From: Williamsia herbipolensis | GTDB lineage: Bacteria > Actinomycetota > Actinomycetes > Mycobacteriales > Mycobacteriaceae | Direction: 5' to 3' | Length of the DNA: 64,000 bases | Assembly (NCBI RefSeq): GCF_000964005.1 | Contig: NZ_JXYP01000014.1 | Location: 62,001 to 126,000, forward strand | Shown here: positions 1-64,000 of the stretch, piece by piece | How the letters are laid out: each line of letters begins with the position of its first letter | How positions within the stretch are numbered: the stretch's first letter is position 1 | Translations under genes and position numbers: made by a program | Notes under the pieces: generated by a model | Told to the model about the DNA's origin: nothing | The model's input: the letters and a program-made list of their open reading frames with translations, nothing else | Database searches by the model: none

Positions 1-192
1 GTACGTACCGATCACGTCGTGCTGGGTCGGGTCCGCGTCCAGCTGTCCGTCCGAGGACGAGCCGAGATCCGCGCGGGCAAGATCGTCGCCTGGCACGACG
101 ACTTCGATCGGTGGCATCTCACGACGGCCGTGCTCCGCGGCATGTGCGGGGCAGTGGTGCCGTCGATGCGTCCGCACCTGCCGTCGCACTGA
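1..192 (+). CDS. C-terminal end of a SnoaL/limonene-epoxide-hydrolase-like protein (partial)
   Basis: The frame is open from base 1 to a TGA at 190-192, giving the last 63 residues of a protein that starts before the window. The stretch GKIVAWHDDFDRW resembles the closing beta strand and helix of NTF2-fold enzymes of the limonene-1,2-epoxide hydrolase and SnoaL type, in which a line such as GKIVxWRDYFD is common. That resemblance is the only basis for the call. The catalytic part is outside the window, so no substrate can be proposed. The gene converges on the arsC-like gene that ends at 231. Confidence 0.55.
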   Translation, partial: VRTDHVVLGRVRVQLSVRGRAEIRAGKIVAWHDDFDRWHLTTAVLRGMCGAVVPSMRPHLPSH

Positions 193-230
193 CGGCCGGC
201 CCGGCGTATCGGCTCCGAACAGGCTCGCGC

Positions 231-599
231 TCAGAGGATCTCGTCGAGCCGATCGAGAGGGCGGGCGAGGCGGGTTCCGCGGGCGGTCACCACGAAGGGT
301 CGTTCGATGAGACGTGGGTGCGCGACCATCGCGTCGAGCAATTCGTCGTCGGATGCGTCGGCGAGACCGAGTTCGGCGAACAACGGTTCACGCCGACGGA
401 CCGCGGCGCTCACCTCGATGCCGGCGTCGGCGATGAGCGTGACCAGCTCGGCCCGCGTCGGCGGCGTGTCGAGGTACTTCACGATCGTCGGTTCCACACC
501 CGACTCCCGCAGCCGGTCGAGGGCCTTGCGCGAGGTCGAGCACTTCGGGTTGTGGAAGATCGTGGCCCCGTCGGTGTCCGGGCCGGTGGTGGGCGCCAC
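231..599 (-). CDS. arsC: Arsenate reductase (ArsC/Spx family) protein
   Basis: A 122-residue protein of the thioredoxin-fold ArsC/YffB family. The N-terminal segment IFHNPKCSTSRKAL carries the catalytic Cys (about residue 20) in a CxxS context. The HPRLIERPFVV segment supplies the conserved Arg of glutaredoxin-linked arsenate reductases. Length is typical (115-140 aa). ArsC reduces arsenate to arsenite in the cytoplasm using a thiol partner. No ars regulator or efflux pump is adjacent, so a housekeeping YffB-like role is possible. It lies 5 bp downstream of prs on the same strand and may be the last gene of the glmU-prs-arsC transcript. Confidence 0.8.
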   Translation of the reverse strand: MAPTTGPDTDGATIFHNPKCSTSRKALDRLRESGVEPTIVKYLDTPPTRAELVTLIADAGIEVSAAVRRREPLFAELGLADASDDELLDAMVAHPRLIERPFVVTARGTRLARPLDRLDEIL

Positions 600-604
600 G
601 GCGA

Positions 605-1582
605 TCAGGCGTGACCGTCGAACAGGCTTGTCACCGAACCGTTCTCGAACACCTGCTGGATCGTCTGGGCCAGCAGCGGTGCGATGGACAGCACGGTGAG
701 GGTCTCGAACTGCTTGTCCGGGGTGATCGGCAGCGTGTCGGTGGCGATGACCTCACGTGCACCACACGACGCGAGGCGCTCGGCAGCCGGGTGCGAGAAC
801 ACGCCGTGGGTGGTGGCGATGATGACGTCACCCGCGCCGGCGTCCTTGAGCACGCGCACCGCGCCGGCGATGGTGCCACCGGTGTCGATCATGTCGTCGA
901 TCAGGACGCACAGACGCCCCTCGACGTCACCGACCACACGGTTCGACTTGACCTGGTTGGGCACCAGCGGATCTCGCGTCTTGTGGATGAACGCCAGCGG
1001 TGCGCCGTTGAACGAATCGGCCCACTTCTCGGCGACGCGCACACGACCGGAGTCCGGCGACACCACCGTCACGTTGTCGGTGCCGTACTTGGTCCGCACG
1101 TACTCCGCGAGCTGACCCTGGGCGTGCATGTGGTCGACGGGGCCGTCGAAGAAGCCCTGGATCTGATCGGTGTGCAGGTCGACGGTGATGATGCGGTCGG
1201 CGCCGGCGGTCTTGAGCAGGTCGGCGACGAGGCGGGCCGAGATCGGCTCGCGTCCGCGGTGCTTCTTGTCCTGGCGGGCGTAGGGGTAGAACGGCAGGAT
1301 CGCGGTGATGCGCTTGGCCGATCCGCGCTTGAGGGCGTCGATCATGATCAGCTGTTCCATCAGCCACGTGTTCAACGGAGCGGGGTGGCTCTGCAGCACG
1401 AAGGCGTCGGAGCCGCGCACCGAGTCCTCGAACCGGACGAAGATCTCGCCGTTGGCGAAGTCACGCGCGGTCTGCGGGGTGACCTCGACGCCGAGCTCCT
1501 TGGCGACGGCCTCGGCGAGCTCCGGGTGGGCGCGACCGGAGAACAGCATGAGGTTCTTCTGATTGTCCGTTGTCCAGTTCAC
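605..1582 (-). CDS. prs: Ribose-phosphate pyrophosphokinase
   Basis: A 325-residue cytoplasmic PRPP synthase: ribose 5-phosphate + ATP gives PRPP + AMP, feeding nucleotide, histidine, tryptophan and, in mycolata, decaprenyl-phosphoryl-arabinose synthesis. Visible family marks are [11 protein letters not shown] near the N-terminus, [12 protein letters not shown], the [17 protein letters not shown] flexible-loop region and the PRPP-binding loop [12 protein letters not shown]. The frame stays open to 1702, but I chose the GTG at 1582 because it gives the family N-terminus and overlaps the glmU stop by four bases (GTGA at 1579-1582), implying translational coupling. The glmU-prs order matches Rv1018c-Rv1017c. 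Confidence 0.95.
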
Positions 1583-3108
1583 TGCTCGTCCATCTCTGTC
1601 GATTTCGCCGGATCGGCCTGGTCGCCGGTGGTGTCGGCGGCCTCCGACGCACGGCGGGCTGCGTGCGCGGACGGGGTGTCGGGGCGTCTGTCGGCGACCC
1701 ACCCCTCGATGTTGCGTTGACGCCCACCCGAGATCGCCAGTGCACCCGGGGGGACATCTTGCCTGAGCACGGTACCGGCACCGGTGTAGGCGCCGTCACC
1801 CACGGTCACCGGCGCCACGAACATGTTGTCCGAACCGGTGCGGCAGTACGAACCGACGGTCGTCCTGCTCTTGGAGACGCCGTCGTAGTTCACGAAGACG
1901 CTCGAGGCGCCGATGTTGCTGTGTTCGCCGATGGTGGCGTCGCCGACGTAGGTCAGGTGCGGCACCTTCGATCCCTCGCCGATCGTGGCGTTCTTCGTCT
2001 CGACGAAGGTGCCGATCTTGCCGTCGGCGCCGAGGTGCGTCCCGGGCCGCAGGAAGGCGAACGGGCCGACCTGGGCGCCGGCGCCGATCACCGATTCGCT
2101 GCCGTGCGTACGGACCACCGAGGCGCCGTCGCCGATCTCGACGTCGGTGAGGGTGGTGTCGGGTCCCACCACGGCGTGTTCGCCGACCACGGTGCGACCG
2201 TGCAGTTGGGTGCCGGGCAGCAGCGCTGCGTCGGCCTTCACGCGGACGTCGATGTCGACCCAGGTGGTGCCGGGGTCGACCACGGTCACACCGCCGAGCA
2301 TGAGATCGACGAGGATCCGACGGTTCAGCTCCGCGCCGAGCACACTGAGCTGCAGCCGGTCGTTGCAACCGGCGACGAGAGCGGCGTCGTCGATGTGGTT
2401 GGCGTGCACCGTCTTCCCCATGCTCCGCGCGACCGCGACGACGTCGGTCAGATACACCTCGTTCTGCGCGTTCTGGGTTCCCAGCCGGCCGAGGGCCGCA
2501 CGCAACGTGGTCGAGTCGAACGCGTAGACACCGGAGTTCACCTCGGTGATCAGCTTCTGCTGCGGCGTCGCGTCGGCCTGCTCGACGATCTCGGTGACCT
2601 CCCCGTCCTGAGTCCGCAGCACGCGGCCGTAGCCCGTCGGATCGGGAGCGGTCGAGGTCATCAGCGTCACGTGCGAGCCCGTCGCGACATGGTGGTCACG
2701 CAGTTCGCGCAGCGCTTCGCCGGTGAGCAGCGGTACGTCGGCGGCGGTGACGACGACGATGCCGTCGAACTCGTCGGGCAGTCCGGTCAGGCCGGCGCGC
2801 ACCGCCCCGCCGGTGCCGTCCTGGGTCTCCTGGACCGCGGTCGAGATCGGCCGACCGATCGTCTCGGACACCTCGGCACACGCCTCGGTGACCCGTTCGC
2901 GCTCGTGGCCGACGACGGCGACGAGGTGATCGGGGTCGAGCCCGGAGGCGGCGTAAATCGAATGGGCGAGAAGGGTGCGACCGCAGATGCGGTGCAGCAC
3001 CTTGGGCACCGACGACTTCATCCGGGTGCCCGCGCCTGCGGCGAGGATGAGGACAGCCGTCGGAACCGTCTGATCCGAGGATCCGAGATCGGTGGTCAGG
3101 GCGGTCAT
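1579..3108 (-). CDS. glmU: Bifunctional UDP-N-acetylglucosamine pyrophosphorylase / glucosamine-1-phosphate N-acetyltransferase
   Basis: A 509-residue enzyme making UDP-GlcNAc for peptidoglycan. The N-terminal uridyltransferase domain starts with the nucleotide-binding [11 protein letters not shown] motif (about residues 27-37). The C-terminal half is a left-handed beta-helix acetyltransferase of hexapeptide repeats, with conserved [18 protein letters not shown] and [10 protein letters not shown] segments that hold the acetyl-CoA site. The C-terminal tail beyond the helix (about 40 residues, Ala/Asp/Arg-rich) is typical of actinobacterial GlmU. It is the first gene of the glmU-prs pair. The ATG at 3108 is preceded by AGGAGTTCC (reverse strand). 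Confidence 0.96.
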
Positions 3109-3255
3109 GGAACTCCTGTGTCACTGGCTCGCCGATGATGGAACGGGTGCGATCCTACGCACTGGTAGAACTGACGAAGGCCACAGGAGTCCGCGACCGC
3201 CGGAGAATCGGACGGCGTCGGCTCCGCGTCGGGGCGACCCGGGGAAGAGGTAACG

Positions 3256-4011
3256 GTGAGCGATCGTCGGACAGCAATAGTCACAGGCGCGGGACGGGGG
3301 ATCGGAGCCGCGATCGCCACGCGACTCGCCCAGGACGGCCTGGCCGTCGCGGTGCTCGACCTCACCGAGGAATCGTGCGCCGACACCGTCTCGGCGATCA
3401 CCGACGCGGGCGGTTCGGCCATCGCGGTCGGCGCCGACGTCTCCGACGAGGCCTCGGTCACCGCGGCCGTCGACAAGGTCGCCGCGGAGCTCGGCGCACC
3501 GACCGTGCTGGTCAACAACGCGGGCATCCTCCGCGACAACCTGCTCTTCAAGATGTCGGTCGACGACTGGGACGCGGTGCTCGGCGTACACCTGCGCGGC
3601 GCCTTCCTCATGACCCGCGCGGTCCAGAAGCACATGGTCGACGCCGGGTGGGGCCGGGTGGTCAACCTGTCGAGCACGTCGGCGCTCGGCAACCGTGGTC
3701 AGGCCAATTACTCCGCCGCCAAGGCGGGCATGCAGGGCTTCACCAAGACCCTCGCGATCGAGCTCGGCAAGTTCGGCGTCACCGCCAACGCCATCGCCCC
3801 CGGCTTCATCCAGACCGACATGACCAAGGCGACCGCCGAGCGTGTCGGCATGGAGTGGGAGGACTTCGTCAAGGCCAACGCCGACGCCATCCCGGTCAAG
3901 CGCGGCGGCGTCCCGGAGGACATCGCCCACACCGCCTCGTTCTTCGCCAGCGAGGGCGCCGGATTCGTCTCCGGCCAGGTCATCTACGTCGCGGGCGGGC
4001 CCCGCGACTGA
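3256..4011 (+). CDS. 3-oxoacyl-ACP reductase-like short-chain dehydrogenase (FabG family)
   Basis: A 251-residue SDR oxidoreductase. The cofactor motif TGAGRGIG is at residues 10-17, NNAG at 87-90, the catalytic Ser near 139-140 and the YSAAK active-site Tyr152/Lys156. Overall similarity is to FabG-type beta-ketoacyl reductases using NAD(P)H, but no fatty-acid or polyketide genes are adjacent, so the substrate is open. The GTG at 3256 follows a purine-rich GAAGAGG (3243-3249). Read alone on the + strand, it is divergent from glmU across a 147-bp gap with no other gene. Confidence 0.85.
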   Translation: MSDRRTAIVTGAGRGIGAAIATRLAQDGLAVAVLDLTEESCADTVSAITDAGGSAIAVGADVSDEASVTAAVDKVAAELGAPTVLVNNAGILRDNLLFKMSVDDWDAVLGVHLRGAFLMTRAVQKHMVDAGWGRVVNLSSTSALGNRGQANYSAAKAGMQGFTKTLAIELGKFGVTANAIAPGFIQTDMTKATAERVGMEWEDFVKANADAIPVKRGGVPEDIAHTASFFASEGAGFVSGQVIYVAGGPRD

Positions 4012-4132
4012 GGGTTCTGTCGACCCGGCGGATCGTGTCGTACGTCTGCTCGGGCGAATGCCTGCCCCGAGGCGTTCGGTGACATAGGCTCGGCGAGGGT
4101 CTGCCGAGCCGGACACCGGGGAGGCTCGCGAC

Positions 4133-6082
4133 GTGGACGAGACGAGCGATGCTGTGTCCACCACGCCTCCTCGGGTGATCGCCGTCGGCAGCTCGGCCGG
4201 CGGGCTCGACGCCCTGTCGCGGTTGTTCGCGACCGCGGACCGTGGTCGGAACCAGTGTTTCGTCGTCGCCCAGCATCTCGCACCGACCGGTGAGAGCCAC
4301 CTCGCCGAACTCCTCGACGACGCCACCGCCCTGACGGTGGTGACGGCCACCGACGGTTCCCCCATCACGGCGGACACGGTGTTCGTGGCGCCGCCCGGGT
4401 GCGACCTCGGTCTGTACGGAGGGGTGCTGAGGGTCGTCGCCCCCGACGGCGACCGTCGTCCGTGGCCCAGCATCGATCGCCTGTTCACCTCGGTGGCCAT
4501 GTCGATGGGGTCCGACGCGGTGGCGATCGTGTTGTCGGGTACCGGCGACGACGGTTCCTCCGGCGTCGAATCGGTGCAGAGCGCCGGTGGAATGGTGGTG
4601 ATCCAGGAGCCGGCGACCGCAGCTTTTCCCGGCATGCCCGACGCCGGGCTGGCCACCGGCTCGGTGGATCTCGTTCTCCCCGTCGATCAGATGTTGGCGG
4701 GCATCGCGCGCGTGGTCGACTCGTCGAATGTGACGGCAGCGAACAGTGATTCGGCCCCAGACCTCGATGACGGCGTGCTCGAGCACATCATCGCGGTCGT
4801 ACGGGATGCGACGGGGGTCGACTTCTCCGGATACAAGCAGTCGACGCTGATCCGACAGATCCACCGACGCCGTCGGCTCGTCGACCTGCCCGTCGACGCC
4901 TACCTCCGACGGGTCGCCGAGGACTCCGCCGAGGCGATCGCACTGAGCCGGAACGTCCTCGTGAGCGTGACCGCCTTCTTCCGGGACTCCGAGGTGTGGA
5001 CCGCTCTCGACGTACACCTGCGAGCCCTCGCCACGCGCCTCGCCGCGAGCGACGAGCTCCGTATCTGGGTCCCCGGCTGCGCGAGCGGTGAGGAGGCGTT
5101 CACCATCGCGATGCTCGCCGCCGACGCACTCCGGGAACGGCCGGATGCTCCTCCGTTGCGTCTGCGCGTGTTCGCCACCGACCTCGACGAACGTGCGCTG
5201 GCGGTGGCCCGTCGTGGCCGCTATCCCGACGCGGCCGTCGCCGCGGTTCCCGAACATCTGCGCACCCGGTGGATGCGCCGGGTCGACGCGGACTGGGAGG
5301 TGGTCCCCGAGCTCCGGGAGACCCTGGTGATCGCGCGCCACAACGTGGCCTATGACCCGCCGTTCCCGAGGATCGACGTCATCTCTCTGCGTAACACCAT
5401 GATTTATTTCCAGAGCCACCTCCAGGAACGGGTCCTGCAGCTCTGCCAGTTCGCGATGGTCCCCGGTGGGATGTTGGTGCTCGGCCAGTCCGAGCGGATC
5501 CCACGGGTCGACGGCCTGTTCGCTGTCGTCGATCCGGTGCACCGGCTCTACCGCCGAGGCATGTCCAGTCGTCAGCACCACCTGCCGGTCGGTCGGTACA
5601 TCCCGCCGCTGTACGTCCAACCCGTCTTCGCACAGGCCGCCGGCCGTGAGCCGACGGCCGACGCATTGCGTCAGCTGCTCGCCACGGTGGCCTCGCCGTC
5701 CCTCGTCCTCGACGACGCCGAGACCGTGATCGAGGTCATCGGAGACGTGTCGTCCTGGTGCGCGGTGTCGGTGGGTCGACACACCGGCCACGTGGTCGAT
5801 CTGATCCGTGAGCGTTATCGGCCCGCCGTGCGGACGATGCTCAGTCAGCTGCGCCACTCCGAGCCCGACCGGGTGACGCGCACCGTCGTCGAACCCGCAG
5901 CCCGCCGCGTGGAGATCACCGTCGCACGCTCCCGGCAGCAGGTACCGGTGCGGTGGTGTCCTTCCGGCCGCTGCCCGACGCCGTCGACGGGATTCCGACA
6001 CCACCCGGGCGCGACGACCTCGTCATCGACGAAGACCTCCACGCTACGCAGGACGCGCTGCAGTCGACGATCGAGGACCTGA
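4133..6082 (+). pseudogene. CheB-CheR portion of a frameshifted CheB-CheR-PAS-GGDEF-EAL signalling gene
   Basis: First of three reading-frame pieces of what looks like one 4.5-kb gene (4133-8636). Residues about 12-190 form a CheB methylesterase domain: GSSAGG with the active Ser, the AQHLAPTGESH His, and LSGTGDDGSSG with the active Asp. Residues about 220-480 are a CheR methyltransferase: RRRR substrate-binding helix, VPGCASGEEAFTIAML SAM motif, and LRNTMIYF in place of the usual CRNVLIYF. After about base 5940 the frame turns to nonsense (WCPSGRCPTPSTG...), while the frame one base back continues the family sequence (GTGAVVSFRPLPD), so one base is missing near 5939-5941. No other chemotaxis genes are present. 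Confidence 0.75.
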
Positions 6083-7038
6083 GCTCGTCGAACGAGGAGC
6101 TGCAGGCGCTCAACGAGGAGCTGCAGGCCTCGGCCGAGGAATTGCAGGCGACCTCGGAGGAGGCCCAGGCGTCGAACGAGGAGTTGGAGGCCACCAACGA
6201 GGAGCTGTCGACCCTCAACTCCGAGCTGCAGATGCGAGGCGAGGAGATGGCGCGACTCAACGGAGACCTGCGCAACATCGCGTCGTCGTTGACCAGCGGC
6301 CTGGTGATCGTCGACCGCGAGCTGAAGGTCACGCGCTACACCCCGCTGGCGGTACGGCTCTTCTCGCTGATCGTCGAGGACATCGGGAGGCCGCTGCCCG
6401 CGGTTCCGACAACCCTCCCGGTACCTGATCTCGCCGGTGACCTCGACGCGACCATCCGATCCCGCGAGTCGCGCATGCGCGAGTTGTCGAGCGACGACCG
6501 CGATCTGCTGATCCAGATCCAGCCCTATGTGGGTTTCGACGACGAGGTGCTGGGCGCGATCGTCGTCGTCCTCGACGTCGGCGATGTCGCCGACGCCCGG
6601 CGGGCGCGTGAGGCCGCGATCCACAATCTCCGACAGGTGGCCGAATCCGTCCGCGAGGTGGTGTGGCAGCGCAATGCGGCGAACGAGCTGGTGATGATCA
6701 CGTCGCGGGTCGAGGAGATCTACGGTCTCGACCGAGCGGCGGTTCTCGCCGACCCCGAGCTGCTTCTCGGGTCGGTCCATGCGGACGACGTCGTCCGCGT
6801 CCGCGCGGCGATGGCATCGGCCGACCGTCGCTGGCAGGTCACGTTCCGGATCGTCCGTCCGGACGGGAGTGTGCGCTGGCTCGACGAGGTGGCCGGCGCC
6901 GCCCAGGTGGACGGTGACGACGGAATGGTCATCGGCAGCGCCATCGATGTGACCGAGGCGCACGAGATCGCGCGCCTCGCCGAGCAACGCACGGCCGTCC
7001 TCGACGCCATCTTGAACACCGCCGACACGGCATCCTGA
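5953..7038 (+). pseudogene. Coiled-coil and PAS portion of the frameshifted CheB-CheR-PAS-GGDEF-EAL gene
   Basis: Second piece of the same broken gene. It opens with the end of the CheR-type linker, then a heptad-rich coiled coil built from repeated NEELQALNEELQAS-type units (about 6060-6250) typical of CheB/CheR-fusion proteins. A PAS-like domain follows (LTSGLVIVDRELKVTRYT), then a second PAS with a PAC tail (TFRIVRPDGSVRWLDE to GSAIDVTE). The frame ends at a TGA at 7036-7038 in the middle of a third PAS domain (AVLDAILNTAD), and the rest of that domain (HGILILDADDRVLLANRG) continues in another frame. A single missing base near 7024-7028 explains the break. Confidence 0.75.
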
Positions 7039-8636
7039 TCCTCGACGCCGACGACCGGGTGTTGTTGGCCAACCGAGGTGTGGCCGAGCTGACCGGGTAC
7101 TCGCCGGCCTCCCTGATCGGTACGCCGCTGACCGTGCTGATGGAGCACGACGAAGGTGGTTCGGCGCGGGAGGCCGACGCGGACGGTGAGTCCGCGTCGC
7201 GGCGCATCATGACCTCCGCCGGTGCGGCCCGTCAGGTGACCGTCGAGGTGCAACCGGTCGACATTGTCGGGGACATCGACGGCCGTCACGGCGGTCAGGG
7301 CGTACCCGGTGCGGTGGCGCTCGTCCGAGACGTGTCGCGTATGCGAGAGATCTCCTTGGCACTGGCGACGCGCGAGCATTACGACCTCCAGACCGGTCTG
7401 CTGACACGGAACTACCTGCTCGCGAAGATCGACGAGCTGATGAAGGCCGGGCTCCACGGCGTCGCACTGCTCTGGATCGACCTGGACGGGTTCAAGGAGG
7501 TCAACGACCGTTTCGGTCACCGTGCGGGCGACGCCGTCCTCGCAACCGTCGCCACACGCCTGCAGCAGACGGCGCGCCGGTACGACATCGTCGGACGTCT
7601 CGGTGGAGACGAGTTCGCCCTGCTGGTCACGCGAATGCGCGACCTCGACACACTCGACACCCTGGCGTTGCGCGTCCTCGCCGCGATCCGTGAACCGATC
7701 GCGCTGCAGGACTCCCTGGCGTATGTGTCGGCGTCGGTCGGTGTCGCGATCTACCCCCAGGACGCCTTCGACGGCGATCAGCTGATGCACAACGCCGACA
7801 CCGCGATGTACGTGGCCAAGAGTCGCGGTCGCGACCGGCACGCCTATTTCGCTCCGGAGATGAACGAGGCCGCCGATGCGCGGGCGGCGATGCGCCAGCG
7901 ACTGGGAGCGGCGATCAGCCGCAACGAGTTCGAGCTGTTCTACCAGCCGGTCGTCGACGCCGACAGCGGCGAGGTGGCCATGATGGAGGCGCTGCTGCGC
8001 TGGCGACGCGACGGATCGGTGGTCAGCGCGTCGGAGTTCATCGGCCACGCGGTCGAGACCGGGCAGATGCGGGCCCTGGGGAGGATCGTGCTCGAGCGCC
8101 TCGCCCACGACACCGGCGAGTTCCATGCGCGGCTCGGCCAGAACCGTGTCCCCGTCGCGGTGAACCTCTCGGCGAGCGAGCTCGACGAGCGCGACATCAC
8201 CGACTGGCTGCTCTCCTGGAACCCGCCGGGAGGGCTCGATCTCGTCGTCGTCGAGGTCACCGAGTCGGTCCTCCTCGAACCGGAGAGTCGTGCGATCGAC
8301 ACCCTCGCGGTATTGCGCCGACTCGGTGCCACGATCAGCATCGACGATTTCGGTACCGGCTACTCCAACCTCGAACTCCTCGATCGCATCGAACCCGGGA
8401 TCATCAAGATCGACCGGTCGCTCCTCTGGCGGGCCGTGGAGTCCGAACGAGGGGTCAACATCCTGCGCGCCGCGATCGCCCTGGCGCACGCACTCGATGC
8501 GCGCGCGGTGGTCGAGGGTGTCGAGGACGAGGCGATGCGGCAGATGGCCATCGACCAGGGCGCCGATCTCGTCCAGGGCTTTCACATCGCCCACCCCATG
8601 CAGCTCGCCGAGGCGATCGAATGGCGCGCCCGCTGA
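7023..8636 (+). pseudogene. PAS-GGDEF-EAL (cyclic di-GMP turnover) portion of the frameshifted signalling gene
   Basis: Third piece, open in its frame from about 7023; the first likely internal start in this frame is a TTG at 7059. It finishes the third PAS domain, then has a GGDEF diguanylate cyclase domain with intact RLGGDEFALLV and substrate region WIDLDGFKEVNDRFGHRAGD. An EAL phosphodiesterase domain follows with EALLRW, NLSASEL, DDFGTGYSNLELL, KIDRSLL, VVEGVE and QGFHIAHPM all present. Both catalytic signatures look intact, so this piece could be active if translated alone. No convincing ribosome-binding site sits before 7059. It ends 43 bp before tRNA-Gln. Confidence 0.75.
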
Positions 8637-8679
8637 CTCGAGGCCGCATGGCACAATTGCCGCGACGGATCGTCGTCGA

Positions 8680-8751
8680 TCCCCCATGGTGTAATCGGCA
8701 ACACTTCTGATTTTGGTTCAGGCATTCCAGGTTCGAGTCCTGGTGGGGGAG
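8680..8751 (+). tRNA. tRNA-Gln (anticodon TTG)
   Basis: Cloverleaf of 72 nt. The acceptor stem TCCCCCA (8680-8686) pairs with TGGGGGA (8744-8750), discriminator G at 8751. The anticodon stem TCTGA/TCAGG encloses the loop TTTTGGT with anticodon TTG, reading CAA. The T arm is CCAGG TTCGAGT CCTGG. CCA is not encoded. The 3' half (from 8715) is repeated at 18202-18240 and is the attachment core of the neighbouring element, so the present gene is the reconstituted tRNA after integration. Confidence 0.95.
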
Positions 8752-8753
8752 CA
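8715..8753 (+). repeat. attL core: 39-bp direct repeat within tRNA-Gln
   Basis: Identical over 39 bases to 18202-18240. It starts at the anticodon loop and runs through the T arm and acceptor end of tRNA-Gln into the GCA that follows. Flanking bases differ on both sides (T versus C before, A versus C after), which fixes the limits of the identity. Confidence 0.92.
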
Positions 8754-8808
8754 AAACCAGTCCTTAACAGCGCTTTAGCGCTCAAGTCCAATCGCCGCAG
8801 GGATCGGA

Positions 8809-8830
8809 TATCGCACATCTATCGCACAAT
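8809..8830 (+). promoter_or_regulatory. Left arm-type integrase sites (two TATCGCACA repeats, 11-bp period)
   Basis: TATCGCACA occurs at 8809-8817 and again at 8820-8828 in the same orientation, about 55 bp inside the element from the attL core. A matching pair with the same 11-bp period lies inside the right end (18054-18073). Short tandem direct repeats near both att cores are how arm-binding sites of tyrosine integrases usually look. Binding is an inference. Confidence 0.6.
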
Positions 8831-8857
8831 CTCACCCGATCGGGTCGTGGCGTGCGA

Positions 8858-9997
8858 TCAGAGGCTCAGGGCACCGTCGAGTTTGGCAACAGCACGGCTT
8901 GTCACCGACGGCCACAGGTGCGTGTACGTGGACAGGGTCTCGTTCGCACTCGCGTGTCCGAGTAGGGCTTGCACCGTCGGTACATCCGCCCCCTGCGAGA
9001 TCAGCGCCGAGGCGTACAGATGGCGACAATGGTGGGGCGTGACCTTGGTACGAACCTTGGCCAAGTCACGCGCCGTCGCGAACGCGCCGCCATAGGTGTT
9101 CGAGGTGAACATTCCTCCGAGCCGCGACAGGAACAGCGGCTCGTCGGGGCCATCGTCGGGCCGAACTAAAAGCTGATCACGGATAATCTCGATGGCCCGG
9201 TCGGAGAGTTCGATGTCTCGCTTAGATGCCGGGGTCTTGAGGGGGTGCCATTCCTTTGCTGCAGTCCGTCCCGACTGGTGGCGCACCATCAGGACGCGAG
9301 CGTCGAGATCGACACTGCGCCGTCTCAGGCCGCACAATTCCCCCGGTCGCAGTCCCGTGTACGCCTGCAGTCTGATCATGCGCCCAACGACGGCGGGAGC
9401 GTGTTCGATGATCGCGCTGAGGTCCGACTGTGAGACAAGTTCGTCGGAGGAGACCGGGTCGCCGCCCGCCCCCTTGGGTGGTTTTACGTCCCGAGCGGGG
9501 GAGCGGTAGAGGATCTCATCCGTCACCGCCTGATTCAGCACCGTTTTGACCGATCGCAGGTGAAGCGCTGCCGATCTTGGCTTCAAAGGCTTGCCGTCGG
9601 CCCAGGGGCGACCGTTCAACAGCAATGCGAGCCAGTCACGCACATGTACCGGGGTGATGGTGCCGACCGGCATGTCGGCCAGCGGTCCGAGGTTGTTGGC
9701 CGCCGCCTGCTTCAGTGCTCGCGTGTTCGGCACATCGGTCCGTTCGACAGTCTTTGCCATCAACTCACCGAGCGTCATCCTTTGCTTGTCGGGGGCGATG
9801 AACTCGCCCCGGTGCGACTTGGACTCCTGCTCAGACTTGAACGCCTTTGCCTCACCCTCAAGTTCGAACGTGCGGCTGTGGTGCTTGCCATCGGAGGTGC
9901 GATATCGCACGTCGTACCGGAACTTCTGCGTTTTGAGAGGCTTTCCGGTCCGCGGGTTAACTGCAAGAGGGATCGGACGTCTGGTGATGGAGGCCAT
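8858..9997 (-). CDS. int: Tyrosine-recombinase integrase of the tRNA-Gln element
   Basis: A 379-residue integrase. It has an N-terminal arm-binding region, a core-binding SAM-like domain (about 60-150) and a C-terminal catalytic domain with Arg in TGLRPGELCGLR, the HHCRHLYAS His/Arg box, His in ALLGHASA and the nucleophile Tyr in STYTHLWPS. It transcribes towards the tRNA it integrates into, the usual layout. I chose the ATG at 9997 (MASITRRPIP); a GTG at 10015 would add six residues. A TATCGCACA copy at 10008-10016 lies over the upstream start region, so integrase may bind near its own promoter. Confidence 0.93.
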   Translation of the reverse strand: MASITRRPIPLAVNPRTGKPLKTQKFRYDVRYRTSDGKHHSRTFELEGEAKAFKSEQESKSHRGEFIAPDKQRMTLGELMAKTVERTDVPNTRALKQAAANNLGPLADMPVGTITPVHVRDWLALLLNGRPWADGKPLKPRSAALHLRSVKTVLNQAVTDEILYRSPARDVKPPKGAGGDPVSSDELVSQSDLSAIIEHAPAVVGRMIRLQAYTGLRPGELCGLRRRSVDLDARVLMVRHQSGRTAAKEWHPLKTPASKRDIELSDRAIEIIRDQLLVRPDDGPDEPLFLSRLGGMFTSNTYGGAFATARDLAKVRTKVTPHHCRHLYASALISQGADVPTVQALLGHASANETLSTYTHLWPSVTSRAVAKLDGALSL

Positions 9998-10015
9998 GGG
10001 CCGATCGTATCGCAC

Positions 10016-10213
10016 AATATGTAGTTCCAGGCTCGCCTACCGCGCCGAGATTGGCGCGAGTGGATACCCCGATTCGGCGCCGACCCCGTGTGACACTTGG
10101 TGGGACCTGATCGACTCCGGTGAATGCGAGCCGGATCGGCGACTACAGAAGGTTCCTGCCTGGAACCCCCGGCAGCATCCCCTGCCACCCTGCGGCTCCC
10201 TCAGGAGATCGTC
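10016..10213. promoter_or_regulatory. Divergent control region between integrase and excisionase-like gene
   Basis: 198 bp without a convincing gene, separating the leftward integrase from the rightward early operon. It begins with one TATCGCACA copy (10008-10016) and ends with the CAGGAGA ribosome-binding site of the next gene. Promoters for both directions probably lie here, but I cannot place -10/-35 boxes with confidence. Confidence 0.4.
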
Positions 10214-10423
10214 ATGTCCACCTCCACCTCCGCCGTCACTAGCCCCGGCGCATTGCGCGACATGTCCTGGTTGCTTGGCTTCCTCGGGATCTCGCGCACG
10301 GTCGGCTATGCCCTCGTGCGTCGCAACGAGATTCCGCACGTGCGCATCGGCCAGGCAATTAGGTTTGATGAGAACCAGATTCAGGCATGGGTAGACGGAC
10401 ACCCTCGCGTCGGTGGCCGGTAA
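10214..10423 (+). CDS. Excisionase-like helix-turn-helix protein
   Basis: A 69-residue protein with a MerR/AlpA-type winged helix: LLGFLGISRTVGYALVRRNEIPHVRIGQAIRFDENQ gives the usual pattern (helix-turn-helix, then an RxG-R wing). This is the domain of phage excisionases and AlpA regulators, which bend att DNA or switch early promoters. The ATG at 10214 follows CAGGAGA (10202-10208) at good spacing; the frame is open further upstream but without such a site. Position opposite the integrase supports a recombination-directionality role. A purely regulatory AlpA role is the alternative. Confidence 0.8.
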   Translation: MSTSTSAVTSPGALRDMSWLLGFLGISRTVGYALVRRNEIPHVRIGQAIRFDENQIQAWVDGHPRVGGR

Positions 10424-10554
10424 TTCGAATCCCCTTGTGCGGGGGCTTCAGGCCAGCGGAGAATGAAGGTAGACCGAGTCGCTGACGCCCACTCGTCCAC
10501 CGGTCGAGTCGGAGCCTCTTCGCACCCCCCCCGAGACCGTTAGGCGGTACCCCC

Positions 10555-10779
10555 ATGCTCGACCCTGTCATCCTCGACATCTTCTGTGCTCGGCGCCATC
10601 TCCGAGCAGCGTTCGACATCAGTGAGCGAACCCTCCGAACCATTTTGCGAGACAATGATGTTCGCACCTTCGACACACCTGGAGGCGAGCTTCGATACAG
10701 CCTCGCTGACTTCAGGGAGGCCATCGGCCTCGAGCGCCACCCGCAGGTACCGGACTGCTACGCGCCGCCGATGTCGTGA
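10555..10779 (+). CDS. Small helix-turn-helix protein of the element
   Basis: A 74-residue protein with a likely helix-turn-helix (ERTLRTILRDNDVRTFDTPGG) followed by a wing-like strand and helix (LRYSLADFREAIGLE), again reminiscent of the MerR/excisionase fold. It begins an overlapping gene chain: its TGA (10777-10779) overlaps the GTG start of the next small gene. No clear ribosome-binding site precedes 10555. Function beyond DNA binding is not known. Confidence 0.65.
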   Translation: MLDPVILDIFCARRHLRAAFDISERTLRTILRDNDVRTFDTPGGELRYSLADFREAIGLERHPQVPDCYAPPMS

Positions 10780-10943
10780 GCGGTCACCTCACCGTCCCGC
10801 AATTCTCGCGCATTGCCGCTGAACCTCGTGACGAGATCCTGTCCCTGATAGCCACGAAGCAACTCGACGCGCACCAGGTCGGCGGTATCTGGCTTATCGA
10901 ACTTGGTTCCGCCGCACGGTATCTCGCCCGCCGCAATACGTAA
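10776..10943 (+). CDS. 55-residue small protein of the element
   Basis: Opened by GTG at 10776, overlapping the preceding stop by four bases (GTGA), and closed by TAA at 10941-10943. The translation starts VSGHLTVPQFSRIAAEP and ends YLARRNT. It looks alpha-helical with a basic end, and could be a small DNA-binding protein. The case for a real gene is the exact 4-bp coupling, which recurs throughout this module, rather than recognisable homology. Confidence 0.5.
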   Translation: MSGHLTVPQFSRIAAEPRDEILSLIATKQLDAHQVGGIWLIELGSAARYLARRNT

Positions 10944-10966
10944 ATGTCCACACCATGGATAGAACA

Positions 10967-11005
10967 ATGCCCCCGCTCGGCTTACCGGGCCAGGTGCGGG
11001 GGCAT
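10967..11005 (+). terminator. 10-bp perfect hairpin inside the early operon
   Basis: ATGCCCCCGC (10967-10976) is complementary to GCGGGGGCAT (10996-11005) with a 19-nt loop. No T tract follows, so it is either a weak terminator/attenuator or an RNA stability element. It sits just before the preferred start (11025) of the next gene and argues against the longer start at 10944. Confidence 0.5.
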
Positions 11006-11024
11006 CGAAAAGGACTTAGCTCAA

Positions 11025-11294
11025 ATGATACCACCGACTTTGCTCGAGGTCGCTGCGATACGCGAGGCATTCGAGACTGGCCAGCGGCCCGCGTTCGACC
11101 CCGGTCAGTGTGCTGACGCACTCCCTCCGGAATACCCCCGAATTGATCGGTACGAGCCCGACTACGCCAGCGACACCGACAGCAGGCCATTCGACCCGAC
11201 CCCGTGGGCACAGGTTGCGCGCCGACTCTCCGACTGGCACGAGTTCCGCCGCGACAATCTCTGGGCCATAAGGGTTAAGGGCTCGGCATCATGA
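11025..11294 (+). CDS. Hypothetical 89-residue protein upstream of the RepA-like ATPase
   Basis: From ATG 11025 (MIPPTLLEVAAIREAFETG) to the TGA that overlaps the ATG of the next gene (ATGA, 11291-11294). AAAGGAC at 11009-11015 is a fair ribosome-binding site. The frame is open to 10944, but that longer version would contain the 10967-11005 hairpin. The protein is acidic and Pro/Asp-rich in the middle, with an aromatic C-terminal part (WAQVARRLSDWHEFRRDNLW). I do not recognise a family. It is probably coupled to replication, given its position. Confidence 0.6.
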   Translation: MIPPTLLEVAAIREAFETGQRPAFDPGQCADALPPEYPRIDRYEPDYASDTDSRPFDPTPWAQVARRLSDWHEFRRDNLWAIRVKGSAS

Positions 11295-12535
11295 CAATTG
11301 CTCTTACTCCACCGTTCGCTTACGGCACCGAGTACGACGAGAACGGATTCGAGGTCGACTCCGCGCCTGTGACACCGTCCGTTTTGGACGTGATCGACCT
11401 TATCGCCGGCGACGACCTCGACGCGATGGAGTTCCCCGACCTCGAGTGGGCAGTGCGAGGCGTGGTCCCCGAAGGTTTCGGCCTTATCGTCGCACCACCG
11501 AAGGCGGGCAAGTCATGGCTTGTCGCCGGTATCGGGCTTGCCTGCGCCACGGGTGGCGTTGCACTGGGACACATCCCGGTCGAACAACGGCCAGTGCTCT
11601 ACATGGCGCTCGAGGATGGGCGTCGTCGACTGCAGTCGAGATATCGCACGCTTCTGCAGGGTGCGCCTATCCCCGCTGAGATGGTCTCGGTGACCGACCT
11701 CAAGCTGCAGGACGTTACCGAGGTCATCACCGCATTTTGTGAACGCAATGCAGACCGCAAGCCGCTGGTCATCCTCGACACCCTCGGCAAGGTTAAACCT
11801 GCCAAGAAGGCGAATGCCGATAGCTATCAGGCCGATTACGCGATCGGATCGGCGCTCAAGCGAGTGATCGACGCCCATCCCGGCTCGACGTTGCTGGCCG
11901 TCCACCACACGCGCAAGGCCGAGTCAGAGGACTTCGTCGATGCCGTCAGCGGAACCCACGGCATCGCCGGGTCTGCGGACTTCGTCCTGGTGCTCTCCCG
12001 CAAGCGGCAGTCCCAGGACGCTGTACTCGCCATCACGGGCCGCGATGTCGCAGAGACCGAGGTGGCACTTGTCACCGACGGTGGGGCGTGGAGCCTAACG
12101 AGTTCTAGCCTTACGCAAGCAACCGAGGATGCTGTTATCCGTCGAGAGCGGTCGGGCAAGTCGGATCGAACGATCCGTGCACTTGAGTACGTGAACAGCC
12201 GACCGACCACCCGCCCACCCGAACTGGCCGCGTGGCTCGATATCAACATCGACGACGCCGGGCGCTACCTACGGCGGATGTATGACGACGGATTAATTGA
12301 CAAGCAATCCAGAGGTCTTTACCGACCCGTGTCCGAAGCGTCCGAAGTGTCCGAACGGTTCAAAACTTCGGACACTCGCGCACTTACGGACAGTACTGAT
12401 GGAGCTTTAAAACTACCGCTGAACAGCGAAAAGGACACTTCGGACGCTTCGGACACGAAACGTTGCGCACGCTGTGACTGCCCGATGACTTTCCCCGACG
12501 ACATCGCCAACGGTTCTCACATCGAGTGCACCTAG
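11291..12535 (+). CDS. RepA-like RecA-fold ATPase (AAA_25), probable replication protein
   Basis: A 414-residue protein with a RecA/DnaB-like ATPase core: Walker A APPKAGKSW at about 68-76, Walker B PLVILDTLG with Asp163, and a sensor-like LLAVHHTRK. This is the RepA/RSF1010-type hexameric helicase family that plasmids and phage satellites use to start or extend replication. Residues about 285-345 look like a winged helix. The C-terminus (about 391-413) has a Cys cluster, CARCDCPMTFPDDI to HIEC, probably a small zinc ribbon; a very similar ribbon is encoded by the next gene. Start overlaps the preceding stop by 4 bp. Confidence 0.8.
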   Translation: MTIALTPPFAYGTEYDENGFEVDSAPVTPSVLDVIDLIAGDDLDAMEFPDLEWAVRGVVPEGFGLIVAPPKAGKSWLVAGIGLACATGGVALGHIPVEQRPVLYMALEDGRRRLQSRYRTLLQGAPIPAEMVSVTDLKLQDVTEVITAFCERNADRKPLVILDTLGKVKPAKKANADSYQADYAIGSALKRVIDAHPGSTLLAVHHTRKAESEDFVDAVSGTHGIAGSADFVLVLSRKRQSQDAVLAITGRDVAETEVALVTDGGAWSLTSSSLTQATEDAVIRRERSGKSDRTIRALEYVNSRPTTRPPELAAWLDINIDDAGRYLRRMYDDGLIDKQSRGLYRPVSEASEVSERFKTSDTRALTDSTDGALKLPLNSEKDTSDASDTKRCARCDCPMTFPDDIANGSHIECT

Positions 12536-12554
12536 ACATCCCCAACCCAGATCC

Positions 12555-12764
12555 GTGCGGGCCTACGCACTGGCTCGACTCAACGGCCACCACCTGACCG
12601 CCCAGGCCGCTCGAGGTGCCGCAGTCCTCGCCCGACTCTCTCGACCGCCACAGCCACGCTCACCTGCGACGTGCGAGATCTGCGATGGCCCCATGACCTT
12701 TCCGGAAGACATCGACATCGGCCATCACCTCGGATGCGCCACCACCATGACAAGGACACGATGA
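12555..12764 (+). CDS. Small zinc-ribbon-like protein (69 aa)
   Basis: Starts at GTG 12555 and ends with CEICDGPMTFPEDIDIGHHLGC, which repeats the CxxC-PMTFPxDI-G-H-C pattern found at the end of the preceding ATPase. The N-terminal half is basic and Ala-rich. The paired CxxC and His/Cys residues suggest a metal-binding knuckle. It may be a detached copy of the ATPase tail or a partner that docks through the same fold. Its TGA overlaps the ATG of the next gene. Confidence 0.55.
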   Translation: MRAYALARLNGHHLTAQAARGAAVLARLSRPPQPRSPATCEICDGPMTFPEDIDIGHHLGCATTMTRTR

Positions 12765-13000
12765 CCACACCCACCAACCGCACTCGACACCGCAACGAGC
12801 GCCGAGACCTGGAGCGCCGTGTCGAGCACGCCCGCGACTCGCTTCGCATCCTGGCCGGCCTGCTCGTGGAGCAACGCGACGCCATGACCCTGGTGCGGCA
12901 CGAACTCGACGCACTCACCGACCGACACGCCGCACTTATGGCCGTCGCGGCCATCGCCATCGACGACACCGGCCTGCTTGAGGATCGGGTAATCAAATGA
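12761..13000 (+). CDS. Coiled-coil small protein (79 aa)
   Basis: ATG 12761 overlaps the preceding stop (ATGA). The sequence MTTPTNRTRHRNERRDLERRVEHA is strongly charged, followed by a long helix (LLVEQRDAMTLVRHELDALTDRHAAL) with heptad spacing. No domain is recognised. Position and coupling indicate membership in the replication/packaging operon. Confidence 0.55.
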   Translation: MTTPTNRTRHRNERRDLERRVEHARDSLRILAGLLVEQRDAMTLVRHELDALTDRHAALMAVAAIAIDDTGLLEDRVIK

Positions 13001-13161
13001 TCTCAGACAACGAAATACGCACGGCACAAGCGCTGTTCGACCTACAGACGATCATCGCCGACCAACAGAAGCTCATCGATTATCTGGCTCAGTGCTGCCA
13101 GTCCTACCACGGCGCGCTACTGGCACACGATCGGCGACTCACGATGATCGAGGCACGGTGA
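12997..13161 (+). CDS. 54-residue helical protein of the element
   Basis: ATG 12997 overlaps the previous TGA by four bases, and its own TGA (13159-13161) overlaps the GTG of the next gene. The translation begins MISDNEIRTAQALFDLQ and includes a CC pair (LAQCCQSYH). It is predicted helical. No family is recognised; support comes from the unbroken chain of 4-bp overlaps on both sides. Confidence 0.5.
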   Translation: MISDNEIRTAQALFDLQTIIADQQKLIDYLAQCCQSYHGALLAHDRRLTMIEAR

Positions 13162-13862
13162 CAGCGGCTACGGACCCGGAACGCTTTGGCTGGCGTTTCT
13201 GGCTGATCTCCGACACATATGGGCAGCTGATGACACCGTGGGCCAACCAGGACGAACTGGTCGATCTCAACATGTCAGACCCCATCTTCAGCAACCCGAA
13301 ACCCGCTGTCACCGCGACGTGTACCGGTGGGCATCCCGTACCGTCACCGTTCTGCACCTGCGGTATCCACTACTGTCCTGGCGCGGAAACATTCTTCCAA
13401 GCACTCAATGGCGGGTTTTTGAACAAGACCGTGGATCGGGAACTGGTCGCGGTCGCTTTCGGTGTCGCGGGCGGCGGCGTCATGTTCGATCCGAAAAACG
13501 GCGACTGGGGAGGCATCCGCCCCCGACGCGCATCGAGCTTCCACGTCCTGGGGCTGATGCTCCCCGAGACATCATCGTGGCAGCAGGCTTTCGAGGATCG
13601 GTACAACATCCCGGTCATCAAAGGGGTCGATCTGGAGGCTGCAAAAGCTCTGGAGAGGACCGCGCTCGCAACACTTTTCATGACTACCACCGACGAGGAA
13701 TTGGACATTCTGATGGACGATCACACCACAATTGAGGTTTTAGCAGCCTATATGCGAGAGCAGTCCGTAATCGTTAAGGATCTGCTCGACATGATGACCA
13801 CCCACCACGCTGGCATGCTCGATCTGGAAAGCCGATTGAAAGCGCTAGAGGGTGCCGAATGA
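13158..13862 (+). CDS. Hypothetical 234-residue element protein with a Cys/His cluster
   Basis: GTG 13158 overlaps the preceding stop, and the TGA overlaps the next ATG. The N-terminal half is rich in Trp and contains CTGGHPVPSPFCTCGIHYCPG (a Cx10-Cx1-Cx4-C arrangement), followed by a Gly-rich strand region (AVAFGVAGGGVMFDP), which reads like a small zinc-binding regulatory or host-takeover domain. The C-terminal 70 residues look helical or coiled. I do not recognise the family. It sits between the replication and capsid modules. Confidence 0.6.
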   Translation: MTAATDPERFGWRFWLISDTYGQLMTPWANQDELVDLNMSDPIFSNPKPAVTATCTGGHPVPSPFCTCGIHYCPGAETFFQALNGGFLNKTVDRELVAVAFGVAGGGVMFDPKNGDWGGIRPRRASSFHVLGLMLPETSSWQQAFEDRYNIPVIKGVDLEAAKALERTALATLFMTTTDEELDILMDDHTTIEVLAAYMREQSVIVKDLLDMMTTHHAGMLDLESRLKALEGAE

Positions 13863-14191
13863 ACCTCGATACGAACAGCCTCGGGGAACGTCTCGCGGTC
13901 GGGGACATCCGCGGGATCATCGCGTACACACACCTCGGTGAGCACCAGGACGCCCACGACAGCACCCTCGAAGCCGATCTCGCTAACGCCCGGTTCCGAA
14001 GGGCAGCAACCGACCTTGAGGTCGAACTGCTGCGCCACGTCGGCGCTCTCGCTGCCGACGACAACCGGGCCGTGGTCGTGACAAACCGATGGTCTGGTCC
14101 CATTCGCTGCAGCACTTACAGTGCCGGTCGCGAAGTACTCCGCGACCCGCGCACCCTTCCCACCGCCCCGACCGAGGACACCGAACAATGA
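13859..14191 (+). CDS. Hypothetical 110-residue element protein
   Basis: ATG 13859 overlaps the previous stop (ATGA), and its own stop overlaps the start of the scaffold-like gene. The protein is helical and acidic in the middle (HLGEHQDAHDSTLEADLANARFRRAATDLEVELLRHVG), with a basic C-terminal stretch. No known domain is recognised. Its position directly before the scaffold gene suggests a role in capsid assembly or its control. Confidence 0.55.
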   Translation: MNLDTNSLGERLAVGDIRGIIAYTHLGEHQDAHDSTLEADLANARFRRAATDLEVELLRHVGALAADDNRAVVVTNRWSGPIRCSTYSAGREVLRDPRTLPTAPTEDTEQ

Positions 14192-14670
14192 GCGAACTCG
14201 ACAGCACGAACCCCGTTCCCGCCCCTCTCGCCGAGCAGGCGCAGCCGAATACCGATCCGGCCAACACCGAGACCCCTGAGATCGACCCGGCGGCCAACGA
14301 CCACACAGACGAGCGAAAGCTACGCCGCCGAGCCCAGGCGGCCGAGGCCGAACGTGACACTCTCGCAGCACGCCTCAAGGGGCTGCAGCTGGCCGAGGTC
14401 GAGCGCCAACTCGCAGTAGTCCTCGCGGTCCCCGGCGACTTGTTTGACTTCTCCGACACCACGCTTGCTGACCTCTGCGACCCCGACACGGGCGCGGTCG
14501 ATCCCGAGAAGGTCACCGAGGCCGCATCGGCACTCGTCGAGCTGCGCCCGGGCCTGGCATATGTCGCGCCGAGGCCCGCATCACGTGCTGGGACTTATCA
14601 GAACGCAGGTCAGGGCCGGGGATACTCAGACCGGCCCTCGCCGGTCGGCTGGGATCAAGTCTTCGGGTGA
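14188..14670 (+). CDS. Probable phage scaffolding protein
   Basis: A 160-residue, Pro/Glu/Ala-rich protein lying immediately before the capsid gene, the standard place for a scaffold. A disordered acidic N-terminus (about 1-45) is followed by a coiled coil (KLRRRAQAAEAERDTLAARLKGLQLAEVER) and a short folded tail (FSDTTLADLCDPDTGAVDPEKVTEAASAL) typical of actinophage scaffolding proteins that pair with HK97-fold capsids lacking a delta domain. It starts with a 4-bp overlap with the previous gene. The call rests on architecture and position, not on a catalytic motif. Confidence 0.7.
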   Translation: MSELDSTNPVPAPLAEQAQPNTDPANTETPEIDPAANDHTDERKLRRRAQAAEAERDTLAARLKGLQLAEVERQLAVVLAVPGDLFDFSDTTLADLCDPDTGAVDPEKVTEAASALVELRPGLAYVAPRPASRAGTYQNAGQGRGYSDRPSPVGWDQVFG

Positions 14671-14835
14671 ATCGCCTTGTCAGGCCATGACAAACCCGGG
14701 ACAATTGGTACTAGGCGATGGGATGCCGGGGCAGTAAGGCCCCACCTCACCCGCCACGTTCTCGCCCAGTATCGGGCCACCACGTCCGCGCCAGTACTGG
14801 TGCCGTGAGTTCTCCACTCACACAAAGGTATTCAC
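14671..14835 (+). promoter_or_regulatory. Gap between scaffold and capsid genes
   Basis: 165 bp with no credible gene. The overlapping-gene chain is broken here, so the capsid gene may have its own promoter or be set apart for higher expression. A CACAAAGG stretch (14820-14827) just before ATG 14836 is the likely ribosome-binding site. Confidence 0.35.
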
Positions 14836-15663
14836 ATGAGTCTGACCACCAACAACAGCAAGCCATTGGCCCCGTCCGAGATCTCGGACCTGATCGTGGC
14901 ACCCACCTTCGAGAAGGCCACCGCATCGCAGGCCGCCACCGTCATGGAGTTTGCCACGCCTGACCTGCGAGTGCCGATTATCGAGGACGGGTCGTCGGCG
15001 TTCGTGAGCGAAGGCAGCGAGATCGCGATCTCGGAGCCGACGTTCACCGAGGCGGTCATCGTCCCCAAGAAGGTGGCCCAGCTCGTGCCGGTCACCAACG
15101 AGTTGCTTGCAGACGCCGCCGGGGACATCAAGACCCTGATCGGTGAGAGCATGACCCGCTCGCTTGCACGCCGGATTGACGCCCAGTTCTGGGCAGCGAC
15201 CACCGGGCCACTGGGATTCAAGGCCATCGGATCGGTCGCCGACGTGCTCACCGCCACTAGCAACCTCAGCAACCTGGATGTGTGGATTGAGGCCATCGCC
15301 GACCTCGCAGCACACGGACATACCGCCACAGCCGCCGTCGTCAGCCCCGACGTGTTCAAGGCACTGGCAACGCTCAAGACATCTGCGGGCAGCAACGTCA
15401 CGTTGCTGCAGGCCTCGCCGACCGAAGCGGCACAGCTGCGCGTGGCCGGTCTGCCCGTAATCCTCACCGACGCGCTGCCCGCGAACACTGCCTACGTCAC
15501 CGATGCCAGCAAGGTGCTGATCGGCGTGCGCACCTCGGATGTCCAGATCGACGTGGACCAGAGCGTGTTTTTCTCCAGCGACCGCGCCGCGATCCGTGCC
15601 ACGCTCCGCGTTGGGGTGGCATATCCAGCTCCGACGGCCATCGTGAGAATCACCCTCACCTGA
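14836..15663 (+). CDS. HK97-fold major capsid protein
   Basis: A 275-residue phage capsid protein. Recognisable family features are the strand-rich opening (EISDLIVAPTFEKATASQAATVMEF), an E-loop-like GSSAFVSEGSEIAISEPTFTEA, the spine-helix segment VPVTNELLADAAGDIKTLIGESMTRSLARRIDAQFW, and a C-terminal P/A-domain ending in strands (VGVAYPAPTAIVRITL). It is shorter than typical 300-400 aa capsids and has no N-terminal delta domain, in keeping with a separate scaffold. HK97-type major capsid subunits are needed in hundreds of copies. Presence of a complete capsid gene without portal or tail genes is the key oddity of the element. Confidence 0.88.
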   Translation: MSLTTNNSKPLAPSEISDLIVAPTFEKATASQAATVMEFATPDLRVPIIEDGSSAFVSEGSEIAISEPTFTEAVIVPKKVAQLVPVTNELLADAAGDIKTLIGESMTRSLARRIDAQFWAATTGPLGFKAIGSVADVLTATSNLSNLDVWIEAIADLAAHGHTATAAVVSPDVFKALATLKTSAGSNVTLLQASPTEAAQLRVAGLPVILTDALPANTAYVTDASKVLIGVRTSDVQIDVDQSVFFSSDRAAIRATLRVGVAYPAPTAIVRITLT

Positions 15664-15668
15664 TCTTG

Positions 15669-15720
15669 GCGATGTGCACGCTAGGCGACGAGATGTCGTG
15701 ATCTCGTCGCAGCACATCGC
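15669..15720 (+). terminator. Two-part hairpin just after the capsid gene
   Basis: Outer stem GCGATGTGC (15669-15677) pairs with GCACATCGC (15712-15720). Inner stem GCGACGAGAT (15685-15694) pairs with ATCTCGTCGC (15701-15710) around a 6-nt loop. It starts five bases after the capsid stop. There is no T tract, so it may end transcription weakly, protect mRNA ends, or be a protein-binding DNA site such as a packaging signal. Confidence 0.6.
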
Positions 15721-15778
15721 CCCGCTGTTCGGTCGCCGCTAGGTTCTTGCTTCCTGGCGTGTGCCCGTTTGGCATCCC

Positions 15779-15827
15779 ACTCAGCCCTGTCTCTGGTTGC
15801 CGCAATCGACATGAGGCAGGGCTGAGT
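15779..15827 (+). other. 11-bp inverted repeat before the small terminase gene
   Basis: ACTCAGCCCTG (15779-15789) and CAGGGCTGAGT (15817-15827) form a perfect stem with a 27-nt loop, 30 bp before the small terminase start. With the hairpin at 15669-15720 it fills the 194-bp gap between capsid and terminase genes. It may be a terminator/attenuator or a DNA site for the small terminase (pac/cos-like), which commonly lies close to terS. Confidence 0.5.
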
Positions 15828-15857
15828 TATATCCGAAAGACATTGAGAGGCAATCGA

Positions 15858-16250
15858 ATGAAGATCACCCAGGCCGAGCGAAGATCATGGTCGACGCGTG
15901 CTCGCCAGTTCGCTGGCGAGTTGGAAGGCCAGTTCGATCTGACCGCCGGCGAGGTCGTCACCCTCGTGGAAGTGTGCCGCGGCATCACCAGGCTCGATGC
16001 GTTGCATGAAGCGCTGCAGGATGGATCGCTGACCGTCGAGGACCGTTTCGGCGCGACCGTCACGCACCCACTCATGGTCGAGGCCAGGCTTACTTCGGCC
16101 ACTGTCGCGAAGTTGATCGGCGCGCTACGGGTTCCCGAGATCGAGACCGATGCCACCACTGGCGAGGTCACGGCGGGCAAGCGGGCTGTGAGACGTGTAC
16201 ACACACGCCCAGGGCAGTATTCCCCGGGCCTGTCGGTCGTGCCGGGTTGA
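15858..16250 (+). CDS. Small terminase subunit-like protein (P27 family)
   Basis: A 130-residue protein. ATG 15858 follows GAGAGG (15845-15850); the open frame upstream to 15747 runs through the inverted repeat and is not credible. The helical core (LTAGEVVTLVEVCRGITRLDALHEAL) followed by VTHPLMVEARLTSATVAKLIGALRVPE matches the layout of P27-type small terminases, which end in a line like NPLVAELRQQRATLARLLAAL-LP. TerS recognises phage DNA for packaging. No large terminase is present, so packaging would need one from a helper phage. Confidence is moderate because the family is poorly conserved. Confidence 0.65.
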   Translation: MKITQAERRSWSTRARQFAGELEGQFDLTAGEVVTLVEVCRGITRLDALHEALQDGSLTVEDRFGATVTHPLMVEARLTSATVAKLIGALRVPEIETDATTGEVTAGKRAVRRVHTRPGQYSPGLSVVPG

Positions 16251-16519
16251 GGCTCAAGACCCAACCTCGAGCGCCACGCGGTGACGACGGCGGGCCACCC
16301 TGGCCACTCTCCGACGGCCCGACGGTCGAGCACTTCGCCCCCGACTACTGGCACGACTCTCACGGGATCGAGCCTGACCATTCGGACCCCGACTGGTGGG
16401 CAGCGCTGATGCAGGCCCGTCGATCGCATCGTGAGTACCACTTCAGGTGGGCGGGAGACGTGGGGCTTGGTGACGACGAGGCCGAGCGCACGATGGTGCA
16501 TCGACGGCCACGCTGGTGA
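16247..16519 (+). CDS. Hypothetical 90-residue element protein
   Basis: A TTG at 16247 overlaps the TGA of the terminase-like gene by four bases. The protein is rich in Trp, His, Asp and Pro (GGPPWPLSDGPTVEHFAPDYWHDSHG). No family is recognised. The tight coupling suggests it is co-expressed with the small terminase. It ends before a strong bidirectional hairpin. Confidence 0.5.
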   Translation: MRLKTQPRAPRGDDGGPPWPLSDGPTVEHFAPDYWHDSHGIEPDHSDPDWWAALMQARRSHREYHFRWAGDVGLGDDEAERTMVHRRPRW

Positions 16520-16533
16520 GCATGCAAGACAGA

Positions 16534-16561
16534 AAGCCCCGCACCTCAAGGTGTGGGGCTT
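16534..16561. terminator. Bidirectional terminator between convergent element genes
   Basis: AAGCCCCGCACC (16534-16545) and GGTGTGGGGCTT (16550-16561) form a 12-bp stem (one G-T pair) with a TCAA loop, in the 59-bp gap between the rightward capsid/terminase operon and the leftward gene ending at 16579. The A-rich left flank and TCTGTTG right flank fit a terminator usable from both sides. Confidence 0.75.
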
Positions 16562-16578
16562 CTGTTGTCCGTGGGTCG

Positions 16579-16872
16579 TCAGGCGTACTGAACCGAGTCG
16601 CTCCATGCGACCAGCGCGCCGAAGTGTTCCGACGAGCGTCGGTCCTCGAGGATCCGACGCTCGGCGAGCAGCATGTAGACGAGATCGGGATCGTAGTCGG
16701 CGCCGACCTTGGCATCCTCATCGAGCAACCGAGCCTCGACCTCGGCCAGCTTGGCGGTCGTCGCGTCAGCTGCAGCCTCGAACCCGCGCTGATCGAGCTG
16801 CGCCTCGGCGCGTCGGTGGTTCGGCTTGCGTGAGGCCTGGAAGAACCATTCGAGGACAACTGCGCCGATCAT
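16579..16872 (-). CDS. Hypothetical 97-residue element protein, helical
   Basis: Begins MIGAVVLEWFFQASRK, possibly a hydrophobic N-terminal helix, followed by a charged helix-rich region (RRAEAQLDQRGFEAAADATTAKLAEVEARLLDEDAKVG) that could form a coiled coil. Its ATG overlaps the stop of the gene at 16869 by four bases. It is the second gene of a two-gene leftward unit. No recognised family; a regulatory, immunity or anti-phage role cannot be judged from sequence alone. Confidence 0.5.
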   Translation of the reverse strand: MIGAVVLEWFFQASRKPNHRRAEAQLDQRGFEAAADATTAKLAEVEARLLDEDAKVGADYDPDLVYMLLAERRILEDRRSSEHFGALVAWSDSVQYA

Positions 16873-17060
16873 CGGTTCACCCCCGCAACGGTCGCGGTGA
16901 TCATGTCGAGCAATGCAGGCACTTGGTCGAGAGAGAGTTCGATGATGTCGTCCCCTGCCTCAAGGCAGAGAAAGTGTGTGCCGGGGTCTCCGTCGACAAT
17001 CGAGGCGGTAATCATCGCGCGTTGTGGCGAGCTGCAGAATGTGAAATCGGATGTCGTCAT
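16869..17060 (-). CDS. Hypothetical 63-residue element protein
   Basis: ATG 17060 gives MTTSDFTFCSSPQRAMITASIVDGDPGTHFLCLEAG and an acidic C-terminal helix (ELSLDQVPALLDMITATVAG). The frame is open to 17117, but the extra residues are less protein-like. It overlaps the downstream gene by 4 bp, forming a leftward pair. A compact beta-strand then helix layout is suggested. No family is recognised. Confidence 0.5.
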   Translation of the reverse strand: MTTSDFTFCSSPQRAMITASIVDGDPGTHFLCLEAGDDIIELSLDQVPALLDMITATVAGVNR

Positions 17061-17414
17061 GAAGCAAGGAATACACGCGCCGAATTGATAGCGCAATACC
17101 CGGACGACATATTGCATGCCTCAATTGTCGGGCTGCAGCTGCGAGACAGCAATTATTGCGTGCCCCGGTTCAGTGCGCGGAACCATCACGCCTCTCCTCG
17201 AGGCCGGCCCGGCTGTGGCCTGTGGCGCCCCGGGTCGAGACCCCCTGTCCCCCATGATCTTTGGCCGCCGCATCGCTCTGTTGCTGACAGTGCGGCTTAG
17301 CTGAACGTCTCCATGTCGCCGGTCAAACTGCAGGTAGAACCCTATTTCGCCCGCTGAAGACCGAGCAAATATCGGCATAAACACCACGAAACCCACCGAA
17401 ACGAGTCCCAAAAC
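17061..17414. other. 354-bp stretch without a recognised gene, AT-richer than its surroundings
   Basis: Separates the leftward small-gene pair from the rightward ADP-ribosyltransferase-like gene. Parts such as 17075-17160 and 17370-17410 have several A/T runs unusual for this chromosome, consistent with divergent promoters of recently acquired genes. Short frames inside it have no ribosome-binding site or recognisable product. I see no repeat or RNA gene. Confidence 0.4.
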
Positions 17415-18029
17415 ATGCAAGAAACGGCCCAATTACGCGATGCGCTGCTCTCCGACGAACCCACAGATGCCATGGTGCGACTGATCAGCGCCGCCGCAAG
17501 CGACATAAAAATGTCTGCGCCGAGGTCCGCTCAACAATGGCCCGAGAAAGCGTCGCTTATCGAGAGGACGAACAATCCTCAATTAGAGTTCGCCGTATCT
17601 CAGTGGACTCATGGCGGCATTCACTCGCTGTTTATCGACGAATGGCGCAACGAGGCCCGCGCAGCCCTACTCGACCCAACCACCGCCGACGGCATTGGAG
17701 GCATCCTCGTCGCCGAGGCACTGGCGCAGCCAGCAACGTCCACTTACCTGTATCGCGGCGTTGCATCCTGGGACAGCCCCACGTTCTGCGATCTGTCCTC
17801 GTGGACCACCGACCCCCTGGTGGCGCTCATCTATGCCGCAATGGTTGGTGATGACGAGATGACCGTCCTACGCCTCGCCCCCGGTGCTCTCGCTGCAGAC
17901 CTATCCACCCCGAGCGGTGAGTACGTCACGCTTGGCCCGATCGCTCCCACGGATAGTCCAGTGGGCCCACCACGGGGCGGCGTGCGCGTTGTGGACCTCG
18001 TGCCGGGCGAGGGGTGGCGCGTGGCGTGA
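17415..18029 (+). CDS. ADP-ribosyltransferase-fold protein, likely cargo of the element
   Basis: A 204-residue protein with a helical N-terminal half and a C-terminal half matching the R-S-E class of ADP-ribosyltransferases: YLYRG with Arg114 on the first strand, SSWTTDPLVALIYA (residues 128-141) resembling the STS strand and following helix, VLRLAPG, and GEYVTLGP with Glu169 where the catalytic Glu strand is expected. The family transfers ADP-ribose from NAD+ to proteins, nucleic acids or small molecules. There is no signal peptide, so it probably acts inside the cell. Base composition is less GC-rich than its neighbours. It lies alone beside attR, the usual place for satellite cargo. The fold call is from motif spacing only. 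Confidence 0.6.
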   Translation: MQETAQLRDALLSDEPTDAMVRLISAAASDIKMSAPRSAQQWPEKASLIERTNNPQLEFAVSQWTHGGIHSLFIDEWRNEARAALLDPTTADGIGGILVAEALAQPATSTYLYRGVASWDSPTFCDLSSWTTDPLVALIYAAMVGDDEMTVLRLAPGALAADLSTPSGEYVTLGPIAPTDSPVGPPRGGVRVVDLVPGEGWRVA

Positions 18030-18053
18030 GGCGCTGTTCTCTCTGCGGGGTCT

Positions 18054-18074
18054 CATCGCACACATATCGCACAC
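18054..18074 (+). promoter_or_regulatory. Right arm-type integrase sites (two ATCGCACA repeats, 11-bp period)
   Basis: CATCGCACA (18054-18062) and TATCGCACA (18065-18073) are in the same orientation with an 11-bp period, about 130 bp inside the attR core, mirroring the pair at 8809-8828. They lie between the cargo gene stop and the core, in otherwise non-coding sequence. Confidence 0.6.
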
Positions 18075-18112
18075 TTGGTGCCCAACTCCGTGTTATCCGG
18101 TAGAACGACGTA

Positions 18113-18991
18113 TCACGACTGCATCGCTAGAAAGCCGTTGAGCTGCAAATATGGTCCACTGTTGACAACCCCGTGATATTGTGTAGCACCGCTCATAACT
18201 CGGTTCAGGCATTCCAGGTTCGAGTCCTGGTGGGGGAGCACTACGTCGAACGCGGCCATGCGAATGAGCTGACGGAAGGCGGCGGTTCTGAGGAGCCATC
18301 GAGTCCGTCCGCCGGGCACCGCAGCCGCCTCGTTCTCCAGAGCGGTGATCATGTGCTGTGTGAAGCCGAGACGCGGATGCCGCTCGAGAAGCTCGGCCAC
18401 CCAGGTTGGGTCCAGATCGGCCAGTCGATCACCGATGACGTCCACCGCGGCGCCGGCCGACACGAACCCGACACCGCCGAGATCGTCGGCGATGCCGACC
18501 GTCAGGTGGCCGGCGATCGCCGCTCCTATGGCGTGGGCGCGCGTCGGGTCGGCGCCGTTGGCGCGGGTGAAAGCGACTGCGCGCTCGGCGCCCGTGACAG
18601 CGAAGCACCGGCCCGGCGTCGGGCGTTCGAGGTGCAGGTCGTGGAGCAGGCTCGCCACGAATGCGAGTTCGTCGTCGAAGGCGATGCCACGTAGTTCGCA
18701 GAGTGCGCGCGCGAAGAAGTAGGTGCGATAGGAATGCTCCACTACATGGGGTGTGAGGCTCGTCCTGGCCTCCTCCTCCGCAGCGACCGCCAGGCGTGAG
18801 GACGGCAGTCTCAGCCCGTTGAAGTCGACGCGACCGTTACCCCGCCGACCCATGGCGACCCTCGCGTAGCCGGCCACCGTCCGAGGTAGTTCGGCGATGA
18901 GCGCGACCGCCAATGACCGTCGCGCAGCGGGCGACAACACCCCGCCGGTCGAGATGGCCCACTCCCAGTCCCACTGATCCACTGCGGTCAT
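18113..18991 (-). CDS. HD-domain protein with its 3' end over the element attR site
   Basis: A 292-residue protein. ATG 18991 is preceded by GAGGGG at proper spacing; the longer frame to 19054 lacks this. The HD-type metal-binding pattern is seen as VVEHSYRTYFFARAL and ASLLHDLHLERP, similar to cyanamide hydratase/phosphohydrolase-like HD proteins; substrate unknown. The final residues read through the antisense of the tRNA fragment (LPHQDSNLECLN), and the last 29 residues come from element DNA. In the empty site the frame would instead run into the antisense of the EAL gene to about 8455. The natural C-terminus is therefore uncertain and has been rewritten by the insertion. Confidence 0.75.
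   Translation of the reverse strand: MTAVDQWDWEWAISTGGVLSPAARRSLAVALIAELPRTVAGYARVAMGRRGNGRVDFNGLRLPSSRLAVAAEEEARTSLTPHVVEHSYRTYFFARALCELRGIAFDDELAFVASLLHDLHLERPTPGRCFAVTGAERAVAFTRANGADPTRAHAIGAAIAGHLTVGIADDLGGVGFVSAGAAVDVIGDRLADLDPTWVAELLERHPRLGFTQHMITALENEAAAVPGGRTRWLLRTAAFRQLIRMAAFDVVLPHQDSNLECLNRVMSGATQYHGVVNSGPYLQLNGFLAMQS
18202..18240 (+). repeat. attR core: 39-bp direct repeat of the tRNA-Gln 3' half
   Basis: Identical to 8715-8753. Only the anticodon-loop-to-acceptor part of the tRNA is present, so this is not a second tRNA gene. It marks the outer end of the element and falls inside the reading frame of the HD-domain gene. Confidence 0.92.
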
Positions 18992-19093
18992 CGTTGCCCC
19001 TCGGGTCGTGAACGGCTGACCGTACCGGCCAGTCGGGACATGCGACAGGGCCACTGCGTTCCGCGGAGCGTGGTCGCGGTCGTCGGAATCTGT

Positions 19094-19534
19094 TCAGTTG
19101 CTGCCGAATGTGGGCGCAGGTGCCGGTGTGGACTCCACGTAGGGGATCGCGACGACGTTGTTCGAGAGGTTCGGATCGAACGGTGTCACGCCGTTCTCGG
19201 CTATGGGGCCGGCGACGAGGTAGAGGACTTTGTCGGACTCCAGCGCGGTGCAGGTGGTGGAATACTCCACCTTGACGCTGGTACCGGCGACCACGGGGCC
19301 GAGGTCTCGGAAGTAAACCTTCTCGAAGAAGTCCGACGGCGCGATGGAGACCCGGACGGTGTCGGGGCCGAGATTGGTCACCCCCAGGGTGCATCCGGAC
19401 CCGGGCGTCGGGGTGAGCAATGCGAGTGCGATGTCAGCGGTCGGTGGGGTGGCCGCGCTTGCCGCGCCCGTTCCGATGGTGATGGCGGTGGTCGCGGCGG
19501 CCATGCAGCCGACCAGGGTGGCGAGGACGTTCTT
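19094..19534 (-). CDS. Secreted hypothetical protein
   Basis: A 146-residue protein with a clear signal peptide (VKNVLATLVGCMAAATTAITIGTGAASAA, split here as KNVLATL, hydrophobic core and ASAA cleavage site). The mature part is mainly beta-strand-like (GCTLGVTNLGPDTVRVSIAPSD) with two Cys that could form a disulfide, resembling CARDB/immunoglobulin-like exported domains. GTG 19534 is preceded by GGAG at six-base spacing. No enzymatic motif. It is presumably exported to the cell envelope. Confidence 0.7.
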   Translation of the reverse strand, partial: KNVLATLVGCMAAATTAITIGTGAASAATPPTADIALALLTPTPGSGCTLGVTNLGPDTVRVSIAPSDFFEKVYFRDLGPVVAGTSVKVEYSTTCTALESDKVLYLVAGPIAENGVTPFDPNLSNNVVAIPYVESTPAPAPTFGSN

Positions 19535-19621
19535 CACGGGTGGCTCCGATCTTCGGTGGGCGAGTTCTCGCACTCGTGGAACGGAACAGTACCAAATCTC
19601 GTTCGTTTGTATGCCGAACAG

Positions 19622-20044
19622 TCAGACGGCGTGCATGAAGCTCTTCTGTTCGCGTCGCCCGGTGAAGCGCCATGTGTCGTCGATGCGGGCGAAGGTGTCG
19701 TGGTACCAGACCCCGACGAGCAGCATCTGCTGCTTCTCGCCTCCGGCGACGACCATCGGGTTGAAGCACATCGTGGTCGCCGAGGCGGTGTCGCCGTCGA
19801 GGGTGATCGAGTGGTTGCCGTTGAGGTGTTGGTAGTCGGAGAACAGGGCGAGGTTCTCACGCAGCCACGGCACCACCTGTTCGGTGGTTCCCACCGCGCC
19901 GCCGACCGGGGAGTAGTCGATCACCGCCTCGGGGGTGAACAACTCGCGCAGCCGGTCGAAGTCGCGGGTGTCGACGGCGGTCGAGTAGTCGGTGATCAGT
20001 GCGGTGATCTCCATGCGGTCGGAGATCTCGACGAGATCCATCAT
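19622..20044 (-). CDS. SnoaL-like (NTF2-fold) protein
   Basis: A 140-residue NTF2-superfamily protein: helices ISDRMEITALITDYSTAVDTRDFDRLRELFTPEAVIDYS followed by strands including GNHSITLDGDTASATTMCFNP and WRFTGRREQKSFMH. This matches SnoaL_4-type proteins, some of which are cyclases, dehydratases or isomerases; the conserved Tyr/Asp/His pocket is plausible, but the substrate is unknown. Start at 20044 (MMDLVEI) or one codon later. It is divergent from the TetR regulator at 20154, which may control it. Confidence 0.75.
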   Translation of the reverse strand: MMDLVEISDRMEITALITDYSTAVDTRDFDRLRELFTPEAVIDYSPVGGAVGTTEQVVPWLRENLALFSDYQHLNGNHSITLDGDTASATTMCFNPMVVAGGEKQQMLLVGVWYHDTFARIDDTWRFTGRREQKSFMHAV

Positions 20045-20153
20045 GGGTCGAAAGTAGTGCGATCGGCCCTGCGTGGGATCGGAGATGGGAAGATCGGGGC
20101 AAGCGATCAGCGTCGATCCGCACTGTCGGCGCCTACACGGGTGGGGTGATGAC

Positions 20154-20870
20154 ATGGCAGTCGACAGACCGGCCGACACCGAGAAGGACGTCCGGGCGGC
20201 GCCGCGGACGCGGATGACCGGCCCGCAACGACGCCTTCAACTCATCGAGGTCGCGCGCGGCCTGTTCGCCGAACGTGGCTTCGAGGGAACGTCGGTCGAG
20301 GAGATCGCACAGCGAGCCGCGGTGTCGAAACCCGTTGTCTACGAACACTTCGGAGGCAAGGAGGGTCTGTACGCGGTCATCGTCGATCGCGAGATGGAGA
20401 CGCTGCTCGAGATGGTGACGCTGTCGCTCACCACCAATCGCTCGCGACAGCGTGTGGAGAGTGTCGCCCTCGCCCTGCTGACCTACATGGAGGACCGCAC
20501 CGACGGCTTCCGGATCCTGGTGCACGGCAGCCATGGCGGTGGCGCCGACGCGAAGTACTCGAGCCTGCTCAACGACGCCATCAGCCAGGTGGAACACATC
20601 CTGGCCGGCGATTTCGAGCGCCGCGGGTTCGACGCGGGGCTCGCCCCGCTCTACGCCCAGGCTCTCGTCGGGATGGTCTCGGTGACCGCCCAGTGGTGGC
20701 TCGATGTCCGCGAACCCGCGAAGGAGGTCGTGGCGGCACACCTGGTGAACCTCTGCTGGAACGGGCTCACCAACCTCGAGATCTCACCGGAACTCGCCGA
20801 CAGCGCTCACGAACCGATCACGTCGGACGGCACCGCGCGCGAGAACCCGGAGAACGACGCCGAGGGCTGA
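20154..20870 (+). CDS. TetR-family transcriptional regulator
   Basis: A 238-residue repressor-type protein. The N-terminal helix-turn-helix (RLQLIEVARGLFAERGFEGTSVEEIAQRAAVSKPVVYEHFGGKEGLY) sits at about residues 26-70 and is a textbook TetR DNA-binding domain, followed by an all-helical ligand-binding domain. ATG 20154 (MAVDRP) is chosen because the longer frame would invade the divergent promoter region. It is divergent from the SnoaL-like gene and convergent with the dioxygenase operon; the likely target is the 109-bp region before it. Confidence 0.88.
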   Translation: MAVDRPADTEKDVRAAPRTRMTGPQRRLQLIEVARGLFAERGFEGTSVEEIAQRAAVSKPVVYEHFGGKEGLYAVIVDREMETLLEMVTLSLTTNRSRQRVESVALALLTYMEDRTDGFRILVHGSHGGGADAKYSSLLNDAISQVEHILAGDFERRGFDAGLAPLYAQALVGMVSVTAQWWLDVREPAKEVVAAHLVNLCWNGLTNLEISPELADSAHEPITSDGTARENPENDAEG

Positions 20871-21662
20871 TCAGGCCAGCGACACACTGCGTTTGGACAA
20901 CCCCATCCAGAATCCGTCGATCACCTGATCGGGGATCTGGCCGGGGTCGTCGCTCGCCCCGAGGGTCACGAACAGCGGCGCGAAGTGCTCGATCGTGGGG
21001 TGCGCGTACGGCATTCCCGGCGCACGGTTGCGGAAGTCGATCAGCCCATCGACATCGCCGGCAGCGAAGCGTTCCGCGGTCCACGCGTCGAACTCCTGCG
21101 ACCATCCCGGCGCGACGGCGTCGGGCCGCGGGTCGGTGAGGAACGGGAGCCCGTGGGTGGTGAAACCGGACCCGAGTATCAGCACGCCCTCGTCGCGCAG
21201 TTCGCGCAGTCGACGACCCAGTCCTATGAGGGCGGTCGGGTCGAGGGTCGGCAGGGAGATCTGTACCACCGGGATGTCGGCGTCGGGGTACATCACCGTC
21301 AGGGGTACGAAGGCCCCGTGATCGAGTCGCCGCTGCGCATCGTGATGGACGACCATCGGGTCGGGCATCAGTGCCGTCACGCGCTGCGCGAGGTCGGTCG
21401 CGCCGGGCGGGGCGTAGGTGATGTCGTAGAAGCGCTGCTCGAATCCCCAGAAATCGTAGGTGAGCGGCGTGCGGGGGTCGGTGGACCCGATGGTGAGCGG
21501 AGCCGACTCCCAGTGCGCGGACACCACCAGGATGGCCGTGGGCCGGGGCAGCGCCGTGGCCAGGGCGGCCAGCTCGCCGACCCAGCGCTCGTCGTCGAGC
21601 AGCGGTGGCGCCCCGTGACTGATGAACAGTGCGGGGGTGCGGACGGGACTCGCGATACTCAT
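20871..21662 (-). CDS. DODA-type extradiol aromatic ring-opening dioxygenase
   Basis: A 263-residue LigB-superfamily protein similar to YgiD/plant DOPA-dioxygenase. Metal-ligand His candidates are in FISHGAPP, VVSAHWES, LDHGAFVPL and GFTTHGLPFL, the usual set. Such enzymes use non-haem iron or zinc and O2 to cleave catechols between carbons next to hydroxyls. It is the third gene of an operon (SDR, acetyltransferase, dioxygenase), with ATG 21662 overlapping the acetyltransferase stop by 4 bp. The true substrate cannot be told. Confidence 0.85.
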   Translation of the reverse strand: MSIASPVRTPALFISHGAPPLLDDERWVGELAALATALPRPTAILVVSAHWESAPLTIGSTDPRTPLTYDFWGFEQRFYDITYAPPGATDLAQRVTALMPDPMVVHHDAQRRLDHGAFVPLTVMYPDADIPVVQISLPTLDPTALIGLGRRLRELRDEGVLILGSGFTTHGLPFLTDPRPDAVAPGWSQEFDAWTAERFAAGDVDGLIDFRNRAPGMPYAHPTIEHFAPLFVTLGASDDPGQIPDQVIDGFWMGLSKRSVSLA

Positions 21663-22210
21663 GACGGAGAAAACGGACCAGAGTCCGATTCTGTTCCCGG
21701 GACCGTGTACTGCAGCACTGCGCAGTCGATCCACCGACCGTTCTTGTACCCGATGCTCTGCAGCACACCGGTCTGCACGAAGCCGAACCGCTGGTGCAGG
21801 CGGATCGAGACGTCGGAGGAGATGATCGAGATCACCGCGACCACGCGACGCACCGACGACGGGTCGAGGCCGGTGAGCAACGCCTCGAGCAACGTGGAGC
21901 CCAGGCGGCGGCCCGTAACGTCGGGGCGGAGGTAGATCGAGTCCTCGGTGGTCCAGTCGTAGGCGTGTTTGGTGCGGAACTCGCCGAGATAGGCGTAACC
22001 GAGCACCGTGTCGGCACCGGTGTCGTCGGGCTCCACCGCGACGACGAACGGCCGACCTCGCGCGGTGATCGCGGCGAGGCGTTCTTCCCAGTCGTCGACC
22101 GAGGGGGACTCGTAATCGAAGGTGATCACCGAGTTCTCGACGTAGTGGCGGTAGATCTCGGCGATCTGGGGGCAGTCGGCCGAGGTGGCGGTACGCACGG
22201 TGGCGGTCAT
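21659..22210 (-). CDS. GNAT N-acetyltransferase, phosphinothricin-acetyltransferase-like
   Basis: A 183-residue GNAT protein. MTATVRTATSADCPQIAEIYRHYVENSVITFD is the typical opening of the Pat/Bar/YncA group. The acetyl-CoA-binding segment YLRPDVTGRRLGSTLLEALL fits the RRxGxG/A signature, and the C-terminal HQRFGFVQTGVLQSIGYKNGRWIDCAVLQY motif is characteristic of this subfamily. Probable role: acetylation of small amino acid analogues or cellular amines. It overlaps both neighbours by 4 bp, so the operon is translationally coupled. Confidence 0.87.
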   Translation of the reverse strand: MTATVRTATSADCPQIAEIYRHYVENSVITFDYESPSVDDWEERLAAITARGRPFVVAVEPDDTGADTVLGYAYLGEFRTKHAYDWTTEDSIYLRPDVTGRRLGSTLLEALLTGLDPSSVRRVVAVISIISSDVSIRLHQRFGFVQTGVLQSIGYKNGRWIDCAVLQYTVPGTESDSGPFSPS

Positions 22211-23079
22211 GCCGACAGCTCCGATCCGGTCAGGGCGGCGGCGGTCTCCCAGAAGCGTTCGGCGAGAACGGGATCAGCGGCCTGCGTGGATCGTCCGACG
22301 AGCGTGGGCGCACCGCGCATCCCGAGGAACCCGTCGGGGCCGACGAAACTCCCCGACGGGATCGGCATCGCCGCGGCGTAGAGGCTGCAGGCCGCTCCGG
22401 CGACGGCGGTGTTCGCGATCGTGTTGCCCAGCCACGTCACCAACGCATCGACGGCGGCGACACGGGTCACCCCGGTCATCTCGGTCGCCGCCCAGCCCGG
22501 ATGGGCCATCGCGGTCGTCACCTCCGACCGCGCGGCGCGAAGGCGGCGGTCGAGCGCCAACATCCACAGGGCCTGGGCCAGCTTCGACTGCGCGTAGGCG
22601 CGGGCGCCCGAGAACGCGCGACGCTCGAAGTGCAGATCGGTGAAGTCGATGCGGCCGGCGGAGTGGACGGTGGAGTTGACGGCCACGATCCGCCCGCGGA
22701 TCCGGTCGGCGAGCAGGTTGGTGAGGACGAACGGCCCGAGGACGTTCGTCGCGAGCGCGGACTCGAAACCGTCGGCGGTCTCGACCCGCGAGGTGGGCAG
22801 CACACCGGCGTTGTGGACCAGGATGTCGATCTCGCCGACCGAGTCGGCGAACCGCTCGATCGACGCGCGATCTGTCAGGTCGAGGGTGGCCGCTCTGCTC
22901 GATCCGCCGAGCGAACGGGCGACGGCATCGGCGGCGTCGTGGTCGCGCCCGGCGACGATCACGGTGGCGCCGGCGGCGGCCGCTCCGCGGGCGGTCGCGA
23001 CGCCCAGCCCGCGGGTCGCCCCGGTGACGACCACCGTGACGCCGTCGAGACGGGGGAGTCGCGCTGCGGTCCAGGTCAT
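22207..23079 (-). CDS. Short-chain dehydrogenase/reductase
   Basis: A 290-residue SDR of the retinol-dehydrogenase/WW-oxidoreductase-like group: cofactor motif TGATRGLG near residues 19-26, HNAG, catalytic Ser in VNSTVHS and the YAQSK active site. A C-terminal extension of about 50 residues covers the substrate pocket. First gene of the operon with the acetyltransferase and dioxygenase. ATG 23079 (MTWTAARL) is chosen over the extended frame to 23118. It probably oxidises or reduces a hydrophobic alcohol/ketone; specificity unknown. Confidence 0.85.
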   Translation of the reverse strand: MTWTAARLPRLDGVTVVVTGATRGLGVATARGAAAAGATVIVAGRDHDAADAVARSLGGSSRAATLDLTDRASIERFADSVGEIDILVHNAGVLPTSRVETADGFESALATNVLGPFVLTNLLADRIRGRIVAVNSTVHSAGRIDFTDLHFERRAFSGARAYAQSKLAQALWMLALDRRLRAARSEVTTAMAHPGWAATEMTGVTRVAAVDALVTWLGNTIANTAVAGAACSLYAAAMPIPSGSFVGPDGFLGMRGAPTLVGRSTQAADPVLAERFWETAAALTGSELSA

Positions 23080-23137
23080 GGCGTCACGATACGACGACCG
23101 TCGTCCGCCACTGCACACGCCGTGGCGACCCGGGGCG

Positions 23138-23797
23138 TCAGTAGAGCATGCGCCGGTAGTTCTCCTCGGCGTAGTGCCGCTCGAGTTCGGCGAGCCCCGG
23201 GCTCAGCATCACCGCGTGGCTGATCTCGGCGACGCTCGGCAGGTCGTCGGGATGCCAGGTGTCGGTGTCCCACAGCTTCGACCGCATGAACGCCTTCGCG
23301 CAGTGGAAGAACGTCTCCTCGACGCTGATCTCCAACGCCAGGATCGGGCGGTTCCCGGAGACGACCATGTCGTCGAAGTAGTCGGCGTCGGAGACGATGC
23401 GGGCGGTGCCGTTGACGCGCAACGTGTCGCCGCGACCGGGGACCACGAAGAGTGTCCCGACGTGTGGATCGGTCAGGACGTTGAGGTAGCCGTCGACCCG
23501 CTTGTTGCCCGGCCGCTCGGGGATGGCGATGGTGGTGTCATCGAGGACGCGCACGAACCCCGGGGGGTCGCCCTTGGGCGAGACGTCGACGGCGCCGCCC
23601 TCACCGGTGGTCGACACGACCACGAACGGCGACTGCGCGATCCACTCGCGGTGCACGTCGGTGAGTCGGTCGCGGACCTTGGTGGCGACCCGTTCGTTCG
23701 GGTGACCCACGATGGACCGCAGTTGCTCGACGGTCGTCACGGTGTGATCGTCCGCTGTGTGATCGTTCGTTGCGTGATCGTGGTGAGGGGGATGCAC
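23138..23797 (-). CDS. Pyridoxamine 5'-phosphate oxidase-like flavoprotein
   Basis: About 219 residues with a split-barrel FMN-binding fold: [34 protein letters not shown] then [17 protein letters not shown] and [22 protein letters not shown] are the signature blocks of the MSMEG_1061/DR2424-type PPOX subfamily. [24 protein letters not shown]-like C-terminus ([15 protein letters not shown]) is also typical. Such proteins are FMN-dependent oxidoreductases, or haem or F420 binders. The start is uncertain: GTG 23797 gives a His/Asp/Thr-repeat N-terminus ([13 protein letters not shown]); a start near VTTVEQL is possible. Divergent from mfd. Confidence 0.8.
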
Positions 23798-23852
23798 GTC
23801 ACCATCCTCACCCGCCGAGGCCCGACTGCGGAACCCCGACGAATACCATCGT

Positions 23853-26800
23853 GTGGTGGCATCTCCTCTTTCGTCCGTCGATGCGCGCCCCGCCGATCCG
23901 GCCCCCGTCGATCCGCTCGCCGGACTCGCCGCCGTCGCGTGTGGCGATGCGGCGATCGCCGGCATCCGCGCGCTGCGCGGGCGTCGCGCACTCGACATCA
24001 CCGGTCCCGACTCGGCGCGGCCTTTCGTCCTCGCCGCGGCGGCCCAGCCGGGCGACGATCCCGCGGTGCCCTCGGGTCCGCTGTTGGTGGTGTCGGCCAA
24101 CGGCCGCGAGGCGGACGACCTGACGGCCGAACTACGCCAGATGATCGGCGACGCGGTCGCGCAGTTCCCGTCGTGGGAGACGCTGCCGCACGAACGACTC
24201 TCGCCCAGCGCCGACACCGTCGGTGCGAGACTCCAGGTGCTGCATCGCCTGGCCCACCCCGAGGACGCCGCCTACGGCCCGCCGCTGACGGTGGTCGTCA
24301 CCACGGTGCGGTCGCTGGTGCAGCCCATGGCGCCGGGCGTGGGCGACACCGACCCCATCACCCTGCGTGAGGGCGCGGAGTTCGATTTCGACGCCCTTCT
24401 CGCGAGGCTGGTGGAGCTGGCCTACGAACGCGTCGACATGGTCGGCAAGCGCGGCGAGTTCGCGGTCCGCGGCGGCATCCTCGACGTGTTCCCCACGACC
24501 TCCGATCTCCCGGTGCGCGTGGAGTTCTGGGGTGATGAGATCACCGAGCAGCGCGCGTTCTCCGTCGCCGACCAACGCAGCCAGCCCGAGGTCGACGCCT
24601 CGGTGGTGCACGTGCACCCGTGTCGTGAACTGATCCTGACCGACGCCGTGCGGGCCCGTGCCGCCGAGCTGATCGACACCGAGGGCGCCGATCGATCGCT
24701 CACCGAGATGCTCACGAAACTGTCCGAGGGCATGCCGGCCGAGGGCATGGAGGCGCTCATCCCGGTCCTCGTGGGTGGACAGATGCAGTTGCTCACCGAG
24801 GTGATGCCCGAGGGCACACACGTCCTCGTTCTCGACCCCGAGAAGGTGCGCACCCGCGCCGCCGACCTCGCGAAGACCGGAGCGGAGTTCCTCGAGGCGT
24901 CGTGGACGGCGGCGTCGATGGGGGGTGACGCACCGCTCGACTCGAACGCCGGGGACGGCAACGGTCTCGGCGGGATCGACCTGCAGGCCAGCAGCTATCG
25001 GCCCCTCGCGGAGGTCCAGGAGACCACCGTCGCCGCGGGTCGACCGTGGTGGACGATGAGTCCGCTCGAGACCGCACCCGACATCGACGACGAGACGACC
25101 GTGCGCCTCGATCTCGCCCCGGGGCCCGCGCCCCGCGGGTCGGAGACCGAGCTCGCGACGACGTTCGCCTCGTTGCGCGCGCACGTCACCACCGGTGGCC
25201 GTGCGACGATCGTCGTCGCCGGACGGGGAACCGCCCAGCGCTACCTCGAACGCCTCGGTGAGGCGGAGGTCCCCGCGACGATCGGCGACATCGGGTCGAC
25301 ACCGGAACCCGGCATCGTCTCCATCCTCTGTGGGACGTTGCGGCACGGGCTGATCTGTCCCGATGCGGGCCTGGTGATCGTCTCCGAGGCCGACCTCACC
25401 GGGTCGAGGGTCGCCGGAGCCCGCGAGGGCAAGCGACTGCCGGCCAAGCGCCGCAACCAGGTCGACCCGCTGGCGCTGACCGCCGGCGACATGGTCGTCC
25501 ACGATCAACACGGCATCGGCAAGTTCGTCGAGATGATCGAACGCACCGTCGCCGGTGCGCGCCGTGAGTACCTGGTGATCGAGTACGCACCCAGCAAGCG
25601 TGGCCACCCCGGTGACCGCCTGTTCGTGCCGATGGACTCCCTCGACCAGCTCTCCCGCTACGTCGGCGGCGAGCAGCCGTCGCTGTCGAAGCTCGGCGGA
25701 TCGGACTGGCAGAACACCAAGCGCAAGGCGCGCAAGGCCGTTCGCGAGATCGCCGGTGAGCTCGTCGCGCTCTACGCCGCGCGCCACGCCGCACCGGGGC
25801 ACGCCTTCGCCCCCGACACCCCGTGGCAGACCGAGATGGAGGACGCCTTCGGTTTCACCGAGACCGTCGATCAGATGACGGTGATCGGCGAGGTCAAGTC
25901 CGACATGGAGAAGGCGGTCCCGATGGACCGCGTCATCGTCGGCGACGTGGGCTACGGCAAGACCGAGATCGCGGTGCGCGCCGCGTTCAAGGCGGTGCAG
26001 GACGGCAAACAGGTCGCCGTGCTGGTGCCGACGACCATTCTGGCGCAACAGCATCTGCAGACCTTCACCGAACGCATGGCGGGGTTCCCGGTGACCATCC
26101 GCGGGCTGTCGCGTTTCACCGACGCCAAGGAGTCGCGCGAGATCATCGACTCGATGGCCGAGGGCGGCGTCGACATCGTGGTCGGCACCCACCGACTGCT
26201 GCAGACCGCGGTCCGGTGGAAGGACCTCGGACTCGTGATCGTCGACGAGGAGCAGCGTTTCGGCGTCGAACACAAGGAACACATCAAGGCGCTGCGGACC
26301 CACGTCGACGTGCTGACGATGTCGGCGACACCGATCCCACGCACCCTGGAGATGTCGATGGCGGGCATCCGCGAGATGTCGACCATCCTCACGCCACCCG
26401 AGGAACGCCACCCGGTGCTCACCTACGTCGGCGCCTATCAACCCAAGCAGGTCGCCGCGGCGATCCGACGTGAACTGCTGCGCGACGGCCAGGTGTTCTT
26501 CGTGCACAACCGGGTGAGCTCGATCGACAAGGCCGCCAAGAACATCCAGGATATGGTGCCCGAGGCGAGGGTCGTGGTCGCGCACGGCCAGATGGGCGAG
26601 GAGCAGCTCGAACGCACCGTCGCCGGCTTCTGGAACCGCGAGTTCGACGTCCTCGTCTGCACGACGATCATCGAGACCGGTCTCGACATCTCCAACGCGA
26701 ACACACTCATCGTCGACCGCGCCGAGGCGCTGGGTCTCTCGCAGCTCCACCAGTTGCGCGGCCGCGTGGGTCGCAGTCGCGAACGCGGGTACGCCTACCT

Positions 26801-27568
26801 CCTCTACAGCCCCGAGAAGCCGCTCACCGAGACGGCCTACGACCGGCTGGCCACCATCGCGCAGAACAACGAACTCGGTGCCGGTATGGCCGTCGCGCTC
26901 AAGGACCTGGAGCTCCGCGGTGCGGGAAACGTATTGGGGGCCGAGCAGTCCGGACACGTCGCCGGGGTGGGTTTCGACCTCTACGTCCGGCTGGTCGGCG
27001 AGGCCGTGGAGGCCTATCGCGCTGCGGCCGACGGCAAGCCGATCATGTCGGAGGAGAACCGCGAGGTCCGCATCGACCTGCCGGTCGACGCCCACATCCC
27101 GGCCGACTACGTCGACTCCGACCGTCTGCGCCTCGAGGCCTACCGCAAACTGGCGGCAGCACTCGACGAGTCGGACATCACCTCGATCGTCGACGAACTC
27201 CTCGACCGCTATGGTCCGCTGCCCGCGGAGGTGTCGCGCCTGGTGTCGGTGGCCAAACTGCGTCTGCTGGCGCGCGAACTCGGCGTCACCGAGATCGGGA
27301 TGGCCGGTACGCAGGTCAAGATCGCGCAGGTGTCCCTGCTCGACAGCCAGCAGATCCGGATCAAGCGCATCTACCCCGGATCGTCGTATCGGGCGACGAC
27401 ATCTGTTCTCACCCTTCCGGTTCCGCGCACCGCAGGGGTCGGCAGCGCCCGGGTGCGCGACGTCGAACTCATCCAGGTCGTCGCCGACGTGTTGCTGGTG
27501 ATCCACGGATCCGATCCGGGCTCGCGCGACATGCGCGGTCCAACGATCACCGACGACCACGCGGTGTC

Positions 27569-27572
<4 letters not shown>
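23853..27572 (+). CDS. mfd: Transcription-repair coupling factor Mfd
   Basis: A 1239-residue SF2 DNA translocase that removes RNA polymerase stalled at lesions and recruits UvrA. Seen in order: UvrB-homology region with the UvrA-contact surface (residues about 60-400), the RNA-polymerase-interacting CarD-like domain ([18 protein letters not shown] at about 545-560), helicase domains with GDVGYGKTE Walker A (about 695-703), DEEQRFG box (about 797), [10 protein letters not shown] and the [11 protein letters not shown] motif VI, then the TRCF C-terminal domain. Full family length. GTG 23853 or the next GTG are alternative starts. Its stop overlaps the mazG start. Confidence 0.97.
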
Positions 27573-28255
<683 letters not shown>

Positions 28256-28258
28256 GGG

Positions 28259-28681
28259 CTACTCGTCGGTCGTCGGCGGGTCGAGCAGGAGGATGTCGTC
28301 GGCGGGGAGCCGCAGCGGCACCTCGGTGAACCGTTCGGCGTGGTGCGGATAGGCGGCGCGGATCCACACGGCGTTGTCGTCGAGCTGGGTCATCGCCACC
28401 CGCCGCCACCGCCACTCCGGTTGCGGCCGGGTGAAGTCGGTGTCGCGGGTGATCGGGATCGGCGCCCGCGCCCAACACGGTGCGGTCAACGACGCGAGCC
28501 CTCGCGCCGCCAACACCTCGGCGGCGTCGGCGATGTCGATCGCGGTGGCGACGACCTGTCCGACGGGGTTCACCGCGTCGACGACGTCTGCGTAGGGATC
28601 CTTCGAGATCGTCCAGCCGATGATCTCGGCGTCGGACGATCGACGGACCGGGAGTCGGCTGCGCCAGCGGTCGATGTCCAC
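28259..28681 (-). CDS. Conserved hypothetical protein (140 aa)
   Basis: A 140-residue acidic protein with no recognised motif. Strand-helix alternation (IIGWTISKDPYADVVDAVNPVGQVVATAIDIADAAEVLAARG, and WRRVAMTQLDDNAVWIRAAYP) suggests a small alpha/beta fold. ATG 28681 yields MDIDRWRSRLPVRRSSDAEI. Convergent with mazG (3-bp gap) and 16 bp downstream of efeB on the same strand, so it may be the tail of the efe operon transcript. Function not known. Confidence 0.6.
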   Translation of the reverse strand: MDIDRWRSRLPVRRSSDAEIIGWTISKDPYADVVDAVNPVGQVVATAIDIADAAEVLAARGLASLTAPCWARAPIPITRDTDFTRPQPEWRWRRVAMTQLDDNAVWIRAAYPHHAERFTEVPLRLPADDILLLDPPTTDE

Positions 28682-28697
28682 GAGTCCACGGTACCGA

Positions 28698-30005
28698 TCA
28701 GGTGAAGAGGTGCTGTCCCCACCACTCGCCGGGCTTCAACCCGGGCGGGCAGGCGAACAGTGCGCTGCCGTTGTGCGACAGGTACTCCATCATCGCGTCC
28801 TTGGAGGCGAGTTGGCGCTGCATGGGCACGAACTGGGCGCCCGGGTCGCGGCAGTAGGCGATGAAGAACAGGCCGGCGTCGAGGTGGCCGAAACCGTCGG
28901 AGCCGTCGGTGAAGTTGTAACCGCGCCGCAGGATCTGGATGCCGTTCAGGTTGTCCGGGTGGGCGAGTCGGACGTGCGCGTCGCGGGCGATGGTCGGTCC
29001 GTCGGAGGTGGCGACCGCGAAGTTCGGGGTGTCGTCCTCGCGGGTCATGCCCAGCGGGGCGCCGACGCCCTTGGTGCGTCCGACGATGGCCTCCTGCTCG
29101 GAGAGGTTCGCGCGGTCCCAGGGCTCGATGTCCATGCGGATGCGGCGCGCGACGAGGTAGCTGCCGCCGGTCATCCACTGCGCCGAGGCCGGGTTGTCGG
29201 CCGGGTCGACCCACACCCACCGGTCGAGGACGTCGGTCTGCTCGGCGCGGATGTTCGCGGTGCCGTCCTTGAACCCGAACATGTTCCGCGGTGTCTGCTG
29301 GTTGGCGGTGGTCGTCGAGGTGCGGCCGAAGCCGAGCTGGGACCACCGCACGCTCACCACACCGAAACCGAGTCGAGCGAGGTTGCGGATGGCGTGCACC
29401 GCCACCTGCGGGTCGTTGGCACACGCCTGCACGCAGATGTCGCCGTGGCTGCGCGACGGCTCGATCGCATCCTTGGCGAATCCCGGGAGATCCTTCAGCG
29501 CAGCGGGTTTGCGGTCTCCGATGCCGAAGCGATCGCCGCGTGACGGGTCTGACGCGCTGGGTCCGAACAGGCCGGGACCGAAACCGACGGTCAACGTCAG
29601 CGCCGAGGCCTCGAGCCCGAGTGCCTCGCCGGTGTCGGCGGGAGGGTTGTACTCACCGTGGTCGACGGCCCCGCCGTCGACGGTCTCCTGGCCCTTGGTC
29701 ATGCGCTCGGCCGCGGAGGTCCAGCGCTTGAGCATGTCGATCAGCTCGTCGCGCGAGTCGGTGATCACGTCGAACGAGGCGAAGTGGAGTCGGTCCTGCG
29801 CCTCGGTGATGATGCCGGCCTGCCGGGTCCCGCGGAACGCCACGACATCCGATGACGACGAGTCGCCCTCGGCGAGACGGGCGCCGGTGACACCCGCGGC
29901 GGCCGCGACCACCACCCCCGCGCCCGTCGCACCGAACAGCGTGCGACGGGAGAACCGCCGAGACGACGTCGGTGGTCCGGGAGTGGGAGCGGTGGGTTCG
30001 GTCAC
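28698..30005 (-). CDS. efeB: EfeB: Tat-exported DyP-type haem peroxidase (deferrochelatase)
   Basis: A 435-residue protein with a twin-arginine signal (SSRRFSRRTLFGATGAGV) followed by a DyP-type peroxidase domain. The diagnostic GXXDG motif is present as GFKDGTANI; VAVHAIRNLARLG and MDIEPWDRANLSEQEAIVGR are further DyP blocks. In the EfeUOB system EfeB acts outside the membrane, oxidising Fe(II) or freeing iron from haem for EfeU. GTG 30005 overlaps the efeO stop (GTGA), so the two are coupled. Confidence 0.93.
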   Translation of the reverse strand: MTEPTAPTPGPPTSSRRFSRRTLFGATGAGVVVAAAAGVTGARLAEGDSSSSDVVAFRGTRQAGIITEAQDRLHFASFDVITDSRDELIDMLKRWTSAAERMTKGQETVDGGAVDHGEYNPPADTGEALGLEASALTLTVGFGPGLFGPSASDPSRGDRFGIGDRKPAALKDLPGFAKDAIEPSRSHGDICVQACANDPQVAVHAIRNLARLGFGVVSVRWSQLGFGRTSTTTANQQTPRNMFGFKDGTANIRAEQTDVLDRWVWVDPADNPASAQWMTGGSYLVARRIRMDIEPWDRANLSEQEAIVGRTKGVGAPLGMTREDDTPNFAVATSDGPTIARDAHVRLAHPDNLNGIQILRRGYNFTDGSDGFGHLDAGLFFIAYCRDPGAQFVPMQRQLASKDAMMEYLSHNGSALFACPPGLKPGEWWGQHLFT

Positions 30006-31213
30006 TGACCCAGCACCAGCCCCGGAACCTGGCTCAGCGACTGCGACAGGGCATCGATCTGATCCGACAACGACTTCCGCTTCTCGGCGGGGACGGTGTC
30101 GTAGGAGACGTACCCGTCGCCGGAGCGGAACGAGTTGATGTCGTTGCGGATGGTCTGGAACTGCGCGGTGATCTTGTCCATCAGCGCCGGGTTCTTCGCC
30201 GAGATGACCGGCTGCAGATCGGCGATGAGCGTCTCCGAGCCGTCGATGTTGGCGGCGAAGTCGAACAGGTCGGTGTGGGAGTAGCGATCCTCCTCGCCGC
30301 CGACCTTGGTCGCCGCGATCTCGTCGACAAGGGCCTGCGGGCCCTTCACGAACGACTGTGTCTCGAAGGTGAAGTCGGGCTTGGCGACCTCGGTCACGAG
30401 ACGGCCCACGTCGGTGTTCAGCTGGGCGGCGACCTTGTCGATCGCGTCCTTGGTGTCGGCGGTGCGGCTGTTGGCCAGGTCGGCGGCGGCGACATCGCTG
30501 CCCTGCTCGCCGACGTCGGACTGCTGCGGCGGCCACAGGAAACGCTCGAGGCGGTGGAAGCCGGTGAACGGCTCACTGCCGTCGGCGGTGTCGTCCCACC
30601 GCATGTCGATGGCGGGGTCGAGGTCGGGGAACGACTCGGCCACGGGCTCGATGCGTTCGTAGAAGGTGCGGGTGAGTCCGAACTGCGCCCGTGCGGCGTC
30701 GAGGTCGCCGGCGATGATCGCGTCGGTGAACGACTTCGTCTGTGCCTGCAGCCCGTTGAGCTGGCCGCGGACGTAGGTGAGGTAGGTCTGCTTGGCGGTC
30801 TCGACACTGGCCGGCGCCTGCGACTTCTCCTTCTTCTCGCCGGAGACGGTGAGGTCCTTGCGGATCCCGTCGCCGACCATGCCCGGCTTGCAGGCGACCT
30901 GGTAGGTGGCGGGGTCGACGATCTCGACGGTGAGCTTGCCGGTGAGGCCGGGACCGATGTTCTCGACCTCGCCGAGCACACGGTTGTTGTTGCCGTAGAC
31001 GTAGAACTCGGTGACCTTGTCGCCGTTGTTGTTGACGGTGAAGTCGACGTTGCCGGTCTGCGCCTCCGACGTCGACAGGTCGCACGAGCTGTCGGTGGAG
31101 GTGACGGCGATCGTCTTCTCCGACGACGTCGCCTTCTCGGTGCACGCGGCGAGGAGCAGTGGCGCAGCGAGCGCCGCGCACGCGGCAGTGGTCGTGATGA
31201 GCCTGGATGTCAC
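30002..31213 (-). CDS. efeO: EfeO: iron-uptake lipoprotein with cupredoxin-like and M75 domains
   Basis: A 403-residue lipoprotein. The signal peptide ends in LLLAAC (lipobox), followed by a cupredoxin-like domain (about 40-130, VDFTVNNNGDKVTEFYVYGNN) and a helical M75/imelysin-like domain with the metal-binding HxxE in GFHRLERFLW. It binds Fe/Cu at the outer face and passes iron to EfeU. I chose GTG 31213 because AAAGGG lies just upstream; an ATG at 31231 is the alternative. Middle gene of efeU-efeO-efeB. Confidence 0.93.
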   Translation of the reverse strand: MTSRLITTTAACAALAAPLLLAACTEKATSSEKTIAVTSTDSSCDLSTSEAQTGNVDFTVNNNGDKVTEFYVYGNNNRVLGEVENIGPGLTGKLTVEIVDPATYQVACKPGMVGDGIRKDLTVSGEKKEKSQAPASVETAKQTYLTYVRGQLNGLQAQTKSFTDAIIAGDLDAARAQFGLTRTFYERIEPVAESFPDLDPAIDMRWDDTADGSEPFTGFHRLERFLWPPQQSDVGEQGSDVAAADLANSRTADTKDAIDKVAAQLNTDVGRLVTEVAKPDFTFETQSFVKGPQALVDEIAATKVGGEEDRYSHTDLFDFAANIDGSETLIADLQPVISAKNPALMDKITAQFQTIRNDINSFRSGDGYVSYDTVPAEKRKSLSDQIDALSQSLSQVPGLVLGQ

Positions 31214-31236
31214 CGGGTTCCCTTTCAGCATCCGGC

Positions 31237-32121
31237 TCACTGGGCGGCCGGGGTCTCGACGCGTGCGGCAGGTGCGGCGGCCGTGGACTGGCCGGTGCTG
31301 CGACGCGGGCGGAAGAACAGGGTCATCACGACGGCGAGGTAGGCGACCCACGCGACGACCTGGAGCACCGTGGGCTCCGGAGTGAAGTTGAAGATGCCAC
31401 CGAGAAGCGTTCCGTACCACGACGACTGGTCGTACACCGAGGAGATGTCGAACGCGCGATCGGACAGTCCGGGGAGCCAGCCGACGGTCTGCACGGCGTG
31501 GATCCCGTAGGCCAGGATCCCGGCCGCGACGACGATGAGGAACGCGCCGGTGTAGGTGAAGAACTTCTGCAGGTTGATCTTCACGGTGCCGAAGTAGAGG
31601 CCGATGGTGATGCCCACCGCGATGAGGACGCCGATGAGCAGCCCGACCAACGGCCAGCTGCTGCCGGAGGTGTTCTCGGCGTAGCCGACCATGAGCAGCG
31701 CCGTCTCGATGCCCTCACGACCGACGGCGAGGAACGCCAGGGCGAGGACGGCGGGTGCGCCGAGTTCGAGTGCGCGGCCCATCCCGGCCTTCAGATCGCC
31801 CGAGATGTGCGCGGCGGCCCCGCGCATCCACAGAACCATCAGCGTGACGATGACGACCGCGACCAGCGAGGCGACGCCGGCGACCGCCTCGGCGGCCAGC
31901 CCGGAGATGGTGGAGGTGCCGTAATGGATGCCCGCGAACACCGCGAACACCATGGCGACCGCGGCCGCCACGCCGGTCCACACCCACCGCAGCGCGTCAC
32001 GACGGTCGGATTTGACGAGGAACGCGACCAGGATCATCACGACGATCCCGGTCTCGAGGCCCTCGCGCACGCCGATGAGTCCACTACCGAACAACTGGGT
32101 CACCACGGAGGGGGAGTTCAT
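31237..32121 (-). CDS. efeU: EfeU: FTR1-family iron permease
   Basis: A 294-residue, seven-helix membrane protein of the oxidase-dependent iron transporter family. Both signature motifs are present: REGLE in the first helix (LIGVREGLETGIVV) and REGIE in the fourth (FLAVGREGIETALLMVG), whose Glu residues bind iron during transport. It starts the efeUOB operon. An IdeR/DtxR-like box lies about 60 bp upstream, consistent with repression when iron is plentiful. Confidence 0.94.
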   Translation of the reverse strand: MNSPSVVTQLFGSGLIGVREGLETGIVVMILVAFLVKSDRRDALRWVWTGVAAAVAMVFAVFAGIHYGTSTISGLAAEAVAGVASLVAVVIVTLMVLWMRGAAAHISGDLKAGMGRALELGAPAVLALAFLAVGREGIETALLMVGYAENTSGSSWPLVGLLIGVLIAVGITIGLYFGTVKINLQKFFTYTGAFLIVVAAGILAYGIHAVQTVGWLPGLSDRAFDISSVYDQSSWYGTLLGGIFNFTPEPTVLQVVAWVAYLAVVMTLFFRPRRSTGQSTAAAPAARVETPAAQ

Positions 32122-32180
32122 GTGGCGTGATCCTTCGGGGTTCGGGCGAACTGGCCGGGCTCAGCTAAGGCTGTGCAACG

Positions 32181-32199
32181 TTCGGTAAGGCTAACTTCG
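32181..32199. promoter_or_regulatory. IdeR/DtxR-like iron box upstream of efeU
   Basis: TTCGGTAAGGCTAACTTCG matches the core of the known IdeR/DtxR palindrome TTAGGTTAGSCTAACCTAA at 12 of the 15 central positions. It lies 60 bp upstream of the efeU start, between efeU and the divergent transglycosylase gene. Regulation by an iron-dependent repressor is inferred from site and gene function. Confidence 0.6.
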
Positions 32200-32261
32200 G
32201 GAGAGTACCCCGTGCGGCGTGGGAACGATAAATGTCGCCGAGCAGTTGAGACGCTGGACCG

Positions 32262-33059
32262 ATGAACAGAAAGGGGTCGACCGTGCGCAGGCCAGTGCGA
32301 TCACCGTGGACGGTCGGCGCGCGCCGTCGCTCACGCACGCTGGCACCGCTGGTGTTGGCGCCGGTGGTGGCGGTGATGGCGAGCGCGTGTATCGATCTCC
32401 CCGGACGCCAGTCGGCGCCGATCCCCGACGGCGTCCCGCCCGGTCCGGGCGCTGCGGTCCCGTATCTCGACATCAACGCCCCCGGTCGGACGGCCGACCG
32501 TCTCGAGGCCTGGGCGCGACCCATCGCCGCCTCGACCGGCATCCCGCTGACCTCGATGGAGGCCTACGGCAACGCCGCGGAGATCCAGCGACAGCAGCAC
32601 CCCGAATGCGGTCTGGCCTGGACCACCCTGGCCGGGGTGGCCGGCGTGGAGAGCAAGCACGGGACCTACCGGGGCTCGACGGTCGCGCCCAACGGCGACG
32701 TGCGCCCACCGATCCGAGGTGTGCTGCTCGACGGCACGTCGGGCAACGCGAAGATCGCCGACACCGACGGCGGCACCCTCGACGGCGACAGCACCCTCGA
32801 CCGCGCGATGGGGCCGTTCCAGTTCATCCCCGAGACGTGGAAGCGCTACGGCGTCGACGCCAACGGCGACGGGGTCGCGAGCCCCGACAACATCGACGAC
32901 GCGGCGTTGTCGGCTGCGCGGTACCTGTGTGTCTCCGGTGGGGACCTGACCACGCCGCAGGGGTGGGAGAAGGCGGTCATGGTCTACAACAACTCGATGA
33001 AATACGTGCTCGACGTCCGCGATCACGCCAACGCCTACTCGGTCGACGTCGCCTTCTAG
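32262..33059 (+). CDS. lpqU: Lytic transglycosylase lipoprotein, LpqU/MltB-like
   Basis: A 265-residue exported lipoprotein (signal core LAPLVLAPVVAVMASAC, lipobox Cys). The MltB/SLT_2-type catalytic domain covers residues about 75-265: the catalytic Glu is in GVAGVESKHGTY, with AMGPFQFIPETWKRYGVDANGDG and NIDDAALSAARYLC as conserved substrate-site blocks. It cleaves peptidoglycan glycan strands to 1,6-anhydro products at the outer side of the membrane. Gene order lpqU-eno agrees with Rv1022-Rv1023. Confidence 0.88.
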   Translation: MNRKGSTVRRPVRSPWTVGARRRSRTLAPLVLAPVVAVMASACIDLPGRQSAPIPDGVPPGPGAAVPYLDINAPGRTADRLEAWARPIAASTGIPLTSMEAYGNAAEIQRQQHPECGLAWTTLAGVAGVESKHGTYRGSTVAPNGDVRPPIRGVLLDGTSGNAKIADTDGGTLDGDSTLDRAMGPFQFIPETWKRYGVDANGDGVASPDNIDDAALSAARYLCVSGGDLTTPQGWEKAVMVYNNSMKYVLDVRDHANAYSVDVAF

Positions 33060-33140
33060 CCATCGGTGCGGCCGTCCCTGGCCGAGTCGGTCGTCGGCGC
33101 GGGCGAGTCAGACGCCGGTCGACGGGGTGCTTGGCATTAG

Positions 33141-34505
<1,365 letters not shown>

Positions 34506-34522
34506 GCAGGAGGACTCGGACC

Positions 34523-34543
34523 GTGACGGGCTACGACCGATGA
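34523..34543 (+). promoter_or_regulatory. Six-codon leader reading frame overlapping the divIC start
   Basis: A strong AGGAGG (34508-34513) precedes GTG 34523, which opens only six codons (VTGYDR) before a TGA at 34541-34543. That stop overlaps the ATG (34540) of the septum-formation gene as ATGA, so ribosomes loading at AGGAGG could re-initiate on the main gene. Translation control is an inference. Confidence 0.4.
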
Positions 34544-35178
34544 CCGGGCGCAACGATCGACGGGGGCGGGGGCGCGGTTCTGCGCGCCCGACCCCGGCAC
34601 GTCGCGCCGACGGTCGTCGTGTGAGCGGCTCGCGCATGGACCGGGCACGCACCGAGTCACGTCGTGCCGAGACCCCGGTGACGCCGGATCCTCTCGACAC
34701 GGCGGCCTCGGTCGACGACAACATCGACCGCTCGCCCCGAGACGAGGCCGGTCGGGACGTCGGCTCGACGGCCGTCGTCGACGATCGTCCGCGTCGGCGT
34801 CTGGTGCGGGGCATGAGCCCGAAACGTGCGGTGCTGCTCGCGATGGTGGTGAGCGTCGTCGCGTTGACGCTCGCGGTGCCGTTGCGAACGTACTTCTCGC
34901 AGCAGTCGGAATCGGATCAGCTCGCGGGAGCGAACACCTCGCTGCGCACCGAGGTCTCGGAGCTGCAGTCGAAGGTCGACGAGCAGAACGATCCCGCGTA
35001 CATCCAGGCCCAGGCCCGCGATCGTCTCCAGTTCGTGATGCCCGGTGACAAGGCCGTCGTCATGCAGTTCCCGACACCGCCCGCGAAGTCCGACGAGGAG
35101 AAGCGGGCCGAACGTCGCGCCGGCAACGCCTGGTACACCAACCTCCTGGACTCGGTGTCCACGCCGGTCGACCGGTGA
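34540..35178 (+). CDS. DivIC/FtsB-like septum formation initiator protein
   Basis: A 212-residue bitopic membrane protein. A long, basic and disordered cytoplasmic N-terminus (about 1-90, rich in Arg, Asp and Ser) precedes one membrane helix (VLLAMVVSVVALTLAVPL), then an extracytoplasmic coiled coil (ESDQLAGANTSLRTEVSELQSKVDEQ) and the conserved DPAYIQAQARDRLQFVMPG segment of the DivIC/FtsB family. It would assemble with FtsQ and FtsL at the division septum. Corresponds to Rv1024 next to eno. The ATG is preceded by a short coupled leader frame rather than its own ribosome-binding site. Confidence 0.88.
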   Translation: MTGRNDRRGRGRGSARPTPARRADGRRVSGSRMDRARTESRRAETPVTPDPLDTAASVDDNIDRSPRDEAGRDVGSTAVVDDRPRRRLVRGMSPKRAVLLAMVVSVVALTLAVPLRTYFSQQSESDQLAGANTSLRTEVSELQSKVDEQNDPAYIQAQARDRLQFVMPGDKAVVMQFPTPPAKSDEEKRAERRAGNAWYTNLLDSVSTPVDR

Positions 35179-35191
35179 GGACAGACCGGGA

Positions 35192-35743
35192 GTGACCGAT
35201 CAGGCCCACCGGCAGCCCTCGCAGGAGGATCTCGCCGCGGTCGCCGCGCAACTCGGGCGCGAGCCGCGCGGTGTGCTGGAGATCAGCTACCGCACGCCCG
35301 ACGGTGCCCCCGCGGTGGTGAAGACCGCGCCGCGGCTGCCCGACGGCACGCCGTTCCCGACTTTGTTCTACCTGACCGACCCGCGGCTGACCGCCGAGGC
35401 GAGCCGACTGGAGTCGGCAGGGGTGATGCGGTCGATGTCGCAGCGGCTGCTGACCGACACCGAGCTCGCGGCACGGTACCGCGACGCCCACCTGTCGTAT
35501 CTCGCCGAGCGTGACGAGATCGAATCGTTGGGTACGGATTTCACCGGCGGCGGTATGCCCGACCGCGTGAAATGTCTGCATGTGCTCATCGCGCATTCGC
35601 TGGCGAAGGGCCCGGGGGCGAACCCGTTCGGCGACGAGGCGGTGGCGCTGGCGGCCGAATCATCCTTGCGCGGAACGGCGTTGCCCGCCGACTGGCCCCG
35701 TGCCGCCGACTTCCCCGATCTCGATGTGGAGGGCTCGTCGTGA
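35192..35743 (+). CDS. DUF501-family protein
   Basis: A 183-residue protein of the DUF501 family, always found near eno-divIC-ppx in actinobacteria (compare Rv1025). Recognisable blocks are EISYRTPDGAPAVVKTAPRLPDGTPFPTLFYLTDPRLTAEASRLE (read in shorter pieces: YRTPDGAPAVVKTAPRL, PFPTLFYLTDPRL) and the GGMPDRVKCLHVLIAHSLAKGPG segment with a conserved Cys/His. Biochemical role not established. GTG 35192; its TGA overlaps the GTG of ppx. Confidence 0.88.
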   Translation: MTDQAHRQPSQEDLAAVAAQLGREPRGVLEISYRTPDGAPAVVKTAPRLPDGTPFPTLFYLTDPRLTAEASRLESAGVMRSMSQRLLTDTELAARYRDAHLSYLAERDEIESLGTDFTGGGMPDRVKCLHVLIAHSLAKGPGANPFGDEAVALAAESSLRGTALPADWPRAADFPDLDVEGSS

Positions 35744-36687
35744 GCACCGTCGCCGCCGTCGACTGCGGCACCAACTCGATCCGACTGCTCATCTCCCGCC
35801 GCGACGACGACGGCGGCCTGCTCGACGTGCACCGCGAGATGCGCGTGGTGCGGCTCGGTGAAGGTGTCGATGCGACCGGCGAGTTCACGACCGGCGCCCT
35901 GGCCCGCACGCGCACGGCGTTGGCCGACTACGTGACGGTGATGGAGGCCAACGGTGTCACGGCGGTGCGGATGGTCGCCACGTCGGCGACCCGCGACGCG
36001 GGCAACCGTGACGAGTTCTTCGCCATGACCCGTGAGCTGCTCGGCCGTGTGTCGGACGGTGCGGTCGCCGAGGTGATCACCGGTGACGAGGAGGCGCGGT
36101 TGTCGTTCGCCGGCGCCGTCGGCGAGTTCGACCCGGCGCTCGGCCCGTTCGTGGTGACCGACCTCGGTGGCGGATCGACCGAGGTGGTCCTCGGCGACGC
36201 GGGCTCCGGGGTGTCGGCAGCGTTCTCGACGAACGTCGGGTGCGTGCGGCTCACCGAACGGGTGCTGCACTCCGATCCGCCGACCGCCGATGAGGTCTCC
36301 CGGGCGCGCGATATCGCGGCGACCGAACTCGCCCGTGCCTTCGCCGTGGTGCCGGTCGATCAGGCGCGCACCTGGGTGGGCGTGGCCGGCACGATGACGA
36401 CGCTGGCGGCACTCGCTCTCGATCTCCCCACCTACGACGCCGAACGCATCCACCGATCGCGGATCGCGCTGGGCGATCTGACCCAGGTGTGCGAGCGACT
36501 GGTGTCGATGACCCGCGAGGACCGCGCCGCGCTGGGTCCGATGCACCCGGGCCGTGTCGACGTGATCGGCGGGGGCTCGCTGGTGACGCTCGAACTCGCG
36601 CGGGTGCTCGCCGAGCGGGCGGGGATCACCGAACTCGTGGTGAGTGAGCACGACATCCTCGACGGGATCGCGCTCTCGATCTCGTAG
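35740..36687 (+). CDS. ppx: Ppx/GppA family exopolyphosphatase
   Basis: A 315-residue member of the ASKHA phosphotransferase fold. The phosphate-binding DCGTNSIRLL near the N-terminus, the catalytic region TGDEEARLSFAGA, VVTDLGGGSTEVVLG and VIGGGSLVTLEL are typical. The single-domain form of about 310 aa corresponds to mycobacterial Ppx2 (Rv1026); these enzymes hydrolyse polyphosphate and may act on pppGpp. GTG 35740 overlaps the DUF501 stop (GTGA), so expression is coupled. Confidence 0.92.
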   Translation: MSTVAAVDCGTNSIRLLISRRDDDGGLLDVHREMRVVRLGEGVDATGEFTTGALARTRTALADYVTVMEANGVTAVRMVATSATRDAGNRDEFFAMTRELLGRVSDGAVAEVITGDEEARLSFAGAVGEFDPALGPFVVTDLGGGSTEVVLGDAGSGVSAAFSTNVGCVRLTERVLHSDPPTADEVSRARDIAATELARAFAVVPVDQARTWVGVAGTMTTLAALALDLPTYDAERIHRSRIALGDLTQVCERLVSMTREDRAALGPMHPGRVDVIGGGSLVTLELARVLAERAGITELVVSEHDILDGIALSIS

Positions 36688-36696
36688 AGGCGCGCG

Positions 36697-37221
36697 TCAG
36701 GCCGGTGAGCGCAGCGAGATGTTGTTGCAGGCCTCGCACACGCTCTCGGGGATGACGCCGCGGCGCTGGAGGAAGCCGAAGATGATGCAGCCGAGGCAGA
36801 TCCCGGCAGCCGACTCGAGCAGTGCGGCGATCACCACGAGCCCGACCGTGATCTGGGCGGCGAGGCCGAAGCCGAGCAGACTGAGGATGAGAGCGACGCC
36901 GGTGATGGTGAGGCCGATCGCCTGGGCGAAACGCTTGGGCGGGCCGGGGACCATCTTGGTGAGGCCCAGCCGGGGCACGATCACGCGGACCGACAGCTGT
37001 CCGAAGGGGGACAGGGTGGGGCCGGAGATGACGCGGAGCAGAAATCCCGCCGCGAGCACGGCGTAGAGGATCGGGTTGTCGACGACGATCGTCACGATCG
37101 CGAGCACCACGACCAGTGCCGCCGTGGAACGCGCGGCGTACTCGTTGACCGGGTTGGGGAAGGTCAACGCGGCCGGCCGTCGCCGTGCGGCGGGCTCGGT
37201 GGGGACAGTCTGATTCGACAC
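36697..37221 (-). CDS. DUF4395-family membrane protein
   Basis: A 174-residue protein with four predicted membrane helices (AALVVVLAIVTIVV, ILYAVLAAGFLLRVI, AIGLTITGVALILSLL, ITVGLVVIAALLESAAGICLG) and the TFPNPVNEYAARSTAA and SPFGQLSVRVIVPRLGL blocks of DUF4395. The C-terminal Cys residues (CLGC, CEAC) might bind metal or undergo redox changes. Members are often next to thioredoxin-like genes, but none is adjacent here. GTG 37221 is chosen because the frame upstream is Gly/Arg-rich and unlikely. Confidence 0.8.
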   Translation of the reverse strand: MSNQTVPTEPAARRRPAALTFPNPVNEYAARSTAALVVVLAIVTIVVDNPILYAVLAAGFLLRVISGPTLSPFGQLSVRVIVPRLGLTKMVPGPPKRFAQAIGLTITGVALILSLLGFGLAAQITVGLVVIAALLESAAGICLGCIIFGFLQRRGVIPESVCEACNNISLRSPA

Positions 37222-37314
37222 GTGGCCGACACTAATGCGGCCGTCCACCCCGGGCAATCGTTGGCGCCACGCTGGGCCGATGTCCGACGGTGGGAATAGA
37301 TGTGGGGGTATGTC

Positions 37315-38754
37315 TCACGCGATCGCCGGCTCGGCGTCCTCGCTGTCCAGTGACGCCAGGTGCTCTTTCACGACGTCGAGGCGGGGCAGCAGTGCCGCCG
37401 ATGCCGCGGCCAGGGCGTAGCCGATGATCGGTACCCACGCGGCGAGGCTCAGCGCGTGCAGGAGCTCGGGCTGGCTGTAGCGGCCCGCGGCGTCGAAGAA
37501 GATGACGCCGGTGACCGCGACGCCGAGAGCGCCGCCCACCTGTTGGAACGTGCCGAGGACACCCGACGCCGCGCCGGAGTCACGGGTGTCGACCGTCGCC
37601 AGCGCGATGTCGAGCAGCGGCACCAACATGACCGTGAGCCCGATGCCGGCAATCGCCATCGGGATCACCGAGTCCCACGCCGAGTACGAGGTGCCCTCGC
37701 TCCGGAGGACCTGGATGGTCCACGCGGTGCCGATCGTGATCAGCACCCCGCCGACCGCGGGGAGGATCCGGCCGAGACGCGAGACGAGTGCGGCCGCGAC
37801 CCCGGCCGCGAGCATCGCCCCGAGACTGAACGGCAGGGTGAGTGCACCCGAGGCGATCGCGGAGAACCCGAGGCCGGTCTGCACGTAGAGGGCGAGGATG
37901 AGGAAGAACGAGGTGATCGATCCCTGGAACAGGAACTGGATCGCGATGCCGCCGGTGAACCCGCGATCGGTGAACAGTCTCAGCGGCATCATCGCGCCGT
38001 CGGCGTCGTGGCGGCGTTCGTTCAGCACGAAGAGCAACAGCACCACCGGCGACAGCGCCATCAGCACGAACGACCACACCGGCCAGCCGAGCTGACGTCC
38101 CTCGACCAACGGGTAGACGAGCAGCAGGATGCCGCCCACCGCGAGGAGTACGCCCAGCGGATCGAGCGGAGATGGACGCTCTGCCTTGGTGTTCGGGACG
38201 AAGGCGACCGCAGCGATGGCGATGATGACGCCGACGGGAACGTTGATGAAGAAGATGGCACGCCATCCGCCCCCGAACGGGTTGCTGGTGACCAGCCACC
38301 CGCCGAGGACGGGGCCGATGACCGCGGCCAATGCCGTGATGACGCCGATGATCGCGAAGATCGGCGCGCGCTCGCGCGGTTTGTAGAGCGCCTGCACGCT
38401 GGCGAGCACCTGCGGGACCATCAGGCCGGCGAACAGGCCCTGCCCGACACGGGACCCGACAAGTGTCTCGCCGTTCTGGGCCAGCGACGCGGTGAGGGAC
38501 GCCAGGGTGAAGCCGACGATGCCGACGATGAAGACCCGTTGCCGACCGTAGCGATCGCCGAGGCGGCCGGCGGTGATCAGAACCCCGGCGAACGCCAGCA
38601 CGTATCCGCCGATGAGCCACTCGAGCTGTGAGGGACTCGCGTCGAGATCGTCGCGGATCGCGGGCAACGCGACGTTGACGATGGTGACGTCCATCAGATC
38701 CATGAACATCGCGAAGGTGAGGACCGCGGTGGCCAGGCCGCGGAGGCGGGTCAT
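37315..38754 (-). CDS. MFS drug-resistance-type transporter (DHA2, 14 helices)
   Basis: A 479-residue major facilitator protein of the EmrB/QacA (DHA2) type. The opening helix AMFMDLMDVTIVNVALPAI is the standard DHA2 motif D1, and GRLGDRYGRQRVF is motif A. About 14 membrane helices can be counted. The C-terminal part has the TRDSGAASGVLGTFQQVGGALG block of the family. Exports drugs or metabolites by proton antiport; the substrate is unknown. No adjacent regulator is obvious. Confidence 0.9.
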   Translation of the reverse strand: MTRLRGLATAVLTFAMFMDLMDVTIVNVALPAIRDDLDASPSQLEWLIGGYVLAFAGVLITAGRLGDRYGRQRVFIVGIVGFTLASLTASLAQNGETLVGSRVGQGLFAGLMVPQVLASVQALYKPRERAPIFAIIGVITALAAVIGPVLGGWLVTSNPFGGGWRAIFFINVPVGVIIAIAAVAFVPNTKAERPSPLDPLGVLLAVGGILLLVYPLVEGRQLGWPVWSFVLMALSPVVLLLFVLNERRHDADGAMMPLRLFTDRGFTGGIAIQFLFQGSITSFFLILALYVQTGLGFSAIASGALTLPFSLGAMLAAGVAAALVSRLGRILPAVGGVLITIGTAWTIQVLRSEGTSYSAWDSVIPMAIAGIGLTVMLVPLLDIALATVDTRDSGAASGVLGTFQQVGGALGVAVTGVIFFDAAGRYSQPELLHALSLAAWVPIIGYALAAASAALLPRLDVVKEHLASLDSEDAEPAIA

Positions 38755-38820
38755 CGCGCGCAACCGATCAGATGTGTGTGCACCCGCAGAGAGTAGCGAG
38801 CGGGTCGGACAATTGCCCGG

Positions 38821-39090
38821 TCAGTTCTTCTCGCGCTTGGCCCAGAAGTCGCGGCCGGGATGGTCCTCGGGGTTGATGGGCGAGTCGATCTCGGGCAGGT
38901 CGCCCTCATCGATCTCGGCCTTCTTCGCCGCCTCACGCATCTCGACGCCGTCGGCGACGAGATCCCCGATCTCTCGGGTGATCTCGACGACGGCGCCGGT
39001 GATGATGGTGGCGATGCGGCCGACGTGGGTGGCGGTGGACTCGACGGCGGTCTGCAGCAGATCCTTGTTGCGTTCGAACCGTCCGACCAT
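38821..39090 (-). CDS. Conserved hypothetical small protein (89 aa)
   Basis: A short helical protein (MVGRFERNKDLLQTAVESTATHVGRIATIITGAVVEITREIGDLVADG) followed by an acidic Pro-rich tail (EIDSPINPEDHPGRDFW). GAGGAGG precedes it with ATG 39090 at eight-base spacing; a GTG two codons upstream is too close. The moderately hydrophobic first half could lie along a membrane. It is 39 bp downstream of the desaturase gene on the same strand, so it may share that transcript. Function unknown. Confidence 0.65.
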   Translation of the reverse strand: MVGRFERNKDLLQTAVESTATHVGRIATIITGAVVEITREIGDLVADGVEMREAAKKAEIDEGDLPEIDSPINPEDHPGRDFWAKREKN

Positions 39091-39129
39091 CGTCACCGCC
39101 TCCTCACGTCGTCGCCGCGCCGCGACCGC

Positions 39130-40308
39130 TCAGGCCACGTCCTGCTTCTGCCGGTCGACCTTAACACTGAACTCGACGTCGTCGGAGACCATCGAATTGG
39201 GCAGCGACAGCTTCGCGATCTTCTTCCACGTCGACCCGATCTGATGACTGAAAGTGCCTGTGTTGTAGGGCAATCCGTACTTCTCGCAGATCGCCTGCAC
39301 CTCGGGCGCCATCTCCGGGTACCGGTTGGCCGGGATGTCGGGGAACAGGTGGTGCTCGATCTGGTGCGAGAGGTTGCCGCTCATGATGTGGAAGAGCGGG
39401 CTACCGGTGATGTTGGCCGAGCCGAGCATCTGACGCAGGTACCACTGGCCCTTCGTCTCGTTCTCGCATTCCTCCGGTGTGAAGGTCTGCACCCCCGACG
39501 GGAAGTGCCCGCAGAAGATGATGGAGAAGGTCCACAGGTTGCGGATCAGGTTGGCGCTCACGTTGCCCGCCAGGGTCAGCGGGAACAGCGGCCCGGTGAG
39601 CGCCGGGTAGACGACGTAGTCCTTGAGGACCTGCTTGCCGGCCTTGCGCCACATGCCCTTCACGAGCCCCTTGACGTCGGTCCACTTGCGCTTGCCGGCC
39701 ACGATGTTCTCGACCTCGAGGTCGTGGAGCATGACGCCCCACTCGAAGCCCACCATCAGCGCGGTCGCGTAGGCGAGGTTGCCCAGGTAGTAGGGGTTCC
39801 ACTTCTGGTCACGGTCCATGCGCAGGATGCCGTAGCCGATGTCGCGGTCCTCGCCGAGGATGTTGGTGAAGGTGTGGTGCATGTAGTTGTGGCTGTGACG
39901 CCACTGGTCCGACGGGCACACGGTGTCCCACTCGAACTCCCGCGAGTTCAGCGACGGTTCACGCATCCAGTCGTACTGGCCGTGCATGACGTTGTGGCCG
40001 ATCTCCATGTTGTCGAGGATCTTCGACACGCTCAGCGCGGCGACGCCTGCGATCCAGGCCGGCGGGAACCACCCGAGGTAGGCCAGGCCGCGGCCGGCGA
40101 CCTCGAACCCGCGCTGCGCCTTGATGATCTTGTAGATGTACTCGCGGTCGCGCTCGCCGAGGTCGGCGACGATGCGCGCACGCAGTTCGTCCAGTTCGCG
40201 ACCGAGCTCCTCGACCTCCTCGTAGCTCAGGACGAGCTGGTTGGGGTCGGCCGCATCGGTGTCGGTGGTGTCGTTCTCGATGGTGGTGGGCAGCTGCATG
40301 ATCGTCAT
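39130..40308 (-). CDS. desA3: Membrane fatty acid desaturase, DesA3-like
   Basis: A 392-residue di-iron acyl-CoA delta-9-type desaturase. The three histidine boxes are HNVMH (105-109), HSHNYMHH (138-145) and HQIEHH (about 317-322), with several membrane helices between. In mycobacteria DesA3 (Rv3229c) makes oleoyl-CoA and receives electrons from the reductase Rv3230c. The same pair is present here: the reductase gene lies 13 bp upstream on the same strand. It sets membrane fluidity and feeds mycolate and storage lipid synthesis. Confidence 0.88.
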   Translation of the reverse strand: MTIMQLPTTIENDTTDTDAADPNQLVLSYEEVEELGRELDELRARIVADLGERDREYIYKIIKAQRGFEVAGRGLAYLGWFPPAWIAGVAALSVSKILDNMEIGHNVMHGQYDWMREPSLNSREFEWDTVCPSDQWRHSHNYMHHTFTNILGEDRDIGYGILRMDRDQKWNPYYLGNLAYATALMVGFEWGVMLHDLEVENIVAGKRKWTDVKGLVKGMWRKAGKQVLKDYVVYPALTGPLFPLTLAGNVSANLIRNLWTFSIIFCGHFPSGVQTFTPEECENETKGQWYLRQMLGSANITGSPLFHIMSGNLSHQIEHHLFPDIPANRYPEMAPEVQAICEKYGLPYNTGTFSHQIGSTWKKIAKLSLPNSMVSDDVEFSVKVDRQKQDVA

Positions 40309-40321
40309 GGTGTGTCCTTTC

Positions 40322-41419
40322 TCAGATGTCGATCTCGACGTCGCCGACCGGCGCGGAGATACAGAGTTGGATGTGCTTGTCGGATTCGGTGTCCATCTCG
40401 CCGGTGAGCACGTTGCGCGTGCATCCCGACTTCTTCGGTGCGGTGCACGAGAAGCAGATCCCCATGCGGCAACCGAACTCCGGGGTCAACCCGGCGGCCT
40501 CGGCCTGTTCGAGAATGGTGCGGCCGTCGTTGTCGGATTCGGTCTTCGACGATGCGAAGCGCAGCGTGCCGCTCACCGGCTCGTCGGGATCGGGTGCGAA
40601 GGATGCCGGCGCGGTGAACGCCTCGCTGTGGACCCGATCGCCCAGGCCGCGGACGTCGAAGAACTCCCGCGCCGCGTCCATGAGTCCCGCAGGGCCGCAG
40701 ACGAACACCTCGACGTCGGCGAGGCCGGGCACCAGATCGGTCAGGTGCTCGTCGGTGAGGTGACCGCTGTGGCGGGCGCCGTCGACCGCGTGGCGGGTGT
40801 GGATGGTGTGCACGGTGACGGCGTCGTGGAGCCGGTCGAGATCGACGAGCTCGTCGGCGTAGGCGACGTCGTCGGGCGAGGCGGCGTAGTGGATGAAGGT
40901 CATCCGGCCGGTGTGACGCTCGGCGACGAGCGTGCGCAACATCGAGAGAACAGGTGTCACCCCACTTCCGCCGCTGATGAACACCGCGTTGCGGGGGCGC
41001 TGCTCGGGGAGCACGAAGTCTCCGGTGGCAGGGGTGAGGCCGACGACGTCGCCGACCTTCGCGTGATCGCGCAGGTGTTTGGAGACGAATCCGTCGTCGT
41101 GGGCGGTGATCGTGAGCTCGACCCGGCCGTCGCGACCGCTCTCGGCGTTGGCCGGCGAGAAGCATCGGGTGTGGCGCACGCCGTTGATGACGGTGCTCAG
41201 CTGGATGTACTGACCTGCGCGGAAGCCGGTCCACTGGCGTGTGGGGGCCAGCACCAGGGTGACGGCGCGCGGGGTGGGACGGCGGACCTCGACGACCTTG
41301 GCGCGCAGATCGCTCCACGTGATCATGGGGTCGACGAGTTCGAGATATCGGTCGACGGGGTGGGGGGCGAGCGCGGCTTCGATCACGGAGCCGAACAAGG
41401 CGGGGAAGCGTTCGAACAT
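40322..41419 (-). CDS. Ferredoxin-type reductase partner of the desaturase (Rv3230c-like)
   Basis: A 365-residue NADPH-dependent electron-transfer protein with three parts: an N-terminal FAD-binding barrel (RAGQYIQLSTVINGVRHTRCFSPAN), a pyridine-nucleotide domain (AVFISGGSGVTPVLSMLRTL; EVFVCGPAGLMDA) and a C-terminal plant-type 2Fe-2S domain (EFGCRMGICFSCTAPKKSGC and a later Cys). This is the Rv3230c layout. ATG 41419 follows GGAGG; the frame upstream is not protein-like. It supplies electrons to the desaturase. Confidence 0.88.
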   Translation of the reverse strand: MFERFPALFGSVIEAALAPHPVDRYLELVDPMITWSDLRAKVVEVRRPTPRAVTLVLAPTRQWTGFRAGQYIQLSTVINGVRHTRCFSPANAESGRDGRVELTITAHDDGFVSKHLRDHAKVGDVVGLTPATGDFVLPEQRPRNAVFISGGSGVTPVLSMLRTLVAERHTGRMTFIHYAASPDDVAYADELVDLDRLHDAVTVHTIHTRHAVDGARHSGHLTDEHLTDLVPGLADVEVFVCGPAGLMDAAREFFDVRGLGDRVHSEAFTAPASFAPDPDEPVSGTLRFASSKTESDNDGRTILEQAEAAGLTPEFGCRMGICFSCTAPKKSGCTRNVLTGEMDTESDKHIQLCISAPVGDVEIDI

Positions 41420-41475
41420 CGGTGCCTCCATCAGGATGGGAGAGTGTGGGGTACAGCGGCGGGCCGAGCAATTTC

Positions 41476-41493
41476 GGTGAACACTTGTACACC
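41476..41493. promoter_or_regulatory. 18-bp palindrome, candidate FabR/DesT-type operator
   Basis: GGTGAACACTTGTACACC is symmetrical except at one pair (A/A). It lies in the 217-bp gap between the desaturase/reductase operon and the divergent TetR-type regulator. The ACA-NN-TGT core resembles, from memory, sites bound by FabR and DesT, relatives of the adjacent regulator that sense acyl-CoA saturation. Confidence 0.55.
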
Positions 41494-41636
41494 GATAGTG
41501 TGCCACTCGATGGTGGGCAGTGGTCAAGGGCGGAGGTCGGTCGGGGCCGTCACACACCCTTCGCGCATGTGACGCAGTTCACTCCCGGGGGCCATGTCGG
41601 ACGTGTGGACGCAGCGGTTCTGCCTAGACTTGCCTG

Positions 41637-42365
41637 GTGCCGCGCCCTGTAGATGACCTGACGACGCGGGCGTCTCGGAGCTCGCGGACGTCCGGCGCGT
41701 CTCGGTCGGCGAGTCGTCCGGCCGCGGTCGACGCCGCCGAGAGCCGGTCGGCGCGGAAGAGCAGAACGCGGTCGGCGCTCCTCGACGAGACCCTCGCCCT
41801 CGTCGTCGATCGCAGCTTCTCGAGTCTCAGCCTGCGCGAGGTCGCGAAGGCCGCGGGCATCGTGCCCACCGCCTTCTATCGGCACTTCGCCTCCATGGAG
41901 GACCTCGGTGTGACGCTCGTCGAGGACTCGATGCGCGTGCTGCGGACCATGCTGCGGGAGGGTCGTCGCGACCTCGCTGCCCGCGACGCCGTCCCCACCG
42001 CGCAGAGTTCGCTGGCGATCGTCGTCCGGCAGGTTCGCGACAACGAGGCCCAGTTCCGCTTCCTCGTGCGTGAGCAGCACGGCGGGGTCGCCGAGATCCG
42101 ACGTGCGATCGACACCGAGCTGCGCTTGTTCGTCAAAGAGCTCGCGATCGATCTCTCCCGCATTCCCGAGATGGCCCGCTGGGGCGCGGAGGATCTCGAA
42201 CTCGCGGCCGATCTGATCGTCACGGTGATACTGCAGGCGGTCGCGGAACTGCTCGACGCGAACCGGCGTGATCCGACCGGCGATCACGAACTGTTCGAAC
42301 GCACCCGCCGCAAGCTGATCATGGTCATCCTCGGCATGCGTTCCTGGCGCACCGACGGGACCTGA
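41637..42365 (+). CDS. TetR-family regulator of the FabR/DesT type
   Basis: A 242-residue regulator. The helix-turn-helix SLSLREVAKAAGIVPTAFYRHFASMEDLG (about 65-95) closely follows the FabR/DesT pattern (SLREVA-EAG-APT-FYRHF-DMDELG), a group of TetR proteins controlling unsaturated fatty acid genes. A basic, low-complexity N-terminus of about 45 residues precedes it, so a later start is possible. Divergent from the desaturase operon with a palindrome between, it very probably represses that operon and itself. Confidence 0.82.
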   Translation: MPRPVDDLTTRASRSSRTSGASRSASRPAAVDAAESRSARKSRTRSALLDETLALVVDRSFSSLSLREVAKAAGIVPTAFYRHFASMEDLGVTLVEDSMRVLRTMLREGRRDLAARDAVPTAQSSLAIVVRQVRDNEAQFRFLVREQHGGVAEIRRAIDTELRLFVKELAIDLSRIPEMARWGAEDLELAADLIVTVILQAVAELLDANRRDPTGDHELFERTRRKLIMVILGMRSWRTDGT

Positions 42366-42406
42366 CGGCCGCGTTTCGCGGGCCGATCACCTTAGGATCA
42401 GCAACC

Positions 42407-42979
42407 ATGACCGACGTGCCCGAGCCACCCCGGCGCCCCAATCCCTCTCGCGGTGCGCTCGTTCTCGTCGGGATCCTCGCCCTGGCCTTCGTGATCGGTC
42501 TCGCGGCGGTCATCGGCTACGTGGTGCTCGGACGGTCGAGCACCGCCGGGACCTTCCCCACGGGTGCTCCCGCGGCGTCTGTGACGACCACCGCGACGAC
42601 ATCGGACGGGTCGTCGGAGACGCTGTCATCCGTCCCGTCGGCCCCGCCCTCGTCCTCGTCGTCGCGGTCGAGCTCGTCGCCGTCCCGCGCACCGGTCACC
42701 ACGGCGTCGGGTGCACCGAACGGGTCGACACCCTGTCCCATCCGCTACGCCCGCACCGGCCTCTACCGGGCGTCGTCGGTGGGGAACTCGGCGACGAGTT
42801 GTGGTTTCGCCGAGGAGGTGCGGATCGCCTACGCGCGCAGCGGCCGGCCCGGGCAGCTGCCGCGGCCCATCTCGGCCACGAGTCCGGAGACCGGTGAGAC
42901 CACCCGGATGATGTGCGCGGCAGAGGGGCCCACCGTGACCTGCACCGGTGGCGATGACGCGGTCGTCTACCTGTACTGA
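42407..42979 (+). CDS. Hypothetical membrane-anchored exported protein
   Basis: A 190-residue protein with a short cytoplasmic N-terminus (Pro/Arg-rich), one membrane helix (GALVLVGILALAFVIGLAAVIGYVVL, read as two halves) and a Thr/Ser/Pro-rich linker (about 50-100) leading to a small C-terminal domain with four Cys (CPIRYARTGLYRASSVG, SCGFAEEVRIAYARSG, MMCAAEGPTVTCTGGD). The Cys pairs suggest disulfides outside the membrane, as seen in many mycolata secreted domains. No family name is assigned. Confidence 0.7.
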   Translation: MTDVPEPPRRPNPSRGALVLVGILALAFVIGLAAVIGYVVLGRSSTAGTFPTGAPAASVTTTATTSDGSSETLSSVPSAPPSSSSSRSSSSPSRAPVTTASGAPNGSTPCPIRYARTGLYRASSVGNSATSCGFAEEVRIAYARSGRPGQLPRPISATSPETGETTRMMCAAEGPTVTCTGGDDAVVYLY

Positions 42980-43004
42980 GTCTCGGCGCACACGGCGGGG
43001 ATCT

Positions 43005-43103
43005 TCGGCACGCTCGGCGGAGGTCCCGGATGACGCCGCCGAGCGTGCCGATACCTACCCGCGAGTGTGCCGAAACTGCGCACCGACCGTGCCGATCGGT
43101 GCG
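43005..43103. terminator. Pair of hairpins between convergent genes
   Basis: TCGGCACGCTCGGCGG (43005-43020) and CCGCCGAGCGTGCCGA (43036-43051) form a perfect 16-bp stem. A second stem, CGCACCGA (43079-43086) with TCGGTGCG (43096-43103), abuts the stop of the protease gene. Both lie in the 124-bp gap between convergent genes ending at 42979 and 43104, so bidirectional termination is likely. No clear T tract. The word GTGCCGA recurs four times in the gap. Confidence 0.65.
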
Positions 43104-43841
43104 TCAGCAGTCGTCGGGGACCGTCGAGGGCGGCGTGTCGCCGGGTCCCTTGCGTTCCGCGCGGGCGATGAGCGCGGGCAGACCGTCGGAGAGTATCGGC
43201 GAGTGCGAGATGAAGCTGACGCATCCGCCCTGGTGGAAGCCGCCGACAATCCCGATGACGGACCGTTTCACCAGCCACGGCGAGCCGCTCGTCCCGTCGA
43301 CGAGCCCGCGACAGGTGATGGTCGGGGCCCCGCGCGCGATGCGGGTCGATCCGCGGCATCCGACCGGTGAGTCGCCGCTGCCCGCGCCGTACCCGATCAC
43401 CCGTACCCCGACACCCGCGCGAAACGGCAGGAACGAGAAGCCGCGACCGGTGGCGGCCTCGAGGGATCGGCGATGTTTCCCGGGTGGCGGGGCGACGCGC
43501 AGTACCGCGAAGTCGTGGTTGTCGTCCTGGCCCGAGATCCAGGCCGGGTCGAGATAGATGGCGGTGACCGACCATGACCCGAACGGTTCTCGGCCCGCGG
43601 CATAACCGGGCACCACGTGCAGTGGTGCGGTGATCGCCGAGACGCAGTGGGCGGCCGTCAGCATCAGGTCGCCGGTGGTGGAGTGGATCGACTCGGCCGT
43701 GCAGGTGTGTCGGTCGGTGTCACCGACGAACACCGCGGCGACTCGTCGATTGGGGGAGAGGTCGGTCGAGGTCGATGTGACCGACCCGCCCACGAGAAGC
43801 GCGACGGCGATGATCGCCACGGCGATCACGATGCGTCGCAT
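43104..43841 (-). CDS. Secreted trypsin-like serine protease
   Basis: A 245-residue chymotrypsin-fold protein with an N-terminal signal/anchor (RRIVIAVAIIAVALLVGGS). The catalytic triad is visible: His65 in LTAAHC, Asp110 in DNHDFAVL and Ser187 in GTSGSPW. Cys pairs (C47/C66 and others) fit the usual disulfides. It probably acts in the cell wall or outside the cell; the substrate is unknown. It stands alone, convergent with the preceding exported protein. Confidence 0.88.
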   Translation of the reverse strand: MRRIVIAVAIIAVALLVGGSVTSTSTDLSPNRRVAAVFVGDTDRHTCTAESIHSTTGDLMLTAAHCVSAITAPLHVVPGYAAGREPFGSWSVTAIYLDPAWISGQDDNHDFAVLRVAPPPGKHRRSLEAATGRGFSFLPFRAGVGVRVIGYGAGSGDSPVGCRGSTRIARGAPTITCRGLVDGTSGSPWLVKRSVIGIVGGFHQGGCVSFISHSPILSDGLPALIARAERKGPGDTPPSTVPDDC

Positions 43842-43880
43842 CTCGCCATCGTAGAGACTTCGCGGCCCTGGCCGCGGGGG

Positions 43881-45475
43881 TCACCGCACGGTGACCGAGA
43901 TGTCGGTGTCACGTGTCGTGGCGGGCAGTTTCGTGGTGTCGATGACGAGGATCTCGCCGGAATCCTGGAGCCCGTTCGCCAGGGTCTTCGGTTCGAGGGT
44001 GAACGGTGGTGTGGTGGAGGCGAGTCCGGCGAGCCCGAAGTCACTGTCGTTCGAGATCGCCAGACGCTTGCCTCCGTCGAGGGCCGTCACGCCCTCGATC
44101 TTGTCGTGGCCGAAGAAGCCGCCCGAGGGGTCGAGTCCGGTGACGAGTCCGCGGAGGTCGACGTCGAGTGTCTTGCCCGCCGTGACGATTCCCATCGATC
44201 GCAGGCGCGCGACGGCGTCGGTGTCGGTCGTGACACCGACCGCGGTCTCGATGGGACGGTTGCCCACCAGCAGTCCGCCGGCGTCAGGGGCGTAGCGACT
44301 TCCCGCCACACGCGAGCGGGGCCCGACATCGGTCGCGCCGGAGATGTCGGCGAGCCAGAGCTTCTTGTCGGCCCCGGGTTCGAGCTTGCCGTCGCGTTCG
44401 TCGACGATGAAGCGCGTCGCGCTGAGGGCGGTGATCTCCGAGACCGCGACCTTCGTCTTCTGCGGATTCGCCAGGGGGTAGAGGTACTCCGACACCGCGC
44501 GCGAGCGGAGGTCGACGGTGACGATGCGTGTCACCGGAACCGATTTCGCCGATCCGGACAGTCCCGGCGTCCTCAGCGCCGATTGCATGATGCCGACGAG
44601 GGTGGTGCCGTCCGGTGTGACGGTCAGGCCCTCCATGCCCTGATTCGGCGTGCGCAGTGAGAGCTCGCGGGGGAGGGATCCGTCGAAGGGGACAGGCGAT
44701 CGAGTTCCCGCCCGGTGGCATCGACGTGCACGATGAAGGGCCCGTACTCGTCGGAGATCCAGAACGTTCCGTCGGGTAGCGCCACGAGGCCCTCGGTGTC
44801 GAGGCCGTGATCGGACGTCGGCAGCGCCGCACCCGTGAGATCGACGAGGGTCTCGCCGGTGGTGGCCTGGGGATCGACCAGGCCGTTGAGGGGCTGACCG
44901 TCGGTGCCCTCGAGGGTGATCGTCGAGACCAGTTCTGCGCGACCGGCGACGAGACGGAAGCGACCGATGGCGGGATGAAACTCGGGCAGCGGCAACACCT
45001 TCTCGCTGTCGGTGCGCCCGTCGACGTTCGGGCCACGGTCGGTGAGACCGTAGAACTCGGTCGTGCTGCCGGGGACGGCGGTCAACGCCGAACCGAAGGC
45101 GCTCCCGCCGATCGGCACCCCACCGATCGTGGTCAGCGGCGCGATGTCGGAGGGGTACAGCGACACCGCGTCGGACGTGGTGGCGGAGATGGTGTCGGTG
45201 CCCGAGTACCCGGCCGCCGGCATGTAGGTGATGCCACCGTTCGCCGCGGGCCGGATGGTCCCGTGGACCGGCTGCGCGAAGCGCACGGGCGTCGCGCCGC
45301 CTGTGGCCGCGAGCACTTGGGCCGCGGTGAAGGTGGTCGGCTGTCCTGTCGTGGCGGTCAGCCCGTTCGCGGACGTGTCCGTCGAGTCCGAGGAACACGC
45401 ACCGGCCGCGACGATCCCGGTGATGGCGACGACCGTCATGGTGCTGCGGAACAGTGTCTTTCGGTCCGTGTGCAT
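43881..45475 (-). pseudogene. Frameshifted exported phytase-like esterase gene
   Basis: Two overlapping frames make one protein. From ATG 45475 the first frame has a lipoprotein signal (VVAITGIVAAGACSSD) and the first half of an esterase-like/phytase-like beta-propeller (YGLTDRGPNVDG, DTEGLVALPDGTFWISDEYGPF, ATGRELDRLSP). It becomes nonsense near 44690. The next frame continues exactly with PFDGSLPRELSLRTPNQGMEGLTVTPDG and ends KIEGVTALDGGKRLAISNDSDFGL and DTTKLP. The break is at a CCCC run (about 44687-44694) where one more C restores a single frame of about 530 residues. So either a real decay event or a homopolymer sequencing error. Confidence 0.75.
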
Positions 45476-45581
45476 CGCGAAGGCCTACCAAGACAGGGCG
45501 ACGGTCGGGTGACGAGGCGGTGAACGGCCGGCGAGCGTCGAGACCACCGGCCGTTCATGAGCGCGGCTTACGGTCCCGGCC

Positions 45582-46427
45582 ATGACCCGACACCGCCTGC
45601 GCGTACTGATCGTCTCCGCGTCCCTGGCCGTCTCGTTCGGCGCCGCCACCGCGACTGCCCACGCCGACGCGAATGCCGTCCCCGACTACGAGGTGAAGCT
45701 GGACTTCCTCGCCTCCGCGATCGACGGTTCGGGTGTCCCGACGTCCGCGGTGCGATCGGCGTTCGGTCTGTCGGCCACGGCCTCGACGCGGTCGTACGAG
45801 TACTTCGACACCGGCTCGCGTGCGCTGAAGGGCCAGGGATGGAGTGTGCGGCTGCGCCACAAGAGCGGCAAGGACCTGGAGTTGAACTACAAGAAGCGTT
45901 TCGACGTCACGAACGGGAACGTGGACGCCGCACTCAACACGGCCAATTCGGCCGGGTTCGACTCGTCCGACACCAACTACGACGCGCAGGTCGACTGGGG
46001 CTACGCGCAGCAGGAGCTCAGTTTCAGCAACGACAAATCGTCAAGTGCGTCGACATACTCCGGCACCACGCTGCCCGGCGAATCGACCGCGCGTGGGCTG
46101 CTGGTGTCGAACATCCCGGGCAAACTCGACGACTGGACGTCGAAGAACTGGGGGACCGACCGGCTCTCGGAGTCCGCGGCCCACGGCCCGGTGACCACGA
46201 AGGTCTACAGCGGATCGTGGCAGGGCACGGCACCGAGTATCGAGGTGCTGACGGTGCCCGCGGCGTCGGGATCGGGGACGCAGACCGTGATCGAGTTCTC
46301 GTTCACCGTCGACACTCGGTCGGAGGCGTCGAACCTACGGTCGCAGGCGATCTCGATCGCCGACGGCAAGGGATGGCTCTACCACGGCGACATCCTCAAG
46401 ACCGACCTCATCCTCGACCGGCTCTGA
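45582..46427 (+). CDS. Exported CYTH-like domain protein
   Basis: A 281-residue protein with a signal peptide (VLIVSASLAVSFGAATATAHADA). The mature part begins YEVKLDF, then YFDTGSRALKGQGWSVRLRHKSGKDLELNYKKR, which is the strand pattern of CYTH/triphosphate-tunnel proteins (ExExK-like start, YFDTP-like, RxR, K-x-K). Family enzymes act on triphosphates or polyphosphate with metal ions; an exported version is unusual, and the ExExK motif is incomplete here (EVKLD), so activity is doubtful. No operon partner. Confidence 0.65.
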   Translation: MTRHRLRVLIVSASLAVSFGAATATAHADANAVPDYEVKLDFLASAIDGSGVPTSAVRSAFGLSATASTRSYEYFDTGSRALKGQGWSVRLRHKSGKDLELNYKKRFDVTNGNVDAALNTANSAGFDSSDTNYDAQVDWGYAQQELSFSNDKSSSASTYSGTTLPGESTARGLLVSNIPGKLDDWTSKNWGTDRLSESAAHGPVTTKVYSGSWQGTAPSIEVLTVPAASGSGTQTVIEFSFTVDTRSEASNLRSQAISIADGKGWLYHGDILKTDLILDRL

Positions 46428-46448
46428 CGCCGGTCGCACCCCGCGGGC

Positions 46449-47192
46449 TCAGCTCAGGGCCCACTTCACGTTCACCGAGACACTCACCGTCTGCTGACCG
46501 GGCTCGATGGGGACGGCGAGACTCTGTGCGCTGCGGGCCGAATCGGCGGTCGACGACTGCTCCTGTCCGCTGACGTTCTCACTGATCGAGAGCACCTTGC
46601 CGAGGTCGCTGCCCGACAGCTTGGCGTACTCCTCCGCCCGCTTCTTCGCGTCGGCGAAGGCGCGAGACCGTGCGTCGGAGAGCAGCTTGGAGATGTCGTC
46701 GACCCGGAACGACACCCCGGAGAGTCGGGCCGCGTTGCCGCCGGCCGAGACGGCGTCGCCGAGAACGGTCGATGCCTTCGACAGGTCACGCACCGTCACG
46801 CGCAGCGTGTTCGTGGCCTGGTAGCCCGATATGGCGTTGGTCCCACCCGGGAGGGCGCCGGAGTACTGCGGCGTGATCGACACCTGTTGGGTCTGCACGT
46901 CGGCGCGGTTGACGCCCGCCGACACCACGGCGTTCGTCACGGTGGTGATCGCGGCGTTCGAGGCCTCGATCGCGGCGGTCACGTCGCCGGCCTGTGTCTC
47001 CACGCCGATCTGCGCGGTGAGGGTGTCGGGAGCACCCTCCACCTCGCCGGTGCCGCTCACACTGACCGCCGGCGGACCGTCGGATGACGAGGTGGACGCG
47101 GGGGAGTCGCTGCCGCAGGCCGCGACGGCGGACAGGGTCGTGAGGACGGCGGCGGCACCGAGCGCACGCAGCGCCCATCGTTGTCGGGTCAC
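46449..47192 (-). CDS. SIMPL-domain (DUF541) lipoprotein
   Basis: A 247-residue lipoprotein (signal ending LSAVAAC) with a SIMPL/DUF541 domain: VSVSGTGEVEGAPDTLTAQIGVE, SAGVNRADVQTQQVSITPQYSG, YQATNTLRVTVRDLSKASTVLGDAVSAGGN and AFADAKKRAEEYAKLSGSDLGKVLSISE (shown in part) are all family blocks. Members are exported and of unclear function, linked to stress and signalling proteins. GTG 47192 is five bases from the LysR stop, so it may be co-transcribed with that gene. Confidence 0.85.
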   Translation of the reverse strand: MTRQRWALRALGAAAVLTTLSAVAACGSDSPASTSSSDGPPAVSVSGTGEVEGAPDTLTAQIGVETQAGDVTAAIEASNAAITTVTNAVVSAGVNRADVQTQQVSITPQYSGALPGGTNAISGYQATNTLRVTVRDLSKASTVLGDAVSAGGNAARLSGVSFRVDDISKLLSDARSRAFADAKKRAEEYAKLSGSDLGKVLSISENVSGQEQSSTADSARSAQSLAVPIEPGQQTVSVSVNVKWALS

Positions 47193-47196
47193 CCGG

Positions 47197-48084
47197 TCAG
47201 TGTCCCCGACGCGTGTCGGGCCGGCGAGCGCTTTGCAGGAAGGCCCCGGTGGCGGGGTCGACGCGTCCGTCGCCCCGCCACGCCCACACGAGGCGGGCCC
47301 GGATTTGTGGGCGGAGCTCGACGCACACCACGTCCTGCCGAGCGCGGGCCAGGGACTCCGGCACGATCGCGACACCCAGCTCGCGGGCGGCGAGATCGGT
47401 CAGCGCCGGTGGGGTCCCGGCCTCGAAGGCGATGCGTACCGACACCCCGGCGGCTGCGCACGCACTGTCGAACTGTCGACGCAGACCTGTTCCGCGCGGC
47501 AGGGCAATCAACGGGAGCCCCACGAGCTCATCGAGTCCCACCGACTCGTGCGCCGCGAGGGGGTGGCCGATGGACACCGCTGCGACGATCGCCTGATCGG
47601 TGATGGTCTCGACCGCGAGGGACGAGGGTGTGTCATCGACGGCGATCGACGCGATCGCCAGGTCGATCCGTCCGTCCCGCAGGCCGGCGATCAGGGCATC
47701 GGAATCGTCGGTGCTCAGGGAGATCTCGACGGCGGGGTGCTCATCGTGGAAGTCCGCCAGGAGTGACGCGAGATCGACGTCGTGCGAGGCGACGGTCCCG
47801 ATGCGCAGGGTTCCACGGATCACGGCACCGACCTCGTCGACGGCCGCGGCGACGTCGGCAACGGCCGCGAGGGCGGCACGCGCATGCGGCAGCGCCGCCT
47901 GCCCGGCGTCGGTGAGTCGGACGACGCGCCGACTGCGGTCGAAGAGAGGGCGGCCGAGCTCGCGTTCCAAGCGCGCGATCTGGGCACTGACGGCCGGCTG
48001 GGCGACATGGCAGCGGTCCGCAGCGCGGGTGAAGTTCGATTCCTCCGCGACGGCGACGAGGTATTGGAGCTGGCGCAGTTCCAT
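47197..48084 (-). CDS. LysR-family transcriptional regulator
   Basis: A 295-residue LTTR. The N-terminal winged helix-turn-helix (LQYLVAVAEESNFTRAADRCHVAQPAVSAQIARLERELG, read in parts) covers residues 5-60, followed by a periplasmic-binding-protein-like effector domain (about 90-290). Divergent from the alpha/beta hydrolase gene at 48170, with inverted-repeat sequence between, so it very probably controls that gene and itself in response to an unknown small molecule. Confidence 0.9.
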   Translation of the reverse strand: MELRQLQYLVAVAEESNFTRAADRCHVAQPAVSAQIARLERELGRPLFDRSRRVVRLTDAGQAALPHARAALAAVADVAAAVDEVGAVIRGTLRIGTVASHDVDLASLLADFHDEHPAVEISLSTDDSDALIAGLRDGRIDLAIASIAVDDTPSSLAVETITDQAIVAAVSIGHPLAAHESVGLDELVGLPLIALPRGTGLRRQFDSACAAAGVSVRIAFEAGTPPALTDLAARELGVAIVPESLARARQDVVCVELRPQIRARLVWAWRGDGRVDPATGAFLQSARRPDTRRGH

Positions 48085-48090
48085 AGCGGG

Positions 48091-48115
48091 ATCTTATGGT
48101 TTGCAGAGCAAAGAT
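48091..48115. promoter_or_regulatory. Candidate LysR-type operator
   Basis: ATCTT (48091) and AAGAT (48111-48115) flank a perfect TTTGC-AGA-GCAAA inverted repeat (48100-48112). It sits in the 85-bp gap between the LysR gene and the divergent hydrolase gene, overlapping the likely promoter. LysR proteins commonly bind such interrupted dyads. Confidence 0.5.
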
Positions 48116-48169
48116 GTATTGGACTTATGGATCTGGGGCGGCGAGCGTGGAGGGTGGAAGGGAGAGACC

Positions 48170-48868
48170 ATGACCCAGCAACCCACCTACGTCCTGATAC
48201 CCGGAGCCTGCCACGGCGCGTGGTGCTTCGACGAGCTCGCCGCGACACTGCGCGCCACCGGACACCGCGTCCTCGCCTACACCCTGACCGGGGTGTCCGA
48301 GCGAGCCCACCTCGCCGACCGCGGCGTGAACCTGCAGACCCACATCGACGACGTGGTCGCGGCGCTCGCCGTCGACGCTGCCGACGAACCGCTCGTGCTG
48401 GTCGGACACAGCTACGGCGGCATGGTGATCACCGGAGTCGTCGACCGACTGCGGGCTCCCGAACGGGTGGCGGCCGCGGTGTACCTCGACGCGTTCGTGC
48501 CCCGCGACGGCGAATCGTGCTGGATGCTCACCAACGACGAACAGCGACAGTGGTATTCCGAGGTGGACGCCTCGGGTTTCGGTGTGCCGGCGCTGCCGTT
48601 CTTCGATGCCCGGACGTCGGCCCATCCGCTGGCCTCGCTGATGCAGCGCATCACCCTGCGTGCGGATCTCTCGGCGATCGGCGAGCGGGTCTACGTGTTC
48701 GCGGCCGGATGGGAGGGAACTCCGTTCGCACCGACCCATCGCCGACTGGCCAGCGATCCGGCGTGGACCACACATGCGTTGCCGGGCGGCCACAACCTGA
48801 TGCGCGATTGCCCCGAGCACCTCGCGTCCATCGTCGGAGCCGCGGGCCGCGGCGATCAGCGCAACTGA
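48170..48868 (+). CDS. Alpha/beta hydrolase
   Basis: A 232-residue hydrolase resembling salicylate-binding-protein/methylesterase-like (EstC/RsbQ-neighbour) enzymes. YVLIPGACHGAWCFDELA is the oxyanion-side opening, GHSYGGM holds the nucleophile Ser81, DAFVPRDGES follows, and PGGHNLMRDCPE holds the His near residue 215. GGGAGA-type purines precede ATG 48170. It probably hydrolyses a small ester; LysR next door is its likely regulator. Its 3' end overlaps galK by 13 bp in convergent orientation. Confidence 0.87.
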   Translation: MTQQPTYVLIPGACHGAWCFDELAATLRATGHRVLAYTLTGVSERAHLADRGVNLQTHIDDVVAALAVDAADEPLVLVGHSYGGMVITGVVDRLRAPERVAAAVYLDAFVPRDGESCWMLTNDEQRQWYSEVDASGFGVPALPFFDARTSAHPLASLMQRITLRADLSAIGERVYVFAAGWEGTPFAPTHRRLASDPAWTTHALPGGHNLMRDCPEHLASIVGAAGRGDQRN

Positions 48869-49950
48869 TCGACCGAGGCGCCCCGCCCGGCGCGCGCGGT
48901 GAACGCGGTCGGTGTGGGCCCACCCGCGCGCTCCGCGGCCGCGACCACCGACGCGACGAGGGTGTCGACGCGTGCCGTCTCGACGAGGGTGATCACGCAT
49001 CCACCGAAACCCCCGCCGGTCATCCGAGCGCCGAGCGCGCCGGCCGAGCGTGCGGTCTCCGCGATCAGATCGATTCCGGGCGTGGTGATCTCGAAGTCGT
49101 CGCGCATGGAGGTGTGGGAGGCGTCCATCATCGCGCCGACCGCCGCGAGGTCACCGTCTCGCAGCGCCTCGCATGCGCGCAGGACGCGGGTGTTCTCGGT
49201 GAGCACGTGGCGCGCCCGTCGTCGGTCGACGTCGTCGTGCACCGCGGACAGCACGACGTCGGGATGTCCCGAGGCCACCGCGCGCAGATTCGGCAGTCCG
49301 AGGTCGGCGGCGGCCCGTTCACACGAGGCACGACGGGCGGCGTACTCGCCGCCGGCATGGCCGTGGGTGATGTGGGAATCGATCACGACGAGGGTCACGC
49401 CGGCGGTGGTGGGGTCGAACGGGACCGGGTCGACCGTGAGTGAGTCGAAGTCGATCAGCAGGGCCCGGTCGGCGACACCGTGCAGCGACGCCAGCTGGTC
49501 GAGCAAACCGGTCGGGGCGCCCACGAAGTCGTTCTCCGCGCGCTGGGCGATACGCGCCCAGGTGAGTCGGTCGGGCACCCCGGTGGCCGCGGTGAAAGCG
49601 CCGATGAGCGAACACTGCAGTGCCGCCGATGAACTGAGTCCGGCGCCGACGGGGACGTCGCTCGTGATGTGCAGCCGCCCACCCGTCACCGGTCGCCCCT
49701 CGACGCCCAGGGACCACGCGACACCGGCGACGTAGGCCGCCCATCCGTCGACCTCTCCGGGGGTGGTACCGACGGGGATCGTCAGCTGCCCGTAACCCTC
49801 TGCGTCGACCACGAGGCACCCGGAGTCCTCGGATGCGAAGCGGACCTCGGTGCGTGCGGTCAGGGCGATGGGGAGCGCGAGACCCTGGTTGTAGTCGGTA
49901 TGTTCACCGAGAAGGTTCACCCGTCCGGGCGCCGACGCGACGACGGTCAC
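48856..49950 (-). CDS. galK: Galactokinase
   Basis: A 364-residue GHMP kinase: galactose + ATP gives galactose 1-phosphate. The galactokinase signature GRVNLLGEHTDYNQGLALPIAL is at the N-terminus (read as GRVNLLGEHTDYN), the ATP-binding PVGAGLSSSAAL follows, and MTGGGFGGCVITLV is the C-terminal motif. ATG 49950 overlaps the galT stop by four bases. With galT it forms the Leloir pathway core; no galE is in the window. Confidence 0.95.
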   Translation of the reverse strand: MTVVASAPGRVNLLGEHTDYNQGLALPIALTARTEVRFASEDSGCLVVDAEGYGQLTIPVGTTPGEVDGWAAYVAGVAWSLGVEGRPVTGGRLHITSDVPVGAGLSSSAALQCSLIGAFTAATGVPDRLTWARIAQRAENDFVGAPTGLLDQLASLHGVADRALLIDFDSLTVDPVPFDPTTAGVTLVVIDSHITHGHAGGEYAARRASCERAAADLGLPNLRAVASGHPDVVLSAVHDDVDRRRARHVLTENTRVLRACEALRDGDLAAVGAMMDASHTSMRDDFEITTPGIDLIAETARSAGALGARMTGGGFGGCVITLVETARVDTLVASVVAAAERAGGPTPTAFTARAGRGASVDQLR

Positions 49951-51074
49951 GCGCCGGCCTCGGCGATGGTGTCGCGGAGACGGCGGGCGACCGATTCGGG
50001 CGTCACGTCGGTGATGAAGGCGTCCATCGCCGACTCCGACCCGGCGAGGAACTTCAGTTTGGTCGCCGATCGCCGCACCGACATCAACTCGATGTGCAGG
50101 TAGCCCTCGGCCTGCTCGGGATCCGACGAATACTGGTGCACCGCGGCAATGTAGGGCAGCGGTGTCGGGTAGAGGGCATCGAAGGTGCGCAGGATCTGCA
50201 GGTAGGTGTCGGTGAGGGCATCGAGCTCGGCGTCGTCGAGTTCGGTCAGGTCGCGGACGCGGCGGTGCGGGTAGATGTGCACCTCCACCGGCCAGCGGGC
50301 GGCGAACGGCACGAATGCGGTCATGTGCTCGGAGCGCGAGACGATACGCGCGCCGTCGGAGATCTCCGTGGCGAGGATGTCGTCGAACAGGTTGCGGTCG
50401 TGGGCCGCTCGATGGCGGGACGCCTGATCGAGCATCGACCGCGTGCGTGGCGTCAGGTACGGGTAGGCGTAGATCTGGCCGTGCGGGTGGGTCAGCGTGA
50501 CGCCGATGTCCTCACCGCGGTTCTCGAAACAGAACACCTCGGCGACCCCGGGTGACGCCGACAGGGCCGCGGTCCGACTCCTCCAGGCGTCGACCACCAG
50601 CCGGGCGTGCGCGTGATCCAGCGACGCGAACGACGCCTGGTGATCGCTGGAGAAGCAGATGACCTCGCAGCGGCCATGCCCCACCGCGGACACGGGCGTC
50701 TCCGTCGTCTCGGCGGGGAGCACGAAGGTCGAATCGAGCTGTGCGCCGGACAGACTGGGGAAACGGTTCTCGAACACCGCGACGTCGTAGTCGTGGGCGG
50801 GCACCTCGCTGTCGTTCCCGGAGGGCGAGGGGCACAGCGGGCACTGATCGGCGGGTGGCTTGTAGGTGCGGTCCTGGCGCAGGGCGGCGATCGCCACCCA
50901 GTGGCCGGTGGCCCGATCGAGGCGGATCTCCGACTGCAGGCCGTCACGTGCCGGGAGCGGTCGCAGATCGGTGACGGGACGGGGGTCGCGTCCGGGGAGG
51001 CTGAAGAACAACAGGTCACGGCCGTCGGCGAGGTGGGCGACGGTGTCGGCGGGGCGGATCGCGATGTCGCTCAT
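49947..51074 (-). CDS. galT: Galactose-1-phosphate uridylyltransferase
   Basis: A 375-residue HIT-superfamily enzyme exchanging UMP between UDP-glucose and galactose 1-phosphate. The active-site HPHGQIY (TLTHPHGQIYAYPY) is intact, zinc-site Cys residues are in QCPLCPSPSG, and the second conserved block EVHIYPHRRVRDLTEL is present. ATG 51074 overlaps the regulator stop (ATGA), so the order deoR-type regulator, galT, galK is a coupled operon. Confidence 0.94.
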   Translation of the reverse strand: MSDIAIRPADTVAHLADGRDLLFFSLPGRDPRPVTDLRPLPARDGLQSEIRLDRATGHWVAIAALRQDRTYKPPADQCPLCPSPSGNDSEVPAHDYDVAVFENRFPSLSGAQLDSTFVLPAETTETPVSAVGHGRCEVICFSSDHQASFASLDHAHARLVVDAWRSRTAALSASPGVAEVFCFENRGEDIGVTLTHPHGQIYAYPYLTPRTRSMLDQASRHRAAHDRNLFDDILATEISDGARIVSRSEHMTAFVPFAARWPVEVHIYPHRRVRDLTELDDAELDALTDTYLQILRTFDALYPTPLPYIAAVHQYSSDPEQAEGYLHIELMSVRRSATKLKFLAGSESAMDAFITDVTPESVARRLRDTIAEAGA

Positions 51075-51862
51075 GCGTCGCCCCGCGTCTGCGCCACGCG
51101 GACGTCGTCGATCACGTCGGTGAGATCGGCGCGTGCGGCCGCGGTCAGCCCGTCGTCGACGACGAGGGTGTCGACACGATCGAGTGTGGCGATCACGTGC
51201 GCGCCCACCTCCTGGTACTTGGTGTGGTCGGCGACCACCACGAGGCGGTGTCCGATGTCGATGAGTCGTCGGTTCGTCTGCGCTTCGGCCATGTTCGGCG
51301 TGGTGAGTCCGGCGTCGCGGTCGAGACCGTGCACGCCGAGGATGCTGAGGTCGACGCGGAACGCCGCGAGCGCCGCCTCGGCGATCGGGCCCACCAACGC
51401 GTTCGACGGGGTACGCGACCCGCCGGTGAGGTACACCTCGGGGCCGTGGCCGGGCCGGGTGTGCGGATCGGTCAGTTCCTGGAACACCGAGATCGAGTTG
51501 GTGACCACGGTGATCGAGGACCGCTCGTGGAGTCGGCGGGCCACCTCGAGGGTCGTGGTGCCGGCGCTGATCGCGAGCGTCATGCCGTCGTCGATCACGT
51601 CCATCGTCGCCGCGGCGATCGACTGCTTCTCGCTGCGCTGTTGTGCGGCTTTGGTTTCCGACCACGGTTCCTCGCCGCGGTTGGTGCGGGCGACGGCGCC
51701 ACCGTGCACCTTGTGCAGCGCGGCTCCGCTCTCCAGGGCATCGAGGTCGCGACGCACGGTCATCTCCGACACGCCGAACTCGTCGGCCAGCACGCTCACC
51801 CGTACGGTGCCCTCACGCTCGAGCACGTCGAGGATCCGTCGACGTCGCTGCGCTGCGAGCAT
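51071..51862 (-). CDS. DeoR-family transcriptional regulator of the galactose operon
   Basis: A 263-residue DeoR/GlpR-type protein. The N-terminal winged helix (RRRRILDVLEREGTVRVSVLADEFGVSEMTVRRDLDALE, read in parts) and the ISAGTTTLEVARRL sugar-phosphate-binding motif of the DeoRC domain are both clear. First gene of the galactose operon and divergent from the symporter gene, so it probably represses both until a sugar phosphate accumulates. Confidence 0.92.
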   Translation of the reverse strand: MLAAQRRRRILDVLEREGTVRVSVLADEFGVSEMTVRRDLDALESGAALHKVHGGAVARTNRGEEPWSETKAAQQRSEKQSIAAATMDVIDDGMTLAISAGTTTLEVARRLHERSSITVVTNSISVFQELTDPHTRPGHGPEVYLTGGSRTPSNALVGPIAEAALAAFRVDLSILGVHGLDRDAGLTTPNMAEAQTNRRLIDIGHRLVVVADHTKYQEVGAHVIATLDRVDTLVVDDGLTAAARADLTDVIDDVRVAQTRGDA

Positions 51863-52003
51863 CCGGTCTCCCTCGGTCGGCGATCAGACCCGAACAGTAT
51901 CAAACATCGCGCGTGTTGCTATTTGTTTGTAAATGTGTGAGGTTGTTGGGCGAAGTGACCTGGCTCACGTAGCCGGTTGTTCGTGCATCGAAGGAGCTGT
52001 CGA
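51863..52003. promoter_or_regulatory. Divergent control region of the galactose locus
   Basis: 141 bp between the DeoR-type gene and the symporter gene. It has an imperfect dyad AACA-N7-TGTT (51904-51918) and an AT-rich TATTTGTTTGTAAATG (51921-51936) that could serve as operator and promoter. AAGGAG (51991-51996) is the ribosome-binding site of the symporter gene. Confidence 0.45.
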
Positions 52004-53707
52004 ATGAACGTCGCCTCGGACTCCGTGCTCCGGCTCAACGCCGGAGCAGTGGACTACGTGCTGATCGCGCTGTATTTCGTGTTCGTCCTCGGGATCGGGT
52101 ACATGGCGCGCAGCCAGATCTCCTCGAGTCTGGACTTCTTCCTCTCCGGGCGACGGCTCCCCGCGTGGGTCACCGGAATCGCCTTCGTCTCGGCCAATCT
52201 CGGCGCGGTCGAGATCATGGGCATGTCGGCCAACGGCGCGCAGATCGGTCTGGCGACCATGCACTACTACTGGATCGGCGCCATCCCCGCGATGCTGTTC
52301 CTCGGCGTCGTGATGATGCCCTTCTACTACGGCTCGAAGGTGCGCAGCGTCCCCGAGTTCATGCGACGGCGTTTCGGCACCGGTGCGCACCTCGTGAACG
52401 CGATCAGCTTCGCCGTCGCCCAGGTCCTCATCGCCGGCGTCAACCTGTACCTGCTCGCCACCATCGTCAACGTCATCCTCGGGTGGAGTCAGTGGGTGTC
52501 GCTGATCGTCGCCGCGGCGATCGTGTTGACCTACACCGCACTCGGCGGACTCTCGGCGGCGATCTACAACGAGGTGCTGCAGTTCTTCGTCATCCTCGCC
52601 GCGCTCGTGCCGCTCACCGTGTTCGGGCTCATCAAGGTCGGCGGGTGGAACGGTCTCAAGGAGAAGATCGTCGACACCACCACCGACGGCAAGGTGACGG
52701 CGAGCATCGGCGAGCAGATGTCTTCGTGGCCCGGTAATGCGTTGAGCGGCTTCGACAGTCCCGTGTGGTCGGTCATCGGCATCGTGTTCGGGCTCGGTTT
52801 CGTGCTGTCGTTCGGCTACTGGACGACCAACTTCGTCGAGGTGCAGCGGGCGATGGCGTCGAACTCGATGTCGGCGTCGCGACGCGCACCCATCATCGGC
52901 GCCATCCCGAAGATGTTCATCCCGTTCGTGGTGGTGATCCCCGGCATGATCTGCGCCGCGGTGATCGGCGACATGATCTCGCTCAAGAGCGGGCCCAACG
53001 CCGCCGACGTGACCTACAACGACGCGATGCTGTTGATGATCCGTGACATCTTGCCGAATGGGCTGCTCGGTGTGGCGGTGGCCGGACTGCTGGCCTCGTT
53101 CATGGCCGGTATGGCGGCGAACATCTCGGCGTTCAACACCGTGTTCAGCTACGACATCTGGCAGCAGTACATCGTGAAGAACAAGCCCGACAACTACTAC
53201 ATCACCGTGGGTCGCCTGGCGACGGTCGGTGCGACGGTGCTGGCCATCTTCACCGCGCTCATCGCGTCGGGCTATTCGAATCTCATGGATTACCTGCAGA
53301 CGTTGTTCGGGTTCTTCAACGCCCCGTTGTTCGCGACGTTCCTGCTCGGCATGTTCTGGAAGCGCATGACCCCCACCGCGGGATGGATGGGCCTGGTGGC
53401 CGGAACGCTGTCGGCGGTGTTCGTCTTCGTGCTGTCCGAGACCGGGGTGATCAACCTGCCGGGCCAGGGCATGCCGTTCGTGGCCGCATCGGCGGCGTTC
53501 GTCGTCGACATCATCGTGAGCGTCGTGGTGAGCTCGATGACCGCGGCGAAGCCGGTGAAGGAACTCGTGGGGCTGGTGTACTCCGAGACCCCGGCATCAC
53601 ACTTCACCGACCCGGCCGATGCCGGTGACGCGTGGTTCAAGCGACCGGTCCCGCTCGCGGGCATCGCCCTGGTGATGGTGGTCGCCCTCAACATCGCCTT
53701 CCACTGA
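52004..53707 (+). CDS. Sodium:solute symporter (SSS family), probable sugar transporter
   Basis: A 567-residue protein with about 13-14 membrane helices of the SSS/LeuT-type fold, in the SGLT-like branch: DFFLSGRRLPAWVTGIAFVSANLGAVEIMG is the family opening (read in parts), with YTALGGLSAAIYNEVLQFFVI and the Na+-site region NISAFNTVFSYDIWQ. Next to galK/galT with a DeoR regulator, the likely substrate is galactose or a related sugar taken up with sodium. ATG 52004 follows AAGGAG. Confidence 0.9.
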   Translation: MNVASDSVLRLNAGAVDYVLIALYFVFVLGIGYMARSQISSSLDFFLSGRRLPAWVTGIAFVSANLGAVEIMGMSANGAQIGLATMHYYWIGAIPAMLFLGVVMMPFYYGSKVRSVPEFMRRRFGTGAHLVNAISFAVAQVLIAGVNLYLLATIVNVILGWSQWVSLIVAAAIVLTYTALGGLSAAIYNEVLQFFVILAALVPLTVFGLIKVGGWNGLKEKIVDTTTDGKVTASIGEQMSSWPGNALSGFDSPVWSVIGIVFGLGFVLSFGYWTTNFVEVQRAMASNSMSASRRAPIIGAIPKMFIPFVVVIPGMICAAVIGDMISLKSGPNAADVTYNDAMLLMIRDILPNGLLGVAVAGLLASFMAGMAANISAFNTVFSYDIWQQYIVKNKPDNYYITVGRLATVGATVLAIFTALIASGYSNLMDYLQTLFGFFNAPLFATFLLGMFWKRMTPTAGWMGLVAGTLSAVFVFVLSETGVINLPGQGMPFVAASAAFVVDIIVSVVVSSMTAAKPVKELVGLVYSETPASHFTDPADAGDAWFKRPVPLAGIALVMVVALNIAFH

Positions 53708-53744
53708 CCTCGTCCGGCCTCTCGACATCACGCAGGAGCACATC

Positions 53745-54122
53745 ATGATCACCACGCAACCCCATCCGAGCACCAGCCGGAAGATGCGAATCCTCGCCCG
53801 GCTGTTCGACATCCGCATGATCATCGCGTTGTTGATCGGCATCTACGGCATCGTGCTGGTCGTCGCCGGGATCATCCCCGACGTCCTCGGGGTGCAGTCG
53901 CATCAACCCGGCGACGCCAACACCGTCGATCTCGAGGCCGGCACCCGGGCGAACCTCTGGGTGGGACTCATCATGGTCGCGGTGGCCGCCCTGTTCGCCG
54001 TGTGGGCGGTGGCGCGGCCCCTGCCCGTCGACGACAAGCCCGTCGACGACAAGCCCGTCGATGACAAGTCCGCGGCCGACACCGCCGCCGACGGCTCGAC
54101 GGCAGATCACGCCGAGAGCTGA
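53745..54122 (+). CDS. Small membrane protein downstream of the symporter
   Basis: A 125-residue protein with two membrane helices (IIALLIGIYGIVLVVAGII and LWVGLIMVAVAALFAVWAVA) and a hydrophilic tail with three PVDDK repeats. It lies 37 bp after the symporter gene on the same strand, so it is probably co-expressed; a GAGCACATC run precedes ATG 53745. It may be an accessory subunit of the symporter, but it has no recognised family. Its end overlaps the convergent gene by 16 bp. Confidence 0.7.
   Translation: MITTQPHPSTSRKMRILARLFDIRMIIALLIGIYGIVLVVAGIIPDVLGVQSHQPGDANTVDLEAGTRANLWVGLIMVAVAALFAVWAVARPLPVDDKPVDDKPVDDKSAADTAADGSTADHAES
54024..54068 (+). repeat. 15-bp tandem repeat, three copies
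   Basis: CCCGTCGACGACAAG occurs at 54024-54038 and 54039-54053 exactly and at 54054-54068 with one T for C. It encodes the three PVDDK units in the tail of the small membrane protein and could change copy number by slippage. Confidence 0.85.
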
Positions 54123-55096
54123 GCGCCGACCGGCGCGGCGGTCATCCGGCGGAGGCAGGTGGCGAGGATCGCCACCGCGGCGAGGGCGTAGACGGTGTAG
54201 CTCACCAGCGATACCACGAGATCGGCTGTCCCCGAACCGTACCCGGCGGTGAACGCGCGCCAGGAGTACGTGAGCAGCATTCCGGCCGCGACCGCGAACA
54301 CCTGGGTGGCACCCCAGCCCGTGCGGCGTGACCAGGCGGCGACCGCGGTGAGCAGCGCGGCGATGGCGCCGATCATGATGACGATCGCCGCCGCGGTCGG
54401 CGCATGCATGCCGAGCTGGAAGGCGCCCGCGCACAGCATCGTCGTGGCGACCACGACGCCTGCCCGCGGCGCCTGCCCGATGTCGACGCGGGTCGAGCCG
54501 TGCGCCAGTAGGGCGATCGCGACGAGGAGCGCAGCGATCGCAGCGGAGACGATCAACTGCGGGGCCGAGGCGATGAAGTGCCCGTAGGCCGGGTAGTTGG
54601 TGCCGAACACGACGACCGCCCCGACCACGGTGATCGCGACGACGGCACGCAGGGCTCGCCCGCTCAACCACGGTTCGGTGCGTCGACCCGGTTGGGCGGT
54701 CTCCATGAGCGCGATCGGTGTCGCGACACTCCACCCGACGTGGAGTGCGAGCACGAAGATCGTCCACGGCACCCCGATCCCCAGCATCGCGATGTGGCCG
54801 CGGTCGAGCAGGCGTTGATCGGCGTAGTCGGGGTTGAACAGCGACATCGTGAGCAGTCCCTCCTCGATGATCGCGAACGCCAGACCCAGCAGGAGGACGG
54901 ACCGCCAACCGAGCCCGCGGCGACGGACGATCTCGCGGATCAGCAGAGCGCCTCCGCCGTACCAGAGGCTCAAAGGGATCAGCAGTGGGAGCATGACGAT
55001 GGGGAAGTCGCCGAGAAAGAACTCGGCGATCAACGGGGCCAGGAAGTACAGGCCCACTGCGGGGCTGTGGAGCACCGAACGGAGGACTTTTCTCAT
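54107..55096 (-). CDS. Hypothetical multi-spanning membrane protein
   Basis: A 329-residue protein with about nine to ten predicted membrane helices. LLGLAFAIIEEGLLTMSLFNPDY carries an EE pair within a helix that recalls CPBP/Abi-type intramembrane proteases, but the rest of that motif is not seen. ATG 55096 (MRKVLRSVLH) is preferred; a start at 55117 adds seven residues. Convergent with the small membrane protein, overlapping by 16 bp. Function not known. Confidence 0.7.
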   Translation of the reverse strand: MRKVLRSVLHSPAVGLYFLAPLIAEFFLGDFPIVMLPLLIPLSLWYGGGALLIREIVRRRGLGWRSVLLLGLAFAIIEEGLLTMSLFNPDYADQRLLDRGHIAMLGIGVPWTIFVLALHVGWSVATPIALMETAQPGRRTEPWLSGRALRAVVAITVVGAVVVFGTNYPAYGHFIASAPQLIVSAAIAALLVAIALLAHGSTRVDIGQAPRAGVVVATTMLCAGAFQLGMHAPTAAAIVIMIGAIAALLTAVAAWSRRTGWGATQVFAVAAGMLLTYSWRAFTAGYGSGTADLVVSLVSYTVYALAAVAILATCLRRMTAAPVGAQLSA

Positions 55097-55230
55097 GGAC
55101 ACCACCGTTGCTCCCATGGAGACGACGAACCAGTGACAGCTGTCATGGATCGGCGCGTGCAGATGTCACCGCACCGTCGACTCATCACAGGACGACACAC
55201 GCCAGCTCGACACACGATGAGGGGACGCGC

Positions 55231-56085
55231 ATGACCACGGTTGCATTGCTCGGCACAGGCTTGATGGGGGCGGGGATGGCCCGCAGCATGCTCCGGCACG
55301 GACTCGACGTGGTGGTGTGGAACCGCAGCCCGGAGAAGGCCGCGCCGCTGGCCGACGTCGGGGCGCGTGTCGCCGACGACCCCGAATCGGCTGTGCGCGA
55401 CGCGGACATCGTGGTCACGATGCTCTTCGACGCGGACTCGGTCGCCGAGGTCGCCGAGCAGGTTCTCCCGTCGTTCGGCGACGGCGTCCCGTGGGTGCAG
55501 ACGTCGACCGTCGGGCTCGACGGCACGCGTCGCCTCGCCGCACTCGCCGAGGAACACGATGTGACGTACGTGGATGCTCCGGTGCTGGGCACTCGTAAGC
55601 CCGCGGAGACCGGGGCTCTGACCGTGCTCGCCGGCGGACCGGAGGACATCCGCGACACGGTGAAACCCGTGTTCGACGCCATCGGCGCGAAGACCGTGTG
55701 GGTGGGCACCGAACCCGGGGACGGTCATCGGCTCAAACTGGTCGCCAACTCGTGGGTGTTGTCGGTGACGACGGCGACCGCGCAGGCGGTCGGTCTCGCC
55801 CAGCACCTCGATCTCGATCCGCGTCAGTTCCTCGGATCCATCAAGGGCGGGCCCCTCGACTGTGGCTACGCACAACTCAAAGGTGAGGCGATGATCACGG
55901 GCGAGCTCGAGGCCTCCTTCGGGCTCGACGGGGCGCAGAAGGACGCCGGCCTCATCGCTGACGCGATGGACGGCAACGAGATGAACTCTGAGGTCATGCG
56001 GGCGATCGGGGCGCGTTTCGCGGCCGCATCGGAGGCCGGTCACGGCAAGGACGACATGGCTGCGGTGATCCACGGATTCGAGTGA
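55231..56085 (+). CDS. NAD(P)-dependent 3-hydroxyisobutyrate dehydrogenase-like oxidoreductase
   Basis: A 284-residue beta-hydroxyacid dehydrogenase. The Rossmann motif VALLGTGLMGAGMA is at the N-terminus, DAPVLGTRKPAETGALTVLAGG is the substrate-site block, and the catalytic Lys is in GHRLKLVANSW. Length matches the family (280-300). GAGGGGA precedes ATG 55231. Relatives act on 3-hydroxyisobutyrate, tartronate semialdehyde or imines; the substrate here is open because no pathway genes are beside it. Confidence 0.88.
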   Translation: MTTVALLGTGLMGAGMARSMLRHGLDVVVWNRSPEKAAPLADVGARVADDPESAVRDADIVVTMLFDADSVAEVAEQVLPSFGDGVPWVQTSTVGLDGTRRLAALAEEHDVTYVDAPVLGTRKPAETGALTVLAGGPEDIRDTVKPVFDAIGAKTVWVGTEPGDGHRLKLVANSWVLSVTTATAQAVGLAQHLDLDPRQFLGSIKGGPLDCGYAQLKGEAMITGELEASFGLDGAQKDAGLIADAMDGNEMNSEVMRAIGARFAAASEAGHGKDDMAAVIHGFE

Positions 56086-56209
56086 GCGACGTCATCGGAT
56101 CGCGCCACGGCGGTGGAATAGCGGCGTCGGGCGTGAAGTTGGACGCTATGTTCAGTACTGGCGGCCGTGTGGTTCGCCGGTCACGCACTTCGACACCCGA
56201 GGAGGAACC

Positions 56210-56554
56210 ATGGCTTCCCGAGCAACGAGAACCGCTGGTTCTGGATCCGATGACGCCCGCGGCCGCCGTGCCCGCCTGACGAAGGCCTCCCGGTGGGGCG
56301 CGGTGGTCTGGATCGCCTTCATGCTGGGATCGGCGGGCCTTGCTCTCGGGATCGCCGGCATCGCGACGCAGCACGCGGTGCTCGCGCCGATCTCGCTTGC
56401 TCTGTGGGTGGTGCTGTACGGCGTCGCGATCTACTCGCTGCGCGCAAGTGCCCGCGCCCGCGGCGATCGCACCCTTCAGGAGCACATCGCCCGCGTACGC
56501 CGGACCAAGTACCTGCGCGAGTACCCGCATTCGGAGCCGTCGCAGGACCGGTGA
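56210..56554 (+). CDS. Hypothetical membrane protein (114 aa)
   Basis: A basic N-terminus is followed by two membrane helices (WGAVVWIAFMLGSAGLALGIAGI, read as AVVWIAFMLGSAGLALG, and LAPISLALWVVLYGVAIYSL) and a basic C-terminal tail (RVRRTKYLREYPHSE). GAGGAGG-type purines (about 56199-56206) precede ATG 56210. Topology puts both ends in the cytoplasm. No family recognised. Convergent with the following oxidoreductase gene. Confidence 0.65.
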   Translation: MASRATRTAGSGSDDARGRRARLTKASRWGAVVWIAFMLGSAGLALGIAGIATQHAVLAPISLALWVVLYGVAIYSLRASARARGDRTLQEHIARVRRTKYLREYPHSEPSQDR

Positions 56555-56567
56555 TCCCCGCGGCGCG

Positions 56568-58277
56568 TCAGTTGGTGAAGGTGATGCGCACCGAGATCGG
56601 ATCACTCTGCAGCGCGCGGAATCCGGCAGCGTTCAGCGACGCGAGAACCGGATTGCGCGAGAAGGTCCGCGAACGCGCGACGACGTCGTCGTCGGGTCGG
56701 AATGTCGCCTGACCCGTCCGCCAGGTGGATCCCTGCATGATGCGCACCTCGGGGTCGGACTCGATGTTGCGGCCCCATCCCGACCGTCGCCCGTGTTGGC
56801 TGATCAACCACGCACCGGTGTCGTCGAAGGAGGCGGCGACCGGCACCCTACGAGCGAGTCCGGTGGTACGGCCGGTGGTCTCGAGTTCGGTGGCGAGATG
56901 GGTGCGGACGCCCAGCTTCCGCAGCGCCAGGACAGCCGGGTTCGCTAAGTAGCGTCCGATCAGGCGTTCTCGGCGGAACTTGCGCACCGCGGACTGCTGT
57001 GCCGCCCCGGCCGTGACGGCCCGCTTGCTGCGAAAGGCGTCGATACCGTTGCGCTTGACGGTGGTGACCGCTGTCTTGCGCAGTGGCCGTTGCGGATCCG
57101 GCTCGCGGTCTGCGCCCATGGCGTGCAGCTGGTCGGTGTGCCATTGGAGGTCGAGTGCACCCTCGATCGACTTCACGCTCGGCGAGGTCCGGAGTCGGCT
57201 GGGCAGCCGGAGGGAGAGGTCGGCGGAATCGAGCACAGGGGTCCGCCCCGAGATGACACGGTGCGCGGACTCGGGAACCACCGCGGTCGGTCGGCCGAGG
57301 CCGACGACATCGCAGTCTCCGGAACCGATGGCCTCCGACATGGCTGTCTCGCTGCGGAATCCGCCGGTGACGGCAATCGGAGTGGAGGGTGCGGCCGCGC
57401 GAACCGTCGCGGCGTAGTCGAGAAAATAGGCCTCGCGGGCGCGTGTGCTCGCCGAGGCGGTGCTCGGCTTGCCCATCATCGCGGGGGATTCGTAGCTCCC
57501 GCCGCTGATCTCGATGAGGTCGATCGATTCGCGGGAGAGCATCTCGACCACCGCACGGGACTCGTCCTCGGTGAAACCACCGCGCTGGAAATCCGCGGAG
57601 TTGAGCTTCACCGCGACCGCGAAACCGGGAGCCACCGCCGCACGGACCGCGCGGACCACCTCGAGTAGGAAGCGCGCCCGGTGGTCGATGTCGCCACCCC
57701 ACGCATCGGTGCGCAGGTTCGACAGCGGGGAGAGGAACTGCGACACGAGATAACCGTGGGCGGCGTGGATCTGGACGCCGTCGAACCCGCATTCCTCGGC
57801 GACGGTCGCGGCGGTGGCGAAGCGCTCGATGATGTCGTGGATCTCGGCATCGGTGAGCTCCCGCGGCGCGGGGATGCCCGGGATGGTGACACCCACCGCC
57901 GACGGCGCGACCGTCCGGCCGTCGGTGGTGATCGGATTGCCCTGGCGTCCCGGATGATTCAGCTGCATCCAGATCGGCGATCCACCGTCCTTCGCGGTCT
58001 TGGCCCATCGCGTGAGCGCATCGGCGTCGCGGGAATCCTCGATCACGACGTTGCCCGGCTCGCCGAGGAAGCGGCGGTCGACCATGACGTTGCCGGTCAC
58101 GAGCAGGCCGTAGCCGCCCGAACCCCACCGGGCGTAGAGGCGTTCGAGCCGGACGTCGGGGGAGTGGTCGTCGGTGCCTAGGCCCTCGCTCAGTGCCGAT
58201 TTCATGATGCGGTTCGGCAACACCTGTCCGCACGGCAGGGTGAGCGGACTCGACAACGACAGCGCGGAGGTGGTCAT
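56568..58277 (-). CDS. Fusion of an old-yellow-enzyme-type NADH:flavin oxidoreductase with an F420-type (Ddn/DUF385) domain
   Basis: A 569-residue protein. Residues about 1-400 form an FMN TIM barrel of the OYE/2,4-dienoyl-CoA-reductase type: LPNRIMKSALSEGLG, WMQLNHPGRQG, GFDGVQIHAAHGYLVSQFLSP and VTGGFRSE are present. Residues about 435-569 match the deazaflavin-dependent nitroreductase (Ddn) family: LATELETTGRTTGLARRVPV, GAWLISQHGRRSGWGRNI and the closing FRALQSDPISVRITFTN (parts). Such domains bind F420H2 and occur widely in mycolata, usually alone. The fusion could pass hydride between cofactors or reduce two bonds of one substrate. A dyad operator lies just upstream. Confidence 0.85.
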   Translation of the reverse strand: MTTSALSLSSPLTLPCGQVLPNRIMKSALSEGLGTDDHSPDVRLERLYARWGSGGYGLLVTGNVMVDRRFLGEPGNVVIEDSRDADALTRWAKTAKDGGSPIWMQLNHPGRQGNPITTDGRTVAPSAVGVTIPGIPAPRELTDAEIHDIIERFATAATVAEECGFDGVQIHAAHGYLVSQFLSPLSNLRTDAWGGDIDHRARFLLEVVRAVRAAVAPGFAVAVKLNSADFQRGGFTEDESRAVVEMLSRESIDLIEISGGSYESPAMMGKPSTASASTRAREAYFLDYAATVRAAAPSTPIAVTGGFRSETAMSEAIGSGDCDVVGLGRPTAVVPESAHRVISGRTPVLDSADLSLRLPSRLRTSPSVKSIEGALDLQWHTDQLHAMGADREPDPQRPLRKTAVTTVKRNGIDAFRSKRAVTAGAAQQSAVRKFRRERLIGRYLANPAVLALRKLGVRTHLATELETTGRTTGLARRVPVAASFDDTGAWLISQHGRRSGWGRNIESDPEVRIMQGSTWRTGQATFRPDDDVVARSRTFSRNPVLASLNAAGFRALQSDPISVRITFTN

Positions 58278-58284
58278 GGCGCCA

Positions 58285-58309
58285 CGCTATTATGCTATTC
58301 ACCATAGCG
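58285..58309. promoter_or_regulatory. Dyad upstream of the OYE-F420 fusion gene
   Basis: CGCTAT (58285-58290) and ATAGCG (58304-58309) are complementary, and a third GCTAT lies between (58294-58298), so GCTAT-N5-ATAGC and a wider arm pair overlap. It starts eight bases upstream of the fusion gene start and is AT-rich for this genome. It looks like a repressor site or a repressor-covered promoter. Confidence 0.5.
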
Positions 58310-58324
58310 CAAGGTCGTGCCCCG

Positions 58325-58720
58325 TCAGAAGGCGTCGCCGGTGCGCCAGGCCATCTCCTGCAACGTGAGCGAGTTGCCGTCGGGATCGGCGAACCCGGCG
58401 TACCGCACGCCGCCGCCGACGTCGTTCACCTCCCCGATCTCGAGGCCCCTGTCGGCGAGTTCGGCTCGCGCGGCGTCGATGTCGGCCACTACGAGGTGCA
58501 GCGCCTTCACCGATCCGGGCGCCATCTCGTCGTAGGCCCCCAGACCCGATCCGAAGCCCAGCGAGCACGCCGACCCAGGCGGCGTCACCTGCACCACCCG
58601 TGCGCCGTCGAACGGCGTCACGTCGACGTCGAGGGTGAAGCCCAGGGTGTCGACGTAGAACGCCTTGGCCCGGTCCACATCGGACACCGGGACGATCACG
58701 AGCTCGAGCTTCATCTGCAT
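58325..58720 (-). CDS. Glyoxalase/VOC-family protein
   Basis: A 131-residue VOC protein: LELVIVPVSDVDRAKAFYVDTLGFTLDVDV is the standard first beta-alpha-beta-beta-beta unit, and ALHLVVADIDAARAELADRG with FADPDGNSLTLQE the second. Metal-ligand candidates are the Glu/His of ELVI and ALHLVV and the final Glu of LTLQE. Members include glyoxalase I-like, dioxygenase and resistance proteins; which applies is not clear. ATG 58720 or 58714. Confidence 0.85.
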   Translation of the reverse strand: MQMKLELVIVPVSDVDRAKAFYVDTLGFTLDVDVTPFDGARVVQVTPPGSACSLGFGSGLGAYDEMAPGSVKALHLVVADIDAARAELADRGLEIGEVNDVGGGVRYAGFADPDGNSLTLQEMAWRTGDAF

Positions 58721-58740
58721 CGGGTGATCATCGCAGTCGC

Positions 58741-58759
58741 AGCGCACCGTGAGTGCGCT
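58741..58759 (-). terminator. Short hairpin downstream of tRNA-Leu
   Basis: AGCGCAC (58741-58747) pairs with GTGCGCT (58753-58759) around a CGTGA loop, 12 bp beyond the 3' end of the leftward tRNA. It has no T tract but is well placed to end tRNA transcription or stabilise its 3' end. Confidence 0.4.
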
Positions 58760-58770
58760 GTGTGGAGAAG

Positions 58771-58844
58771 TGCCCCCAGTCGGACTCGAACCGACACTGG
58801 GCGGATTTTAAGTCCGCTGCCTCTGCCAATTGGGCTATGGGGGC
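58771..58844 (-). tRNA. tRNA-Leu (anticodon TAA) with a short variable loop
   Basis: Read on the reverse strand it is a 74-nt cloverleaf: acceptor GCCCCCA/TGGGGGC with discriminator A, anticodon stem GCGGA/TCCGC with loop CTTAAAA and anticodon TAA, and T arm GTCGG TTCGAGT CCGAC. CCA is not encoded. The anticodon reads UUA (Leu), but the variable region is only a few bases, whereas bacterial leucine tRNAs normally have a long extra arm. Confidence 0.88.
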
Positions 58845-59105
58845 CGTTGCTGTGGGTAACCACCTGTTTTCTGACACACAGCATCTCATCGACTCGCAGC
58901 GGGAATCGCGACAGGTCGGACAGTTGCTTGTGACCTACACCGAGCGCAGGGAAACGCTCGACGAGCCCCGGGGGCCTGTGTCAGGGTTGGCGAGTTCGTG
59001 AGCGGTCGGCCGCGGGGTTCCGACACATCTTGACTTCGATCGTCGAGAGCGACACCATTCTCCCCACCCCTCGTACAGACGAACAGTTGGAAACGCTGAC
59101 ACCTC
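58845..59105. other. 260-bp gap after tRNA-Leu, nothing recognised
   Basis: Between the 5' side of tRNA-Leu and the SRPBCC fusion gene. It should hold the leftward tRNA promoter and the rightward gene promoter. A short frame (58753-59001) is antisense to the tRNA and not credible. No repeat or RNA structure stands out. Confidence 0.4.
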
Positions 59106-60251
59106 ATGACGCGCATCGACATGGCCACCGATCTCGACTGCTCTGCTGAGCAGGCGTGGAAGCTGCTGACCGACCCGACGCAGAAGAACACCTGGTCGCC
59201 GGTGCTGACCACCGTCGAGGATCCGGGTGGGGACGACCGGATGGACCGGCCCGGCGCGATGCGCGAGGTCAACCTCGGCACCCCGGTGTGGAACACGGTG
59301 CACGAGGTGGTCACCGTGGCCGACGAGCCGCATCGATTCGACTACGTCGTCTACAAGAGCCCGGCTGTTCTGCGTAATTACCGCTGCCGCATCGACATCG
59401 ACCCCAAGGACGACGGGTGCGCGGTCCGCTACACCGTCGACGTCGACTTCGTCTCCAAGCTGGGTGCCCTCGCGGAACCGGGCGTGCGGAGAGGACTCGA
59501 ACGCTCCCTCGCAGGGTTGTCGGCCCAGTCGAAGCTGTTGCCGGCGGCATCCGATCGCAGTCGGCCCACGTCGCGACGCCGTCCGCGCCGTTCGACGGCG
59601 ATGCTGCTGCGCCCCGAGGCGGGGCGGCAACTCGAACACCAGACGCACCTCGCCGCCGAACTCGCCGCCGAGGGTGACCCCAAGTACTGGTTCGCCCGGA
59701 TGGTCGAGCTGACCACCGAGGAACTGCTCCGCCTGGTCGATGCCGAGGTCTTCGCCGAGCCCGAGTGGGTGCTGCGCCTGCTGGCGGCGATCCATCGCCG
59801 GCATGTCTCGGTTCTGCACAGCTATCGCACCGACGGCCCGGTGCCACCGCGCTGGCGGGCGGCGTGGGGTGCGTGCGACGAGATCGGTGACGGTCGCCGA
59901 TTCCGGCACATGGCCGGCGGCGTGGTGAGTGCAGCACAGGCCCACATGAACGAGGACATGCACCGCGCGCTGGCCGAGGTCTACGACGTCCACTACCGGG
60001 ACTCGCGTCACTACAAGGAGTTCCGACCCGACTACCTGCGGATGGCGCCGATGTACGGCGCAGCGCTCGACCGGCTCATCGCCGACATCCCGGCGCCGCT
60101 GATGCCGCGGCTGTTCCGCCTCAGCCGTATCGTCGCCCCGGAACTGCGGGACTCATTACTGCGGCGCTGCTATTACGACGTCGAGCGCGACCGGATGCTG
60201 GCCTTCGAACGCGGCTATCACCTCACCCGCGACGGCGTCGGTCGTCGCTGA
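59106..60251 (+). CDS. SRPBCC-domain protein fused to a DUF5995-like domain
   Basis: A 381-residue protein. Residues 1-140 look like an SRPBCC/polyketide-cyclase fold (MATDLDCSAEQAWKLLTDPTQKNTWSPVLT; FDYVVYKSPAVLRNYRCRIDI), which binds hydrophobic ligands. After a basic linker (about 145-165) residues 170-381 resemble the DUF5995 family, with the Asn/His-rich AAQAHMNEDMHRALAEVYDVHYRDS and helical surroundings. The two domains are usually separate proteins, so the fusion hints that they act on one lipid-like substrate. ATG 59106. Confidence 0.7.
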   Translation: MTRIDMATDLDCSAEQAWKLLTDPTQKNTWSPVLTTVEDPGGDDRMDRPGAMREVNLGTPVWNTVHEVVTVADEPHRFDYVVYKSPAVLRNYRCRIDIDPKDDGCAVRYTVDVDFVSKLGALAEPGVRRGLERSLAGLSAQSKLLPAASDRSRPTSRRRPRRSTAMLLRPEAGRQLEHQTHLAAELAAEGDPKYWFARMVELTTEELLRLVDAEVFAEPEWVLRLLAAIHRRHVSVLHSYRTDGPVPPRWRAAWGACDEIGDGRRFRHMAGGVVSAAQAHMNEDMHRALAEVYDVHYRDSRHYKEFRPDYLRMAPMYGAALDRLIADIPAPLMPRLFRLSRIVAPELRDSLLRRCYYDVERDRMLAFERGYHLTRDGVGRR

Positions 60252-60345
60252 CTCGCGCCCCGCGGCGTTCTCAGCCTCGGCTGCTACGTTGACGAATCCC
60301 CACCGATTGATCACAGCGTCGATCTCGTAGCCGGAGGCCATCAGC

Positions 60346-62727
60346 GTGCTCGCCCGTTCGACCCGTCGGGTGACCGCCGCACCCCGTGTCGTCCTGGCGA
60401 TCGCCGTCGTGTTCGTCGCCGTGTGCGGCGTGCTGGGCATCGGCGTCGCATCCCACCTGTCGGCGGGCGGTTACAGCGACCCGTCGTCGGAGTCGGCGCG
60501 GGCCGACCAGATGCTCGAGTCGGCGTTCGGTCGCGGCGGACTCCAGGTGGTCATCGCCCTGCGGATGCCGGCCGACGGTGACATCGGCTCGGACGCCACC
60601 GCCACCAACCTCGCCGGTGACATCACGAAATCGCTGTCCACCGATTCCTTTGTGCAGCAACCGATCGTGTCGCTGTGGCAGAACCCCGACTTCGGTGCAT
60701 CTCTGCGCAGCACCGACGGCCGCACCGGCCTGATCGTGTTCTCGGTGCTGGGCGGTGAACGTGACGGCGCCCGCCACGCCCAGGAGATCGCCGACCGTTT
60801 CCGCGACACCTCGGGCATCACCGTGACCGTGGGCGGCGAGGCGTTGGCCTACCGCCAGGTGAACGACCAGACCTCCCGTGATCTCGCCATCGCCGAGGCG
60901 ATCGCCATCCCCATCAGCTTCGCGCTGCTCGTCTTCGTGTTCGGTGGGCTCGTCGCCGCGGCCATCCCGATCGCGATCGGCATCGTGTCCATCATCGGCA
61001 CCGCCGCGATCCTCCGTGTGCTGACCTCGTTCACCGACGTCTCGGTGTTCGCGCTCAACATGGCCACGGCGTTGGGTCTCGCGCTGGCGATCGACTACAC
61101 CCTGCTGATCATCACCCGATATCGGGAGGAGATCGGCAACGGGTTCGACCGCCCACGGGCCCTGCTGCGCACCATGATGACCGCCGGTCGCACGGTGATC
61201 TTCTCCGCGGTCACCGTCGCCCTGGCGCTCTCGGCGATGGCGATCTTCCCGATGTACTTCCTGCGGTCGTTCGCCTACGCCGGTCTCGGGGTGATCCCGC
61301 TCGCCGCGATCGCCGCCCTCGTCCTCACCCCGGCCATCCTCACCGTGCTCGGTGACCGCGTCGACGACGGTGACGTCCGCCGCCCCCTACGTCGCCTGTT
61401 CCGCAGACCGCCGCCGACACCGGGTTTGCCCGAGACCTCGATCTTCTACCGCACCACCCGCGTCGTGTTCGGGCGTCCGCTCGTGATCGGAGTCGTGATC
61501 ACCGCGTTCCTCCTGCTCCTCGGCGCCCCCTTCCTCGGCATCAAGCTCGGCTTCCCGGACGAACGTGTGCTGCCGTCGTCGGCGTCGACCTATCAGGTGG
61601 GGCAGCAGCTGCGGACGGCGTTCCAGACCAACGCGTCCTCGACGGTCACCGCCGTGCTGCCGCGGGTGGGAACCGATGCCGCGGCGAACACGGCGATCGA
61701 GACCTACGCCGCGCAACTGTCACAGGTCGCCGATGTCGAGTCGGTGACGACGGCCGCCGCCTCCTACGTCGACAACCGCAAGGAGGGCAGCGGCGACCCG
61801 GGGGCGAGCGGCTCGGCCGGGCAGTTCGTCACCATCTCGACCGCGCTCGATCCGTTCTCCTCGGCCGGGACACGACAAATCGATGCGTTGCGCGCGGTGC
61901 CGCGCCCCGCCGACACCCCCGTGTTGTTCACCGGGCTCGCACAACAGAACGTCGACAATGTCGCCGCGATCACCGACCGCCTGCCCCTGGTGCTCGGGGT
62001 CATCGCGATCACCACCGTGCTGCTGCTGTTCATGCTGACCGGCTCGATCCTGCTGCCGCTCAAAGCGCTGGTGCTCAACGTGCTCTCGCTGAGCGCGACC
62101 TTCGGCGCGATGGTGTGGATCTTCCAGGACGGTCACCTCGGTGGGCTCGGGACGACGGTCACCGGGACCCTCGCGGCGACGATGCCGGTCGTGATGTTCT
62201 GCATCGCCTTCGGACTCTCGATGGACTACGAGGTGTTCCTGCTGTCGCGGATACGCGAGGAGTGGCTGCGCACAGGCCGCGCCACCCGGGTCGACAGCGA
62301 GACCGCGGTCGCCTACGGACTGGCCCGCACCGGCCGGGTCGTCACCGCGGCGGCGGTGTTGATGGCGATCGTGTTCGCGGGCATCGTCGCGTCGCAGGTG
62401 TCGTTCATGCGCATGTTCGGGCTCGGGTTGATGATCGCCGTCCTCGTCGACGCGACACTCGTCCGCATGCTGCTGCTGCCGGCCATCATGAAGCTCGCGG
62501 GGCGGGCGAACTGGTGGGCACCGGCGCCTCTGCGTCGACTGCACGACCGCTTCGGACTCGCCGAACCCGGCCTCCCCGCCCCGCCGCGCCCGCCGGGGGA
62601 GACCGACGACTCGGCACCGCGTCGCGGGGGCATCACCAGGTCCCCGGCCCGCCCGCCTGTCGCCCGGGGCGCGCGGACGCGGGTGTCGTCGACACGGCTT
62701 TCTGCGACAAAGGTCAAGAGGAAGTAA
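60346..62727 (+). CDS. MMPL/RND-family membrane transporter
   Basis: A 793-residue RND protein with two MMPL halves, each a large outer loop followed by five helices. The proton-relay/family motifs are GLALAIDYTLLIITRYREE in the first half and GLSMDYEVFLLSRIREEW in the second. The C-terminal tail (about 720-793) is Pro/Arg-rich and cytoplasmic. In mycolata MmpL proteins export lipids such as mycolate esters, glycolipids and siderophores. No MmpS or lipid synthase lies beside it, so the cargo is unknown. GTG 60346 follows GGAGG. Confidence 0.9.
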   Translation: MLARSTRRVTAAPRVVLAIAVVFVAVCGVLGIGVASHLSAGGYSDPSSESARADQMLESAFGRGGLQVVIALRMPADGDIGSDATATNLAGDITKSLSTDSFVQQPIVSLWQNPDFGASLRSTDGRTGLIVFSVLGGERDGARHAQEIADRFRDTSGITVTVGGEALAYRQVNDQTSRDLAIAEAIAIPISFALLVFVFGGLVAAAIPIAIGIVSIIGTAAILRVLTSFTDVSVFALNMATALGLALAIDYTLLIITRYREEIGNGFDRPRALLRTMMTAGRTVIFSAVTVALALSAMAIFPMYFLRSFAYAGLGVIPLAAIAALVLTPAILTVLGDRVDDGDVRRPLRRLFRRPPPTPGLPETSIFYRTTRVVFGRPLVIGVVITAFLLLLGAPFLGIKLGFPDERVLPSSASTYQVGQQLRTAFQTNASSTVTAVLPRVGTDAAANTAIETYAAQLSQVADVESVTTAAASYVDNRKEGSGDPGASGSAGQFVTISTALDPFSSAGTRQIDALRAVPRPADTPVLFTGLAQQNVDNVAAITDRLPLVLGVIAITTVLLLFMLTGSILLPLKALVLNVLSLSATFGAMVWIFQDGHLGGLGTTVTGTLAATMPVVMFCIAFGLSMDYEVFLLSRIREEWLRTGRATRVDSETAVAYGLARTGRVVTAAAVLMAIVFAGIVASQVSFMRMFGLGLMIAVLVDATLVRMLLLPAIMKLAGRANWWAPAPLRRLHDRFGLAEPGLPAPPRPPGETDDSAPRRGGITRSPARPPVARGARTRVSSTRLSATKVKRK

Positions 62728-62830
62728 AGTCGAACCGGAACTCACCGACGACCTCGGTCGTTGAACGGGTAATCGCTCGACCAGTCGGTCACGGGCGAGG
62801 AGATCACAGACGAATCGAAGGGACCAGACG

Positions 62831-63700
62831 GTGCGAGAAAGTAGCAATCCGGTGATGCGGGGTGTCCTCCGCGACAACCAGAAGGCGGGTGGCTATGCCG
62901 GGTTCGGAACCGGGATGGCCGGTGCCGGCCAAGGAGCCGTGTTCGGCCAGACCGGACAGCCCCAGCAGGTCGATCCCTACGCCCGCCCCGGGCAGCCGGT
63001 CGGCTCCCGCTCACTGACCATCGACGACGTCGTCACCAAGACCGCCAGCACCCTCGGCGTCCTGATCGTGTCGGCGATCATCTCCTACTTCCTCGTGCAC
63101 CAGAACGAGGGCCTGGCGATGCCGCTGCTGCTGATCGGCGCGCTCGGCGGACTCGCGCTCGTCCTGGTCGCGACGTTCGGTCGCAAGCAGGACAACCCGG
63201 CCATCGTGCTCTCCTACGCGGTGCTCGAGGGCCTGTTCGTCGGCGCGATCTCGTTCGTGTTCGCCAACTACGCGGTCAGCGGCATCTCCGCCGGAGTGCT
63301 CATCGGGCAGGCCGTCCTCGGCACGTTCGGTGTCTTCGCGGGCATGCTCGTCGTCTACAAGACGGGCGCCATCCGCGTCACCCCTCGCTTCACCCGCATG
63401 CTGTTCGCCGCGATGATGGGCGTCATCGTCCTCATCCTCGGCAACCTGGTCGTCGGCTTCTTCAACGGCGGCTCGGGCCTGGGCCTGTACGACGGTGGCC
63501 CGCTGGCCATCATCTTCTCGCTGGTCTGCATCGGCCTGGCGGCGTTCAGCTTCCTCGTCGACTTCGACTCCGCCGACCGCCTCATCCGCGCCGGCGCACC
63601 GGAGAAGGCGGCCTGGGGCATCGCCCTCGGCCTCACCGTCACCCTGGTGTGGCTGTACGTCGAGATCCTGCGACTGCTCAGCTACTTCAACTCCGACTAG
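62831..63700 (+). CDS. Bax inhibitor-1/YccA-like membrane protein
   Basis: A 289-residue protein. A Gly/Gln/Pro-rich cytoplasmic N-terminus (about 1-65) precedes seven membrane helices (TLGVLIVSAIISYFLV, MPLLLIGALGGLALVLVATFG and others). The C-terminal SLVCIGLAAFSFLVDFDSADRLIRAGAPEKAAWGIALGL carries the conserved Asp residues (FDSADR) of the Bax1-I/YccA family, linked to ion flux and membrane protein quality control. GTG 62831. Followed by a very strong terminator. Confidence 0.88.
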   Translation: MRESSNPVMRGVLRDNQKAGGYAGFGTGMAGAGQGAVFGQTGQPQQVDPYARPGQPVGSRSLTIDDVVTKTASTLGVLIVSAIISYFLVHQNEGLAMPLLLIGALGGLALVLVATFGRKQDNPAIVLSYAVLEGLFVGAISFVFANYAVSGISAGVLIGQAVLGTFGVFAGMLVVYKTGAIRVTPRFTRMLFAAMMGVIVLILGNLVVGFFNGGSGLGLYDGGPLAIIFSLVCIGLAAFSFLVDFDSADRLIRAGAPEKAAWGIALGLTVTLVWLYVEILRLLSYFNSD

Positions 63701-63710
63701 TCACCCGATG

Positions 63711-63759
63711 ACGCAGAGAACCCCGCACCTCCTCGAAGGGGGTGCGGGGTTCTCTGCGT
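63711..63759. terminator. Strong bidirectional terminator
   Basis: ACGCAGAGAACCCCGCACC (63711-63729) is perfectly complementary to GGTGCGGGGTTCTCTGCGT (63741-63759), a 19-bp stem with an 11-nt loop. It lies in the 75-bp gap between convergent genes ending at 63700 (+) and 63776 (-). Confidence 0.9.
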
Positions 63760-63775
63760 TGCGGGAGAGGTGCGC

Positions 63776-64000
63776 TCAGCTGAGGCGCTCGAGCACCATC
63801 GCCATACCCTGACCGCCACCGACACACATCGACTCGATGCCGAAGGTCTTGTCGTGGGTGGTGAGGTTGTTGAGCAGCGTGGTGGTGATCCGCGCACCGG
63901 TCATGCCGAACGGGTGACCGAGGGCGATCGCACCGCCGGACACGTTCAGCTTGTCGTGGTCGATGCCGAGCTCGGCGGCCGAACCGAGCACCTGGACGGC
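63776..64000 (-). CDS. Acetyl-CoA C-acyltransferase (thiolase), C-terminal part
   Basis: The frame is open from the window edge to a TGA at 63776-63778, giving the last 74 residues of a thiolase. The [11 protein letters not shown] block holds the catalytic His, and [17 protein letters not shown] the catalytic Cys of the C-terminal domain. The enzyme joins or cleaves acyl-CoA in beta-oxidation or acetoacetyl-CoA formation. The N-terminal half, with the nucleophilic Cys, is outside the window. Confidence 0.93.

Follow-up and report, generated by a model that had tools for sequence, protein, structure and literature searches.

A probable capsid-encoding phage satellite within a tRNA-Gln gene of Williamsia

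A 9,487-bp element within a Williamsia tRNA-Gln gene, bounded by perfect 39-bp direct repeats, is in our assessment likely to be a phage satellite, integrated and probably mobile, with genes for a capsid shell of its own. Satellites of this class are already in print for Mycobacterium, and the Williamsia element is no new kind. A sequence-only reading of the same DNA had proposed a helper-dependent satellite with its own capsid, and the present analysis supports that proposal. The large terminase (TerL), portal, and tail would be borrowed from a helper, judging from the absence of their genes.

Gene content of the element

Features are listed in Table 1 by position in the window, which is the whole 64-kb stretch of DNA that was analyzed. 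The tRNA-Gln repeats noted earlier at both ends are identical at 39 of 39 positions. GC content, in 1-kb steps, is 0.59 to 0.66 in the element interior versus 0.64 to 0.72 outside. Profile searches bore out the earlier calls of an integrase, a RepA-like ATPase, an HK97-type capsid protein with a separate scaffold gene, and a P27-like terminase small subunit (TerS), the last without a Pfam match. The reading had also claimed excisionase-like proteins in the plural; one is clear, and the adjacent open reading frame (ORF) at 10555 to 10779 did not hold up as a second.

Table 1. Annotated features of the Williamsia element and its attachment gene
Feature	Position	Strand	Evidence or remark
tRNA-Gln (ttg), attachment gene, left whole	8680..8752	+	ARAGORN
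attL, 39-bp repeat	8715..8753	+	direct-repeat comparison
Tyrosine integrase, 385 aa	8858..10015	-	PF00589 2.7e-26; phrog_1 4.3e-62
HTH_17 excisionase-like protein, 69 aa	10214..10423	+	PF12728 2e-8; phrog_66 5.9e-5; phrog_1840
Small ORF, 74 aa	10555..10779	+	no family match; no homologue in 80 loci
Small ORF, 116 aa	10944..11294	+	no family match
RepA-like AAA ATPase, putative replication protein	11291..12535	+	PF13481 AAA_25 4.2e-26; phrog_6357 3.9e-42
TGTCCGAA-type repeats, both orientations, and perfect 25-bp inverted repeat, within ATPase gene	12329..12457	.	
Short ORF, SlyX-like below cut-off	12761..13000	+	
Protein without assigned function, start codon picked by eye	13158..13862	+	homologue in L078
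U110, function not assigned, precedes scaffold	13859..14191	+	kept in 12/80 loci, 0 with TerL
Scaffolding protein, about 160 aa, start codon picked by eye	14188..14670	+	phrog_4708 head scaffolding 1.1e-4
Major capsid protein, 275 aa, HK97 fold	14836..15663	+	PF05065 2.6e-31; phrog_10 2.4e-38
Capsid-TerS gap with two strong hairpins	15664..15857	+	z -6.28
P27-like TerS, 130 aa	15858..16250	+	phrog_1496 1.3e-8; no Pfam match
C90, function not assigned, directly 3' of TerS	16247..16519	+	in 4/80 loci
Accessory ORF, 97 aa	16579..16872	-	no match
Accessory ORF, 82 aa	16869..17117	-	no match above cut-off
Accessory ORF adjoining attR, 204 aa	17415..18029	+	no match above cut-off
attR, 39-bp repeat	18202..18240	+	direct-repeat comparison

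Structure prediction had been named as a test of the capsid call, and the call passed it. The AlphaFold model (pLDDT 84.8, pTM 0.80) has the HK97 fold, as evidenced by a Foldseek search in which the best matches were HK97 (E 5e-17), with further matches to SaPI1 (8vd4, E 1.9e-13) and to EcCI2 (9gyi, E 8.8e-13). A search of solved structures with the single capsid sequence gave no match, while the capsid profile gave 27. With the element capsid alone as the query, no relative was found in named genomes or in IMG/VR, and a 30-row capsid alignment held no sufficiently conserved stretch for the same scans. The TerS bears a weak likeness to phage TerS proteins, with 22 to 37% identity over 47 to 89% of the length in the best 20 of 25 records.

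The repeat region inside the ATPase gene has the top 8-mer count per 260 bp across the window, and its 8-mer is also present five times in the homologue of locus L078, one of the capsid loci described below that carry an ATPase homologue (L066, L078, L088, and L094). We infer that these repeats are a candidate replication origin. The hairpins between the capsid and TerS genes were considered as something special and then dropped; although locus L034 has a similar layout (z -5.1), low z values occur 3' of the capsid gene in many loci both with and without TerL or portal, which makes an ordinary terminator just as probable as a packaging site. The hairpins may equally well be a terminator or a packaging or regulatory site. 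The 204-aa accessory protein has no family above the cut-off and no phage match, and its model (pLDDT 35) was left unused. Its assignment as an ADP-ribosyltransferase, from an arginine / S-S-W-T-T / E-Y-V-T pattern seen by eye that resembles those enzymes, was rejected for want of support.

Pfam and PHROG profiles recognized no portal, TerL, connector, tail, or lysis gene in the element. Eight ORFs of at least 250 aa lie within it: four correspond to the integrase, the ATPase, the capsid protein, and the protein at 13158 to 13862, and the other four overlap genes, mostly antisense, with an unlikely codon-position GC. Because all eight are accounted for, no portal- or TerL-sized ORF remains, in agreement with the earlier statement that portal and large terminase are missing. 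Searches of the host genome with phrog_9, phrog_104, phrog_12, and PF04860 gave nothing, and the phrog_2 search gave two weak matches.

Capsid relatives in the family and in phage records

Of 301 genomes from the family, 64 contain capsid homologues; scoring was limited to 8 candidates in each genome. We compared 80 capsid loci, with flanks of about 10 kb on each side for most and shorter ones at contig ends. TerL was found in 24 loci, portal in 25, and either gene in 26; neither had a profile match in the fetched flanks of the remaining 54. Because the phrog_104 portals of a sister kind of element (gene order HNH-TerL-portal-scaffold-capsid) escape phrog_12 and PF04860, these two profiles alone are poor portal tests, and therefore phrog_104 and phrog_9 were searched too. 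This search covered 40 of the 64 genomes; seven loci without TerL or portal (L095, L097, L102, L103, L104, L107, and L113) were covered by phrog_2 and custom profiles only, not by phrog_9 or phrog_104.

Loci that carry TerL or portal fall on one capsid branch in 25 of 26 cases (SH-aLRT 99). L060 is the exception: its capsid belongs with the portal-less group, but two portal pieces lie upstream. The position of the element's own capsid in this tree is weak (support 25), next to a long branch. tRNA repeats delimit 42 of the 80 loci, all of them small: 7.36 to 10.52 kb for the 24 elements without TerL or portal and 8.60 to 11.32 kb for the 18 with either gene. The loci span about 20 kb, which sets a size ceiling for delimiting that larger elements would escape. 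An interpretation of the TerL-bearing loci as full prophages was dropped, since delimiting gave about 10 kb.

It had been asked whether the missing genes are a normal part of the element in close relatives. The comparison speaks against this, with 54 loci in which profiles found neither gene in the fetched flanks and with L034, the nearest in gene order, which has the same int-rep-U110-scaffold-capsid-TerS-C90 series. A profile made from the element's scaffold matches in 69 of the 80 loci. The TerS profile matches in 20 of the 80, and TerS is present in 20 of the 54 loci without TerL or portal. Ten large unassigned ORFs from elements without TerL or portal included neither gene; eight are primase/helicase-like (one weakly) and two are unmatched, with further such ORFs, for example in L061, L063, L067, L073, L077, L086, and L103, lying outside this test. 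Given the 54 loci, the separate clade of nearly all loci with TerL or portal, and the small delimited sizes, the design is recurring and not a one-off deletion. Relatives in which these parts are missing as well suggest a persistent lifestyle, not a single virus that has broken down.

Among 50,697 phage records, 17 hold capsid relatives, none of them a full-length actinophage. Twelve are Mycolicibacterium aichiense records of about 11 kb (OR387110-OR387121), deposited as phages with soil as the source. TerL and portal are annotated in none of four of these records and had no profile match in the two that were searched. No paper on them was among the literature matches listed.

Proposed life cycle and alternatives

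We propose that an active helper phage would trigger excision by the integrase and the HTH protein, with replication by the element's own Rep from the repeats within the rep gene. A small procapsid would then be built from the element's own capsid and scaffold proteins around a helper portal. The element's TerS would tag element DNA as a substrate for the TerL of the helper, whose connectors and tail would complete the particle. By the published size relation for T=3 capsids, 8.1 to 17.1 kb (PMC7762592), the 9.5-kb genome would fit an approximately T=3 shell, of about 43 nm by the same source.

The absence of portal, TerL, and tail genes could instead mean that an ordinary prophage has lost them and is now a defective remnant, only decaying. 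This reading also draws on several accessory ORFs near attR for which the 80 loci offered no relatives, and on the lack of helper genes in the genome. We regard it as unlikely. The recognized genes are open and coding-like, and elements without TerL or portal turn up repeatedly, in more than one genus and at various tRNA genes. Moreover, 18 of the 20 loci with TerS have it 3' of the capsid gene, whereas most loci of the sister kind have TerL and portal ahead of scaffold and capsid, and the capsid's few relatives in phage records also speak against a remnant. Use of capsid-related proteins against helpers is known from other satellites, and with lysis and tail genes unrecognized, the capsid and TerS might be a domesticated shell, serving a gene-transfer-like particle or a phage decoy while the element itself is not transferred. 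This is less probable still, given the open integrase, the att sites, the excisionase-like gene, and the element's own replication-type gene. Also, a capsid homologue search gave no match in any of the 7 congeneric genomes, and the tRNA-Gln site is unoccupied in 4 of these 7, which argues for a mobile arrival.

The least probable alternative, to which we give very little credence, is that motor and portal come from a co-resident satellite of the sister kind and not from a complete phage. Both kinds are similar in size, have related scaffold and capsid genes, and co-occur in five genomes (G167, G156, G272, G283, and G299). Nevertheless, this host genome holds no phrog_9 TerL or phrog_104 portal, and no tail gene was recognized in either kind except the M. 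aichiense tape measure, so a complete phage would be needed anyway.

A satellite that uses a helper phage remains our preferred reading. More tentatively, and with the odds somewhat against it, the Mycobacteriales capsid lineage may serve mainly satellites of about 10 kb and hardly any full-length phages, with two standing designs whose narrow size range would suit them to making T=3 capsids. One would be the HNH-TerL-portal-scaffold-capsid kind; the other, scaffold-capsid-TerS as in the Williamsia element, would have to fit a portal and motor from elsewhere to a shell it makes itself. T=3 tailed capsids are lacking among characterized tailed phages, although four isolates are predicted to be T=3 (PMC7762592). 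The size range of about 10 kb provides concrete candidates for this class of tailed HK97-fold capsids, which is absent from the solved structures. A shell that accepts a foreign portal and motor would make portal-scaffold-capsid compatibility, an open question in phage assembly, directly testable. Those who work on phages of Williamsia and its relatives gain a satellite to look for.

Comparison with known satellites

SaPI-type PICIs carry their own integrase, rep, and TerS; they take TerL, portal, and tail from the helper and reshape the helper's capsid. The Williamsia element likewise has integrase, rep, and TerS and lacks TerL and portal, but it also encodes a scaffold and an HK97-fold capsid protein of its own, which speak against use of a helper's capsid protein, though a helper's capsid might be used in addition. 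Capsid-forming PICIs (cf-PICIs) have their own TerL and portal as well and borrow only the tail. The element resembles them in its HK97-fold capsid (that of the cf-PICI EcCI2 is 9gyi in the PDB) and replication gene but not in motor and portal, and the sister kind, at about 10 kb, is closer to cf-PICIs. The M. aichiense records share with the element a related capsid (27 to 28% identity), a scaffold, a P27-like TerS, and, in four annotations, the absence of TerL and portal. They differ in having a serine rather than a tyrosine integrase and also carry head-tail adaptor, head closure, and tape-measure genes; the Williamsia element has no match to the AD1 and HC1 connector profiles.

Among actinobacterial satellites, MulchRoom and MiniFlayer of Streptomyces also encode capsid and scaffold and have small capsids of about 43 nm; they are 14.8 and 17.4 kb and have both terminase subunits and a portal but no primase, unlike the Williamsia element, which has a replication-type ATPase and no TerL or portal (PMC10690885). 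The closest published counterparts are the candidate PICIs of Mycobacterium (Abad et al. 2023, mSystems, PMC10654092). In the sections of that paper used here, these carry an integrase and capsid, sometimes with helicase, terminase, and scaffold, and the integrases are of the tyrosine type and lie at tRNA genes; helper induction is undemonstrated, portal-bearing and portal-less elements are not separated, and TerS position is not discussed. The definition given there asks that a region be phage-like, have integration genes together with a major capsid gene, and not be an intact prophage, and the Williamsia element, with integration genes, a capsid gene, and no intact prophage, fits it in a Williamsia-like host in place of Mycobacterium.

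Attachment site and gene set

The 39-bp direct repeats of the tRNA-Gln 3' half that the sequence-only reading had placed at both ends are identical in 39/39 bases, and their spacing gives an element of 9,487 bp. GC in 1-kb windows is 0.59 to 0.66 in the element versus 0.64 to 0.72 beyond it. The host resembles Williamsia: among 80 GlmU matches listed, the top two are from a Williamsia MAG (80% identity) and from Williamsia maris (79%). The tRNA-Gln is present in all seven other genomes of the genus examined, none of which has a capsid match. In four of these congeners (L195, L196, L198, and L199), the integration site is empty, as indicated by a GGDEF/EAL gene, the tRNA, and a TetR gene, which in the window is located beyond attR, lying together within ~3 kb; a single flank is visible in L197 and L201 and none in L200. 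The HD-domain gene and another small ORF between attR and TetR may be a separate insertion, because the tRNA-TetR gap is less than ~1 kb in the four congeners.

Features of the element and its surroundings (window coordinates)
Feature	Position	Remark
tRNA-Gln	8680-8752	ARAGORN
attL	8715-8753	
Repeated 8-mer	near 12329-12457	five copies, inside ATPase gene
Zinc-finger-like motifs	12470-12764	ATPase end and next small ORF
Capsid-TerS gap	15664-15857	two strong hairpins (z -6.28)
Accessory 204-aa protein	17415-18029	no relatives in searches made
attR	18202-18240	
HD-domain gene, small ORF	18241-20073	between attR and TetR gene

Pfam and PHROGs identify an integrase, an HTH excisionase-like protein, an AAA_25 ATPase, a scaffold, a capsid, and the P27-like small terminase (TerS), and they give zero matches in the element to portal, large terminase (TerL), protease, connector, or tail, bearing out both the parts (integrase, RepA-like ATPase, scaffold, capsid, and small terminase) and the absences claimed earlier. 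The HK97-type capsid call also withstood structure prediction. A model built from an alignment of 28 relatives (mean pLDDT, 84.8; pTM, 0.80) has HK97 heads as its top PDB matches in Foldseek (E 5e-17; TM 0.73 on the query), with the capsids of SaPI1 and of EcCI2, a capsid-forming phage-inducible island (cf-PICI), further down the list. A capsid profile with two further rows retrieved 27 PDB sequences, 26 of them named capsid or head proteins and one Gp6. Upstream of the gene for this 275-aa capsid, which seemingly lacks the HK97 delta domain, the scaffold is encoded by a gene of its own.

Family searches returned nothing above the cutoff for small ORFs near attR. By eye, the accessory protein shows an R / SSWTT / E pattern that may be ADP-ribosyltransferase-like; its structure model was of poor quality and unusable for checking the pattern. 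Also by eye, a zinc-finger-like motif is common to the ATPase end (CARCDCPMTFPDDI...C) and the small ORF directly after it (CEICDGPMTFPEDI...C), as if duplicated.

Two kinds of capsid-bearing loci

Of 301 genomes searched from the family at E 1e-10, at least 64 have matches to the window capsid, at no fewer than 79 places; both counts are lower bounds, with up to eight candidates scored per genome. A set of 394 genomes from the class gave matches in 21, and 13 of these, the window's genome counted, belong to the same family. We compared 80 loci, namely, the window, two Mycolicibacterium aichiense phage records, and 77 fetched loci covering all remaining places, two neighboring ones of which fall in a single locus.

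Profiles built from these loci detect TerL in 24/80, portal in 25/80, and either in 26/80. Whole-genome searches with public profiles (phrog_2 on all 64 genomes; PF04860 on 30; phrog_12, phrog_9, and phrog_104 on 40) were consistent with this distribution; near capsids without TerL or portal, they give only two portal pieces, at L060. TerL and portal lie ~25 kb from the capsid in G194, and a portal lies ~10 kb away on the opposite strand in G091. In a quick IQ-TREE capsid tree with SH-aLRT, one branch (support 99) takes 25 of the 26 TerL/portal loci, and the label changes twice versus a mean of ~22 times when shuffled; the window capsid's own placement, beside a long branch, is weakly supported. 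The exception, L060 (G205:C23), has two-frame portal pieces (7891-8840) adjoining a capsid of the portal-less group and may be a recombinant or decaying element. Four loci without TerL that sit beside the TerL-bearing clade (L095, L102, L103, and L107) have longer capsid ORFs (419 to 454 aa) and are possibly a third design; in L103, tRNA-Glu repeats enclose 10.5 kb.

Loci without TerL or portal usually run integrase, rep, sometimes U110 (a conserved protein without assigned function; 12/80 loci, none with TerL), scaffold, and capsid. P27-like TerS occurs in 20, downstream of the capsid in 18 and heading the linear record in the two M. aichiense records. The gene order sought in relatives recurs most closely in L034 (integrase, rep, U110, scaffold, capsid, TerS, and C90, likewise without assigned function). 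In the TerL kind, TerL and portal precede scaffold and capsid in most loci and follow them in L109 and L112. The portal is phrog_104 in the two loci tested, and an HNH endonuclease gene overlaps the TerL start in 4/4 loci tested, of six looked at.

That the TerL-bearing loci are full prophages was rejected upon delimiting them by tRNA repeats: the 18 delimited span 8,599 to 11,320 bp (median, 10,436), within locus stretches of ~20 kb that make larger elements invisible. Delimiting succeeded in 42/80 loci, every one containing an integrase. The other 24 have no TerL or portal, and the 23 of these with repeats of at least 20 bases span 7,355 to 10,520 bp (median, 9,487). Among the 38 loci not delimited, 24 have a serine integrase by profile, and some stop at contig ends. 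Ten unassigned large ORFs tested in elements without TerL or portal included neither gene; eight were primase/helicase-like (one weakly) and two unmatched.

Candidate replication and packaging signals

The ATPase gene has the highest 8-mer repetition per 260 bp across the 64-kb window, owing to CTTCGGAC or its complement. The L078 homologue carries the nearly identical TGTCCGAA five times, while others carry a different word (six copies in L066, three in L094) or a third one (only two copies, in L088). A replication origin may thus lie inside the rep gene.

The second hairpin between capsid and TerS contains GGGCTGAGTT and ends ~30 nt upstream of TerS; in L034, a hairpin of identical letters likewise precedes TerS. 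These hairpins may be a terminator, a TerS control element, or a packaging site. Four M. aichiense records (L031, L032, L202, and L203) start 71 to 317 bp upstream of terS, which may reflect a packaging end there or an annotation habit.

Helper functions and relation to known systems

From these recurring parts, we infer that the element would excise, replicate by its own means, and build its own shell, and that it would borrow motor, portal, connectors, and tail. The helper seems to be absent from the element's genome, as judged from profile searches: phrog_9, phrog_104, phrog_12, and PF04860 have zero matches there, and phrog_2 has two weak ones (4.6e-5 and 9.7e-5) of a sort also given by many of the genomes. 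A search with the element TerS at E 0.1 gave 25 weak matches (best, 1e-4) to small terminases from phages of Gordonia, Mycobacterium, and Microbacterium, and these point to no particular helper.

The window capsid matches 17 of 50,697 phage records, 12 of them M. aichiense records of ~11 kb. Four of these are annotated with small terminase, adaptor, closure, serine integrase, capsid, and tape measure genes and with no TerL or portal; the element, in contrast, has no connector or tail match. The L034 capsid has zero matches among phage records, and one TerL-kind capsid has five, none with a named actinobacterial host. Two matches fall in plasmids, one of them from Tsukamurella.

A published size relation predicts T=3 at 8.1 to 17.1 kb, and the same source describes tailed capsids of this class as missing from the structures known so far (PMC7762592); the 9.5-kb element would suit T=3 if packaged as a monomer. 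In the open-access literature searched, which was seen in part, we found no division into two similarly sized designs whose capsids form distinct clades, and we do not claim this split as unpublished. Published Mycobacterium candidate PICIs combine an integrase and a capsid, sit in tRNA genes, and use tyrosine integrases, and some also have helicase, terminase, and scaffold (PMC10654092). The element shares the integrase and capsid, the tRNA site, and the tyrosine integrase and fits this kind as described there.
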